Positions 1 through 64,000 of a stretch of DNA of 64,000 nucleotides are shown here, piece after piece. Below the pieces are notes generated by a model, which saw only the letters and a list, made by a program, of their open reading frames with translations, did no database searches and was not told the origin of the DNA. Position numbers and translations under genes: made by a program. The DNA is taken from assembly GCA_015501605.1 (NCBI GenBank), contig JADNRZ010000048.1, positions 1 through 64,000 of the forward strand. The letters are read 5' to 3'. The stretch comes from Panaeolus papilionaceus (Eukaryota > Basidiomycota > Agaricomycetes > Agaricales). Position 1 is the first letter of the stretch. Every line of letters begins with the position of its first letter.

Positions 1-3000
1 ATAAAGACTTGTATACATTACGAAAGCGCAATATAGTGCGAGGTGTGCAGGCAGATGACAGGATGAAGAGAAAAATAGACGCTGGGATGAGCGGGACATG
101 AGGGTGCGACACAGCGGCAGCAGGCAACATTGGATCCAAGGGATTCATTCTTCGAAAATTGAGGCTGAAGGTAGTCAGCATGACGTTGTAACATTGCGTC
201 TGCGTGAGGAATTTGCTAACACGCAAACGGGTTAATCGCATGGTGGAGAGATTTGTTGCCTCGGAGTCGGGGCAAAAGGGTCGCTATACAACTTGAAAAA
301 CATCGAACTACTGATATGTTGCCACTTCGTATAACACACAACACACGGGGAAACGATATTGAATCGTGACCCGAAATGTAAAGTAATGTAGTTCACGAAA
401 TACAATTTAATTGCAAGTTGTTTTGGGCAGGTGAACAGTAAACGCACGACTAACTTATCCTAAGTAAGCTTTCTCACTTGTTTAGACTTCTCGGAATGCT
501 CTCGGATTTCTCGTACTCAGGTCTCTGATTTTCTCTTAAGTTCTCACTCAAGGGCACAAGTAAGTTCTCAATTTCTCTTTATATTTTCTTTATACTACTT
601 TCTCTTAGAAATACCCGTACTCTTACGAGGGCAGAATCTACTCTTTTCTAGTTGATGCATGCTGGTATTTATAGCCTTTCGTCGCTCGGGTTTATCGGAC
701 ACGTCGCCCGTTATCGTGACTTCGGTTCCTGCTCTTATCACCCCTATTGACCCCTCTCTTCGTCGTTCGGGCTTTACAGGTTCCACCTCTATGTTGTACC
801 GGTTTAGGGATTACTTAGGCGCTCTTGTTTTGTCTTGGCGCACCCCAGAAGTGAGTTTCACGTGCTTTCGTCTTTCACTGCTAATCCTCCCCTGTGGTAA
901 CGAGGGTCCCTTTCGTGCTCCCGTTTCGTCAAGATTATGGAGTGGGTTCTAGTCCTACTCCAGCGCTTGACCTCGGGCTTAGGGTTTGGTATTGAGCGCG
1001 GGTTGGTATTAGCTCAGGTAAGCGTCGTGACTTCCTCATTTCTGGGCTTACTTATTATTTCTTTACAGTACGCGCGTAAATCCTATCACTACCTACTAAA
1101 TATTCCTTGTAGTAATCATCAATGGAGCACAAAGCGAGAACCTCAGTCCACAGAGATGGGAAGATTCACGTCGGAGAATGAGGAGTAGGGATGGACGTGA
1201 GGACGGAGGGCGTTGATGACGGATAGGCATAGATCCAATACATCATTGACACCTAATGGGACTGTCAGTAAACAATTGTCGTCCCTCCTCTAAACTCCTC
1301 ATCGACTTGGCTTTAAGATATATATATTCCTGCTTCATTTTTTATTCTGTGTTCTTTCAGTATTATCTATATGTAAAGGTGCTTGCCTTCAAGTTATTCT
1401 ACACATGTACTCGTTCACAGGTGATCAATATGACGCACATTTGAGCCATTTCCAACACATTTGATCATAGATTTCGAGTGTGTTCTACTCTTACTAACAC
1501 CTCTGTGTTCAAATCATTTGCCGTTACTATGCACATCCAACGGATAGATACAATATCCATTGGATGAACGACTCCCCTACAAATTCCCGGCCCAGCTCCC
1601 ATCATCTCCCCATTGCCTCCTCTTTGCTAAACGAATCTTAATATCAACAGTGGCACAACAATATAGCAAACATTGAACCTTTCATTACAGTGTTCCAACA
1701 AACCACGCGTTAAAATGACAAAGAGAGAGGTGTTTGAATGCTCAAGAACGAAAGACTACAGAGCGCAATTATGGAATCATAATAGTCAAACAGCGGTATC
1801 ATTTGGGTGATGGCTTCACCATACGGCATATGTCAGAGTACATGCATGGAGATGAGACATGAATGAATAATGGGGGAGCGCGCGACTGAAGGGGGAACAT
1901 CATTGGGTCGTTCTGGTGGTACAAGGGATGTGTGTGAAGTAATTTGATGTTGGACAAAACAAACAAGCGAAGGTGACAATAGGTTAATAGTGACTATGAC
2001 TGAGAGGTATTTGAAAATGAGTTAGATTTTGATAAAAAAAGAATACAAGAAGGGAAGAACTGACTGTTAATTCTATCCGCCCAAGTTGCATTCACATTCC
2101 TCTTCTGATGTTCCGGTGTCATTACAAACCTCGAACGCCGGCAGTGGAGAACCTCATGAAGACATTTCAACAGAAGCTCTTTTCAACACTGTGAAGTGAG
2201 GAGATGAGTGATGTGTGTGTCAAGTATGGAAACTACTACGCGAGAGGAGGAGATGTAATGGATGCGAGGTGGGACAAGCAGCATTGAAGCAACAGAGCTG
2301 AGATAGGCCTGGACAGAAACCGTGAGGGCCACAAGTAAAAAGTGCTGAGGGACATCCAGGAGGAAGGATGACACCTCCTGCCCAGAGTTGCCAATTACAC
2401 TAGGAATTGTTGACGGTAGAATTTGGGATGCCAAGTAAGTGCAGACAAGTGAGAGAGGGATGAAATATACGACATTCAGATAAAATGACGATGTGAAATT
2501 ATGAGGGGTCGCAACTTCAATAACTACAACCATAAACACAGCAAATAAAATCCAAAAATCAAGAATTTTCACAAATGGTGGTGATACCTTAGAAGAAGAA
2601 ATGAGGATGCGTCTTTGAAGACGAAAGGAGACACCCACTATAAGTTACCTCTGGATAATCAACCGCACAACAATTGCTCCCTTCAGCATAACACGTCCTA
2701 TTTTCGGGATGCTGGACTCTCAAAATGAGTTGTAATTGTATGAAGAGTGAGAGACGTGAATTCAGCAGCAGGATGAAGGAGGAGAGTTGAGTCATTGATC
2801 CATGAATCAAACAAGCTGGTTGTGGAGGTGGTTGGGAAAGAACCGACATTTGACACAGCCACATCATCCATCCTCCTTATGGTGACTGCAGGTCAATTGT
2901 GAATGTCACCTCACTGTTATCTATCCGACACAAGTGCGTCCATTCTTCACATACAATTCAATGCATTGCTCGGAAATTGACAGCAATGTGAATCCATGAC

Positions 3001-3180
3001 ATTCCTTTCAAGATGTTGAATACACTGAATATGACATTTTCACTCATCCAACAAACAGTGTGTCCTAACAAAGGTGCACGATACTTATGTGCATCCAATG
3101 AGAGCATTGAAATGTGCAAATTTTAATAAAGGAATCTCACTGAAAATAAATAAAGCATTGAATGTATATTGAGATCAGGC
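1..3180. other. No supported gene; host-like or degraded repeat sequence
   Basis: I find no reading frame here with a recognisable domain. The short frames are scattered, and the hydrophobic minus-strand frame at 2183-2638 has no supporting motif or convincing splice pattern. A TATA-like string (CTATAAATACC on the minus strand, about 664-674) lies in sequence that resembles the promoter part of a minus-oriented LTR. I could not find matching TG/CA ends or a target duplication, so I do not call an element. Confidence 0.4.
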
Positions 3181-3317
3181 ACTACAAAAGGAATTGCAGA
3201 GGACACAGAGTGAGGCATGTACATAGTAGTGCTGGGGTGGGAAGTTGCAGTGCAGCTTGGACATCTTCCTTGACAGATTGAGAGATGCTGGAAGTTGCAA
3301 TATTGTGAGGTTCGGAA

Positions 3318-4483
3318 TCAGTGGGAGGGGAGGCAAGAGGGAGGAGAGGGGGGGGGAGGCAGGAGACCTGAATCATCAAGCTCCAGTACATCATTCTGTG
3401 CTTCAGCTTGAACCAGATCAGATTTGTGGTTGGTGATTTCCAATTTTAGATTCTGAATTCGGTCTTGGAGGTCAGTGAGGAGGTTGGCTTCGAATGGACT
3501 TCCTTTGATGAAATTTTGATGATCTTCAATGGAGAACTTGTCATAAATTCCATGTTGGAGAGCTTGATCGAGGATTGACAGTGCTGATTCCTCTGTGTTA
3601 TGGAACTGCATCATCTGAGACCCTTCTTCAACAAAATCCTAAATAGATAAGTGAGCTCCTAATTGAGAACAAATGAATGAGAAAGTGACAACCTTCCATA
3701 TATCACTCTGAAGCTGCTGATAGTTCTGCTCTGCATGCTTCATTGCATGCTCACCCCCTATATTGTCCCACATTGTTGTCACTATTGATACATTCTTTGC
3801 TGTTTTGACACCAGTGAGGGCATTGAATGTCTTCAGCACCTGTCGCTGGGTGCCAGGCAGGCGAGTACTTGTAATTGGTGTCAGGTATAAAATGCAAGAA
3901 AATAGACTAATAAAGCAAACAGGTCATTTGCAATGCAATGAAAATCAATGAAACCCACAGAACAGAACAGTAAGCAGAAGAAGCTGGACTCACCTATTAT
4001 TGTCTTTAATCCATTTCTGTAACATGGAGACAATGGCCATCTCCGATATTTTCGTATCTGCAAAGCCAGGCGAGTCCACAAGATAAATTGGATTGCGATG
4101 ACTATCCATGACATTGTTCAATTTGTAGGTGGATATGCCCTGTGTGAATCCATCGAGACCGTTAATGGATATCTTTGCAGAGTCCTTGAGGCCAAGGGCC
4201 TCGATAAACTAGACACGGAGAACAAAATTAGAGCGAGTTTAAATTCTGATTAATATTTTTGGCATGCAGTACTAAATGCCATATACGCACGGAGCTTTTA
4301 CCCGCCCCGGTTGGACCCATAATTCTGTGGTCGTGAGAGGATTAGAAATATGTGATAACATCCCCGATTCCCATGCACTCACAGCACCTTCCGGCAAGAA
4401 CATTGTACGCTGTCTACTTGTTCAACAGAAACAGACCCAGTGACTTCGATCGTCTTGTATTCCATCTTCGAAGTAGTGGCCAT
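3318..4483 (-). CDS. P-loop GTPase (G-domain protein, AIG1/IRG-like fungal family), five exons
   Basis: This is a small GTP-binding protein of about 295 residues. Exons are read as 4483-4383, 4324-4291, 4208-3994, 3906-3693 and 3638-3318, and every join keeps frame at GT/AG borders. The start at 4483 opens MATTSKMEYK. Exon 2 carries the Walker A loop GPTGAGKSS. Exon 3 carries the G3 motif DSPGFADT. Exon 4 carries a TTMWD block in the G4 position, followed by a helical region. Exon 5 (VEEGSQMMQF, then a predicted helix) is the usual tail of this fungal family, ending in a proline-rich stretch. The family is expanded in mushrooms and its cellular role is not established. The last exon could splice on to a downstream proline-rich frame ending near 3182, so the C-terminus is the least certain part. 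No defects are visible. Confidence 0.82.
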
Positions 4484-4599
4484 TGTAGTGCAGAATTCGG
4501 TAGCAAAAGGAAAAGATATAGAGATACTGGTCAAGTAGACAAAGTGCGCGAGATGATGGGAGGAAGAAACAAACGATGGGCAGCTGTGCCTGTCTTCAC

Positions 4600-5930
4600 A
4601 GAATCTGATTACCTCGTGCATTCCACCTGTTAATCAGCCACGAGACAAGCACGGTGTCAATGACAGAAATAGATCAGATTTGATCAAATCCGACATATTT
4701 CCGTCTTGTCTCTGTAGTTCTCATTGTCAACGTTCAGACTTCTTCACGCTCGCGTTTCAAAGCAGAATGCATTGGATTTATCATACAACATTGTATATAA
4801 TTATTGCCTCGCGTCCGCCTATGTTACTGCTAGTGCTCAACGCTATTGAACCCACGAACGTCGCTCCACGTTCAAAAATCCCTCGTCCTTCATTTAAGTC
4901 TCCTATGTACCATGTTGGATCTAGGTCATGTAGATTCGTTGTTTTGGTGAGCATCATCAGTGAGGGTAGGTGAGGGTACCAAGGAGCGAGGTGTATAATG
5001 GCGGAGAGAAGCCTGAAAGGAATGAAAGCAATCATGAACATCGTCATCACCAAGGAAAACAACGCGTAAGCAGGAAACCCACCTATCAATCAGATGGCGC
5101 CAATCTGCAAGGCAGCGATCTCGCTCTCAAGGGTTCCACAGGTGAGAGATAAGAGCCTGCGAGATGGCGAAGCTGGGGAAAGGGATGTGTCGTCAGCGCA
5201 TGATAATGAGACAGTGTGCAAGGATATGTTAGAAAACCTACCAAGCACGGGATCTAGCCATTCATTGACACCCTTCGCACCTTCCCTACGGGACCTGGGA
5301 TGTGCAGAGTTCACCCCTGCATAGTATAGTCGTGAACAAACTGTGGGAGGAGGGTTGAACCACGGAGTGAGAGGTAGAGCGACAGCATTAGAGGAGAGCA
5401 AGCATGGTGTGATTGAATATGATGGATGTTAATGTGACTGACAGGGAAACTGTACATAGCAGGTGGGGAGTACCAGAGGTAAGTACAGGTATAGGACGAA
5501 TGACGAACATGCATCACGGAACAGAAGAGCGTTTGAGTGCGCGTTTGAGCACGGAGTAGAGCGCGATGGGTAATTCAACATAGTGCGACATTGTGCGAGG
5601 AGACACCTGTGAAGATTCAGCGATGGGTCAATCAGCACTCAATAAAAAAGACATGAGCTGCTAACCGAATGTGCACTCCCTTGTTGCATTCCTCAATATC
5701 GACTGGTGATTACCACTTTTATTAATCATTCAGGACAGTTGCCCTGTGGACGGATCTTATAAACCGCAGTTGTATACACCTTTCAAATGTGTGCTTCATC
5801 ATAGAAATCTGATCTCTCCCCATGAAGATATAGCATAATGCATATCCAGCATCAATCACAGATAGTCAGGAGGAGATGTTGAGACTCTTGTATGGTGGTA
5901 CCACGGTCTGTGTGCCAATATACACCTGAA
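4600..5930. other. Unassigned stretch with several weak minus-strand frames
   Basis: Minus-strand frames at 4781-5089, 5090-5401 and 5429-5638 are next to each other, and one contains a hydrophobic run (PAYALFSLVMTMFMIAFI). Possible splice borders exist, for example an intron ending CCTTTCAG near 5020, but no consistent multi-exon model keeps frame and no domain is recognised. This may be remnants of a membrane-protein gene or chance. Confidence 0.2.
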
Positions 5931-6023
5931 ATGTGTTTAGAATTGATATATCTTCAATTTAAAAAAAGTTTGAAAGAGATTGGTCAAGTGTAGCTCATAG
6001 AACGAGAGAAACAGTTGAGGAGA

Positions 6024-7340
6024 ATACTAGTTGTTGTCAGTTCATTGAGCATACACACTACATCAAACTGCATTCCAGCACCCATTTGTGTCTCCTACCT
6101 TCCACACTCACTCAAATGTTCTCAAATCTTTTGTAAACATCAATAACAGTGTATACCCTCGTCTCCATGAGGTCTGATTAAATTATTTCAATGCAGATCT
6201 TGTACAAATGGCTTATCAGCTGAAAAACAGTCATTTTTGAGAAGTGCTCAGAATTTGCTGCGAGTACCCCTTGTTTTGTAGGTATTCCTGAGGCGATTGA
6301 ACGACATTTTTCATCATTATAAAGCGGTCAGAAATGGTAGAGATATACCCAATATAGTATATGGGGAACCTGTGAGACAGCATATGGCTGTTTCTATATG
6401 GTCTACAACTGTGAACACATGATACATGGTACAGAACAATAGTATTGATGTTATAAAATATATCCATGACTTTATCCTGGACAAAATGCGAGTTATTGAG
6501 TACTATTGGGTCCTCTTTTGGCAGAATTAGCAGCAAAAACAGACTAAATGCAGAATAGCTGCATTCATAGCGGTCTCCTTGGGTTCCTACTGCATAAACT
6601 GTTTATAATACATAACCTACACCTCCATGCCAAATTATAGGCCGAGGGGTGGAGTGGATGTGGAGAAATGAGGGCAAAAAAGCGGTGGGAGGAGGAGGAG
6701 AAGAGGTGATTAAGGGTGTTCCCACGCTCTAATACCCAAATGCGAAATGCAATTGCTCCCTCCCTAGACACAACATTTATATTCTGATTTCAGATTCTTA
6801 ATCTAGGCATTTGTAGCTTTCTGGTGATATATATATGTCCATATATAATTGCACCAAAGCGGTGCAAAATGGAGCAGGAACAATGCTGATTCAAAATAGG
6901 GGCTAATTAAATACCCAAAAAGCGCAGCTAAATAGTGCAGTCCCTAGTGGGGCTATTGTAAAACTGAGGGCATATTCTTAAAGTAGACAATTAGGGCTTT
7001 CTAATGGTATATATGTGCACCAGAAAAAGTGCCAAAAAAGCGGTGCAAATGCAGCAGGAATGGTAGCATAAATGAATAGGGGCTAAATTGATGGGAAAAA
7101 GCGGAGCTGAATTGGCTGCTCCCCTGCAGGAATTTAATTAAATAAAATTCAGAATCAAATAGTAGGCAATTGTAGCTTTCTAATGGTATATATATGTCCA
7201 TATAAAGTGGCTGGAAAAGCGGTGTAATAAATGCTAGAAATAATGGGTGCAACAGGGGCAGAGCCCTGATTTGATGTAATTGATGGATGAGATAAGGGTC
7301 CAAAAAAAGCGGAGATAATAGTGATCTGATCTAATGATGT
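6024..7340 (+). repeat. Diverged single copy of the 34-37 kb palindrome arm
   Basis: This 1.3-kb stretch runs parallel to the right arm of the palindrome (compare from 35881 onward). It starts with a shared TAGTTGTTGT-like string and continues through the same succession of segments, including three degenerate repeats with AGCGGTG and TATATATGTCCATAT motifs. Identity is clearly lower than between the two palindrome arms, and the distal ATAAGAAT-rich end is missing. It shows that the arm sequence is a dispersed repeat family. No coding capacity is recognised. Confidence 0.7.
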
Positions 7341-7389
7341 CATATTATAGCAATTCTATATTTAGAATTGCCCTGATTTGATAAGAAAA

Positions 7390-7600
7390 TGCACTGATAA
7401 GATCAAGGGAATCTATGAAATCAAGAAGAATATCGCCCTAGTAATCATGAAATCCATGATAATATCGCCCTACCAATCATGAAAATGTCAGGCATAATCA
7501 TGAAATTGATAAAGATATCACCCTACCAATCATGAAAATATCAGCATAATCATGAAAACGATAATAATATTGCATGAACATCACAAGGGCAGCATGAAAA
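7390..7600. repeat. Irregular short tandem repeats around AATCATGAAA
   Basis: The strings AATCATGAAA(A/T), ATATCGCCCTA and GATAATAT recur at irregular spacing of roughly 30-50 bp. The sequence is AT-rich and non-coding. It resembles the subterminal or minisatellite material of transposons but shows no end structure. Confidence 0.5.
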
Positions 7601-7603
7601 TGT

Positions 7604-8640
7604 CTATAGCATATAAAATGTTGCTATGAAAATGGGCCTGACAATTATGATAATATCTATGAAATCGCACACTAAAGTTACCTGAGGCATTATCATAAAA
7701 AACAGGGCACTCATCATTTCATAAATTACAGGGCAAGTGGTATTATCGTCCACAGGGCAACTGTCCTGAATTATTAATAAAAAGTGGTAGCCACTAGTGC
7801 AATATCGCCAATTCACCCTCCAATCGCGCATATACGGACGACTTCTGTCAACTGGCAGGACCTAGCGAAGCGCGTGGAGGTGTGTGTCCGATATCCTATG
7901 ATCACGTCTAACGATTAGCATATTTATTTTTTCGTCGATGTTTTGAGGCATACATACCGGAATCCAGGACTTATTCCATCTATCGTCGTGAGTAGCCTCA
8001 TAAGCGATTGAAAATGTATGCGGGATCTTAACGGTCAGAAACAAAGAGTCGCCTGGTCGAGCATAATGAGCGACTTGACATGGGCGTGATGTGCTTTGGA
8101 AAGGACCTACCTTTACTTCCACTATGTTCCCAGCTCTAAGAAAACACGACTAGGGGGAAATCAGGATCACGGTCTGTCTGTATGCGCAGAAGAATGTATA
8201 AAGAGTCGAGTTGGTGAAAAAAATTTGGATGGTCAAAGTTTGTGAGGATCAGTGTTGGGGCGAAGGCGTCGTTGAGGGTGATGAGATGGGGAGGGAAGGA
8301 AAAGAATGAGTTTATCGTCAGGAGATAAGGATGAAATGAGACCACACACCAGGACGAGGTCAAGAAGTCTAAGACGCGATTGAAGCACATAGTAGCAGCG
8401 GAATCCCTTGAGGGCGCACCTGAGATAGCTGATAAGAGCGGATTGTAAGAGCAGTGGCGACATGGTAGGCATGATCACATACCGATACAAGCTAGCAATC
8501 GTAGCAAAAAATTGCGCGAGAAAACCCGATGGAAAAGCAAAGGAGTGGGGATGATAAGCTCTTGCACGACAGTAATACACCAGACTGATAGCACAAGTAA
8601 CAAGGCACAGAGATCCAAGTGGGTATGTTGACCGATATCA
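7604..8640 (-). other. Possible exons of an unidentified gene
   Basis: Two minus-strand frames look mildly coding. One at 7862-8122 contains VGPFQSTSRPCQVAHYARPG and has no low-complexity bias. Another at about 8400-8580 begins MYYCRARAYH and is followed by a splice-like border near 8418. I could not join them into one model, and I recognise no domain. Confidence 0.2.
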
Positions 8641-9255
8641 AAGGGATGCAGTAGGGAATGTCAGATCACCGTATCAGGGAAAAGGTGAATTCATTTCAAT
8701 GCTCGTGCCAGACACGACAGGCATACACGCGGCATGTGTGAGAGCGAGAATAGATTTAGCAGGCACACGTTGGTGGGGGACTGGATGATGGAGAGACGAT
8801 GCCAAATAGGATTGGAGCAGGGAGTACAAAGATGTCTCCTACGTCATATAAGATCAGCAACACGAAACAGCAAGAGGAAATTGGGACTGACTGACAGGAT
8901 AAAGAGGCAACACAAGAACACGAGGCAGACGACGATCACGATGGAATCAGAGTGAAAGGTTGAGCATTGAACGATATTGAGTCGACAGAAGGAAGATTCA
9001 GAACTAGGTATGGACATGGACAAATACATTATAGGTGAAACGAGGGCGACAATGAACAGAAAGGGTGCTTGGACATGCAACGTGCTGTGGTGGTGGTGGT
9101 TGAAAGGAAAGAACAGGTGGAGACACAGCCACCACGTCAACAACTAAATCTAATCACCCCTGTTTCCCAGCACTGTCCGACGATCCACTGCCAGTACCCT
9201 GCTCTCAGCTCACAAACATCACACTTCATCACGTCCCGCCAACACATCTGCCACT

Positions 9256-9264
9256 GCCAACAAA
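9256..9264 (+). repeat. Target-site duplication, left (GCCAACAAA)
   Basis: The nine bases GCCAACAAA immediately precede the TAGAC terminus and are repeated exactly after the GTCTA terminus at 10161-10169. Confidence 0.85.
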
Positions 9265-10160
9265 TAGACTGGTGACCATCCCTCGCGAGGCGCAAGGGCC
9301 TCATAGAGGGACTGGCGAACCGGGGTTTCCCGGCCTGATGTTTTTCTTATGATCGAAAATGCCATCAATTTCCTTTTTCGTTTCATGCAAACATAGAGAG
9401 CGACGCATCAAAGTGCGCACACATTTGATTTGGTGAGCACGCGCATTCACTGTGGGATCTAAAATGGATGCGCAGTGAGAATTGAGCCCATATAAAGGGT
9501 AACGAGGAGTAAGGAAACCACTTGATACCCACCATGTACAATTGCTACACGCTAGGACGTCTACAAGAGCCTGATCTGGGCGAAAACACACCTCCAAACC
9601 TGCAGCCACTCCACATGTACAAGATGTCTTCGCTTTGCAGACTGCTAGTGCAGCATCAGCAGTGTCTACATCTCAAGACTTTCCGCTACCAGTACCAGCG
9701 GATACAAATACATCTTTCCCGTAGAAACACTCCGCTATCATTACCTTCAACTGCATTTCTCAAGGAACTTGGCTTTTAGATGACGCAATCCAACAGATCA
9801 GGCTGATACGCAGGCCGAAGATCTTCTCCGATAAGGGAAGGGTGTTGAGAAATTCGTGGAGAAGCCATTCAGTTGGTAAGTTCTCCGTTGCTAGGCCTTG
9901 GATCTCAGAATCAGAGGCATTTCGGATCAATTCAAGCTGTTTCCGTACATCTGGTAGGAGGAGGGACATGATAGATTGTAATAAGGATGATTTTATTATG
10001 ATTTTACTCTGTAGTGGCCTCCAAAGTCGAAACCAAAAAGGAAATTGATGGCATCAGAGGTTCTTTTTCGATCCTAAGAATAACATCGGGCCGGAAAAAC
10101 CCGCTTTCCAGGTCCCTCGACGAGGCCCTCGCGCCTCGCGAGGGAGCTGTCACACGTCTA
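9265..10160. mobile_element. MULE-like non-autonomous DNA transposon
   Basis: The 896-bp element begins TAGAC and ends GTCTA. It has long imperfect terminal inverted repeats (9265-9383 and 10030-10160) that share TCCCTCGCGAGGCGC, AGGGCCTC and the distal block GCCATCAATTTCCTTTTT. Perfect 9-bp target duplications flank it. A 9-bp duplication with long TIRs is typical of Mutator-like elements, although some KDZ elements also make 8-9 bp duplications. No transposase is present. A minus-strand frame at 9760-9969 and another at 9301-9609 lie inside and could be captured fragments, but I do not recognise them. Closing the gap restores a continuous plus-strand frame running ...ANTSATANKLKLANSP..., so the insertion may have split a coding region. 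Confidence 0.75.
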
Positions 10161-10169
10161 GCCAACAAA
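10161..10169 (+). repeat. Target-site duplication, right (GCCAACAAA)
   Basis: Exact copy of 9256-9264 directly after the GTCTA terminus. Confidence 0.85.
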
Positions 10170-11016
10170 TTGAAACTGGCAAACTCGCCAAGCATCCCAA
10201 ACGCGTCTCAGTTTGGGACCACCAATGACATCACTGGATCAGGCAAAGCCGGGGGGCTGTGCTGTTCCTCTCCCCCCCTTTCTCCTCGACATTCCGCCCC
10301 TGTTGCTTGCGATAACCCACCTCCCCTAGCTCTAGAGCTTATGTGTTCATCACATATGCTGATTTTAGAGGAATATATAGAGAAATGTGAAAGCAAGAAC
10401 AAGAACTAGGCACGGGAAATTGCTCTAACCTAACCACAACCAATGTGATACTGATCATTAAACTTGCTATCGTTGGAGCGTCAGAGACTATTGTTCATGT
10501 ACAGGTGAGTGCTTTAACGGACTTTCATGAACTCTGAATGTGAATATAACAGTGAAAACCCTTTGAACCTGGATCTGTTACTTCTCTGCTACCCGAAATC
10601 TGAATATCATCCCATTTATCCACAGTGGACAACGTCCTGACGAATGCCCTCGCCATGACTAAGACTATGACAACCTGATATCAAAAAAATAACAAACGCT
10701 GGACATCTACTTAGTACATCAGTGGACTCTTTTCAACAGTTTATTGACCCACAATTGGCGTTGACTTTATCAACAAAAAAATACAAAGTCCTGATGGTGG
10801 GGATTTGGTATTACAGATATGTATGGGTGCGTTTCTTATCGTGATTGCAAACCTTCTCGTAACGCCTCTGCACATTTATGCTTCTCTTTATCTTCATTGA
10901 CTCTCTGCTGACACACACCCACTTGTCCCGTCATAACAACACAGTGCATTGCCTGCCAAGAACGCTTCTCGTCTTTATCCGGCGCATTCTTCATATGTAC
11001 AGACGCCGTAATTCTC

Positions 11017-11538
11017 ATGAACGACGTCAACGACAGGTCCTCACTCTACAAGCTCAGAAAATGGTGGTGCAATTTCTGTGCTCATGCTCCAGTAAGGCAT
11101 GAGGATAGGGCGAAATTCTGTGAGGATGTGGTGGGGAACAAGGTGGATGTGGAGAGAGGAGCGGAGGGCCAGGATGATGATGAAGATATGCAGTCAGTGG
11201 TGGGTGAGGAGACTCAGGTCGAAGGAGAGAGTGAAGGGGACCTATCGTTGTCTCAGCATACCCTCATCCTAGGTCAAGGTTCCACAGGGACGACGGAGAC
11301 AACGCCAACGTCAAAAGCACAAGTGCTAATGAAAAATAGGTTATTCACATTTCCGAATGGACCTTTAACGAGGGTTGGACTTGTACATTCAACGACTTCT
11401 AGCGTCAGCTCAGCATTCAACGCAACGATACCCACCACGATGATACCCAGTTCATCTCAGGCTGACGTCCAACCTTCTCCATGTACCCAAAATCCAAAGG
11501 TGCCATCAACCTCACTCTCACCTTCAACACCTCCTTAA
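11017..11538 (+). CDS. Hypothetical acidic/low-complexity protein (uncertain)
   Basis: An open frame of 173 codons reads KLRKWWCNFCAHAPVRHEDR and then becomes acidic (QDDDED) and serine/threonine/proline-rich. The cysteine-containing start looks protein-like and the frame is longer than its neighbours, but no family is recognised and upstream exons are not resolved. The tail may be chance low-complexity sequence. Confidence 0.25.
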   Translation: MNDVNDRSSLYKLRKWWCNFCAHAPVRHEDRAKFCEDVVGNKVDVERGAEGQDDDEDMQSVVGEETQVEGESEGDLSLSQHTLILGQGSTGTTETTPTSKAQVLMKNRLFTFPNGPLTRVGLVHSTTSSVSSAFNATIPTTMIPSSSQADVQPSPCTQNPKVPSTSLSPSTPP

Positions 11539-11569
11539 ATGTCTCACAGAATGCTCTGTCCACTGTGAG

Positions 11570-11725
11570 CCCAACTCGGGGGGTATTAACCCCCTGGAGT
11601 TGTACAGGGGAGAAAAACCCCTTCGGGGGGAGGTAAAAAAAGGGGTTATCTAGGGGGTTTCGTCGTAACCTCATTTGAGGGAGTGAAAACCCCTCAGGTA
11701 AAAGGGTTTTTTTACTTGTGATTGA
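11570..11725. repeat. Cluster of G4/C4 runs in inverted pairs
   Basis: Runs of four to six G or C recur (CGGGGGGTATTAACCCCC, GGGGAGAAAAACCCC, TTCGGGGGGAGG, AGGGGTTATCTAGGGGG, AAAACCCCTCAGG, AAAAGGGTTTTTTT). Several neighbouring runs can pair as short hairpins and others could form G-quadruplexes. There is no coding signal. This may be an end of an unrecognised element. Confidence 0.35.
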
Positions 11726-12011
11726 CGCACCTTCTGAGGCACATTAGTAATGTTTAGGGTCTCATCAAATCTCCTTGCAAAGGGGTTTTCTTATTTTCAG
11801 GACTCTGCCAGGTTTTTTGTCGCATTCAACATCCTTTATAAGAAAGATTAGCTAGTTCTCGTCGTCCAATAAATAGATTTCAACATCTTCACTGTCAGAT
11901 CCATGTCTGCGGAAGACGCAGTCAGAATGAAGGACAAACAAAAAAATTGCATAATTGTTCCAGAAAAAAAGAAAAAAGACCGGTGCCAGCACCAGTCTAA
12001 CACGAAGGAGA

Positions 12012-12016
12012 GACGC
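12012..12016 (+). repeat. Target-site duplication of copia element A (GACGC), left
   Basis: GACGC directly abuts the terminal TGTCAACA of the LTR and is repeated after the other LTR at 22973-22977. Confidence 0.85.
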
Positions 12017-12297
12017 TGTCAACACTAGCACACCGGAAGGGCGAACCTCAGCGTCGAGAAAGAAGACAAAGGCTAAATTTCGAGACATACCTAGCACACC
12101 GGAAGGGCGACTAGGCGAATAAGTGTACATGAGTAAATGAATGTATACAAATGAGTAAAGAAGCACTTACACCTCAGCGTCGAGAAAGAAGACAAAGGCT
12201 GAGGTGTAAGTGGGAATGAATGAATGTTTAAATACGTGAATGAATGAAGTGTGAATACGTGAAGATGTGATGGGGAGAAAAAGGATGCCTTTCAACA
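12017..12297 (-). repeat. 3' LTR of copia element A
   Basis: This 281-bp LTR begins TGTTGAAAGG on the minus strand and ends GTGTTGACA. Just inside it (12298-12310) the minus strand reads a G-rich tract (TGTGGGGGTG) that fits a polypurine tract. Inside the LTR, CAGCGTCGAGAAAGAAGAC occurs twice and ACACCGGAAGGGCGA twice. Confidence 0.88.
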
Positions 12298-12339
12298 CAC
12301 CCCCACAGACGAAAAACGAACCCATCACAGGAAAGAGGG

Positions 12340-12366
12340 AAAAAAAAAAAAAAAAAAAAAAAAAAA
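12340..12366 (+). repeat. Poly(A) tract inside element A
   Basis: About 25 consecutive A (poly-T on the sense strand of the element) lie between the pol stop and the 3' LTR. The surrounding 12305-12420 is A/G-rich and non-coding. Confidence 0.8.
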
Positions 12367-12422
12367 CACAAAGAAAAAAGGAAAAAACAAGAAGAGAGAA
12401 AAGAAAAAATGAGACAAAGGAA

Positions 12423-15400
12423 TCATTTAGTATCCAAATCCGCGACAGCAGAAGAGTCCGTGTTACTATTACTAAAAGGCAAAGTGAGACGCAAGACAGA
12501 ACGGTGACGAAGGAAAGTGGGAGACGCAAGGGATTTAGTGAAAATATCAGCTGGGTTATCAGAAGTAGGAATCCAAAGGGTTTCGATCACGCCGTTAACG
12601 ACATGTTCGCGTATAAAATGGTACCTAATATCAATATGTTTAGAACGCGAAGAAACAGAAGGAGCTGCGGATAAAGAAACTGCGGCCCGATTATCAGAAA
12701 GAACGGTAGTAGTAGAAGGGTAGTCCATTTTGCAAAAAGAAAGAAAAAGTCGTAACCACAAAGCCTCCTTGGTAGCGTGTGTAAGCGCGTAATACTCCGA
12801 CTCTGTGGTGGAAAGAGCCACTGAACGCTGCTTGACGGCGGACCATGAGATCAAGGAATCAACATAAAAGAAAGCAAATCCAGAAACGCTTCTACGATCA
12901 GATGAGTCTGAACCCCAATCCGAATCGGAGCATCCCACAAACTGGGTAAACGAAGTCATCGAGGAAGGAAGGGGAGTAGAAGAGTGTCGCACCCCCAGCT
13001 CCAGCGCATGATCCTGAGTTCCAGCCAGATAACGAAGGACATGTTTCGCAGCCAGTAGTAGTGCACGAGAGGGTTTGGAGCTGAATTGACCAAGAGCCAT
13101 TGCAGCAAACGCAATATCAGGTCGAGTAGTGCATGCTAGATAAGTGAGGCTCCCAACCAAGCTTTGGTATCGTACCACAAGGTCCTTATCCTTGATATCC
13201 GGAAGAGCATTGGCAGGTGCGGGAGGAAGTGCGAAGAGGTTGACATTAGGCTCGAGGGGAGTCAATACTGGACGACATTCCAGCATGTTCCAGTCTTGGA
13301 GTAGTTCAACAATGAACGATCGATGAGATAACCACAGCCGACGTGCAGCACGATCCCGCAACACTTGCATACCTAAAAACAACTCCACCGGACCCAAATC
13401 CTTGATGTCAAGGTGATTGCGGAGACGCCCAATGAACCAAGTCCAAAGACCCCTGCAAGACGCTGCCCCAACACCATCATCAACATGAATGGGAAAAAGC
13501 AGTCGCAAAGGACGACCATCCTTGGGCATAGGTATAGAGGGGTCAGGAGGGGCTGTCCATTCACCAAAGAAAACTGCATGATCAACCTCACACCGTAGCA
13601 TACCCATATCGCCCAATACCCGCCGCATAAGCTGATAGAACTCAAACGCGGCTTGCTTGAGACCATACAAGGCGACAAGAAGCTTTAGCACCAGGGTACG
13701 ATCAGCCAGCGGAAACCCCGGAATCTGCTCGACATAGATGTCCCTATCCAACTTCGCGTGAAGGAATGCTGTTTTCACGTCCATAGCCATCAGTTCCATA
13801 TCATCCCTGGCAGCGAGAGCCATAATGGCACGAATAGATGATGTGCGTGCAACTGGAGATGACACCTCACCATAGTCCTCAGGCCGCTGGCTAAAACCCT
13901 TCGCAACCAGCCTTGCCTTTTCACCCCCATCGATGATGGACCCATCAGGATTCCGCTTGTACGCAAACACCCACTTCACCTTAATAGCCTGCCGACCAGG
14001 AGGCAAACGTTCTGGGCGAAAAGCTCCCATCAACTTCAAACTCGCAATCTCTCTCTCACATGCTGCAATCCACTTTGCACGATCAGGCCGCAACATCATT
14101 TCCGCATACGTGGCAGGAGGTTTGGACAAGTCAAAAGACGACGTAGCCAAAGACCAGGACTCCTTATCCGAGACATGAGCTGCAAGACAAGCCTCACGCA
14201 TCACCTCCTCCTCAACATCTGCTAGAGTCGATCCAAGGTCAGGTTCCGTACGGGAGATGTACTGATGAGCCATGTAAGATGCCAAAAGCTCGTCAGACAC
14301 CTCAGGAACATCCTTGCCAGGACACAGGTTGCGACGCGTACGAACCAGTTCCAGAGCCTGATCGCGGATAGCCCTCGCACGCTCCATATCAGCTTCCCGC
14401 TCCGCATCAACAAGAAACAGACAAGGGTCGTCCGGAACATCCCCAAACATAATAGTTCCAACCGGACGAACCTGCTTCTCTCGAACCGTAACCTCCTTCT
14501 GAGCCTGGCGAGTAAGACGGCGACTGGTGTCGAGCTGTTCCGAGATCATAGTATCGATGAAAGAGGGAACAGAGCGCGGAATACCCAGCCGACCCGGACG
14601 CATCTCATCGAAAATCACGTCACGAGAGAAGTAATACCGACCCTTCGTATCACGACAGTGCCAACCAATGCGGTTCTCGCGGTACCCGAGGAAAACGGCA
14701 GGAAAACGACGAGGACCACCATGAACACGCTCCTCAGGCGGGATGATGGGATAGCACAGGCAGCCAAAGACACGAAGATGGGAAACATCTGGCTTAGAAC
14801 CCACCATGACCTCATAGGGGGTAGTGCCAGTAGGAAGAGTGGATGTAGGCACCCGATTACGAACATAGATGAAACATAAAACCGCATCGCCCCAGTAGGT
14901 ATCAGAGAGACCAGAATCAGCCAACAGCGCAGCACCGCCCTCCTCGATAACACGAACGTAGCGCTCAGCCTTCCCATTCTGCTGATGAGCATAAGCAGCG
15001 GTTACTTGCATGACAGTCCCCTGTGACTCGATGTATGCCCTCATCTGACCCTCCGCCAGTTCCTTAGCCCCATCATACCGCACAGTCTCAACTGCACCCC
15101 CACCAACACGCTTCACATAAGGCTCCACCACTTTGTAGAAAATGAGAGCTGTGTCCCGAGTCCGAAGGAGCCCGACAAACCCAAAGTTCGACTTATCATC
15201 CAGGATAATGATAAAGTACGCATACCCCTGGGGGGTCTTGACACGATACTGACCACAAATGTCCATGTGCAATAGTTGACCAATGCACGATGCACGATTA
15301 CCCTTGTGATCAAAGGGGCGCTGAACTCCCTTGCCAACCAAACATGGGACGCAAGACTCCTCCTTGAACCTCCCTTCGTACTCCAAACCCACCACATAGT

Positions 15401-17539
15401 CGTGAAGAAGCACAGCACGAGTGGCTTCCTGGCCAAGATGACCCAGCCTTCGATGCCAGAGCGACGAATCAACTTTGGGACGGACAAAGGTGAGGGGGTT
15501 GTTCTGAATAAATGGAAACGCGGGCAAAGCCACAGCATCCACAGAGGGCGACGACGATGAGAAATAGCAGGACAGGAAGGACAAACGACCACGACGAGCA
15601 ATAGTGAGGGGTTTGCCAACAGGGTCAGGGAAATGTAGGACCGTACGGTAGGGACCAAACTCAAAACGGAAACCCAGGGTGTCGGCCAGCCCATTGACAG
15701 AAAGTAGGTTGATAGGTACGTCCGGCGCATGTAGGCAATCCTTCAGAACAACGGAAACCGTCACCCCCATGCACATGACCTCAATAGGTACATCACCACG
15801 ACCAGGGGCCTCCAAACGACCACTATTGGCGACAGCAATACCCACAGGTGAAGAAGAGTCGTAAGACGAAAAACAGGAGCGATCCCGAATAATGTGGTGG
15901 GTACAACCAGAATCCAGCAGTACGTTGCTATTGATGGACTGAGCAACGAGTGCCGATGCGCATAACTCATCATGGTCGGACGAGATATAAGTGGAAAACC
16001 CAGAAGCAAGATGAGCATTGGGTAGACTAGAGTACACGCCATCGTCGTAATGCTCGTCGGGAATTGTATCAACTGGACACTCTGCCTCAACACCTACACC
16101 CTCATCATCGTCACCAGGCGACTCAGTCTCCTCGCAAGCCGCAACATTTGCAGCGGCGGCAGGAGTGGGACGACCCTTTCGTGGCGGAGCTAAACCTGCA
16201 CGACCACCTCCAGCCTTAAAGCATAGGTCCTTCGTATGGCCAACAATCCCACAATTTTCGCAGATATCGGTAGACTTCGGCACAGAAGGAATACGCAAGG
16301 ACGAGGTTGAAGTGGAGGGAGCACCACTACGAGTGAACAGCGAGTTAGTAAGTTCGCGACTCTGAGCCCGTTCAATGACATCCAACAAGAAACCCTGATC
16401 CGAGTCCACAATGTTATCCAGTGACTCGACCACCCCACGATTGAACTCCATGAAAGTCTGAGGTAGTCCACGCAAGAACTGAATCGTAGCGTCCCGCACA
16501 CTCCATAGAGTCCGATCCTGAATAATCTGCACCCAGCCAGCCTTCCACTTCGACAGATAATCATCCACACGTTTACCGCTGCTGGACAGAGATAGGGCAC
16601 GCAGATCATCCACAAGCTTGTGCGAGTTCACATATGCACGCGGGGCGAACACACGGATAACCTCTAACAACATAGCTCGAGCAGTACGAATGGGACGATT
16701 GCGACCAGGAAGAGGTGGGATGCAAGCCAGAATACCCTTATCCACCTTGGAGACCACCAGATGGTAAGCGAGAGCATCCTGCTGTTTCCACCGCTGGAAT
16801 AACAAGTGCTCCTCAGGTGTAGCATTAGCTGACACTAGTGGCGCAAAGATAGGAACTGCACTCGTTTCGTCAACCCCACCCCCATAATCGGCCAACTCGT
16901 CACAAACAACATGACCTGCTAGACCAGCTGTGTACAGCACCCGCATCATGTCCGAAGTCCACCGAGTCAAAGCCGTAACCGGAAGACCGGACTTGAGGCT
17001 CTCCACAGAGCTCAAGAGCGACATACAGTTGCTCATTGTGGATACAGGGGGTTGAGCAGGTGGTGGTGGCGGCAGCTGATACGGTGTGTGGTAGGGATAA
17101 AATCCAGGCGAATGATAGGACAGTGGACCCAACCATGGAACACCACCCCCATGAGCGTATGCGGGAACACCACCGAAGTTGAGACCATGCTGTGGCGGAT
17201 AGTATTGAAATTGAGGATACGCTGGAGGAGGAGGAGGAGGATACGCATGAGGTGAAAAACCTGGGTGTGGCGGAGGAGGAGGTAACACAGAAGGATGGGA
17301 AGAAGCAGGTTGCGCATGAGACATCAGGTGAGGAGGAGGTTCACAAGAAAAAGAAGGTGCCTGAGAAGCTAGTCGACGTGGAGCAACAGGGTCAGTGACA
17401 TCTGGAGCGTTGATCGGAACGCCATGTGCACCAGGAGCCTGATATTGATCTAACAACTGTCGTTGGTGCCCAATAACACCATGTGTACCAGAGGCCTGAT
17501 ATTGGTCCAACAACTTTCGCTGATGCTCGATAGTGGCTT
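12423..17539 (-). pseudogene. Copia Gag-Pol polyprotein of element A, 5' end cut off
   Basis: The open frame encodes about 1,700 residues of a Ty1/copia polyprotein; the missing N-terminus lies at 22166-22578 beyond copy B. In order: a proline-rich Gag region; a CCHC zinc knuckle (CENCGIVGHTKDLC, about residue 417); an aspartic protease (LLDSGCTHH, about 529); an integrase with an H-H-C-C finger (WHRRLGHLG...CVPC, about 683-720) and catalytic D (LHMDICGQY), D (VRYDGAKEL) and E (QQNGKAERY); a reverse transcriptase (WVFAYKRNPDGS, AFLHAKLDRDIYV, active site HVDDG where most copia elements have YVDD); and RNase H (SDSDWGSD, TTESEYYAL, DNRAAVSL). No internal stop or frameshift is seen. The separation of the Gag start by an inverted insertion makes this copy non-functional as it stands. 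Position of the integrase before the RT defines it as copia rather than gypsy. Confidence 0.92.
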
Positions 17540-17819
17540 ATTGAAAGGCATCCTTTTTCTCCCCATCACATCTTCACGTATTCACACTTCATTCATTCAC
17601 GTATTTAAACATTCATTCATTCCCACTTACACCTCAGCCTTTGTCTTCTTTCTCGACGCTGAGGTGTAAGTGCTTCTTTACTCATTTGTATACATTCATT
17701 TACTCATGTACACTTATTCGCCTAGTCGCCCTTCCGGTGTGCTAGGTATGTCTCGAAATTTAGCCTTTGTCTTCTTTCTCGACGCTGAGGTTCGCCCTTC
17801 CGGTGTGCTAGTGTTGACA
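17539..17819 (+). repeat. 5' LTR of copia copy B
   Basis: This 281-bp LTR is in the opposite orientation to those of element A. It starts TATTGAAAGG (TG changed to TA) and ends GTGTTGACA. Confidence 0.85.
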
Positions 17820-17832
17820 GGTTATGGGCCCC
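17820..17832 (+). promoter_or_regulatory. Primer-binding site, initiator-tRNA-Met anticodon arm (half-tRNA type)
   Basis: GGTTATGGGCCC directly follows the LTR. It is complementary, with one G:U position, to the anticodon arm of eukaryotic initiator tRNA-Met (GGGCUCAUAACC), not to a tRNA 3' end. Some copia elements are known to prime from a cleaved half tRNA. The same site exists inverted in element A at about 22680-22691. Confidence 0.6.
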
Positions 17833-17932
17833 GCCCGCTAAGATAACCCGGTTGAGCGGTCGAGATAAGATTTGCGCACTTCCTTGTTCGCTTGGATCTC
17901 GCCTAGGCGGTCTTTATTACTTCTTATTCAGG

Positions 17933-20900
17933 ATGTCTTCACAATCCTATCAGATTCCACGGAGTGATCACATAATGTATCCTACACCAATCTCGGGGAA
18001 TGCCCCTCCACCTAATTTCCGGGATCCACCTCCTCATCAGCCAGATACTCGTTCTCAACCTTTTGCAACATCTGTTTCTCAAGGCGAGTATCAGCGATAC
18101 CGCATATATGTGGATCCAAATAACGTTGTTCAGTCCGCTGGCACTCCTGGGGGTTCTGGTCAATTTCCGATCTCTCACTCGGATTCTGTCGTGTTTACAC
18201 CCACGCCTGCTGGGCGATCTGCTCCTTCGCTAAATCAGGGTTCTGTCGCTAGGGAGGGGAATGACACTGGTCTTAATACCATTCGGGAGGAATCTCGCTC
18301 AGGTTCTTCTGCTGGCTACGACAATCATAGCGAGGCTGACTTGGTAAACGAGTTACAAGCCACTATCGAGCATCAGCGAAAGTTGTTGGACCAATATCAG
18401 GCCTCTGGTACACATGGTGTTATTGGGCACCAACGACAGTTGTTAGATCAATATCAGGCTCCTGGTGCACATGGCGTTCCGATCAACGCTCCAGATGTCA
18501 CTGACCCTGTTGCTCCACGTCGACTAGCTTCTCAGGCACCTTCTTTTTCTTGTGAACCTCCTCCTCACCTGATGTCTCATGCGCAACCTGCTTCTTCCCA
18601 TCCTTCTGTGTTACCTCCTCCTCCGCCACACCCAGGTTTTTCACCTCATGCGTATCCTCCTCCTCCTCCTCCAGCGTATCCTCAATTTCAATACTATCCG
18701 CCACAGCATGGTCTCAACTTCGGTGGTGTTCCCGCATACGCTCATGGGGGTGGTGTTCCATGGTTGGGTCCACTGTCCTATCATTCGCCTGGATTTTATC
18801 CCTACCACACACCGTATCAGCTGCCGCCACCACCACCTGCTCAACCCCCTGTATCCACAATGAGCAACTGTATGTCGCTCTTGAGCTCTGTGGAGAGCCT
18901 CAAGTCCGGTCTTCCGGTTACGGCTTTGACTCGGTGGACTTCGGACATGATGCGGGTGCTGTACACAGCTGGTCTAGCAGGTCATGTTGTTTGTGACGAG
19001 TTGGCCGATTATGGGGGTGGGGTTGACGAAACGAGTGCAGTTCCTATCTTTGCGCCACTAGTGTCAGCTAATGCTACACCTGAGGAGCACTTGTTATTCC
19101 AGCGGTGGAAACAGCAGGATGCTCTCGCTTACCATCTGGTGGTCTCCAAGGTGGATAAGGGTATTCTGGCTTGCATCCCACCTCTTCCTGGTCGCAATCG
19201 TCCCATTCGTACTGCTCGAGCTATGTTGTTAGAGGTTATCCGTGTGTTCGCCCCGCGTGCATATGTGAACTCGCACAAGCTTGTGGATGATCTGCGTGCC
19301 CTATCTCTGTCCAGCAGCGGTAAACGTGTGGATGATTATCTGTCGAAGTGGAAGGCTGGCTGGGTGCAGATTATTCAGGATCGGACTCTATGGAGTGTGC
19401 GGGACGCTACGATTCAGTTCTTGCGTGGACTACCTCAGACTTTCATGGAGTTCAATCGTGGGGTGGTCGAGTCACTGGATAACATTGTGGACTCGGATCA
19501 GGGTTTCTTGTTGGATGTCATTGAACGGGCTCAGAGTCGCGAACTTACTAACTCGCTGTTCACTCGTAGTGGTGCTCCCTCCACTTCAACCTCGTCCTTG
19601 CGTATTCCTTCTGTGCCGAAGTCTACCGATATCTGCGAAAATTGTGGGATTGTTGGCCATACGAAGGACCTATGCTTTAAGGCTGGAGGTGGTCGTGCAG
19701 GTTTAGCTCCGCCACGAAAGGGTCGTCCCACTCCTGCCGCCGCTGCAAATGTTGCGGCTTGCGAGGAGACTGAGTCGCCTGGTGACGATGATGAGGGTGT
19801 AGGTGTTGAGGCAGAGTGTCCAGTTGATACAATTCCCGACGAGCATTACGACGATGGCGTGTACTCTAGTCTACCCAATGCTCATCTTGCTTCTGGGTTT
19901 TCCACTTATATCTCGTCCGACCATGATGAGTTATGCGCATCGGCACTCGTTGCTCAGTCCATCAATAGCAACGTACTGCTGGATTCTGGTTGTACCCACC
20001 ACATTATTCGGGATCGCTCCTGTTTTTCGTCTTACGACTCTTCTTCACCTGTGGGTATTGCTGTCGCCAATAGTGGTCGTTTGGAGGCCCCTGGTCGTGG
20101 TGATGTACCTATTGAGGTCATGTGCATGGGGGTGACGGTTTCCGTTGTTCTGAAGGATTGCCTACATGCGCCGGACGTACCTATCAACCTACTTTCTGTC
20201 AATGGGCTGGCCGACACCCTGGGTTTCCGTTTTGAGTTTGGTCCCTACCGTACGGTCCTACATTTCCCTGACCCTGTTGGCAAACCCCTCACTATTGCTC
20301 GTCGTGGTCGTTTGTCCTTCCTGTCCTGCTATTTCTCATCGTCGTCGCCCTCTGTGGATGCTGTGGCTTTGCCCGCGTTTCCATTTATTCAGAACAACCC
20401 CCTCACCTTTGTCCGTCCCAAAGTTGATTCGTCGCTCTGGCATCGAAGGCTGGGTCATCTTGGCCAGGAAGCCACTCGTGCTGTGCTTCTTCACGACTAT
20501 GTGGTGGGTTTGGAGTACGAAGGGAGGTTCAAGGAGGAGTCTTGCGTCCCATGTTTGGTTGGCAAGGGAGTTCAGCGCCCCTTTGATCACAAGGGTAATC
20601 GTGCATCGTGCATTGGTCAACTATTGCACATGGACATTTGTGGTCAGTATCGTGTCAAGACCCCCCAGGGGTATGCGTACTTTATCATTATCCTGGATGA
20701 TAAGTCGAACTTTGGGTTTGTCGGGCTCCTTCGGACTCGGGACACAGCTCTCATTTTCTACAAAGTGGTGGAGCCTTATGTGAAGCGTGTTGGTGGGGGT
20801 GCAGTTGAGACTGTGCGGTATGATGGGGCTAAGGAACTGGCGGAGGGTCAGATGAGGGCATACATCGAGTCACAGGGGACTGTCATGCAAGTAACCGCTG

Positions 20901-22186
20901 CTTATGCTCATCAGCAGAATGGGAAGGCTGAGCGCTACGTTCGTGTTATCGAGGAGGGCGGTGCTGCGCTGTTGGCTGATTCTGGTCTCTCTGATACCTA
21001 CTGGGGCGATGCGGTTTTATGTTTCATCTATGTTCGTAATCGGGTGCCTACATCCACTCTTCCTACTGGCACTACCCCCTATGAGGTCATGGTGGGTTCT
21101 AAGCCAGATGTTTCCCATCTTCGTGTCTTTGGCTGCCTGTGCTATCCCATCATCCCGCCTGAGGAGCGTGTTCATGGTGGTCCTCGTCGTTTTCCTGCCG
21201 TTTTCCTCGGGTACCGCGAGAACCGCATTGGTTGGCACTGTCGTGATACGAAGGGTCGGTATTACTTCTCTCGTGACGTGATTTTCGATGAGATGCGTCC
21301 GGGTCGGCTGGGTATTCCGCGCTCTGTTCCCTCTTTCATCGATACTATGATCTCGGAACAGCTCGACACCAGTCGCCGTCTTACTCGCCAGGCTCAGAAG
21401 GAGGTTACGGTTCGAGAGAAGCAGGTTCGTCCGGTTGGAACTATTATGTTTGGGGATGTTCCGGACGACCCTTGTCTGTTTCTTGTTGATGCGGAGCGGG
21501 AAGCTGATATGGAGCGTGCGAGGGCTATCCGCGATCAGGCTCTGGAACTGGTTCGTACGCGTCGCAACCTGTGTCCTGGCAAGGATGTTCCTGAGGTGTC
21601 TGACGAGCTTTTGGCATCTTACATGGCTCATCAGTACATCTCCCGTACGGAACCTGACCTTGGATCGACTCTAGCAGATGTTGAGGAGGAGGTGATGCGT
21701 GAGGCTTGTCTTGCAGCTCATGTCTCGGATAAGGAGTCCTGGTCTTTGGCTACGTCGTCTTTTGACTTGTCCAAACCTCCTGCCACGTATGCGGAAATGA
21801 TGTTGCGGCCTGATCGTGCAAAGTGGATTGCAGCATGTGAGAGAGAGATTGCGAGTTTGAAGTTGATGGGAGCTTTTCGCCCAGAACGTTTGCCTCCTGG
21901 TCGGCAGGCTATTAAGGTGAAGTGGGTGTTTGCGTACAAGCGGAATCCTGATGGGTCCATCATCGATGGGGGTGAAAAGGCAAGGCTGGTTGCGAAGGGT
22001 TTTAGCCAGCGGCCTGAGGACTATGGTGAGGTGTCATCTCCAGTTGCACGCACATCATCTATTCGTGCCATTATGGCTCTCGCTGCCAGGGATGATATGG
22101 AACTGATGGCTATGGACGTGAAAACAGCATTCCTTCACGCGAAGTTGGATAGGGACATCTATGTTACCAAGTCAGCCTCGCTATGA
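17933..22186 (+). pseudogene. Copia Gag-Pol of copy B, truncated in RT
   Basis: The start at 17933 (MSSQSYQIPR) follows the leader; an upstream in-frame ATG at 17852 is less likely because it would translate leader sequence. Gag carries a duplicated HQRKLLDQYQ/HQRQLLDQYQ segment, a proline-rich region and the CCHC knuckle. Protease and integrase are complete. The RT breaks off after DRDIYV, and the frame then runs six codons into the reverse complement of element A gag (TKSASL) before stopping. It lacks the RT catalytic YVDD-type motif and RNase H. Within the shared region it matches the element A protein as far as I compared them. Confidence 0.9.
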
Positions 22187-22578
22187 TTGTCGTAGCCAGC
22201 AGAAGAACCTGAGCGAGATTCCTCCCGAATGGTATTAAGACCAGTGTCATTCCCCTCCCTAGCGACAGAACCCTGATTTAGCGAAGGAGCAGATCGCCCA
22301 GCAGGCGTGGGTGTAAACACGACAGAATCCGAGTGAGAGATCGGAAATTGACCAGAACCCCCAGGAGTGCCAGCGGACTGAACAACGTTATTTGGATCCA
22401 CATATATGCGGTATCGCTGATACTCGCCTTGAGAAACAGATGTTGCAAAAGGTTGAGAACGAGTATCTGGCTGATGAGGAGGTGGATCCCGGAAATTAGG
22501 TGGAGGGGCATTCCCCGAGATTGGTGTAGGATACATTATGTGATCACTCCGTGGAATCTGATAGGATTGTGAAGACAT
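22166..22578 (-). pseudogene. N-terminal gag fragment of copia element A
   Basis: The frame from ATG at 22578 (MSSQSYQIPR) runs about 137 codons to the junction with copy B and ends ADLVT with a stop made by B sequence. It continues in principle at 17539 downward. Confidence 0.88.
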
Positions 22579-22691
22579 CCTGAATAAGAAGTAATAAAGA
22601 CCGCCTAGGCGAGATCCAAGCGAACAAGGAAGTGCGCAAATCTTATCTCGACCGCTCAACCGGGTTATCTTAGCGGGCGGGGCCCATAACC

Positions 22692-22972
22692 TGTCAACAC
22701 TAGCACACCGGAAGGGCGAACCTCAGCGTCGAGAAAGAAGACAAAGGCTAAATTTCGAGACATACCTAGCACACCGGAAGGGCGACTAGGCGAATAAGTG
22801 TACATGAGTAAATGAATGTATACAAATGAGTAAAGAAGCACTTACACCTCAGCGTCGAGAAAGAAGACAAAGGCTGAGGTGTAAGTGGGAATGAATGAAT
22901 GTTTAAATACGTGAATGAATGAAGTGTGAATACGTGAAGATGTGATGGGGAGAAAAAGGATGCCTTTCAACA
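22692..22972 (-). repeat. 5' LTR of copia element A
   Basis: 281-bp LTR, apparently identical to 12017-12297, followed on the minus strand by the tRNA-Met-like primer site. TG...CA ends and the flanking GACGC support the border. Confidence 0.88.
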
Positions 22973-22977
22973 GACGC
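22973..22977 (+). repeat. Target-site duplication of copia element A (GACGC), right
   Basis: Matches 12012-12016. Confidence 0.85.
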
Positions 22978-23013
22978 TAACATCTATGATAATTGATAGC
23001 AGTATCATCACCT

Positions 23014-24012
23014 CTATGAACGATCCACCACAGTCCATTGATCTCTGTCCCACACTCGACCAACAACACACTTCATGGTCTTGAGGTCGACGAGTTCATG
23101 TTTACCCATCTGCTTGAAACAATAGAAACCATTCTTTTTTTCCATCACGGCCATCTGAACAAGCGCATAAATCACCTTCCGGGCTCTTGGGATGTTGAGA
23201 TGTGGCGCTGCTGGGAGCTGAATCACAAGTACGCGTTTAAGTTGCCCGAAGAACTTGTGCTCCTCGAATACGGGCTCAACGTTCCACAGATGTGCATATT
23301 TATCAACAGTTTGTATATACTGAACAAAATGGGAGCATCAGTAAATTATGCACAGAGCAATATGATGATAGCACGGGACTGACTTTGAAAAAGGTCGCAT
23401 TGTGGTTGTCTTGGCGCTTCAACACGAGATCGCATCCCGAGACCTGGTCGACATTGTCCCCCTCTCCAATACGAACCTTCCCATATTGAAGGACTGCATC
23501 TTCCAGTGGTATGTCGTCTTTAAACATACCTGCGGTTAACGGACGTTGAGTGGTCGAGTATCGAGTCACGAGGGCACCCCATACAAGCTTCTTTATTGAG
23601 TTATTCAAGACCTCTTTGCGGCAAGGGCGTAAAAGACGATACTTGGGGTCTGCAAGTTTGAAAAGTCTGTTAAAATGTACCCTAAAAGGAATAAAGGAGA
23701 TACTCACAATTTGGGTAAACTTTCGATGTAACCAGTGGCCTGGGAGGATCTAAATCAAGCTGCTCATCAGCCTTGTACGTCAACCTGATCTGATCAAGTT
23801 GGGCAACTGTTGTGACAAAACTGCTGATGGATGCGTATGGATAACGTCTACTTCTGATCACAGGAAGGAGAGTGTTACAGTGCCTCTCCATAGGATAAGC
23901 CCAATAACAACCCACTGGACCTGCTTCGCAAATGCACTGAGTGATGTGAAGGAGCAAGTGAATTGTCAAAGGGCAGGCAGATAGCCGCGAGGGTTGGTAC
24001 TGGTAATACAAC
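23014..24012 (-). CDS. Plavaka-like transposase, C-terminal exons
   Basis: Three exons (24012-23704, 23681-23384, 23319-23014) continue the exon at 40698-41504 across the 16.6-kb insertion. They encode LYYQYQPSRLSACPLTIH, then CYWAYPMERHCNTL, VHFNRLFKLADP and finally FGQLKRVLVIQLPAA ending QWTVVDRS. The SACPLTIH and YWAYPMER blocks are hallmarks of Plavaka-type (CACTA-related) transposases of mushrooms, in a region resembling plant DUF4218. All splice joins hold frame (donors GTATCT and GTCAGT; acceptors TTTTAG and TTCAG). No premature stop is seen, so this half is intact. Copia element A lies 36 bp past the stop codon. Confidence 0.82.
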
Positions 24013-24044
24013 CTACAAATAATACTTAGACTGAATGTGTATTG

Positions 24045-24050
24045 GATAAC
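24045..24050 (+). repeat. Target-site duplication of the 16.6-kb element (GATAAC), left
   Basis: GATAAC precedes the TATGGTGC terminus and is repeated exactly at 40677-40682. Confidence 0.9.
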
Positions 24051-24146
24051 TATGGTGCACCGTTTGCACAAATATTATTTGGTCCTTTCATTTCAAGTAT
24101 TTTTAGTAGTCTATCTAAACTTTTGTAACTACATGATGAATCTAAA
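24051..24146 (+). repeat. Left TIR of the 16.6-kb element
   Basis: Starts TATGGTGCACCGTTTGCACA and ends ATGATGAATCTAAA. It differs from the right copy at three positions. Confidence 0.9.
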
Positions 24147-24149
24147 TTT

Positions 24150-24362
24150 CTCTTGGGCGCTTTCAGTACTCATCTAAAAATCTCTCAGGCGCTTTCAGTA
24201 TCCATCCATCCATCTATTGAGCGCTTAACATATTTTTCAAACATTTCTCGAGCACTTGTGTAAATATTTGTTACATTGACACAAATTCAATGCCTCTTCA
24301 AACATTTCCTGAGCGCTTACAAGGCAACAGTTCATTTGTAAAAAAAATATGAGCGCTTATAT
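24150..24362 (+). repeat. Left subterminal GCGCTT repeats
   Basis: Six copies of a (G/T)(G/A)GCGCTT(A/T)-like motif occur at about 24155, 24188, 24219, 24249 (AGCACTT variant), 24311 and 24351, spaced about 30-60 bp. Inverted counterparts sit inside the right TIR. Such arrays just inside TIRs commonly bind a transposase or its partner. Confidence 0.65.
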
Positions 24363-24946
24363 AGATTAATAGTAGACATAGAAATGGAGCCCGAATAATA
24401 GAAACTATACTGAGATTTAATTTTTCTATCTAAATATTTGTACATTATCGCGCCATTGATCGGAGTTTCAATATACCACAGCATGAAAAGCGGAGCTTGA
24501 AATAGACATCAACGATGTCAGCGGAGCTCAAAATATATGAAAAAAGGCCCGCCCTAAACAATCGAGACCTGATATCGCTCACACAGGCATATCATGTTTC
24601 CTTTTCTCCCATCACAACACCAACATTATTAATAGCCTCGCTCATGTTTAAGTAGAATCATAGATAGATAATTCAGATAAAATACAAACCTAATAAGCAA
24701 TTAAGGAAGATCCAAAGCTCAGCAACTTGCATGCCCTGCCCTCAGAAACGGAAGTGGCAGGCAATGGTAAGGATGGATGGATAAAGGCACACTCACAAAT
24801 GCCTGACTCAATCAATCCTTCCTTGCCAGAATGAAGAAACCGACTCGCATGGGATCATATGGCAAGAGCCTACCAGGAAGGTGATTACAGTTAGTTGATT
24901 CAGCAAATCGACTTGTAATGACAAAGACCAACTACTAGATGACCTG

Positions 24947-27458
24947 ATGGGCGAAGAAATTGATGCGGAAGGGGAGGAAGCAGACGACGATGCGGAAGGG
25001 GAGGAAGAAGATGACGATGTGGAAGGGGAGGAAGAGGACAATGATTCGGAAGGGGAGGAAGATGACGACGATGCGGAAGGGGAGAATGATGTTGACGATG
25101 AGGAAGGTGGGGACGACAACGACAATGCGAAAGGGGAGGAAGACTACGACGAGGACGACGAGGAAGGGGAAGAATCCAAAGAGAGTTTGAAGGGCAAAGC
25201 AGATAAGGGAAAGCGTAGGGTCAATCCCTTTATAGACGATGAGGCTGCAGGAGGGGAGACATCGGATGATGAAGACGATAACGTTGATTCTAACGTCTTT
25301 GTCAACGATGATCAAGATGAAGATTTACCTGAAAACCACCTTGGTATGTTGTTTTATAGATACACTTGCTCTGGTCCTGATACACAAGTTTTAGAAATTC
25401 ATGCGCAGTTTCTACAAACTGAAGATAGCGAAGCTCGTCTGTACTGCTGGGATAGGTTGCTAGACAGGGCATATGAACAAGTGAGGGGTGGTGAACCTTG
25501 GAGGTCTGCTCTGGATTATGATGATGGTAATGACGACGAGTACATCATATCCACCACAGACTTGCTCTGGGTTGTACCCTGTAAGGTATGTTTTTCAGCC
25601 TCTTATTTCAATTTTATTGCTAACTAGTTCATCTCATCGAAAACTACAGGCAGGTCATGAAGAGGAAGCCGTCGTCACCATATTCTACTGTGCCACCAAC
25701 CCATTGTCGCCCAACTCCGCAGGGCCATCGGCTATGTTCAATCCTTCACATCCTGGCTGAATATATGTCGAGGCTCGGAGTGAGGGACTCGCCAGAGCTA
25801 CTGTAGATGGAATCCCTACTTTATCACCTTCACAGTTACGGGTGGTGCCACATGGAGAATGTTGGCGGTGTCTTTCTCATTCTCCTAGACGTATCCCACT
25901 TTGGGTTTGTATCCGTGATTCTAGGCGTAAATGGAGGGCTGTCAATGGGAGTGTTGGTATCGTCGTGCCCAATCTCAATAGCGACGACCAAGAGGAGGTT
26001 TGGAACGTTATTGTTGCACACAAAGACCCCATGGAAGCGTCAGCACCCTGGTCATGGCAGTCGGTTAATTTCAACGATATTCATTTCACAATCAAGCTAG
26101 ATGAGCTACTGACAGTCAAGGACATCCAGCGATTTTCAGGATGCGACCTTGTCAACGAATACACACTCAGTGTGCTCTTTGAGCGCATTTACCGCACCAA
26201 TATACGTCCAGGGGCCTGTGTCATTGTGACCACCGGAGAGTTTGTGGGGATGATTGGAGAAGTGGTCATGTCGTTGGGTACAATGGCTGAACTCAGATTT
26301 GAAGATGGTACATTAGAGCCTGTGCTACTCTGCGACCTACGTCGGAATTTTGTGGTTGGTGACCAGGCGGTCATTTCTACCCTACTGTGGAGGGGGATTA
26401 CGGGCTGGGTGATCAACGTTGAAGTAAAGCACATCACCATCTGGTCGGAATCACTGCAGAACGAGGTATGGTTACTCTTACTTTTTTTTAATCGCACACT
26501 CATAATTTATGCCAATAGTATCGAGTAGCTGCTATTGAAGCAGAGTTCTTCACGCCTTCCTTACGACATATCGCCTCCCTACCCCCAAGAATTAAACATC
26601 GGAACATCACGGAGTTCAACATATATGAGCGCTTCAAGGGCAGGATGGTGTACATTACGGGCTGCCACCCCCACAAAGGCCAACGAGGACATATCAAAGA
26701 CGCCCATCCTGATGGACGATTCTGGATTCAAATGGAATCCATGTTGCAGAGAAATGAACCAACTATCTTCAAGCACTCCGATATATCTTTAATGTAAGTT
26801 GTCTATAAACTCTCTAACCGGCTAGACTCAACATCTAATTGCTCAATGCAGCGAAGAGATAACGGAGAATTTGCTTCCGATACCTCAAAATCGTTCCAGT
26901 GTTGCATATTCAAAACCGATCAAGGCACCATTCATATCCCCAGACTCACAAACGGCGTCCAAGAGTGCAACCGATACCAATGACGGTGGACCCAGCGGCT
27001 CACAGAGTCCATGCTCACAGATTAAAGACCTCCCTGTTGTTGATAGTTCAACCACCTTCCCCGAAACGGATCCAATAGAGCCAGCTTCAAATGTTGATCC
27101 TTACTGGCTTGTTGAAGCATGCTTCTCGCACAGGATCAAGCTTGCTCATGTCCATGATCTGAATCACATTGTCCAACTTCTTGGGAGGGGTTCAGCATCT
27201 GGGCACATCCAGGTGCGCGATCATATGGTGGTGCAGGAGATTCCATCAGACACTTTGACTGTGTTACCGCCAAGTCGTAAAGACAATGTCGTTGTTGTCC
27301 TCTCTGGCGAACATGTAGGAAAAATGTATAAAGTAGTTGAGGTTTTTGAGTCTGTTTCACAGGTCAGGAAGCCGGGACGAGTTCTACGCAAAGGAGAAGT
27401 CAACCCCACATTTCCTAATGACGTGTTAGTGCAGGCGTTTGGACCCTTCAAAAAGTAG
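24947..27458 (+). pseudogene. Spt5-like protein (acidic N-terminus, NGN-like and KOW domains), one in-frame TGA
   Basis: Exons 24947-25585, 25650-26465, 26519-26793 and 26852-27458 join in frame. The N-terminus is a run of acidic repeats (EGEEEDDD), as in Spt5, the elongation-factor partner of RNA polymerase II. An NGN-like part follows (LLWVVPCKAGHEEEAVVTIF...IYVEARSEGLARA). KOW-like units follow: GACVIVTTGEFVGMIGEVV, GRMVYITGCHPHKGQRGHIK and VVVLSGEHVGKMYKVVEV. A TGA at 25758-25760, just before IYVEA, interrupts an otherwise open frame and probably replaces CGA or TGG. The gene is the leftmost one inside the 16.6-kb element. Host Spt5 genes are much longer and essential, so this is read as a TE-borne relative; a function in transcribing or targeting the element is only inference. 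Exons upstream of 24947 may exist. Confidence 0.75.
24957..25170 (+). repeat. Imperfect ~30-bp coding repeats (acidic)
   Basis: The string GAAGGGGAGGAAG recurs about every 30 bp and encodes EGEE-DDD units at the start of the Spt5-like protein. Confidence 0.7.
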
Positions 27459-27469
27459 TAAACACAGTA

Positions 27470-29300
27470 CACTTCCATTTAGTTAATTTAAATTTATTAT
27501 AATGTCGAGACGCTTGTAGACCTTTTTTCTTTTTTTATAATTATTATATGTGCAATATGTCGTTTTAATTTAAGACCACATGTAAGCTATTGGAAAACTA
27601 ACGACTTGAACAGCTCGGCACCTCTAACAAAGCTCTATCGACTATCTGAAGCAATCTACCAAAAGTGTACGTACTAAGTCTATCTAATGGAACGCCAACT
27701 TGATCTCATTTTCTGTCTCTTTATATAGGTCATCCTCAATGTCAAGTCCAGCCATGCGAATACGCAATTCCGTCAGGGCTAGCCTTCGGCAGGCGTTAGG
27801 GTTGATAGAATTTTCAGCTAAGACAGGTAGGGAAGTTACAGTGTAGTGACTTTGTTGATCCGTGGACTAGCTACAACGTAATGACTGAGTGTGATCCATG
27901 GATCACCATGGATTTCCTACATTCTGGGTAAGTAAGGTTATATAATTAGTTCATTAGATATAGTATCAATGTAATAAATAAATACCAGATGAGCGGAACG
28001 GGTGGGGGTAGGTAGAGAGATAGCGGATGGGGCGCGGGGGAGGGGAGGGGAGGGTGGGTGGGTGGGTGGGTGAATGGTGGATGGAGCATGGGAGGGGGTA
28101 GGTGGGGCATCAGGTTGGGATGAGCGGAAATGAGGGTTAGTGGATTGGTGAATTGGGCGTGGCGGAAGGGTGGGGCAAGTGTGGGGATGTATGACTGGTA
28201 GATGGATGGTTGGACGCGGAGTGGGAGGTAGGGGATTATGTTGGGAAAAGCGGAATGGGGAGGGGGAGGGAGAGTATGGATTGGATGCGGCGGAGGACTA
28301 GGGTGGAAAAATTGATCGTTGGGAGGTGATTGGGAAGTAGGGCACGGAAGGGGTGGGGGGAGGAGAAATAGGTTCGCGTAGATGGGTCAACAGGTCGCTC
28401 TGAAATATCCGCGGAAATGTTAGATTTAGAGAAAAAGTAGATGTTGGTAAAGAGAGAGTTTGTGAGCTGCAAAATGGGTAATGCGATACCTTGTAAGAAA
28501 CTAGTAGGATTGGGTGGGTGCTGAACCCGCAGTGGCGGAATATATTAAATGAAATGGTAGAAGAAGCCGCGATGTTGACTCGGCGGCGGAGATGTGTATG
28601 GGATCTAAGAATCCGCGTCAGTGGATTCGAGGCCCAACAAGGACTCCATTCTGCGGGATATGCCTGAACAAGTGGGTCCAAAAAAAAGAAGCCTTCCGCA
28701 GATATGCTTTGCAAGAAAATGTTATAAATGAATATCGGAATAGGCCGCATCGGTGGAAGCTAATCAACTGAAACGAGTGCCCCGCCGTTACCGCGGCATC
28801 AGTCATTTTGCAATATATGGCTATGCTGCAAGATTGTTTCCGTGGCGGGTCATTGTTGTTGCAATCACAGTGGCACAACCAGTCTGCAGGATCGCATAGA
28901 ACATTAAGCACCCCCGATACATGGGATATTTCGCAGATGTTACGGAAACATATGCCCCTCTGTTACCGCGGTATCGGTCATTGTGCAATATATTCCTACA
29001 CTGCAATGTTGTTTCCGCGGCGGGTCATGGTGTTTACAGCCACAGTTGCACAACCATCCCGCGGGATTGTATGTACATTACGAAAGCATGATTATCCGAA
29101 GCCGTGAGGCTTATTGAAAATATTAATAGAAATCATGTATCCATCACGTGTTCCGCAGGTAGTCACAACGTGTTCATCGTGGCTGGGCATCTGCGGATTC
29201 CTTTGTCAGCTTGTACACGTCAGAACGTGTATCCCTTTCCAACTTGATCCTTCCTGTTGCATACCATCAAACACAATCCCGCAAGTGAACTCTTCAATCC
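27470..29300. other. Non-coding spacer with G-rich minisatellite and a tandem duplication
   Basis: No convincing gene is seen. 27990-28480 is G-rich, with (GGGT)n at about 28049-28072 and repeated GGATGG/GAGCGGAA strings. From about 28770 to 29090 a segment of roughly 170 bp is duplicated in tandem: GTTACCGCGGCATCAGTCAT then GTTACCGCGGTATCGGTCAT, and TGTTTCCG(T/C)GGCGGGTCAT in both. Short CCGCGG palindromes occur in each unit. Confidence 0.55.
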
Positions 29301-29301
29301 C

Positions 29302-31776
29302 ATGGACGCCAAACTTTCCACCCTCGAAGGATATCTTCTATCTTTGCGCGATTTACTGGAGCCGAAGCAGCTCTCCGTTCTTCACTGATACTACAGTGAG
29401 ATGGTATGTGGCTCGGCGGATGCATCAATTATATTTTCCTACTAATTGTTAAATGCATTCAAAGTATCAAGCGATCGCGGAAGTTGGAGCGAACAAAGCC
29501 CTGCTACCCAAACTATCACAATGGCCTCTGAACGATGTGTTTCGTGTTGTGCAGGAAGCAGCCAAGAACCCGAAACTTACCAGTTTTTCGCCGGGGTTTT
29601 CATTGAACGAGGTGATCGATTCCCTCCGCCCAACAGTCATTACAGTGGAAGAAATACCGTCTGCGGAACAGGATCACAACATGGAAGAAGCCGCGGCATC
29701 GGCTGAGCAAATTTCGAGGTTGGAACAGGCAGCATTGGAGCGGGCTCGACGGAACAAGCAGTTGAAGGAGGAAGCAGATGCTCAGAAGCAGAAACGAGAG
29801 GGTCAACCTGCTGGGAAAGGCAAAGGAAATGATGAGAAGGGAGAGGGAAAGGTAGTGACAGGTGGAAAGCACAAAACACAACAAGAGCCATCCCCTGTCA
29901 GCGATGCTGCCATCGAACCCCACCAGAAGCCTACAACGGGAGGTGAGGAGTCAAGCGCGGAATCTGATCCTCCATCGGTCCCAACCTGCCGCAGCGACAA
30001 ATCGAAGGGAAAGGGTAAGGCAACCGTGGAGGAATTGGACCAGCATATTCAGGAAGTGAAGGCGAGGGTCATCTGTCTGCCGCCGCGCTTAGAAGATGAA
30101 GACCTGGCTGAACAGTTGGCCAAGATCCGGAGCTACCAACCTCGACCACGTGGAGAAGGTACATCCAAAAACGTTGCATCATCCGAAGGTGAGGAGGATA
30201 GGATGGAAGGGGTGGTTGAGCAAGCGGAGGAGAAGGTGGAGGGCGACGAGGAGGACGAGGAGGAAGAAGAAGCAGAGGAGAAATCGTCCGCGGAAGCAGA
30301 AGAAGAGCCATCGGATGAGACGGAACCTGCAGCCGCGGCTGTAACACCGGGAGGCATCGTGATTCCCGAAGGCGCTCACATTGCCCCTCCCCCTGCTGAT
30401 GGGACTGTTAAAGGATGGGCAGGGAAGATTGCTTCTGTGAAGGTCAATGTCCCAGGGTGTGCCAAGTGTCAAATACAAGGCAACAAGTGTTACGTGAAGT
30501 GGGATGATGGTCCCATAGAGGGAGCGTGCCACCACTGCAGCCGCCATCATATTTCCTGCTCGCTCAGTAAGCGGACCTCAAAATCTTCCAAGGAACCCAA
30601 GGAACCCAAGGAACCCAAACCACCGAAAGCGCTGAAAGGACCAAAACCGAAGGAGAAGAAAGCCGCGTCCGCAGGTAAAAACAAAGACAAGAAGTCCCGT
30701 AGCGCCGCGACGAAATGTAAGTGCTCATTCAAAAGTTGAACTCCGACGTTGCTGACCAGAAAGTATGATTAGAATTAGCAGCACGTCTCTCTCAAGCTCA
30801 CGGCATCATTGAGAAGCTTGAAGAGTGAATTTCAGATTTAGAATCTGGATCTCTGGTTGAGTCGCTGCACGCAACCTGCGCCGTACGGAAGGAACTTGAG
30901 CAGGCCGCGAATAGGAACTTAGCGGAAATTTCGAAGGCCTACGAAGAATTGCGTGTGGCCCATAACGAACTTCGAGGGCACGTTCTTGCCCTTGGACGCA
31001 CAGACCAATTCCTCTTCAACAATATCAAGGCCGCGTTGATGGGTATGCGCTCACACCTTCCTTTGGAGTGGCGGGGTGCAGATCCAAAGGTGAAACCAAC
31101 TCAGCTCAATCTCAGAGATTCTGCAGGGGAGCCCATTCAACACCGCATTGCAAATCCCATACTCGGATTCGCGAAGTATTCTCTTCCTCCTCAAGGTACT
31201 GTAATAAGCCGCGATGGCCCTTGGCCTGAAAAATACGCAACTGGGTTCCTGCTTGCTAGAACGGGGGAGATGTTTCCAGTTCAGCCATTGAACCCTCAGC
31301 GTCCAGCGACAGCCACCCCAGAACAGGTAGCTCAGTCCCTTGCGGAATATCGAGCCCGAAATCCAACTGCAGCAAGTGCGAGCGGACACCGTACTCCCCA
31401 AGCTCAAGGTGTGTTAAATTCAGCAGGACATCGTGTCTCACCGAATGTTTTGGCTCCTCCTCGTTCTCCTACGCTTCGTCAGGCTTTCCCAGTTGCACCG
31501 ATGACGCCAACCCCACTGCAAGCACTACGAAACCCGCAGTTGGCGCCCTCAGTCAGTACCGGATTGGGTTCCAAGGATGGACCAACAGCCCAATCATCTA
31601 CTGGGCAGGAAACGGGTACCACTGATCCTGAGACCGCGGCGGACGATTCTGGTCCAATGGATGTTGATGAACCACAATCCGTTCCCACGGATAGGACTCG
31701 TGCAAGGCGATGTGCTGCTGAAAAAGCGGTGCGTGGGGCTAAACAGGGAAGAGGCTGCGGCAGAGGGGGAGCTTAG
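29302..31776 (+). pseudogene. Zn2Cys6 coiled-coil protein of the 16.6-kb element, two in-frame TGAs
   Basis: Exons are read as 29302-29403, 29465-30718 and 30780-31776. The start is MDAKLSTLEG. The middle is a long charged region (glutamate/lysine-rich, coiled-coil prone). A binuclear zinc cluster follows at about 30456-30560 with exact fungal spacing C-x2-C-x6-C-x12-C-x2-C-x6-C (CAKCQIQGNKC ... CHHCSRHHISC). A lysine/proline-rich basic linker, a second coiled coil (HGIIEKLEE-ISDLES) and a proline-rich tail complete it. In-frame TGAs at 29386-29388 (LSVLH-YYSEM) and 30826-30828 (KLEE-ISDL) sit where arginine fits. Zn2Cys6 clusters bind DNA in fungal transcription factors; here a role in recognising element DNA is inferred. 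A homologue in the same gene arrangement lies at 50182-52116. Confidence 0.7.
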
Positions 31777-32050
31777 GGCCTGATATTTCGTTTGTGCTCT
31801 ACACATATTTTGGATTTTTTGGACTTTAGTTGCATACCTGATACACTCGATTTTGGACTTTTACATGCATGATTTTGGACTGTTGCTTCGTATCTTTTTA
31901 CTATTTTTGTTACCTTTTGGACACTTGTTACTTATATGGTTGTATTTCTTGTTGGACTTTTTATTTGATTGACACTTGTTGAATGGAGTTCCATATATAT
32001 GACATTTGAATTCAGGAAAAGAGCAATACATTGTATGAATGGGTGACAAG

Positions 32051-34195
32051 CTAAAGGGTACTGGTTATGTTGCTCACAATGACAGGAACTTTGCTCGGAG
32101 TCTTGTGAGTGCAACGACCCCGCGGATGATCATTCTCCATAGGCTGAGAGGCTTGCTCAATCCCGCGGGCTAGCAGTGCTTGCTTATCTGTGATAGGAGA
32201 TGATCCTCCTGCGGCAGGGCTCAACATCTTCTCTTTGACGTTTCGAGGTCGTTTCGCACTCTCAATAGGTGTAATGAGATGGCTCTTTGTGCCTATTATT
32301 CTAGCCAGCGTTAACTGCTCTTCTTCCTTGCTTATGGGTGTGACTTCGGTAGGCATTGGTTCAGTTGTCGTTGACCCATGACTCTCCGCAGGCAACACCA
32401 CTGTGAGATCATTTGCTGCATTTCCCATGGCGCTGTTCGAAAATAATGTTGGTGTATCCTGTGGCCTTGTCATGGTATGAGGAGTTGGTTTCACAAGCTT
32501 GTTTGGGAGGAGCAGGTTTGGAGAGCTGAGGGTGGGTCCTGGATATCGCGATAGCATTGCACCACTTGGGTTATCGTCCTCTTTGTGAGCTTTGCTGTGT
32601 GTTTGGAGAAATCAGAAAGAGTGCTGTGGTCCGAGGTGATCCTGACAGGTGGTAACATGTTCAAAGAATGTATTAATGATCCCTTGATTTGTGTTCTGTG
32701 CATCCTTCAACTTTCCAATGAGGTCTGTTGTTACATACACTTCGTGGAAAAATTCATGTGGATTGTTGTTGAGAGCTGTCCAGGGAACCGGTGTTTGATC
32801 ACCACGTCCACTGCGGGCCAAATCTGAACACCCAAACAAATAAGTGTGAGACCATCAATAAATGAGTACGTGTATACCAATATACTCACCATAGTGGGCT
32901 TTCATAAACTTGGCATAGTACTTGTTTTGTAACTTCTTATTGAGATTCGATGGCCATGGTGATGGTAAAATAGGAAAACCTTCTTCGGTGATCTTCACAG
33001 TTCTGTCCATTGCACCGTCTCGGAGCTGACTTGCTGCAAGCCGATAACGAGCTAAACAGGCTTCGTCTGACTCTGGGACTGAAGCAGAGGGTCGGGTATT
33101 GCCATGTTCCGCCGCGGCGGAAGACAATCCGTCCACAGCATGAGGTTGTGATTCGTCCTTCCGATTGACCGACATTCGACTTTTTATGGATAATAATTTT
33201 TGCACGTATTTTTCAAAGACATTCGCCAAATCGTTCAACTCGTTAGGGAACGTATCCTCGAAGGATTTTGTGTTCATGCCTAAAAGTTCCCTGGCGTGGT
33301 CATGGCTACAACTCATCAACTTCATATCCGCCGCGCCGGACTATGATAAAAACTTACAATTGAATATGAGTCTGACCCTCTTGATCCATGAAGACGGACA
33401 CTTGTATGGACAGCGTTCCCATCTCTATGTGCTGTAAATGAGCCGCCTGCTGCATGCATTGGTTGCATCGTTTCATGTAGATCCTGTGGTTGTAGCCTGA
33501 ATTAGTAGCTTCTTCAATTGAACTATGCAACAATGTATACCTTTCCTTGACTTCAGGTGTGTACCCAACAATCTTCGCTTCTTCAATTTTATCCTCCAAG
33601 TCCTGAAGCTCCTCGTCGTTCATATCCTGCAAAATGTTCCTCACTGCTTGATGGCGGTGTTTTGATATCAACCCCATCATCAACTCCTCATCCTCTTCCA
33701 ACATTCCGCGGATTTTCGTAATGACCGCCTTCCGCTCCGTATTGTAGATGTAGTTTGATTTTGTGATCCTCAGCGAAGGGGCCTTCAGTGGCGCCGTTGC
33801 GATGACTGAGCGCCAGTTTTTGCGAACATAATTTTTGATCAACTGTGAGCGCCCGCCATCACTGTCAGACAAGCTTTCAAATTTATGTTTTTCAGATGAC
33901 TGACCTCATCCCACTTTTCAACTATCCCATCGGGTTCCACAATGCAATCGGTCAAGCCTTTCCCCCTCCAATAGGCCTGTAGTCTAGGATTGACATGGTT
34001 CTCAATGTACTGTCGCCGGCCCACATAGTTCTTTCCAGGCATTGATCGATAAGCACCCTTCAAGTCATATATAAGCTTGCACTCCTCCACAGTGAAGTGT
34101 TTAGCATCACGACATGGTTTTCTGTGGTTGGGTTTCCGAGATGGGGGTTTGATTGGTGCTTTCTTGCGAAGTGGTGAGGTTGATAGTCGTGACAT
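32051..34195 (-). CDS. TE-associated hypothetical protein, convergent partner of the Zn2Cys6 gene
   Basis: The multi-exon gene starts at ATG 34195 (MSRLSTSPLRKKAPIKPPSR). A basic N-terminal block (HFTVEECKLIYDLKGAYR, then GRRQYIENHVNPRLQAYW) is followed by KNYVRKNWRSVI, an acidic helical stretch, NELNDLANVFEKYVQKLL, EEGFPILPSPWPSN, PVPWTALNNNPHEFF, and a serine/proline-rich tail. The frames at 33839-34195, 33354-33872, 32855-33325, 32612-32839 and 32051-32557 are probable exons, but some borders (notably near 33870) are unresolved. No catalytic motif is seen. It converges on the Zn2Cys6 gene with about 275 bp between stops. The left end of the palindrome lies only 14 bp upstream of its ATG, so its promoter now is palindrome sequence. 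A C-terminal relative is at 52788-53450. Confidence 0.55.
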
Positions 34196-34208
34196 GGCAC
34201 TACTAGCT

Positions 34209-35815
34209 GCCAAAATTCTTAAGAACTACTGATCTGTTATCGGTAACCCTTCTAACCAGCTACCAGACGAATTCTTATGCATTCTCATAAGTAATCACTG
34301 GGATATTTCTTACTACAATTATAATAGATATTCTTATATTGATTGCTTGAACGATTCTTATACATTATTATGATTATCTCTGCAATTATTATGGTGATTC
34401 TTATGACAATTCTTAGGCATTATTATGCTTATCTACATGATTCTTATAGTGATTCTTATGGTAATGCTTACAGCGATTCTTATGTGATATTTTAATACTC
34501 TACTGATAATATTCTAATAGATCTGATTAATCAGGGTTCTTATCTTTATCTATATCTGTGCTATATATGGAAACCCCCTTATCAATGCCATCAATATTTA
34601 TTTTCCCCACCATTACTGTAGCATTTATTACACTGCTTTTCTGGCCACTTTATATGGACATATATATACCATTGGAAAGCTACAATCGCCTACTATTTGA
34701 TTCTGAATTTTATTCAATTTAATTCCTGCAGGGGAGCAGCCCATTTAGCTGCACTTTTCCCATCAATTTAGCCCCTATTCATTTATGCTACCATTCCTGC
34801 TGCATTTGCACCGCTTTTTTGGCACTTTTCCTGGTGCACATATATACTATTAGAAAGCTCTAATTGTCTAGCTTAAGAATCTGCCCTTGTTTTTACAACA
34901 GCCCCACTAGGGGCTGCACTATTTAGCTGCGCTTTTTTGGCATTTAATTAGCCCCTATTATGAATCAGCATTGTTCCTGCTCCATTTTGCACTGCTTTGG
35001 TGCAATTATATATGAACATATATATATCACCAGAAAGCTACAAATGCCTAGATTAAGAATCTGAAATCAGATCATAAATGTTGTGTCTAGGGAGGGAGCA
35101 ATTGCATTTCGCATTTGGGCTATTAGAGCGTGGGAACACCCTTGATCACCTCTTCTCCTCCTCCCCCCACCGCTTTTCTGCCTCCATTTCTCCACATCCA
35201 CTCCACCCCTTGGCCTATAATTTGGCATGCATGTGTAAAATATGTATTATAAACGCTGTGCAAAACAGGAACGCAAGGGGACCGCTACAAATGCAGCTAT
35301 TCTGCATTTACCCTGTTTTGCTTCTATTTCTGCCAAAAGAGGACCCAATAGTCCCCTATAACTTGCATTTTCAGTGGGATGAAGCAATTTAAATATGTTA
35401 TAATATCACCACTATTGTTCTGTACCATGTGTCATGTGTTCACAGTTATGGATCATATAGAAACAGCCATATACTGTCTCACAAGTTCCCCAAATACTAT
35501 ATTGGGTATATCTCCACCATTTCTGACCGCTTTGGAAGGGCGAAAAATGTTCTGAAATCACCTCAGGAATACCTACAAAACAAGGATACTCGCAGCAAAT
35601 TATGAGCACTTCTCAAAAATGACTGTTTTTCAGCTGATAAGCCATTTGTACAAGATCTGTATTGAAATAATTTAATCAGACCTCATAGAGACGAGGGTAT
35701 ACACTATTATTGATGTTCACAAAAGGTTTGAGAACATTTGAGTGAGTGTGGAAGGCTGGACACACAAATGGGTGCTAGAATGCAGGTTGATGTAGCGTCA
35801 AGGCACAATGAACTA
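34209..35815 (+). repeat. Left arm of the palindrome
   Basis: Reverse complement of 35889-37495 with the same length of 1,607 bp. Confidence 0.85.
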
Positions 35816-35888
35816 ATTGAGCTCAAATATTGGTTAAGAAATGCGAATGATATTGGTTTAGAAACAAAGGGCATAACCTAGTTGTTGT

Positions 35889-37495
35889 TAGTTCATTGTG
35901 CCTTGACGCTACATCAACCTGCATTCTAGCACCCATTTGTGTGTCCAGCCTTCCACACTCACTCAAATGTTCTCAAACCTTTTGTGAACATCAATAATAG
36001 TGTATACCCTCGTCTCTATGAGGTCTGATTAAATTATTTCAATACAGATCTTGTACAAATGGCTTATCAGCTGAAAAACAGTCATTTTTGAGAAGTGCTC
36101 ATAATTTGCTGCGAGTATCCTTGTTTTGTAGGTATTCCTGAGGTGATTTCAGAACATTTTTCGCCCTTCCAAAGCGGTCAGAAATGGTGGAGATATACCC
36201 AATATAGTATTTGGGGAACTTGTGAGACAGTATATGGCTGTTTCTATATGATCCATAACTGTGAACACATGACACATGGTACAGAACAATAGTGGTGATA
36301 TTATAACATATTTAAATTGCTTCATCCCACTGAAAATGCAAGTTATAGGGGACTATTGGGTCCTCTTTTGGCAGAAATAGAAGCAAAACAGGGTAAATGC
36401 AGAATAGCTGCATTTGTAGCGGTCCCCTTGCGTTCCTGTTTTGCACAGCGTTTATAATACATATTTTACACATGCATGCCAAATTATAGGCCAAGGGGTG
36501 GAGTGGATGTGGAGAAATGGAGGCAGAAAAGCGGTGGGGGGAGGAGGAGAAGAGGTGATCAAGGGTGTTCCCACGCTCTAATAGCCCAAATGCGAAATGC
36601 AATTGCTCCCTCCCTAGACACAACATTTATGATCTGATTTCAGATTCTTAATCTAGGCATTTGTAGCTTTCTGGTGATATATATATGTTCATATATAATT
36701 GCACCAAAGCAGTGCAAAATGGAGCAGGAACAATGCTGATTCATAATAGGGGCTAATTAAATGCCAAAAAAGCGCAGCTAAATAGTGCAGCCCCTAGTGG
36801 GGCTGTTGTAAAAACAAGGGCAGATTCTTAAGCTAGACAATTAGAGCTTTCTAATAGTATATATGTGCACCAGGAAAAGTGCCAAAAAAGCGGTGCAAAT
36901 GCAGCAGGAATGGTAGCATAAATGAATAGGGGCTAAATTGATGGGAAAAGTGCAGCTAAATGGGCTGCTCCCCTGCAGGAATTAAATTGAATAAAATTCA
37001 GAATCAAATAGTAGGCGATTGTAGCTTTCCAATGGTATATATATGTCCATATAAAGTGGCCAGAAAAGCAGTGTAATAAATGCTACAGTAATGGTGGGGA
37101 AAATAAATATTGATGGCATTGATAAGGGGGTTTCCATATATAGCACAGATATAGATAAAGATAAGAACCCTGATTAATCAGATCTATTAGAATATTATCA
37201 GTAGAGTATTAAAATATCACATAAGAATCGCTGTAAGCATTACCATAAGAATCACTATAAGAATCATGTAGATAAGCATAATAATGCCTAAGAATTGTCA
37301 TAAGAATCACCATAATAATTGCAGAGATAATCATAATAATGTATAAGAATCGTTCAAGCAATCAATATAAGAATATCTATTATAATTGTAGTAAGAAATA
37401 TCCCAGTGATTACTTATGAGAATGCATAAGAATTCGTCTGGTAGCTGGTTAGAAGGGTTACCGATAACAGATCAGTAGTTCTTAAGAATTTTGGC
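35889..37495 (+). repeat. Right arm of the palindrome
   Basis: Canonical orientation: the centre-proximal sequence (TAGTTGTTGTTAG...) and the order of segments match the dispersed copy at 6024-7340. The three internal repeats begin near 36640, 36825 and 37005. Confidence 0.85.
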
Positions 37496-38950
37496 AACTA
37501 CGAGTCGATCGCCTATCTGACTGGTTATCTACGATCTCATCACAAACTTCGTATTCAACGTGCAAGGACCTGAGCTGCTGTGTGTAATGTGGACACTGTA
37601 GGAGCAACACTCAGACAACAAGCTGCATCCAAGATGCCCCAAGGACACTATCATGTCTCAAGGCCACATGCTTTGTGGCATATCGACAGCCACCACAAAC
37701 TCATTAAATGGGGATTTGTTATTCATGGTATCATTGACGGTTACTCTCGAAAGGTCAGTTAGCAGACATTTTACACTTCTTTAATGTCTCATGTCTTTAT
37801 CGCAGATAATTGGGCTCAGGGCCAGCACGTCTAATTCAGCAGACTCAGTGTTGAGCATGTTTCTTGACTCTATTTGGGAACATGGCATCCCCTCTCGGGT
37901 GAGGGGAGATCGAGGAGGGGAGAACCGTGATGTATCAATTACCATGATTAGATTTCGTGGACGGAATCGCGGCAGCTTTTTATGGGGACCCAGTGTTCAC
38001 AACATGCCAATTGAGCGGCTTTGGTTTGAGCTAGGGCGTCGGTTCTGTCGGGTCTGGAGGGTTTTCTTCCTTCGTCTGGCTCGTCTTCATCATCTCGACA
38101 AAGAAAACCCTCTCCATTGTTGGCTGCTTGATTACTTATTCCTTGACATGATCAACGAGGATGCCAGGAGATTTGTAGAGGAATGGAATGCGCATCCAAT
38201 GTGTAATAGAGGTAATAAGTGCCCAAACGTAATTTCATTTCTCCTCCAAATTCGCCAGACAATCCGATGCTAAATTTAATGAAACAGGATCTCGAAGTCG
38301 AAGGGATGATCAAGTATGGTGTTTACAATAACTCTACAGGGTCATTCACGTTTGGCGATGAGTGCAATGGCCTATCTGTGGACGAAATACATCAATTTTA
38401 CCAGTATAAGAAAGAGAGCGTGGGTAGCGGAGATGAGGCACAGTCGGATGACAAGGAGCTAGAAAACGACATCACTAACAAAGCCGACGCTGACTCAGAC
38501 GATGAACCCTCAGACGAAGAAGAAACATGGCCATACAGTGATGAAGAGCTTGAAGACCATGACCACTGCATGAGCGCAATGGACGACGACAACGAGATCC
38601 AAGACAGTGACGATGAAGCAGGATACGACGTCAACCCTGCCAAGGATGTCGACCCCAACATCAATCATGAGGCTGTTGATGTTCCACAAGGTAATTGTCC
38701 CTTCAGCAATGCAGCACTTGCCGTTTTTAAGACGTGTATTGAGAGCATTTACCAAGACGGACATATTCCGCATGGATATAATGTTCATGCGGAAGAATGG
38801 GAGGATGGCTATTATTCGGAAACTGAAGATCTACCAATTGGGGGATCGCAGAAAATTAAAACTGTGCAGCTGCCCAACCACATTTGGTTACCTAGGTCTC
38901 GATTATGGGTGCAGGCGTTATGTTTATTACAAACATCTGAAATCCTTTAG
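37496..38950 (+). pseudogene. DDE integrase (rve-type, D-x34-E), 5' part missing, one in-frame TGA
   Basis: Exons are read as about 37496-37753, 37806-38211 and 38259-38950; all joins keep frame. The N-terminal remnant (YESIAYLTGYLRSHHKLRIQ) is followed by TGA at 37571-37573, probably from CGA, then [11 protein letters not shown] and the catalytic core. The core has D in [10 protein letters not shown] (37685-37687), D in RGDRGGEN (37908-37910) and E in NMPIERLW (38013-38015), so 34 residues lie between the second D and [12 protein letters not shown] and GSFLWGPSVHN are family blocks of the integrase-core proteins common in mushrooms and some animals. A C-terminal WNAHPMCNR and an acidic region follow. 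The helix-turn-helix N-terminus usual for the family is absent; the palindrome ends directly at the first preserved codon. This is the likely transposase of the 16.6-kb element or a relic of it. Confidence 0.8.
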
Positions 38951-39010
38951 ATAAGTTAATTATATTTATTCGTTGTATATATAGTTCCTGAACATGAGTG
39001 TTTCTGGCTT

Positions 39011-39669
39011 CCTTAGTAGCCGATGGACCCTACTCTGGCGCTGTGATGCGGAACATTGCTATCTCAGGCAATCAGCGTGGTGGAGAAAACGAAGGCATTA
39101 TCATTGGTGAGTAATTTTCATATTTCTTTATCAATTTCATGTTTTAACGTTATCGTCTAGTCTCAACAACCAAAATCCGCATCTCTAATGACGACGATTC
39201 AACCGACTTGGAAGATGAGCCCACTGCACCTTCAGCACAATCTTCGAGATTATCCACGACGTCTCACAAATCAGCAATGTCAGGATCATCTTCCACTCAA
39301 CAACACCACTCAGCACTGCCCTCGACTCGCCAACTTCGCTCACGGCTTCCAAAGAAGGTCGAGGTTATCTCAAGTAAGCACCCTTTCCCCTGCTGCTTTG
39401 CTTGTGTGGACGCTCATATATTTAAATCATCAGTTACTGATGACAACTCGGACACCAAGTCCTTCGGCTCTCTGGATTTGCAGGGTACTGAGCCATCATA
39501 CAGTCGTGCTGGAAGTCCTGCGGGTGATCTTGATCAGTTGTTTTCTGAACGCGGAGTTAATTTCGAGTTTGCTCATCACGATGTCAACATGCACGACTGT
39601 CAGCCAGAGCTTCCTGCCAAAGCTGACTACTGCTGGTCATCCTTAAGCAGATTTTTGCCTCGTTTTTGA
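39011..39669 (+). CDS. Downstream exons, hypothetical (possibly 3' end of the integrase gene)
   Basis: Frames reading GPYSGAVMRNIAISGNQRGG (about 39030-39105), STTKIRISNDDDSTDLEDEP (about 39162-39375) and VTDDNSDTKSFGSLDLQG...DYCWSSLSRFLPRF (about 39430-39669) are separated by intron-like segments (GTGAGTAATT...CGTCTAG; GTAAGCACCC...ATCAG). They are serine-rich and acidic with no recognised domain. They could be C-terminal exons of the integrase gene or a separate small gene. Confidence 0.4.
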
Positions 39670-39829
39670 CTTCATCACATGCATTGATAACAGGCATATT
39701 CCGTAGTTTATCCTTTCGTATAATTGTATAGAAACATTTCTCTGTAGTACAATGGTAATTACATCCAGCCCTTGCATTTACATCCCCTTTTGGGAGACTC
39801 ATTCCCTGGATTCTCTTTGCTTATCCGTC

Positions 39830-40012
39830 TCCTCATCTCCTCACCATCCTTATCTCTCTCTCCCTTTGTCTTCGCACCGATCCTTATCCCTCTCTCTCTC
39901 CCTTTGTCTCCACACCGATCCTTATCCATCTCTCTCTCTTTGTCTTCACACCAATCCTTATCCCTCTCTCTCTGTTTCATCACCAATCCTAATCTCCTCT
40001 CCCTAGTCTTCT
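39830..40012 (+). repeat. CT-rich minisatellite, about 35-38 bp units
   Basis: Four to five units share CACC(G/A)ATCCTTATCC, CTCTCTCTC and TTTGTCT. Confidence 0.75.
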
Positions 40013-40398
40013 CACCACCCCTTTACCATATACCCAAACTCGCCCCCTCTCTATTGTTACATACACCTTCTTCAACTTAAGTGTTATGTTGTAGTAGATT
40101 TTCTTGGGGCTTTTTATCAATAGATCATAATTTTCGTTGTAAAATGACTTTGGGTGTGATGAGTGTGACTGGAGTCATGTAACTGTGAGCAGTGACAATC
40201 AATTAATATTCCTTATAGTACTTATCTACACCTTCAAAGTCCGACATTTGTGCTGTGAAAGCCGTTTTCAGACTCCAACAGCATAATCTTTTTGTAGCCT
40301 TTTATCAAAGTAGTAATGAAACTTTTGAAATATTGACCTTCTATTCTTTACAATGTAAACATTAAAAGATGTTTGACATGTTCATACCCTGCTGCATT

Positions 40399-40576
40399 AA
40401 GCGCTCAAAAATGTTTGCAAACTTGTGGTAGGCGCGCAAGGAATGTTGAAGAAGATGAACAGGTTATGAAAGATGTTCAATGTTCAATGTAAGCGCCGAA
40501 AAGATGTTTGGACTTTGAATGTAAGTGCCCAAAAGATGTTTGCAAATTAACTTACATTTCTCAGTAGATGCCCAAA
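40399..40576 (-). repeat. Right subterminal GCGCTT repeats
   Basis: Inverted motifs AAGCGCTCA (40399), AAGCGCCGA (40492), AAGTGCCCA (40523) and AGATGCCCA (about 40566) face the left array at 24150-24362. Confidence 0.6.
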
Positions 40577-40580
40577 AGTG

Positions 40581-40676
40581 TTTAGATTCATCATGTAGTT
40601 ACAAAAGTTGAGATAGACTACTAAAAATACTTGAAATGAAAGGACCAAATAATATTTGTGCAAATGGCGCACCATA
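40581..40676 (-). repeat. Right TIR of the 16.6-kb element
   Basis: Reverse complement starts TATGGTGCGCCATTTGCACA; 93 of 96 bases match the left TIR. Confidence 0.9.
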
Positions 40677-40682
40677 GATAAC
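40677..40682 (+). repeat. Target-site duplication of the 16.6-kb element (GATAAC), right
   Basis: Exact copy of 24045-24050. Confidence 0.9.
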
Positions 40683-40697
40683 AGGGACGACACTCAC

Positions 40698-41504
40698 CGT
40701 TCGTACTCATCAACCCATTTCTCAAATCCAGTCTCAATCTCCCAGATCTCTTCTGCAGTTATTTCAAGGTCAATACAGAGCTTGAGGAGACGAACAAGGT
40801 CAATAAAGTGCTCGTAGTAGCTGTTGTCCGGGAAGCGATCACGAAGAATGATTGGTGCAATGTGAAGGGTCCAGTTCGAGTACATTTCCGCTGTCATATA
40901 GTATTGCTGTGTTGCCAGGTTCGGTACAGGGGCGCCAAATACTGATGGTATTGTCCAGCTGCTTAATGCTGATGCAGCTCCAATAGCAGACCAGTTGTCA
41001 GTGTTAATCACATAGCCCATGTTCATGTGGTCGAGATCCTTGAAATCCTTCTTCCAAAACCGGATAAGGTTGGGGATTAAGTTTTCCCATATAAGGTGCA
41101 TGAAGTCGAGAGGAAAGGATTCGGGGAAGTAGATAGAACTGAGAGAACTGAGCAAAGGCCTTCCCTTGATGCCATACTTCGTGGTGAGCTCCTCCCGATA
41201 TATGTTTGTCGTTGCTGTTTCAAGGTCATCCACATGGTCCATAAATTGTTCGTGATTTCGGTATGGTAAGCTTGGCGCCCAATAGTTGTCCCCATCCAAA
41301 CCCCTGCGGCAAAGCGGCAGGTAGTTCATGTGCCCAGTACCTGTAGTGCCTTCAATGAGGCAGATGTGGCAGGGCGAGACTCCATTCTGCCCTTTCATCT
41401 GCATCATCATGGAGACTGCAGGTATGTCACCAAAGGCAAGTAGTAGATGGGTACGGAGTGTGAACAGAGTCTTAGAACTGCCGTTGAAGGCTTCAATGCC
41501 TGAC
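40698..41504 (-). CDS. Plavaka-like transposase, central exon
   Basis: The exon reads IEAFNGSSKTLFTLRTHLLL, AFGDIPAVSMMMQMKG, the cysteine block SPCHICLIEG, then LPLDFMHL-type and IPSVFGAPVPN segments, ending EKWVDEYER at a GTGAGT donor. The order (GD.PA...MKG, PC..C, DFMHL, P..FG) is that of Plavaka/Tnp-2 type transposases. It continues at 24012 after the 16.6-kb insertion. The 5' part of the gene stops being recognisable at about 41505, where sequence ending ...CCGTAACA (minus strand) abuts; this looks like the end of an LTR or other insertion. The gene is therefore 5'-truncated as far as I can see. Confidence 0.8.
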
Positions 41505-42050
41505 TGTTACGGTTGACTTGTTCAGCACGTACAAGTCTGGCCGTAGAGTCAACAAGAACGAGGTTCGAAGGCGAAGTCGGAGTCGGTTCGGTGAGTTATG
41601 TTGGCGTTCGAGAATATCTAACTAAGAATGCCACTTCGAGTGATCGCTCGATGGTATTGTCTTAGCAGAGAGTGAGTAAAAGAAGTCCAGTAGAAGTTAT
41701 CGTTCTATTGTAGTTAAAGAACTAGCTAAAGAACATGGGTATAATACTAGGGTTTATATATGTAATACTGGTGGTCTGTGCGTAAGATAAATAAGAGTCG
41801 GGAGACGGGGTGAAGGAGTCATAATGGAACGTGTATGGGAATGTAAAAGAGAACGAGTCATAAATGTGAGAGAGGAATGAGTCAGAGATAGGAATAAGAT
41901 GTGGAGCGACAACGGGGATGGAGGTGGAGTGGGAAGAGGAAAAGATAAGAAGATAAGACAAGCTACAAGTACAAAGAGAGATGATAGTATACGAAGATAA
42001 GATAATAGTCCACATAGGTAAGCTATGCATCAAGAACTGAGTTAATCCAT
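41505..42050 (-). other. Possible LTR-derived sequence (minus orientation)
   Basis: On the minus strand the stretch has a TATA box (CATATATAAACCC, about 41750) and ends CAACCGTAACA next to GTCAG at the transposase exon. This resembles a solo or partial LTR. The other end and a matching GTCAG were not found. Confidence 0.3.
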
Positions 42051-42099
42051 GGAATTATGAAAAGGCAAGAACTGAGTTGGGTCTATGGAATCCGTGGAA

Positions 42100-42790
42100 T
42101 TGTGCAGTTGGGTGGTAGGTGGGTAGGGAGGGTAGGCAGCGGGTGGTGGGTAGGTAGTGGGTGGGTGGTAGCGGGTGGTAGTTGCGTGGCAGGTGGGTAG
42201 GTAGCAGGTGGGCAGCGCGGTGGGTGGTAGCGGGTGGGCAGCGAGCAGGCGGGTGGGGGTAGTTAGGTAGGTGGGTAGGTAGTGGGTGGGTGGTAGGTGG
42301 GTAGGTAGCGGGTGGGTAGCGAGCAGGCGGGTGGTAGTTGGGTGGCTGATGGGTAGATAGCAGGTGGGTAGCAAGCAGGCGGGTGGTGGGTAGTAGGTAA
42401 CGGGTGGGTGGTAGGTGGGTAGGTTGCGGGAAGTGGGTAGGTTGCGGGAAGTGGGTAGGTTGCGGGAAGTGGGTAGGTAGCGGGTGGTGTGTAGGTAGCG
42501 GGTGGTAGATAGGCAGCGAGCAGGCGGGTGAGTGGGAACAGTGAATAACAGACGAGCAGTGGTTGTTAGGCATAGCAGGCGAAGTTGGTGGTACATGATC
42601 AGCAAGCAGCCGAGTAGTTCAGCAGCCGAACCAACCGCAAGCACAGAAGGGTGGAAAGCGAGCAGGCGGATGAGTGGGTGGGTAGCACCAAGCGCAAGCA
42701 CAGGGGATAGGGGTTAGCTGGACAGCGAGCAGGCGGGTGAGTGGGTGGGTTACGAGCAGGCGGATGGCAGGTAGCAGGCGGGGTTGAGCG
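42100..42790 (+). repeat. G-rich minisatellite (GGGTAGGTAGCGGGTGGTA-like units)
   Basis: Irregular units of GGGTAGGTAGCGGGTGG, GAGCAGGCGGGTGG and GTGGGTGGTAG. An exact 18-bp unit (GTAGGTTGCGGGAAGTGG) is repeated three times at about 42418-42475. No gene is supported; the frames here are repeats of simple sequence. Confidence 0.75.
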
Positions 42791-43299
42791 GGTCGGGTCG
42801 AGCTTATGGGTAGGGGCTGGGTAGGCGTACAGGCGTTGTCTGTTTGATTTTAGAATTATGATTTAAAATGAAACAATAATAATGATGAACGCATGAGGAG
42901 CTGATAGCCCCTCCGTGGGTGCAGTAGCACCCGAGTGTCATTCAGAGCGGCCGTTGGAATTGTAGGAGCCGATTTCTCAGTCCTCTTCGCAAGCCAGCAA
43001 CCGGTGCCCCGCCTGACAATTAAGCAGCTTCCGCTCTCTGAACGCAGCCGATACTGCCGTCGTCCTTTTGTGCAGCCATTGAAAACTGGAAATACACACA
43101 GCTTCGTTTGTGTGCCAACGGCCAACTTCGTACACCCAGAGCCCAGCCGATCATGACAAATGCGAGATAGCAGCCAAGTGAACTTCTGGCTACTACCAAT
43201 CGTGAAGTAATGATCCTGGGATATACTACTTCATTTGGATCATCTTTTGTGTTCACTCACCATTGATGATTGATCCACAGATCGCTGCACATAACCATC

Positions 43300-45176
43300 A
43301 TGACTGACGCTGCACCCTCCAAAAATCCTCAATCCTTCCTCAATAACACATCCCTCACAAAAGATCTTGCATTTTCTTTGCAGTCTCCCTTTTATACTAT
43401 GTTTACTCACACCAAGAATGACAAACTGCTGGATAATTTCAAGAGCAATGGAGAGTTGGAGGACGATTTCAAAGTTCAAAATATTGTTATCTATGCCGCT
43501 TCCGTTTGACTCAGATTTTGCAACATGGAATGGACTACGCTCGCGTGGTACATGTTGGGGAGAGCATGAGACGGCTTACCTGGATCCAGACAGGTTTTCT
43601 GCATGAATTGGTGAGTGCTCTTCATGATACTGATTCATATCTTTCTTATCTGATGAATACCAAGCGTTATTTTTTGGGATATATTGGACTTGCGGCCGCT
43701 TCCGGTTGGTCTCATAAGCTGGACATCCCCCAATCATAACATATTTGTCTTCGGCATTTGGCATTGCTGCGAAAGAAGATCTTCCAGTCAGCATCGATGA
43801 TCGCCTGTTTGACCACACTATTTTCTGTGCATGGCTTACAGAAAATGTGGAGTGGGTGGACGTGTGGTGGATGGACACTGATTTTAACATCGACCAGCCG
43901 CTCGACCACATCAACAAGACCACCTTCATATCAGATCACAATTTATTTGATGCCATGGCGCAGTTCTGGGAATCGTATGCAGCTTTCAAAATGGCAGAGC
44001 ACGCAGCCTTGACTGAGGGCGACTATCCCCAGACCAGCCGCCGTTCACAGTGGAAAATGCCCCAACGACCCAATGTTGGAACAACCTGTTTGGCTGCTGA
44101 TTAGGACAACTGGAATGACCTCTACGTTGGAGTTCGTGGCAGGCGATGGGCAAGTACCAACCCTGCAGAGCGTCCGGCTCCAGGCATCGACATTCTCGGT
44201 TGCATGGACAACATATACAACCGGGAGGAAACAAGGCAAAGGTATGAGGGCTTCGACATTGAAAGCAGGCTCTTGCACATGCGAAATAGTCTTGCCAGAG
44301 ATGGCCAGGACGTCGAGTCACCTTACTCCAGTCCTGCTGATGGTCTGCATCCTGACCAGACACGCATGGAGTCCTTGGCGCCCATCATCAACAAACCAAT
44401 CAGCCTTGCGGGCGCTCGAAGGCCACTTCCTGCACCCGACGCTGTCACCGAACGCCCTACGGAATCGCTCTCAGCGTGGAGGTCCGCCTCTGGGGTTCGT
44501 TGAGCACAGAAGCCATCAATTGCTTCGAGCCGCATGCGCAATGAGCAGCCGACCGGATCTGCAAATGCATCAGTTACCAAGAAGGACAAGAAGTCAGATG
44601 AGCAGCTGGTGACATCCAGTGAGCGTTTTTGTGTCATAATGATCAAAATCCATAACCCTTGCAAATAGGAGAACCAAACTGGGCCGATTCTGTGCAGTAT
44701 GGGTCTGACAGGTTGAAGAAAATTATGGACGATATTGATCAGTCAGATGAAGATGATGATATGGAGGGGGATGACGACACCGAATCTGATGGGGGGCTTG
44801 CGGTCCTCGCGTCGAGCATGCCCCCCATCTTGGGACTGCCGACACACCCATAATTTTGGACGATGACGAGGAGTTGGATGGTGGCCTCGCTTCTGCCCTC
44901 GCCGTAACCAAAATGTCGCTGAAACCAGCCCTTGCTGCAGCCGTTCAGGCGACTTACCGGGCACCCGCGCAGGCTCCACCACAACCAGTGGGCAAGCAGG
45001 TCAACCAGTCGTCCAGCAGGATGTCGAGATGGCACTTCTGGATAAGGGAATCAACAACGGAAGATGGAGGGGATGAGGACGACCAGGACAATGAGGAAGA
45101 TGATGACGAGGAAGAGGATGAGGACGAGGAGGACGAGGACGATGGATTTGCAAATGCCCTCCTGGGCAAGTAGCGG
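43300..45176 (+). pseudogene. TE-associated hypothetical gene beside the KDZ transposase, broken
   Basis: Plus-strand frames form a decayed multi-exon gene. The start (MTDAAPSKNPQSFLNNTSLT) leads to FKVQNIVIYAASV, then a one-base frame change into LTQILQHGMDYARVVHVGE. Further on come FWESYAAFKMAEHAAL, a TAG at 44102-44104, WNDLYVGVRGRRWAS, NREETRQRYEGFD, a TGA at 44501-44503 and serine-rich sequence. The C-terminus (44659-45176) is strongly acidic (EEDDDEEEDEDEEDEDD), ending DGFANALLGK. No domain is recognised. It converges on the KDZ gene, about 200 bp between stops. Confidence 0.45.
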
Positions 45177-45380
45177 CCGGTCGATCATGCATTTTATATA
45201 CACCATCATCTTTGGTTTTCAGGTGCTTTCATATCATTTTGTTGTGTTTGAGTTTCGCAAGCTGACTTCTAACTTTTTAGGTTTTTTTTTGATACATGTA
45301 GTCTCCCTCGCACACTCTTACATATTGCTTTGCTTAAAAGAATATATTTGATGATTTGAATGTTTTTTACATGATTGTGG

Positions 45381-48259
45381 CTACATTGGTGACTGGTATT
45401 GAGAATTGACTGTTTTAAAGATCATGTCTGCATGAGTTGCGATCCGCAAACAAGCATGCTGTTGGCAGTATGCATAGCAACTGGCCGGTTTGGATGTTTT
45501 TGGATCAAGAGCCGCCCGCTTCCAACCCTCTGCACGATACAAAAAATATCACACAACCCAAGCCATTTCATGTGTGACTAACTCAACCTCTTCCTCCCAG
45601 CGTTGGCACAGTGCCCGTGCACACAGCCAATGCACGCGCAAAACTGATCAATTTTGACCATGAGATGGGTTCTATGAATGTGTAAATGAAGAACCTACAT
45701 TCTTCCGTAGCAACCGAGTCCAATGAATTCCGATCTTCCTGCCCAAGCTGATCAGGTGCACATGCTAGCAGCTGCGAACGCCATATCCAAGACAAAGCTT
45801 TTGAAATCCCACGTGAACTAGTGGAATTCCCACTGACCATCAGGCTACTTGCTTGAACATCTTTGTTGTTCAATTCCTGGAATATGTGCAGGGTATGATG
45901 ATCCGGATTAAGCTTGAGAAGTTTGTTGCAGCTGTTTCTGTACAATTGTGCCATTACTTTGACGCGTGTTTCCAACTGCTGTGTCTTCGCTTGCGAACGT
46001 GTCTTGACTCCACTTGATGGCTTGTTTTGCATGACATGCAAAAACTCGAGGGAGCGCTCAACAACAAGATCACAAATGCCTTTCAAGAGACTCTGAAGGT
46101 GTTGAACTCAGCAAGCACACTCAACTGAAGTCTGTTGAGCATTTACATTTTTGTTGGAAGGAAGGAACAGAGTTTTGTGCTCTGGAAGGCCGTCGGTGAC
46201 ACTGGGAGGTGGGAGATCGGCCGGTGCTGCTTCATATAGGACTCCACCCTTGGCTTCAACAATCTGTAGCTTGCCTAGCATTGTGCGCAACTTTTCGCGT
46301 TCTGCTTCAAGCTTTTCAGCTTCAACACCTGTGCTGTCTTTTGTTGCTCTCTGCGCAATTTCCACCACCTGGGATCTACACGAAGAACCATGTTTCAGTG
46401 CACAAACATTATATAGATCAGGTACCACATACTGAGCATCCTCAACAATGAATGCAAAGTTGAGATACTCTTGAAGATCTGAGCTAGCACTGGCAGGCAG
46501 AGCAGCTGGTAGCGATAGCTTCATCTTGTTGGAATCTGCACCATAAATATCCATGACAGCTGGTTCCTCCAAGCGCTTTGACTCTGCCTCCTCAATAGCA
46601 GCTGTCCACGCCTGAACATGCTGGTGACATTTTTGGCTGACCTCTGCAAAGACCAGCTTATGTTCGGCTGACATTGTCTTAGCAAGCAAATACTTCTTCC
46701 GTAGGGTCTCGGGCATTTGCAGCGTCCGTTTGTAGTTCAAGTCACTGGTGTAGTCATCCAACCCTTCCACTCAACCCACCTGGTGTCCAGTACGGAGTGC
46801 CCAGGAATGTTTGTTGAGAACAGACCAGTTGGTTTCCATGATTTCTCCATCAACAATGCCAAGCCCTGGAATAAACGATGGAGAATATCTGAAATAGCAC
46901 TTGTCCTTGTGGGCATGGATATGGAACAATCCAATCGCCCAGTCGATTTCCAAAAGCTCCAGACCATGCTCAGCCAGCATCCCGTCAATTTGCGTCCGTA
47001 GGTGAATAGAATACTGACAAGCAATGTCGTACAAAATTGTGACACGCTGCTTGACATCAACATTGGTTCGAACTAGAGCCTGAACGAAGGCATAATCAAC
47101 ATTTTTTTGCTGTTCTCCCTTGTAGAGATCCACAAGCCCATTAGGACAGTAAATGCCATGGCAGGTGCATGCAATGCCAACAACACCTGTCATATCACAG
47201 ACTTTGCTTGCTGTCAAGGATGCTTCAATGGCTCGGAATGTGTTTTCACATGGTGCTTTCTGTTCCAATAATTAGAAGCTTGTCAACCCAGACAACCCTC
47301 CAAGCTTACCATGCAGGTCTCTGTTGCCTTTTCAATGTGATTTTTGTAAGCATCAGAGTGAGGCATCATGCCTCCACCATCATACAATGGTGTCTCATCT
47401 GCTCGCGTTGCAGCCGAAATGTGATCTGCCTTGAAGTTCCCATCTGCAACAAATGAGCGGCTGTAGACTATCTGGTTTTTATCGCTCTTCCAATCTGCTG
47501 GCAAGTTAATGCCAGGCTGAGGGCATGCTGCACAGAAGTTGGATAACTGTCCAGCAGCCGGTTTTAAAGGATCTTGCGTCAAGTGGCCGAATCCCGCCCA
47601 TTTAAGCTTCTTCATCCAACGATCCAGTTGAAGCATCCAATGTAGCAAGTGATACAAGTCATCTGCAAGAATGTAGCCCAGTGGCTGCGTTTGTCTAACC
47701 AGTAATTGATGTATCTGGTACACAGATGCTGCAAGCTCCAAATTGGCAAGTTGTGCAAAGTCCAACAGCTTCCTGGTGAAAAGTGTATTGACCTGAGAGA
47801 AGCTTGCTGGCATGAAACCAGCTGCAACAAAGTCTCCAAATGTTTTAGACTCTCCTTGACATGAGCACCACAGAAAATTGATTTGGTGGTAGCTGTTTGT
47901 GTGGGCAACTCGCATCAAGCCAGATGGTTGACGAACATCAGGATCAATGACTTCAACCTTGGATGCTTTTTGGCCCTCAAAAGCAGCCGCATGCTGGTAG
48001 AGAAACTCCTCTGGCCGGATATAATTTTTGAGGCCGTGCGCTCGATACACCTGCTCCATTTTCTTGTCAAACTCAATGTCTGCATGAATTCAGCTTCAAG
48101 GGTGACATCACCTTCCATTCCGTCCTCTGTGTCATTGATCCCCTCCTGGTCCTCATCGGCTTGTTCCTGTGCTTCCATCCGTTCATAGTCTTCCTGCTGC
48201 ACCTCCCTTTGCTTGCCCTTCAAAGAAGCCTCGGTTGCACCCTTGGCAGTGCCAGGCAT
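45381..48259 (-). pseudogene. KDZ transposase (Kyakuja-Dileera-Zisupton superfamily), three in-frame TGAs
   Basis: The frame starts near 48259 (MPGTAKGATE). It continues through KKMEQVYRAHGLKNYIRPEE, a CxC2-like block (NFLWCSCQGESKTFGDFVA) and the catalytic core: FVADGNFKADH (first D), TILYDIACQYS (second D, about 47020) and IVDGEIMETNW (E, about 46840). Its C-terminal helices include NKPSSGVKTRSQAKTQQLE and LCQRWEEEVELVTHEM, ending near 45381. Introns fit at about 48120-48089, 47300-47245 and 45690-45645. TGA codons at 46771-46773, 46108-46110 and 45549-45551 interrupt otherwise open frame at probable arginine positions. KDZ transposases cut and paste DNA with 8-9 bp duplications; I could not locate the element ends. 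Confidence 0.82.
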
Positions 48260-48649
48260 GGAGATATTGCAGAGAGCAGCTGGGGCGGCCAGGTTGACTT
48301 TGTTAGCATATTGGTCTGTTTCATGAGCAGCTGGGGCAGCTGGTTGATCTGCGCTGCCTGACTTGGCATCCTGTCAAGAGTGATGAGTGCAATCTTGTAA
48401 ATCATTGAAAGCAGCCAGAGCGGCCACTTCAATACTTATGTGACCAGATTCTGACACTCCATCCATTGGAAAGCCTGTTCAAAAGTTAGATGAGAACTAC
48501 ACAGAAATTCAGAAACTCACCAATTGGGAACACATAAATGGCAATCAGGTAAGGGAGCGATGCTTGAAGAACTGAGTTGCTCCACGGATATGCCTGAGTG
48601 TAAGAACTGAGTACTTTCCATGGAACTCACAGATATGTAGTGGATTAAT

Positions 48650-49500
48650 AGTTATGTAGGTAGTGGTTACATTGGTATACTAGTGGGTGTTATTAATAAA
48701 AACCAGGTGGTAGGAGTGGGGTGGGTGGTAGGGTGGTTGGTCCAGGTGGGGGAACAGGGGGACCAGGTAGTACAGTTTATATTGTGGATGACCGGGTGGT
48801 GGGGTGGGGGGGAAATGGACAGCAAGCGGGTGATGGGGTAGCATAGCATAGTGTGGGGTATAGGTGTTGGATGGTGTAGTGGTCATGTCATTGGTGAGCA
48901 GGTAGTGGGCAGGCGGTAGGTAGGGGTAAGTGGTCATGTAATAGAGAATGGGTGGAGAGCAGGCAGATGGAGCAGCTGGTCATGTAATGGGAGAGTGGGT
49001 GGAGGGGGCAGGTGGGTAGGGCAAGCACTCAGAGTACGTGGCTGAAGCAGCCGGTCAGAGCACGTGGATGGAGCAGCCAGTGTTGTAATGGGAGAGTGGG
49101 TGGTTGGGAGGTAGGTAGGGCAAGCGGTCAGAGCACGTGGATGAAGCAGCTGGTTCGGTAATGGGAGAGTAGGTGGTTAGGGCAGGCGGTTAGGGCAAGT
49201 GGTCAGAGCATGTAGATGAAGTTGTAATGGGAGAGCGGGTGGCGGGAAGGGTAGGTAGAGCAAGCGGTCAGAGTAGCTAGTGAAGCAGCCGGTTATGAGA
49301 AGGGCAAGCAGTCAGCGCATGAGCGGGTGGTTGGGGTAGGAAGGTAGGGCAAGCGGTCAGAGTGCGTGGCTGAAGCAGCCAGTCATGGGAAGGGCAAGTG
49401 GTCAGAGCATGTGGCTCAAGCAGCCGGTGTTATAATTGGAGAGCGGGTGGTTGGGGCAGGCGGGACTGGCAAGCGGTCAGAGAATAGTTTAACAAACATG
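48650..49500 (+). repeat. Minisatellite of about 60-70 bp units upstream of the KDZ gene
   Basis: Units contain GGGAGAGTGGGTGG, GGTAGGTAGGGCAAGCGGTC and AGAGCACGTGGATGAAGCAGC, repeated about seven times between 48950 and 49490. The left part is G/T-rich (GGTGGTGGGGTGGG). No gene is supported. Confidence 0.75.
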
Positions 49501-50181
49501 GGTCGGGCGGTTTTGAAAGTTTTCAGCAGGTTGCTGTGCAAAAGAACAAACTCAGCGCCTGTTGAAAAACCTACTTACATCCCATCAGGCAACTAGGTAT
49601 TAGATAGGCGGCCGGTTAACACCTCATCATGTGTATTAGACATCAATACAAAATTCTAGTTGGCGGGCAGTTCAAGGGAACATTGTTGGCAAGGCAAGAA
49701 GAAAGCAGGCGACAAAGAGTAAGCAGCCTGGGACAAGCATCACACCATTAGAGAGCTGCTGGTGTTGAGGAGCAAGCAGGTTCATCATGTGGTTGGTGGA
49801 GATGGTTAGTGAGGGTGGCAATGTTGAGCAAGCGGAAGCAGTAATCAACGGTTCAAATAACACACTCCCCACTAAGTGTACAATTCAACAACCAAGGAGG
49901 TTGTAATGGGAGAGCAGGTGGTTGGATCGGCCAGTCATTGTACAATCTTCGTTATGAAATACACATGTCCATATATATCCTGTACAATGTGTCTGCATGG
50001 TTGCTCTATTCTTATCGATCAGTCATGTGAGGCAGTCATTGCTTGATGTGGCAGCTGACCCTGATTTCACAAATACAACCAGGGGTATTACCATTTTCCT
50101 TTTTTTTTCTTCCTAACCTCCACCACCACCATCACTGATCAGCACGATCTCATCTCCATCACCTCCAACCGTGTTTTACCA

Positions 50182-52116
50182 ATGGCGTCAACAACAATTA
50201 CTCTCAACTGCTTCCTTCTTGTTCTGAACAAGGTCCAATCCAAACTTCCAGCAGCGTTTGCAAACAGGAAAGAGGATGCCCTTGTTGGCACATTGGCAGC
50301 AATGGCAACGGACCTCGTATGTGATCAATAATTTCTTTGTTTCTTTCACTAACCGGACTAAATAAAAGGATTACCTTCAATCCTGTCTCCGATTGGGGAT
50401 CACCCAACCTGCGGCAGTTGCTCCTGATATTAAAGCATATTGGAAGAAAACATTGTCCGTTTCGTGGATTTTTTGGGTTGCACTGGACTTTGAGAACCTG
50501 TCTGTGCAGCAGGGCACACAAGATAAGAAATCAGAAACCGATGTGTCAAGCAAGCTAGCGGAATGGAGGACAAAAAAGGCAGCATGCGACAAGCTTTCAT
50601 CAGTGGCCGCCCCCTCCTCCACCCACTCCCCTTCTCCTGCTCCTGCACCAACTCCTGCACGTCAATCTGCTGCCGTTGGTTCACATCTAGTGGCAGCCAG
50701 AACAGGCGCGCCTGCTAGGCGTCAGGTGGCTGCCGCTCCATCAAACCTGGGTGCCGCTCCGCCTGCTCCTTTATCTCAAGTTGGTGCTACTCCACCTGCT
50801 CCCTCTCATGCTCCTCCCCCTGCAGCCCCCACATCTCGTGCACCAACTATAACAGTTCGCCCCACCCTCAACACAAATGTTCAGATGCGAACATCACCTC
50901 ATGGGCGGCCGGTTCCCCTCATACCTTCACCATTAACAGCTGGCTGGACCTCAGGTACTGGCAAGTGAACACTAGCGTTCTGGATTCCCATCTAACTTAT
51001 TTACAGAAGAAACAACAAGTAAGCGAAAGGACATTGATGAGGCTGCCCCTCAACCCCCAACTCCAGGAGGTAAGTAAGGTTCACACCATCAAAATGTATG
51101 GCTAGTAATGCTGTGAGTAGGAGGCAAGCGGATTCAACTGGATCCTGAAGTCGCAAACATTGCAGGACCGGGTGCCCCCTCAACAGACTCAGCGGATACC
51201 TCGGCTGCCCAAACCGCAAGGATTGTTCGCCAACCCACCACGCCTGCAAGTTCCTTGGCTGCCTCCCCAACACCCAACCCCAGAGCTGTTGTCGAGGTTG
51301 TTGTTAACACCTGTATCCCCAAGGTAGTGTTCAAGGATGGGCACTACATCTATGTGACTCCTTGCTCCAATTGTTCCTGGCGGGACAGCCCCTGTGTCCG
51401 GGCAGCGAACACCACCCGCTGTGAGCATTGTGTCAAGACAAAGGATGCATGCGACTATGCATCCGACCGTAAGCAGGCTGGAAAACTGGGTAGCCAGAAG
51501 AAAAATCAAGCGGCCAGCCAGTCGGGCACTGAAGGGTCACAACCCCCCTCGTTGAGAAAGCAGAAGACCTCCACTAAAGAAACAGTGGGCGGTTCCGTTT
51601 CAGCAGGCGATGGTGAGCAGACGCCGAAGGGAAAGGGGAAGGAGACCACAGAGGGCAAAAGGAAAACGAAGAAGGACGATGCGGGGACTGATGAAGACGA
51701 CGACGATTTCCAACCCTCCAATGTTGAGAAAAAAGAGGCCAAAAAACCAAAGGTGCCTTGTAAAGGTATAGCTTTTTTTAAATGACCTTGTATGCAACTG
51801 ATTCATGGTTTGTTCAGTCACTATGCGCGCCTTGCAGGAACACATCAAGAAGCTTGAGGAGCGTGTTGAGGATCTTGAGGAGCGCGTTGAGCTGGCCAAG
51901 TCAGCCATCGAGCACAACTCCACTGTCCTGGGCAGGGGCCTTCAATCAGTGCACATTTTGTGCTCAGAGGTTGGCAATGCTCTCCTTGGGCTGGGACAGG
52001 ATGTCACTTATGCTGTGGCAATGGCAGACCAGGCACTTGGTCCCAATGTCATGGTTGACCAATTGCTCACAGCATATGAGGGATCTGAACTGACTGCTCC
52101 TTGTGGTAGGGGGTAA
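50182..52116 (+). CDS. Zn2Cys6 coiled-coil protein of the KDZ locus
   Basis: The start at 50182 (MASTTITLNCFLLVLNKVQS) leads through a short intron to DYLQSCLRLGITQPAAVAPD, a proline/alanine-rich region, and a zinc cluster at about 51360-51460 with spacing C-x2-C-x6-C-x8-C-x2-C-x6-C (CSNCSWRDSPC ... CEHCVKTKDAC). A lysine-rich, acidic linker and a coiled coil (HIKKLEERVEDLEERVE) follow, ending APCGRG. Frames at 50393-50968, 51120-51775 and 51830-52116 are joined by plausible introns. Architecture, and the convergent neighbour at 52788-53450, match the pair at 29302-34195. No stop interrupts it, so it may still be expressed. DNA binding is likely from the cluster; the target is unknown. Confidence 0.65.
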
Positions 52117-52787
52117 CAGGCAGAGGGTGTTATTGGGGCAGCCGGCTACTCATTCATCGCCTCACATTCAGGCAGCCGCTTTGACCTCCAGAGGTCTTTC
52201 GCATCCTTGTCGTTCTTGTCGTCTTGCTAAGTAATGTATCATGCATATTTTTTTGGATCTCACATCTCCCCCAATTTTTTTTCAACTGTTTTTTTGCCTC
52301 TGGACAATGTATCATCAGCCTGACTAGTTTTTGTTGTATATTTTTTTTTTGAACCTTCATCACGATCATCACCATTCCCTCGCTTCCTTCTGTACATTTT
52401 TCTTCTGGACATTATCGTTACCGCCCGGTCCCACTCTATCATCATGACTCAATTTTTTGGACACTACATTTTGCACATCAAAGTCATTCTGTCATATGTA
52501 TTCAATACCCTGACTATTGATGGAATACAAGTTCATTTGTTCTGTTTGGATTTCTTCTGCTTAAGCCTTTGAGATGCCCTAGGTGCTCCTTCATTTGCTG
52601 GAGTTGGTGCACGATCAGAGAATGGTGTTGGATACTTGGCTGCAGCCCCTGCAAAGTGGCTGCTATGCCTATGGAGCAATGTTGTTGTTTGGGTGCCCGG
52701 TTCTTCTTGCAATGAATTTCCCTCTTCACCAACCAATACTCGAGTTGGCTCTTCCTGATCCTCCTCCATTTCCAGTATAGCTGATGC

Positions 52788-53450
52788 TCACCTTTTCTTT
52801 TTCTGCCCACCCTTTGTCTTCTTCTTCCTGGTAGACTTGACCCCTTGTGTGTTACTGGCAGCTATTGGTTCTATTGTGTTGTCGGAAGGTTGTTGAGATT
52901 CAGGACCGGCCGCCAATACCCCTAACGCAGGAGTGGACTTGGCTCTCTGGTGTTCAGAGTTGACAAGGTGGGCTTGCTGACTTTCTGGCTCCACTGGTTC
53001 CTCCTCTGTCCAGCCCCCTTCCACATTCCCAGTTTCAATTGACCTGATTTCGTTGTCACCTGCCCTCCCTCTTGCCTTCCTCTTCTTTCGCTTGCCTGCC
53101 ATGACATTTTCAAACATTGGATTTACCTCATTGCGTGGTGGGGAGGGCGATTGAACCCCGCTTGGTTGTTCCGGATACATGGTGGGCAAAAGTGTCTTCG
53201 TCTTCCTACTCCACACATGTGAGAACCGGAATGCCATTTCTGGGCCATTGTTCTCCTGTCGCTTGGCTGCTTTTTGGAAGAATGTGATCATCTCTTCTGT
53301 ATCCATTTGCTGGTAGGCGGTAAATTTGAAGTCTGGATATTCTGTCAATGGAAAATATAACGGATCCACAAAGTTAAAGCAGCCATTTGTAGTTATCGCC
53401 TTCCAAGGAATTGCGCTTAAGGTTGGTGTTGCACTTGCCAGACCTATCAT
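52788..53450 (-). pseudogene. C-terminal remnant of the convergent TE-associated gene
   Basis: The frame reads IPWKAITTNGCFNFVDPLYF, then FKFTAYQQMDTEEMITFFQK and NNGPEMAFRF, followed by a basic and proline-rich tail ending KKKTKGGQKKKR. This lines up with PVPWTALNNNPHEFFHEVYV ... INTFFEHV in the gene at 32051-34195. The N-terminal exons seen there are absent upstream of 53450, where AT-rich repeats begin, so it appears 5'-truncated. Confidence 0.45.
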
Positions 53451-53649
53451 GTCATGATATCTGTTAGCAATGGATTGATCAGACCAATTTCAACTCATGA
53501 TAGTGGGCAAGCAAGAGTGGTTATTGATAAGAGCAATCATTTAACATGGCAATGCCATAGGTAGTCATTCCATTTTGTCATGGATCGGAAATCATAACTA
53601 ATATGTATAGTCAGTGTGCACAATCATAATGAATTCCTGTCCAAATCAA

Positions 53650-54290
53650 ATCATTTGTGCAAATCATAAGTCTCATGCAGCCGGCTGAATCATTAACTTC
53701 ATGGAGCGAAATCATTTCCATATCAACAAAAATTAAATCATATATATATATTGGGCAAAATCATTGGAGGGGACAGAGAGTGTAACAATGAAATCATAAA
53801 ATAGGTGCTACGAAATCATTGGAAGAAATAAGGAGTGGGTGATGATGAAATCAAAACTAAATAAATGGCAAAATCATAAAATAGGACTGGCGAAATCAGA
53901 AAATAGGTGTGATGAAATCATTGGGAGGGACAGAGAATGAATGATGACGAAATCAAAACTAAATAAATGGCGAAATCATAAAATAAATGGGATGAAATCA
54001 TTGAAAAGGGCGGCAGAGAGAGGACAATGACGAAATCAATGATTAAAAGGGGATGTAATCATAAAATAAATGTGACGAAATCATTGAAAGGGTGGAGACA
54101 GGACGATGACAAAATCAACACCAAACATGTGCCGAAATCATGATATAGGTGCAGCGAAATCATTGAAAAGGGTTGAGTGATTGATGAGGAAATCAAAACT
54201 AAAGGGGTGATTAAAATTATGGGACAGGCGTGACAAAATCATAAGACTGGCACAACAAAATCATTGGAAAGGATAGATTAAATGAGTGAG
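53650..54290 (+). repeat. AT-rich minisatellite (GAAATCATTGG / AAATCATAAAATAGG)
   Basis: Roughly 70-75 bp units with GACGAAATCA, AAAACTAAATAAATGGC, AAAATCATAAAATAGG and GAAATCATTGGAAGG, repeated about eight times. Non-coding. Confidence 0.75.
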
Positions 54291-54544
54291 AGAGATATGC
54301 AGGCAAAAAGCAAGAGGGAAATGATGAAAAGAATGACAAGCGAGAGCAAAATGCTAAAAAGTGCGTGGAAAATGGCAAAAGAGAAATGGGTTGAACACAC
54401 AGATGAGTGACGGCATGGGGAGGAGTACTGTAACACATGTGATGGAGAAGAGAGAGAAGTAGTGTAAAGGGAGGTCCTACAACATGGTGTCGACGTCGTT
54501 TAACGTTTCCTCAACCTGGAAACTGCTAGTCAGTAATTTTAAAA

Positions 54545-57389
54545 TCAAGGACATCCAATGACATACCGCTTTCGGCCACCATCCTCCTTGGAGGCCACAT
54601 CTACTGATGCGACAGAACGTTTCGAGGCACACTGAGGTTTCTTGCTCTCAGCAGCAAAGAACGCCAAGATGCGCCCAAGTGTTCCGATGGTTTGCCACAA
54701 CTCCTCCTGAATTGTGATGTCTGCACTGTCATTGATGAGGGAAACACACCATGCTAATGGGACAACAACGGTATAAATGCCAGAGGTGCCCCCTTTAGCA
54801 AAAGATGGAAAAATAGTCGCGTCGTTGGGATTAGGACACAAGGCTTTCCACCATGTTACCATTTGAGTCGCTGCCAGGTTAAAGGAAATATCGGGGATGG
54901 AATGCTTTTTCTTGGACCTGATCCACTCTGTAACCATTTTTGGGCGCATCATGAGGCCCACAGAGAGTTGCTAGACATTTGGTTAGCACGACAGCCCCCA
55001 TATGTATGACACAGTGAGGTGACTTACTCCTGTGATGGGCTCCTGAGTCTCAAAACGAAAGAACGCATTGACAAATGAGTGCCATTGCGGATCTTGAGAT
55101 GCATTCCTGACAACATCCCAAGCTGCCTGTGTTCCTACTGGCGCTGTGGTGGTGATGGGATCGGCTGATGGGGCGTTGATGGATACAGATGAGGATGGTG
55201 AAGGAGTAGCTGGAGTGATGCAGGGCGTTGAAACAGATGTCGCAGCCGAGTTGTTGGAGGCGTCAGGTTGGGTTGGGCTCGTCATAGAGGAGACAGTGGG
55301 TGATGACGTGGCGGGTTTTGACATCGTCGGAGGTGTGTGGATAGCAGTTGTTTCATCTTGATCTCTAAGAGGCGGAGTTTCTTCCTGGGCCATAATAACG
55401 TCTAGTAGGTGGTCAGTGGCTAGATAGCATGAGCAATGTAAACCTAGTCTCACCAGCATCTGCATCGTGATCTTTATCCATCTGCTCTCGTGTTCGTTGT
55501 GGGGCAGAGCACTTGTCTAGCTGATCTTCATCATCTACACCAACTGAGTTGGTAGCTGCTTCATCCACAACATTGAGAGGTAGTTGTGGAAGACCGGCGA
55601 CCATGGATAAATCATCAACCTCCTCTTCTCTGTTTGTCGTCTCAACTAAATCATTAATAGAGAAAAGTGTTAGTCAAGTTATTGAACTTGGATGAGCACC
55701 AAGCTTACCAATTATTCCCTTGTCGTTTCTCTCTTCAACCACAGCACCCTCCACACTGTGACCTTGCGAATTGTTCGTTGGATGGGGCAGTGTGTCCGCA
55801 TTGGGGTCTGAAATAGGGTGTGTTAGTGCTTTCTAAGATATTCCACGAAGACACTGACCTTGAGCAGCTTGATCGTTATGATCTGCAGCGGATTTTGTAG
55901 AATCAATGGTGGGAGTGGTTGTATCATGTAGACTTGTCGTCAAGACATTCTTGATTATTTCAAGAGCAGTGACAGCGCGTGATGGAGGAGAAGATGAGCT
56001 CGAAGTAGTGGCCACGTCGTATGGACTGTAACAAAATAACGTGAGACAGTGTTGCCTAGATAAGATTCAATGACCCACCTCTCTTTTTCGCTCAATACTA
56101 CATGAGCACCTCCCCGAATGACTAATGTGCCGTCATTTGCATTACCTCCGTCATTGCTCTCACTGTCTTCGCATTCAGACTCTGAGCAGCTGGGTGGCTC
56201 ATAGTCAAGAGACCATTTCTCAAGTGCTTCGCCGTCTAGAAGGACTTGTCAGCACAATCAAGATTAAATGTCGAATAAAGACTACCCACCTCCATACGTG
56301 TCCAACATATAATCTGAAAATACTTGATGAATGGCCTTCGCGAACTTCTCCTTCCCCATCCATTCCTTGAGGTTCTGGGTTCTGCCTCCGAACGACCTAA
56401 CCAAAGATATGTTAGAAAAAGACTCATGCCAACAAGCGATCGCTTACACTACAATCTGGCGTTTTCCACCTAGACTCGGTCGAGGACCACCAAAAATCAT
56501 CATTCCTGACCATTCAGTTTGTCCATAAATAGAAGCGGAAACATTGTCGAGAGCTGTAGGGAGCTGGGCGATGCAGCTAGTTGAACCATGATCAATCATG
56601 GTAAGACTAAAGGTACAAGTTGAACGGGAATAATTACCTCTCATACCGCTGGTTGCGTTCCTGGATGGTTTCATCCATGACTTCATATCCAGTGGTTAAC
56701 TTGCGAGCTACCTCTATACGAGCTTTCGCATCGTCGTCAAGGCTTCTGTATTTCTTCATCACCCACTGCTGGAGAAAGTGATCCATCCATTCTCTGGTGT
56801 CTTCTTACAATCCTTTCCCTGGTGTTCTTCCTTCCATGCTGCATTAACGAGAGTCTGAAGAGTCTCCTGATGTCTGTTCCAGAACACCTGCCACGTCTGA
56901 AGCAGGCGCTTAGCGCCAAGGATCAGCTCTGCCTTTGGTGTGGAAGCGCTCTTGTTTTTATTGTTGGTATGCTTAGTTTTTTTGGTCTTCTTGGATGGCC
57001 GAGAATCGTCACTTTCTTCCAGGTCGGATTCTGTCAGTCGATTGGTGTAATTATTGAGCCACTGGCGAAGTCTCTGAATAGGAAATGTAAGTCAAATATA
57101 GAATTATGGGGCACAGAAGTGTTGACTAATGACGCACCTTAGCTATGGGAGTGACAGCAACCTCCCTGGCCATTGCTTCTGCCAGGCTATGTGGTGTATT
57201 GATGTCAATGTAACTTTCAATGTCGGCCTCTGAAGGTGGGGTATAGCCTGCTGGCCACCTTTCAATCCACTCTTTGACGAGGGTGTCAAACAACAAGATA
57301 TGTTTCTTTGAATCCCCGACCCTCCACTTGATGAGGTGCTGTTTGAGAAAGGTACGTTGCTCTTTGGTGGTCCAGGGCGCTCTAGTCAT
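54545..57389 (-). pseudogene. Large TE-associated hypothetical protein, frameshifted
   Basis: The start at 57389 (MTRAPWTTKEQRTFLKQHLI) is the opening of a conserved mushroom protein type with a Trp-rich N-terminal segment. Exon 1 runs 57389-57138, and exon 2 begins at 57073 (RLRQWLNNYTNRLTESDLEE). KAELILGAKRLLQTWQVFWN follows, then a one-base frame change near 56800, DHFLQQWVMKKYRSLDDDAK, YGQTEWSGMMIFGGPRP, acidic exons, and at the C-terminus TQAAWDVVRNASQDPQWHSF and PKMVTEWIRSKKKHSIPDIS with FNLAATQMVTWWKALCPNPN. The final block resembles the C-terminal part of the gene at 62882-63982. Its molecular role is not known. Confidence 0.5.
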
Positions 57390-57740
57390 GCTGAAACGAG
57401 AAGGGTTCAGAGTGGGGTGGGGAGTTGTATGTTGGGTGGACGTGAACAACAAGTGGTCGGTTTGGGCGAAGGTTGTATTGTCCCCCCTCTCCCCTCTCTT
57501 TCTGTTTGTTTGAGTATTTTGCTATAGAAAATGATTTTATTTCGGTATGGAAAATGTTTTTATTTTTATTTTTTTTCGAGTCGACTAACTAATTCTTCAT
57601 TTGGAATTTTAGTGTCGGGTGGCGGACTCCGACAGTCAGGTGTGTTTGTCGAGCAAATAGTTCCAATTCAAGTCAAGTATAAATTTAATTTAGACCTCGA
57701 CCTCTCCCCTCCCACATATATCTGGAGACCGCCTCTCAGC

Positions 57741-58567
57741 ATGAAGACCTCCAGTTTTACTCCTCAATGCAACTACTCATCAGGCGCCCATGCAAGCGGA
57801 ACAGGTCCTCGAGAACCTGCTACCCCATCTAAATCCAAAAAACCTGTCGTCCACTTTAGGAATTGTGAGTCGCTTCCATTCCCATTGTTTTGTGCATGTC
57901 TGACGCACTTCAGTCGAGAATCATACCTTAGTATTTGATAGCACAGAGTCCATCCTGAGCCCCCAACCTTCTGTGCGATGTGACACACTTGCAATGGAGC
58001 TTCAAGCGCTCCAAGATGAAGTTGCTGCTCTCCACAATCTTACGCGCGCCTTGAGTGCTCAAAACGCGACTCTTCATGCTGGGCATGAAGAAATGATGGA
58101 CTTGCTCCGTTCTATTCAAGAGTCTATCTCGGAGATGGCTCCTAATGGTGTCACACCCCCTCCCGATGACGATGAAGAAGCCGAATTAGCCAGCACCCAG
58201 CCCGAGTTTAATCCCTCTTCTCGCACCTTCTATACCATCATCAAAGGTCGATGCCCTGGCATCTACAGTGACTTGTGCGTATATTCTGACTCAAAACAAT
58301 TTTTTCACTAACCAATATACGTTATCTAGAGACTGGGCACGTTTCTTGATAACTGACCTCCCTCATGATGAAAGGCAATGGAAGTCATACACTACATATG
58401 CAGATGCACTTGAGGCATTTCTGAAGGGAATGGCGCGTGGTGTGGTGGAGTTTACAGGCCATGTTCGGGGTGATGAACACAAATACGGGCCGAGGGTTTT
58501 TTACGTCCCTTATCCTACTGTGCAAGCCCATAAGGATCATCTTAGTGCTAAGCGTAGTGGCCAATAA
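57741..58567 (+). CDS. Protein with RNase H1 N-terminal (viroplasmin-like) domain
   Basis: The probable start MKTSSFTPQCNYSSG is at 57741. After an intron comes a coiled-coil stretch (MELQALQDEVAALHNLTRAL, about 57990-58140). The domain follows: FYTIIKGRCPGIYSDL, an intron, then DWARFLITDLPHDERQWKSY and YADALEAFLKGMA. The pattern F-Y-x-x-x-K-G-R-x-P-G-I-Y ... K-S-[YF]-x-T-x-x-x-A is that of the RNase H1 N-terminal domain, which binds RNA:DNA hybrids. No catalytic RNase H part is present. It sits about 300 bp upstream of the KDZ gene in the same direction and may belong to the same element. Length is about 200 residues. Confidence 0.6.
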
Positions 58568-58894
58568 TTAAATTATTCTTTGTTCTTCCTTAATGCATTT
58601 CAAATCCGAGTCTATGTCTAAACCTGTGTGTGTACCGAAAAGTAATCGGAGATCGAACAATCAGGTGAGTTTCCCTGTGTTTCCTAATATAGTTCTAACT
58701 GTTATCTTTTCACTTGTCGTGTCCTTATCATGAAGCGCACCGCTGCCTCACAAGAGAAACCTGTCGACTCCAAAACAAACTCACGAACGAGGTGTGTTGG
58801 CTTTCGCGATGCAAGTCCATCTGCCGCCGCCAAAAGGAATCACGGAAAGACTGATGTGGTGACATTGGGGAAGAAAACCAGAGGCTGATCATCA

Positions 58895-61800
58895 ATGAAG
58901 GGTTTGAGGCACAGTGAAGTTACTTCGACACCTGCATCTCAGCATGATGGCGAGAGATCTACACCTCTTAACACTGCTGACAATGGTGAGGCGGGTCTGG
59001 GTGGACAAGGTGATTCTCAGACTCCCATCCCAATGGCTGATAATCAGGAGTCGACATCATTATCTGGAGAGGAAGAGCCGCCTAAGAAACGGAGTCAAAC
59101 AAAATCCAGTAGTACAGTATGTTCATCTGTAAATGTATTATCTCAAATTCTCAACTAGTAATGAACATTAGAACAAGCTTGCAGACTGGCTTCATGCACG
59201 TGATGAGTTTCTTGATATTATTCTTCAGCATGAGGGCATTCCAGATGGCTCTCGCGATCCTGCGTGTAGTAACTGTGGGGTTCCAATGTCTCCGATAACA
59301 GAGGGCCAGTCCACGTTCTGATGTGTGGACTGCTTCAATACTAGCCAGGTACTGTGCCAATCATGTTCCCTTCACCAGCACGAACACCTTCTGTTCCACC
59401 GCATTGAGGTATGTAGACTGATACACCACACTCCGATATCTTATTTGTGATTTGTCCTAAACACTTGGTAGAAATGGAACGGCACCTTTTTTGTTAAGTC
59501 ATCGCTGTACAAGCTCGGTCTTGTACACCAACTAGGACATGGCGGCTGTGACTGTCCTACTTGCGCTGAGCAAGCATCGAGTGGAGATATTCAGATGTTG
59601 CAAGTTATTCATACAACCGGTGTTTTCAAGCTCTCTGTTCGTTACTGCAAGTGTCAACCAAATACTGCTCCAAGATACAGACAGCTCTTGCGTGAGCGTC
59701 TATTTCCAGCATCACTACGGCAGATTCGCACTGTATTCACATTTGAAGTCCTTGATACATTTCACTCTCTTAATTTGGATGGAAAAATCACCAGTTACAA
59801 CTACTACTACCACATTCTACAGAAGACTGATTTTCTCGAGCTGAGAGAGCAGCCGGTACGATCACAGCACTCCACTTTAATAGCGTACCCATGCCAGAAC
59901 TAATGCCTACATAAAGTCACAGTTAAATAACTTTAATCGCGCAATACGAATCTGGAGGCACATGATGGGACTCAAGAGGACTGGCTGTGCTCACTCACTA
60001 TCTGGCGCATTGGGGACTGAGCTGGGGGGGACATTGGTGGAATGCCCATTATGTCCGCATCCTGAAAAGAATCTGCCAGGCAATTGGGATGCAGATACAT
60101 CAGATGCGTGCGCACTTCGTTCCTTATCATTATCTCTTGACAATTGATCATGACTCGCAATATAAACTGATAGATTTCTTTACACATTGTTTGTTGCAAT
60201 TGATGCGAACTTCAAACTCAAACAAAAAGATCACGGTCTTGATGATATTGAACTCGGGTCAGGATGGGGTGCCTTCGTCGAACAAGAGCCATACATAAAG
60301 CACATAACAGCAAAGGTTGATGAGCCGGAGGTTAGCTTTCAACGCAATCTATTAATTTGAACACTAATTTATGAGATTTGTTTCTCCTAATTCGTAGATT
60401 AACACCTGTAATTCAGAACACGACGCAATCATGTGTTCAGCCACTTGCAGCACTCCCGGTTATTCAGTGTCAGGTGTTGGTCTTGTAATATGTTCACGTC
60501 ACTGTCTCATTCGTCGTAATGACTCTTCAGGATGTTCGGTTACAGTTCGCAGCCGAAGAAGATGCAGCAGCTCGCTCAGGGGAGCTCCCAGTTCACAAGA
60601 TTTCAATGTCAAGTTTTCTTTTAACAGGCCTTGAAATTGAGGACCAGCAGTACGTCACGTTTATTGCCATTACCTGAAATACATTTTACCCAATGTCACT
60701 TCTATGATTTGGTCAGACGACTGTTAAAGGATGAATTGTCGGAGAGCTCAAAGTTAACAACACGGGAATCTGCCGATTTCCAACAGAAGCAGACAGCACT
60801 CTTACGTTGGCTAAATAGTTGGCGTGATGTTCAAAAGAGCTACATGCCGTGTGTAGCTCCCCTCATTGAGGAGGAGAATGGTTCTGATGCTTCTAAACCC
60901 CCTCCTGTGGAATGTGCCAAGCTTTTCCTACCTTCATCTCTGCCTGACACCTTGCGCCTCACCGTAAACCGACTTGGGAACATTGAAGCCTGTGCTTGGG
61001 TCGCTCAAGCAGATGTCGCACTGGAGGAGATTCGGTGTTTGCTTCGTGCAAAAACCAATCTTTCCACCTTCAAGAAACTTAATCTCACAGGAGAGGGGAA
61101 CAAAGTTAACACCCGTGCCTGCGCACTGTACGATCGCTTGAACAAGAAGAAGGACAACGCTGCAGCACGATACCGATCTGCGCAGGATGCCTTACTGAAA
61201 TTGGACCCAAAAGGAGACTGGTCCTTCCGTCTCTTGGAATTGAATGAGGACGATATGCGGCCACTGGGTGAACATGATACTTTGGAAGAAGGGTTGGATG
61301 ATGAGGACCACGAAAATCGGAAGAAATTGAAAACACATCACCTCATCCCCTGGATTTGGCTCGTGATTGGACCGAACACGAAAAAGCTTGATGAGGATGC
61401 CGAGTTAGATGTCACTGCTCGGGTGCAGTGGGCAAAGGCTCGTGCACGAGCATTGCGCTGGGAAGAAGAGGTGAAGTTGATTGTGGAGGAGATGCGGCGG
61501 TGTGTTGCATACCTGGAGTGGAAGGTAAGGTGGTGGGAACAACATGTAGGGCTGCGGACGGAGATAGGGTCACATCTTCAATCCGGGCTGAAGGCATATG
61601 CCTTGAAGCAGGCCGACTACGCACAACGTTTGGCAGGAGCCTGTGCAGTTTACTGGAACCCACTTCTCTGTGAACTTGGGTTTGGAAACGAGTGGTGCTT
61701 GAACTACATTCCATTCACTTTGCCTTCGTCAAAGGCAAGCCACTCGGGACTGAATACGCCACTGACAGCTTCCACTAAAACATCCATTCCGGTAACAGAG

Positions 61801-61902
61801 ACGGAGAGTAACAGGCAATCATCAGAAGCCGAGTCGGGTTCACAGGCAGAGACAGAGACTCAAGGTGGTGTTCTCCCAGACATTGATTCAGATGAGAACT
61901 AG
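58895..61902 (+). pseudogene. KDZ transposase with catalytic centre deleted and an in-frame TGA
   Basis: The N-terminal exon (MKGLRHSEVTSTPASQHDGE) leads to KLADWLHARDEFLDIILQHE, a zinc-binding region (CSNCGVPMSP...CVDCFNTSQVLCQSCSLHQH), the CxC2 block (GGCDCPTC...IHTTGVFKLSVRYCKC) and LFVAIDANFKLKQKDHGLDD (first catalytic D). GVGLVICSRHCLIRR comes next. From about 60525 the sequence passes directly to QDVRLQFAAEEDAAARSGEL and SSFLLTGLEIEDQQ, the C-terminal half. The intervening YDIACQW and DGE-type part with the remaining catalytic residues is missing. The tail (60631-61902) includes WAKARARALRWEEEVKLIVE. TGA at 59319-59321 (QSTF-CVDC) probably replaces CGA. It is a dead, internally deleted copy; a separate family from the KDZ at 45-48 kb. 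Confidence 0.8.
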
Positions 61903-61904
61903 TC

Positions 61905-62870
61905 ACCTATTGTAGCTGGCAATCTATATCAATATATGCCAACTGGCAAACTAGGCTGATGCATCTGGGCTGCCAACTGGCAAAGTTTGCCAGTTGGCTT
62001 TTTGTCTCTGCTATTGGGAAAAAATGCCCGGGTAGGGTGCCAGCATCAGCCGGGGTAGGGGGAGATGGTAAATATAGGTAAACAGTGCTCTTCTTGGTGG
62101 GCGGGATGGGTTGCTCACTGTTGGGCGGGATTGGGTAGGGAAAACGGCGGGGTAGGGTATATAATGGGTAGCAATATATATTTTAATTATAATTATGGTG
62201 TTTCCCCCTTTGCAAGATGGCGGGAGGGGGTGGATGCAGGCGGGGCACTTTGGATGACATTCTATAAATAGAACACACTCAATTTTTGAGCGGTTAGGCT
62301 CTGGGATAGGTATGGGTGCTCAAATCATGGGGCGGGAGTGTATACTAGATATAATAAATATATTTACATTAATCCCGACCATTAGTGCTGCCCAACGAGG
62401 GCGGGAATGGGTGGATGCAGCAGGGGGTGGTTGGATGTACTTCATATTATTTTGATGAAACTCGGATCACAATGTCGTTATCTCATCTTATCTTAAATCT
62501 TATCTCTTACTTAACATCAAAATAAATAATAACGAAACAAATTCTATTATGTATTATTATTATTGATTTTAAAATGCGTACATAAATAGTAATAATAACG
62601 AAACAAATTCTATTATTATTAATTATTAATAATTTTAAAAAAAGGTCCAGCCTTTTCATTTCTGCTTACCGTGATGTAAACCATTTGTTGAGACGAAGTT
62701 AACACACAGCATCAGAGATGTTCAAATAAATTGAATTCATAAGTATTGAAGCCAGAATGAAAACCAGAAGCAAAATCTAATTATTTAATATATAATATAA
62801 AGACTAACAAAAGCGCACACAACCACTAAAAAAACAATGAAACATGATGAAAAAAGGAGTCAACTCAAAG
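61905..62870. other. Non-coding spacer with inverted and direct repeats
   Basis: GCCAACTGGCAAA and its inverse TTTGCCAGTTGGC recur at 61938-62000 and can form a hairpin. 62030-62440 is G-rich (GGGCGGGAT, GGGGTAGGG). At about 62526 and 62593 the string AATAATAACGAAACAAATTC is repeated directly, 67 bp apart, in AT-rich DNA. No gene is seen. Confidence 0.5.
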
Positions 62871-62881
62871 ATTTACAAATG

Positions 62882-63982
62882 ACGAAGAACAGTTGAGCAG
62901 GATAGAACTGCACGTTTCCAGTGAGAAAGCTCTTCAGAAGAGCTGTAGGCGTGGATGCCCCAGAAAAACAATGCAGCCACCACACTCAACAAACCGTTCA
63001 CCCCTGACACCTTCAGTACCCCCCAATCCCCTTCCACATTGTGCTCCACAATTGAACCATTATCCAATCTCCATTCAGGTTGCATGGAAATCCACCACGT
63101 CTGAAATGTGTTCCTATATTGCAAGAGGTTGGGTCTTTTAGAGGGACGCCATTTGTCTGAACGTGCGTTCTTGATCCACTCAGAGACGGTGGATGGACGA
63201 TGCTTTGCTGGAAGTCACCCAGTCTCGGCGTAATTAAACCGCTTCTCAAACACTGCCCACTCCGTGAGCAAATCCTCCCAAGCCGTGCCCAACACTGTGG
63301 ACGGGGTAAAATCAAGTGCTGAGGAGCCTTGACTGAAGTACTTGTAGGACTGGCTAAACCACTTCAGAAGAGGTGCAGAGGAAGCCAGGGACGAAGGCTG
63401 TGCCGATGATGAACCGGGTTCAATGTGATGACTTGAATGGGGTGCAATCACAGGTGTCGTATGTCCAGCTAACGAATTTTCGCCTCCTGTCTGTGCGATT
63501 CGTTGCTTCTTGGTTGGGCTTGACCTGGTCTCTCTGTTTTCTCTGTCCGAGTCCAACATAGAACGCTTCTTCGCTACTTGATCTGGTCTTTTGGGCGATT
63601 GCTCATTCAGGACTGGATTGGGGCGAGATGGGAGTTGCACCAAGCTGGAGTCTTGAAGAGGCTGAGTTTGGGAATTGGCTGAGGTAGAGAGCAGGGGTAA
63701 TGATGGACCATGGGCGACTAGAGTGGGACGAGGTTGGGGAGAACACAAGCGAGAAAGACGCAGTGATGGAGAACGAGAACGAGACTGAGAGCGACGAGGA
63801 GTGGGAGAGCGAGACCGACGAGGAGTGGGAGAGCGAGACCGACGAGGAGTGGGAGAGCGAGACCGACGAGGCCGTGGTGAGTGAGGATGGGAGAACGGAG
63901 GGTGAGATGTGGTACCAGTCATGACACCTTGTCGCGACAAATCCTCCGAGGAGCTTACAGCTGGGGCGGTAACCTTTTCCAC
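62882..63982 (-). pseudogene. TE-associated hypothetical protein with RS-type repeats, in-frame TGA
   Basis: The frame from 63982 (MEKVTAPAVS; the true start may lie beyond the window) has three 24-bp repeats encoding SRSPTPRR, a serine-rich middle, then SAPLLKWFSQSYKYFSQ and WEDLLTEWAVFEKRFNYAET. TGA at 63215-63217 interrupts it, probably from CGA. It continues LPAKHRPSTVSEWIKNARSD and FQTWWISMQPEWR, and ends SGVNGLLSVVAALFFWGIHA plus a short tail. The blocks PAKHRP..V..WI, WW..MQP.WR and GLNGL.S are shared by a large family of mushroom proteins found near transposons. The function is unknown. Confidence 0.6.
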
Positions 63983-64000
63983 TGGGTAACCTCCCCAGTG

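Follow-up and report, generated by a model that had tools for sequence, protein, structure and literature searches.

A 64,000-nucleotide stretch of Panaeolus papilionaceus DNA (the window) very probably holds a degenerate IS3EU-type DNA transposon, whose native size is about 11 kb and whose better-preserved relatives encode a paralogue of the transcription elongation factor Spt5, reverse-strand genes, a transposase and a final gene, here called gene 5. The identity of the element is well supported. Coordinates of its ends, genes and later insertions are collected in Table 1.

Table 1. Features of the IS3EU-type element and its target in the window
Feature	Position	Strand	Basis or remark
Left target-site duplication, GATAAC	24045..24050	.
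Left terminal inverted repeat, begins TATGG	24051..24146	+	Shared by C34 and C8
Spt5-like gene: acidic repeats, NGN, KOW domains	24899..27458	+	Comparison with C8 model
Spt5-like exons	about 24899-25585, 25650-26465, 26519-26793, 26852-27458	+	Limits transferred by hand from C8 model; exon 1 start uncertain in window copy
Premature TGA in Spt5 NGN exon	25758..25760	+	CGA in C8, CpG-type change
Inserted KDZ-type transposon fragment, not part of IS3EU element	27826..34197	.	Comparison with copies, genome repeats
"Zn2Cys6 coiled-coil" ORF inside KDZ-type fragment	29453-30739
Palindrome of 3.3 kb with 1618-nt arms, inserted in or beside KDZ fragment	34198..37506	.
Transposase 3' remainder: PF24764 catalytic core and acidic C-terminus	37507..38950	+
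Remnant of gene 5 and following ORF	38951..39669	+
Right terminal inverted repeat, closes CCATA	40581..40676	-	Shared by C34 and C8
Right target-site duplication, GATAAC	40677..40682	.
Piece of interrupted target, Tnp2/Transposase_21-like gene	40694..41506	-	Pfam match below cut-off, E 0.0081

The ends of the element are as originally predicted, with terminal inverted repeats (TIRs) whose arms match at 97% over 96 bp (E 3.5e-39) and a GATAAC target-site duplication (TSD) on both sides. Two further full copies share these TIRs and 6-bp duplications, one at C34:1661390-1685900 (TSD TACCAT) and one, uninterrupted and 11.2 kb long, at C8:271612-282853 (TSD CACGTG). TATGG..CCATA ends are found in the window, C34, C8, C45 and C23 copies, TIR lengths among the copies are 96 and about 145 bp, and the left end TATGG recurs in all nine short TIR-bearing relatives (613-772 bp), which were probably moved in trans. 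An exact 6-bp TSD flanks four of the five full copies and six of the nine short ones; two short copies have a TSD of 7 bp, not 6, and a TSD is absent from one short copy and from the full copy C45, whose flanks are inverted copies of each other. Empty sites are supplied by paralogues of the Tnp2/Transposase_21-like target gene, which align through the insertion site without an insert; these sequences are about 80% alike and show small gaps where the junction lies, and they do not represent the same locus in another strain. The shared TIRs, duplications and integrase of C34 and C8, together with these paralogous empty sites, bear out the prediction of a mobile element that moves with such an enzyme.

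The integrase core of the transposase, recognized earlier by its D-x34-E motif, has the spacing of 34 and matches PF24764 (E 2.2e-36, Pfam scan), a family that presumably covers IS3EU transposases. IS3EU elements are described as having TA..TA ends and a TSD that is usually 6 bp (PMC10045372) and, in rust fungi, TAYGG..CCRTA ends with a 6-bp TSD (PMC12730594). The TATGG..CCATA termini fit the latter pattern, and the 6-bp TSDs, TIRs longer than 30 bp and IS3/IS481-like DDE transposase found here are likewise those of IS3EU/GingerRoot elements, which also carry cargo genes in fungi (PMC10045372, PMC12730594). The cargo differs, consisting of an alpha-kinase and a TET/JBP dioxygenase in the TET+ IS3EU elements of rusts (PMC12730594) and of an Spt5 paralogue, reverse-strand genes and gene 5 here. 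By termini, TSD, TIR length and Pfam match, the element is placed in the IS3EU superfamily, which already has a name in Repbase, rather than in the poorly described family first envisaged. The parallel drawn with Maverick/Polinton elements holds for the integrase type and the TSD length, but the termini are different, the size is 11.2 kb, and a Pfam scan of ten ORFs of the uninterrupted copy matched neither polymerase B nor an ATPase, protease or capsid; a Maverick/Polinton, whether whole or as a relic, is accordingly rejected as having next to no chance of being correct.

In the C8 copy, the Spt5 paralogue is followed by the reverse-strand genes, the PF24764 transposase and then gene 5, and this order is constant among 18 transposase loci, where Spt5 is present upstream of the transposase at 14 (with no Spt5 match at the other four), a reverse gene at 16 and gene 5 at 17. 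Neither the reverse-strand genes nor gene 5 have a Pfam match above cut-off. A BTB/BACK identity, suspected by eye for the reverse-strand genes, was dropped, and these genes are left unnamed because they lack such a match and their structure model is poor (mean pLDDT 48.1).

The window copy departs from this arrangement, having lost the reverse genes and the N-terminal part of the transposase, including a helix-turn-helix-like region, with the KDZ-type fragment and the 3.3-kb palindrome in their place. A four-gene family of 16.6 kb, as the window would have it, can be dismissed as practically impossible: all four ORFs do lie between the TIRs, but 27826-37506 occurs in neither C34 nor C8 and is repeated elsewhere in the genome, and these two copies refute the unit. 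The Zn2Cys6 coiled-coil and hypothetical genes, previously counted as parts of the element, fall within the KDZ-type fragment, as do most "hypothetical" reverse ORFs, in a stretch that is found elsewhere beside KDZ transposases; the palindromic repeat has relatives at many genome positions. The original prediction was thus right in its ends, TSD, integrase and Spt5-like gene, the last two of which C34 and C8 share, and in its view of a mobile element with an integrase and a transcription-related gene of its own, but not in the family, the size, which is not the native one, or the gene set, since C34 and C8 are without the Zn2Cys6/hypothetical stretch.

Decay has also affected what remains of the window copy. 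An in-frame TGA interrupts the transposase at 37571, where C8 has CGA, and 1.0 kb (8551-9572 of the C8 copy) is missing at about 39018. Substitutions are mostly at CpG, and both premature stops fit CpG decay; CpG depletion is not special to the element, with values of 0.74 for the window copy and 0.91 for C8 beside 0.68 for the remainder of the window. The mutation pattern suggests that the element may be CpG-methylated. Against this, PMC12730594 states that hypermutation is not detected in Agaricomycotina. Neither the two stops nor the truncation of the transposase figured in the original prediction. The window copy can no longer act autonomously, and because of its decay and the loss of the transposase N-terminus it could be moved only by an enzyme from another copy.

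The Spt5-like gene, predicted as a KOW/Spt5-like protein, encodes a true Spt5 homologue. The Spt5-NGN domain scores above the Pfam cut-off in six of seven homologues, with no NGN match in the seventh (P0001, 484 aa), and the NGN of the structure model (mean pLDDT 55.6) matches 2exu. Multiple KOW domains are present by Pfam and in the structure model, and the N-terminus of the C8 model contains D/E-rich repeats, the Pfam Spt5_N family being matched only below cut-off, in three of the seven. The element protein thus resembles host Spt5 (DSIF) in its acidic N-terminus, NGN and several KOW domains, but differs in forming a separate tree group and in that no CTR was recognized by eye in the IS3EU-borne form; nor was a WG/GW-rich tail seen by eye.

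Spt5 genes are also associated with a second type of transposon. Ten of 24 Spt5-NGN matches lie within 13 kb of an IS3EU transposase (chance about 8e-21) and four lie beside Plavaka transposases, the latter probably representing two pairs of copies. The Plavaka-Spt5 units lie near 1.640-1.652 Mb of C4, 62-76 kb and 530-545 kb of C14, and 1.895-1.910 Mb of C45. IS3EU, Plavaka-linked and host proteins form three separate groups in a tree whose host rows come from fungi other than P. papilionaceus and whose Plavaka rows were picked by similarity, not each being shown beside a Plavaka gene. Because the tree is unrooted and carries a long-branch warning, it does not distinguish one Spt5 capture from two. 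Protein searches beyond the element returned host-type Spt5 and proteins of Panaeolus, to which the Plavaka-linked group added a single Pholiota protein and one other protein; each search scored the 7986-7993 candidates sharing most words, and absence from other taxa is therefore not implied.

Spt5, which rides on polymerase II, is among the core factors with which the host transcribes DNA into RNA. From what is known of the family, the transposase would bind the TIRs, cut the element out and join it to a staggered target site, giving the 6-bp duplication. On the reading favoured here, though with less than even confidence, the element Spt5, which has NGN and KOW domains, would join Spt4 and RNA polymerase II and help the element to transcribe its own genes where these are CpG-methylated or heterochromatic, thereby countering silencing. 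Transposon-borne TET/JBP enzymes, thought to act against methylation, offer a parallel, as do RfaH/ActX and LoaP, bacterial NusG paralogues encoded by plasmids or within gene clusters, which are likewise NusG/Spt5-family factors dedicated to particular long transcription units.

Two other roles appear rather improbable. The element Spt5 could serve transposition or target choice by tethering the element or its transposase to transcribing polymerase II, leading to insertion in open chromatin that is being transcribed, as its ride on the polymerase and its place upstream of the transposase might suggest; the 613-772 bp copies, however, are too short to hold the gene and yet integrate with duplications, although they may be helped in trans. 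With a similarly low likelihood, it could be a dominant-negative that replaces host Spt5, or a protein like the plant Argonaute-hook protein SPT5L/KTF1, in co-transcriptional silencing and so blocks it. The CpG decay of the window copy and the CTR not recognized by eye, a possible loss of recruitment functions, are in keeping with such a role, but no silencing partner is known here and the WG/GW-rich tail was not seen. Still less credible is an accidental acquisition that travels with the element as a neutral passenger of no use to it. Transposons do acquire genes, four loci are without detectable Spt5 and the window copy itself holds foreign genes, but where measurable dN/dS is 0.05-0.29 for the element genes and 0.13-0.28 for Spt5 (finite in eight of the 13 comparisons made over its three ORF pieces), the reverse genes and gene 5 share this range, and the order and strand of Spt5 are the same in 14 loci, eight of them with a spacing of 5.3-5.4 kb, in families that diverge down to 54% protein identity.

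In mushrooms, IS3EU and Plavaka transposons, which belong to unrelated superfamilies, and perhaps others, might have taken up Spt5 and kept it under selection as an element-specific elongation factor that sustains their transcription against host silencing, a possible arms race at RNA polymerase II elongation that we advance with less than even confidence. The TET/JBP-carrying fungal transposons (KDZ, Plavaka, IS3EU and others) similarly place a chromatin or transcription gene, with a proposed anti-silencing role, beside transposases of unrelated superfamilies, but theirs is a DNA-modifying enzyme rather than an elongation factor (PMC12730594). The open-access literature searched, which gave partial coverage, yielded no report of a transposon-borne Spt5 and no elongation-level counter-measure of eukaryotic transposons. 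Were the element Spt5 to act together with polymerase II, a core elongation factor would be among the proteins that transposons encode, one that may help the element stay active under host silencing. The element supplies a natural, divergent Spt5 whose loss could probably be tested without host death, and offers a direct test of whether transposons and silencing come into conflict at elongation.

The 16.6-kb element can be assigned to a described superfamily. Its transposase core matches PF24764, a Pfam model covering IS3EU transposases, with an E value of 2.2e-36. The D-x34-E integrase core is as described in the original prediction, and so are the two TIRs (24051-24146 and 40581-40676) with their GATAAC duplications. 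One source characterizes IS3EU elements by TA..TA ends and target site duplications (TSDs) that are usually 6 bp (PMC10045372), and a second describes TAYGG..CCRTA ends, TIRs >30 bp and 6-bp TSDs in rust fungi (Kojima, PMC12730594). The window element bears these published marks, and its ends, TIRs, TSDs and PF24764/D-x34-E core would together place it within IS3EU.

The original prediction proposed a search for further copies with the same TIRs and 6-bp duplications, and two were found, on contigs C34 and C8. In the 50.85-Mb assembly of Panaeolus papilionaceus, a member of the order Agaricales, where the window lies on a contig of 135,913 bp (C43), the element's first 100 bases have 16 matches, six of them the ends of the three full copies and ten falling at nine loci with diverged ends. 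The C34 and C8 copies are 99.6-99.7% identical, and because C34 differs by carrying an extra 13.3-kb insert, the C8 copy (11,242 bp) serves as reference. The insert (C34:1669468-1682732) is bounded by 410-bp inverted repeats, contains a KDZ transposase match, and is nested within the C-terminal part of that copy's IS3EU transposase; the alignment suggests that 7 bp are repeated at its ends. A second family in the same genome consists of 10.8-kb elements with TIRs of ~145 bp, on C23 and C45. The C45 copy has no TSD, since one flank repeats the other in inverted orientation (99% over ~1.9 kb); the cause would be either an inverted duplication with the element at its centre or an effect of the assembly. 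Short elements, 613-772 bp in length, have TIRs in common with the full copies, and among nine loci examined, exact 6-bp duplications flank six, 7-bp duplications two, and none the remaining one. The 7-bp duplications, ACACGAC and TTTGTAC, belong to short relatives L019 and L020 (C36 near 115039 and C12 near 24226).

Two of the four genes originally assigned to the element are not its own, since the Zn2Cys6 and hypothetical ORFs are both part of a KDZ-associated fragment, 27826-34197, that recurs elsewhere in the genome, whole or partial (93% on C23, 96% on C27, 78% on C55). Sequence continues beyond 34197 in all four copies read on the right side, and the window fragment is therefore cut at this break. 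Among the listed copies that reach the break, five of five are followed on the same strand by a KDZ transposase match, 2.07-7.45 kb away, with a chance of ~0.01 for each copy. A palindromic repeat adjoins the fragment at 34198-37506; it has relatives throughout the genome in many places, and its 1618-nt arms, reported as 100% complementary, enclose a 71-nt centre. Window 6027-7246 is another copy of the arm. Because the arms are near-perfect though the palindromic element is ~2% off its closest relatives, recent conversion or an assembly effect is suggested.

Identity to C8 is ~97% across most of the window copy's left 3.8 kb and right 3.2 kb, but 91% in the first 1.1 kb, which terminates in acidic repeats of varying number. 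Between 27825 and 37506 the window copy bears no relation to the 3.1 kb occupying the same place in C8, and it is without a further 1.0 kb of C8 (8551-9572) and the N-terminal part of the transposase. TGA replaces the CGA of C8 at 25758 in the Spt5 NGN exon and at 37571 in the remaining transposase. At 136 sites the window copy differs from both C8 and C34, and 90 of these are C-to-T or G-to-A at CpG, with eight in the reverse direction. CpG observed/expected is 0.74 in the window copy versus 0.96 for the corresponding stretches of C8, with 0.76-0.93 in other families and 0.68, below the window copy, in the rest of the window. One report describes CG methylation in Agaricus bisporus as nearly confined to transposons, and hypermutation as not detected in Agaricomycotina (PMC12730594). 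The pattern in the window copy appears more consistent with gradual decay at methylated CpG than with a RIP-like burst.

The insertion target is a Tnp2-like transposase gene (weak match). Empty sites, which the original prediction also proposed to look for, were sought by joining both flanks by script and aligning them to the genome, and sequences on C5 and C24 align across the site of insertion (1867 bp at 80% and 754 bp at 82%, respectively), as paralogues and not same-locus alleles; five more distant paralogues likewise cross it at 64-66%. The C5 and C24 alignments have small gaps at the junction and do not keep the hexamer exactly, as expected for paralogues so diverged. A long G-rich array of imperfect, GGTGGGTAGC-like repeats lies near the insertion site, at 42127-42745, and a KDZ transposase match at 46735-47262; the window is transposon-rich.

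Across the genome, 36 PF24764 matches were grouped into 18 loci (merging a partial match at C45:1884057 with C45:1887740), with neighbouring genes accepted within 30 kb in the correct order and strand. At 14 of the 18 loci the transposase is preceded, on its own strand, by an Spt5-like gene, at a distance of 5.3-5.4 kb in eight of these loci and 25 kb in one (C24). A reverse-strand gene is found upstream at 16 loci, the window copy being one of the two without it, and gene 5, downstream of the transposase, at 17. Between C8 and five other families, dN/dS is finite in 32 of 44 ORF comparisons (range 0.05-0.29) and silent sites are saturated in 12; the values are simple pairwise counts on stop-to-stop ORF pieces, which for that reason possibly include non-coding letters.

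Conversely, ten of 24 Spt5-NGN matches are followed on their own strand, within 13 kb, by an IS3EU transposase (chance ~8e-21, binomial), and an eleventh is followed by one at 25 kb. Four others have a Plavaka transposase 2.61-2.88 kb upstream on the same strand. Scores and spacing suggest that these four are two copied pairs, one pair having a 401-bp piece 99% identical between C4 and C14; taken as two independent cases, the association has a chance of ~7e-4 (simple binomial). Of the other nine, one is presumed to be the host gene, one is an orphan of IS3EU type on C64, and seven have no IS3EU transposase within 13 kb and no Plavaka transposase within 3 kb. In an unrooted tree, IS3EU, Plavaka-linked and host Spt5 sequences form three supported groups, and gene adjacency makes Plavaka a likely second transposon carrier of Spt5.

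Full element copies and Spt5-NGN matches outside IS3EU loci
Feature	Location	Length	TSD
Full copy, window	24051-40676	16.6 kb	GATAAC
Full copy, C34	C34:1661390-1685900	24.5 kb	TACCAT
Full copy, C8	C8:271612-282853	11.2 kb	CACGTG
Full copy, second family	C23		TAATTT
Full copy, second family	C45:2383606-2394425		none
Plavaka-linked NGN	C4:1643053-1648199
Plavaka-linked NGN	C14:66470-71703
Plavaka-linked NGN	C14:535146-540816
Plavaka-linked NGN	C45:1899302-1905117
NGN, neither transposase	C10:995774
NGN, neither transposase	C45:2418736
NGN, neither transposase	C26:431099
NGN, neither transposase	C17:284453
NGN, neither transposase	C33:74823
NGN, neither transposase	C67:1742667
NGN, neither transposase	C31:150001

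Searches of an open-access library found nothing relevant on Spt5 as transposon cargo, and because such a library leaves out most subscription papers, novelty is not proven. The element would transpose by the mechanism of the IS3EU family. As to the Spt5 paralogue, it might tether the element to its target, or might act as a dominant-negative block of silencing; judged from its conservation, it is most simply regarded as a putative element-specific elongation factor.
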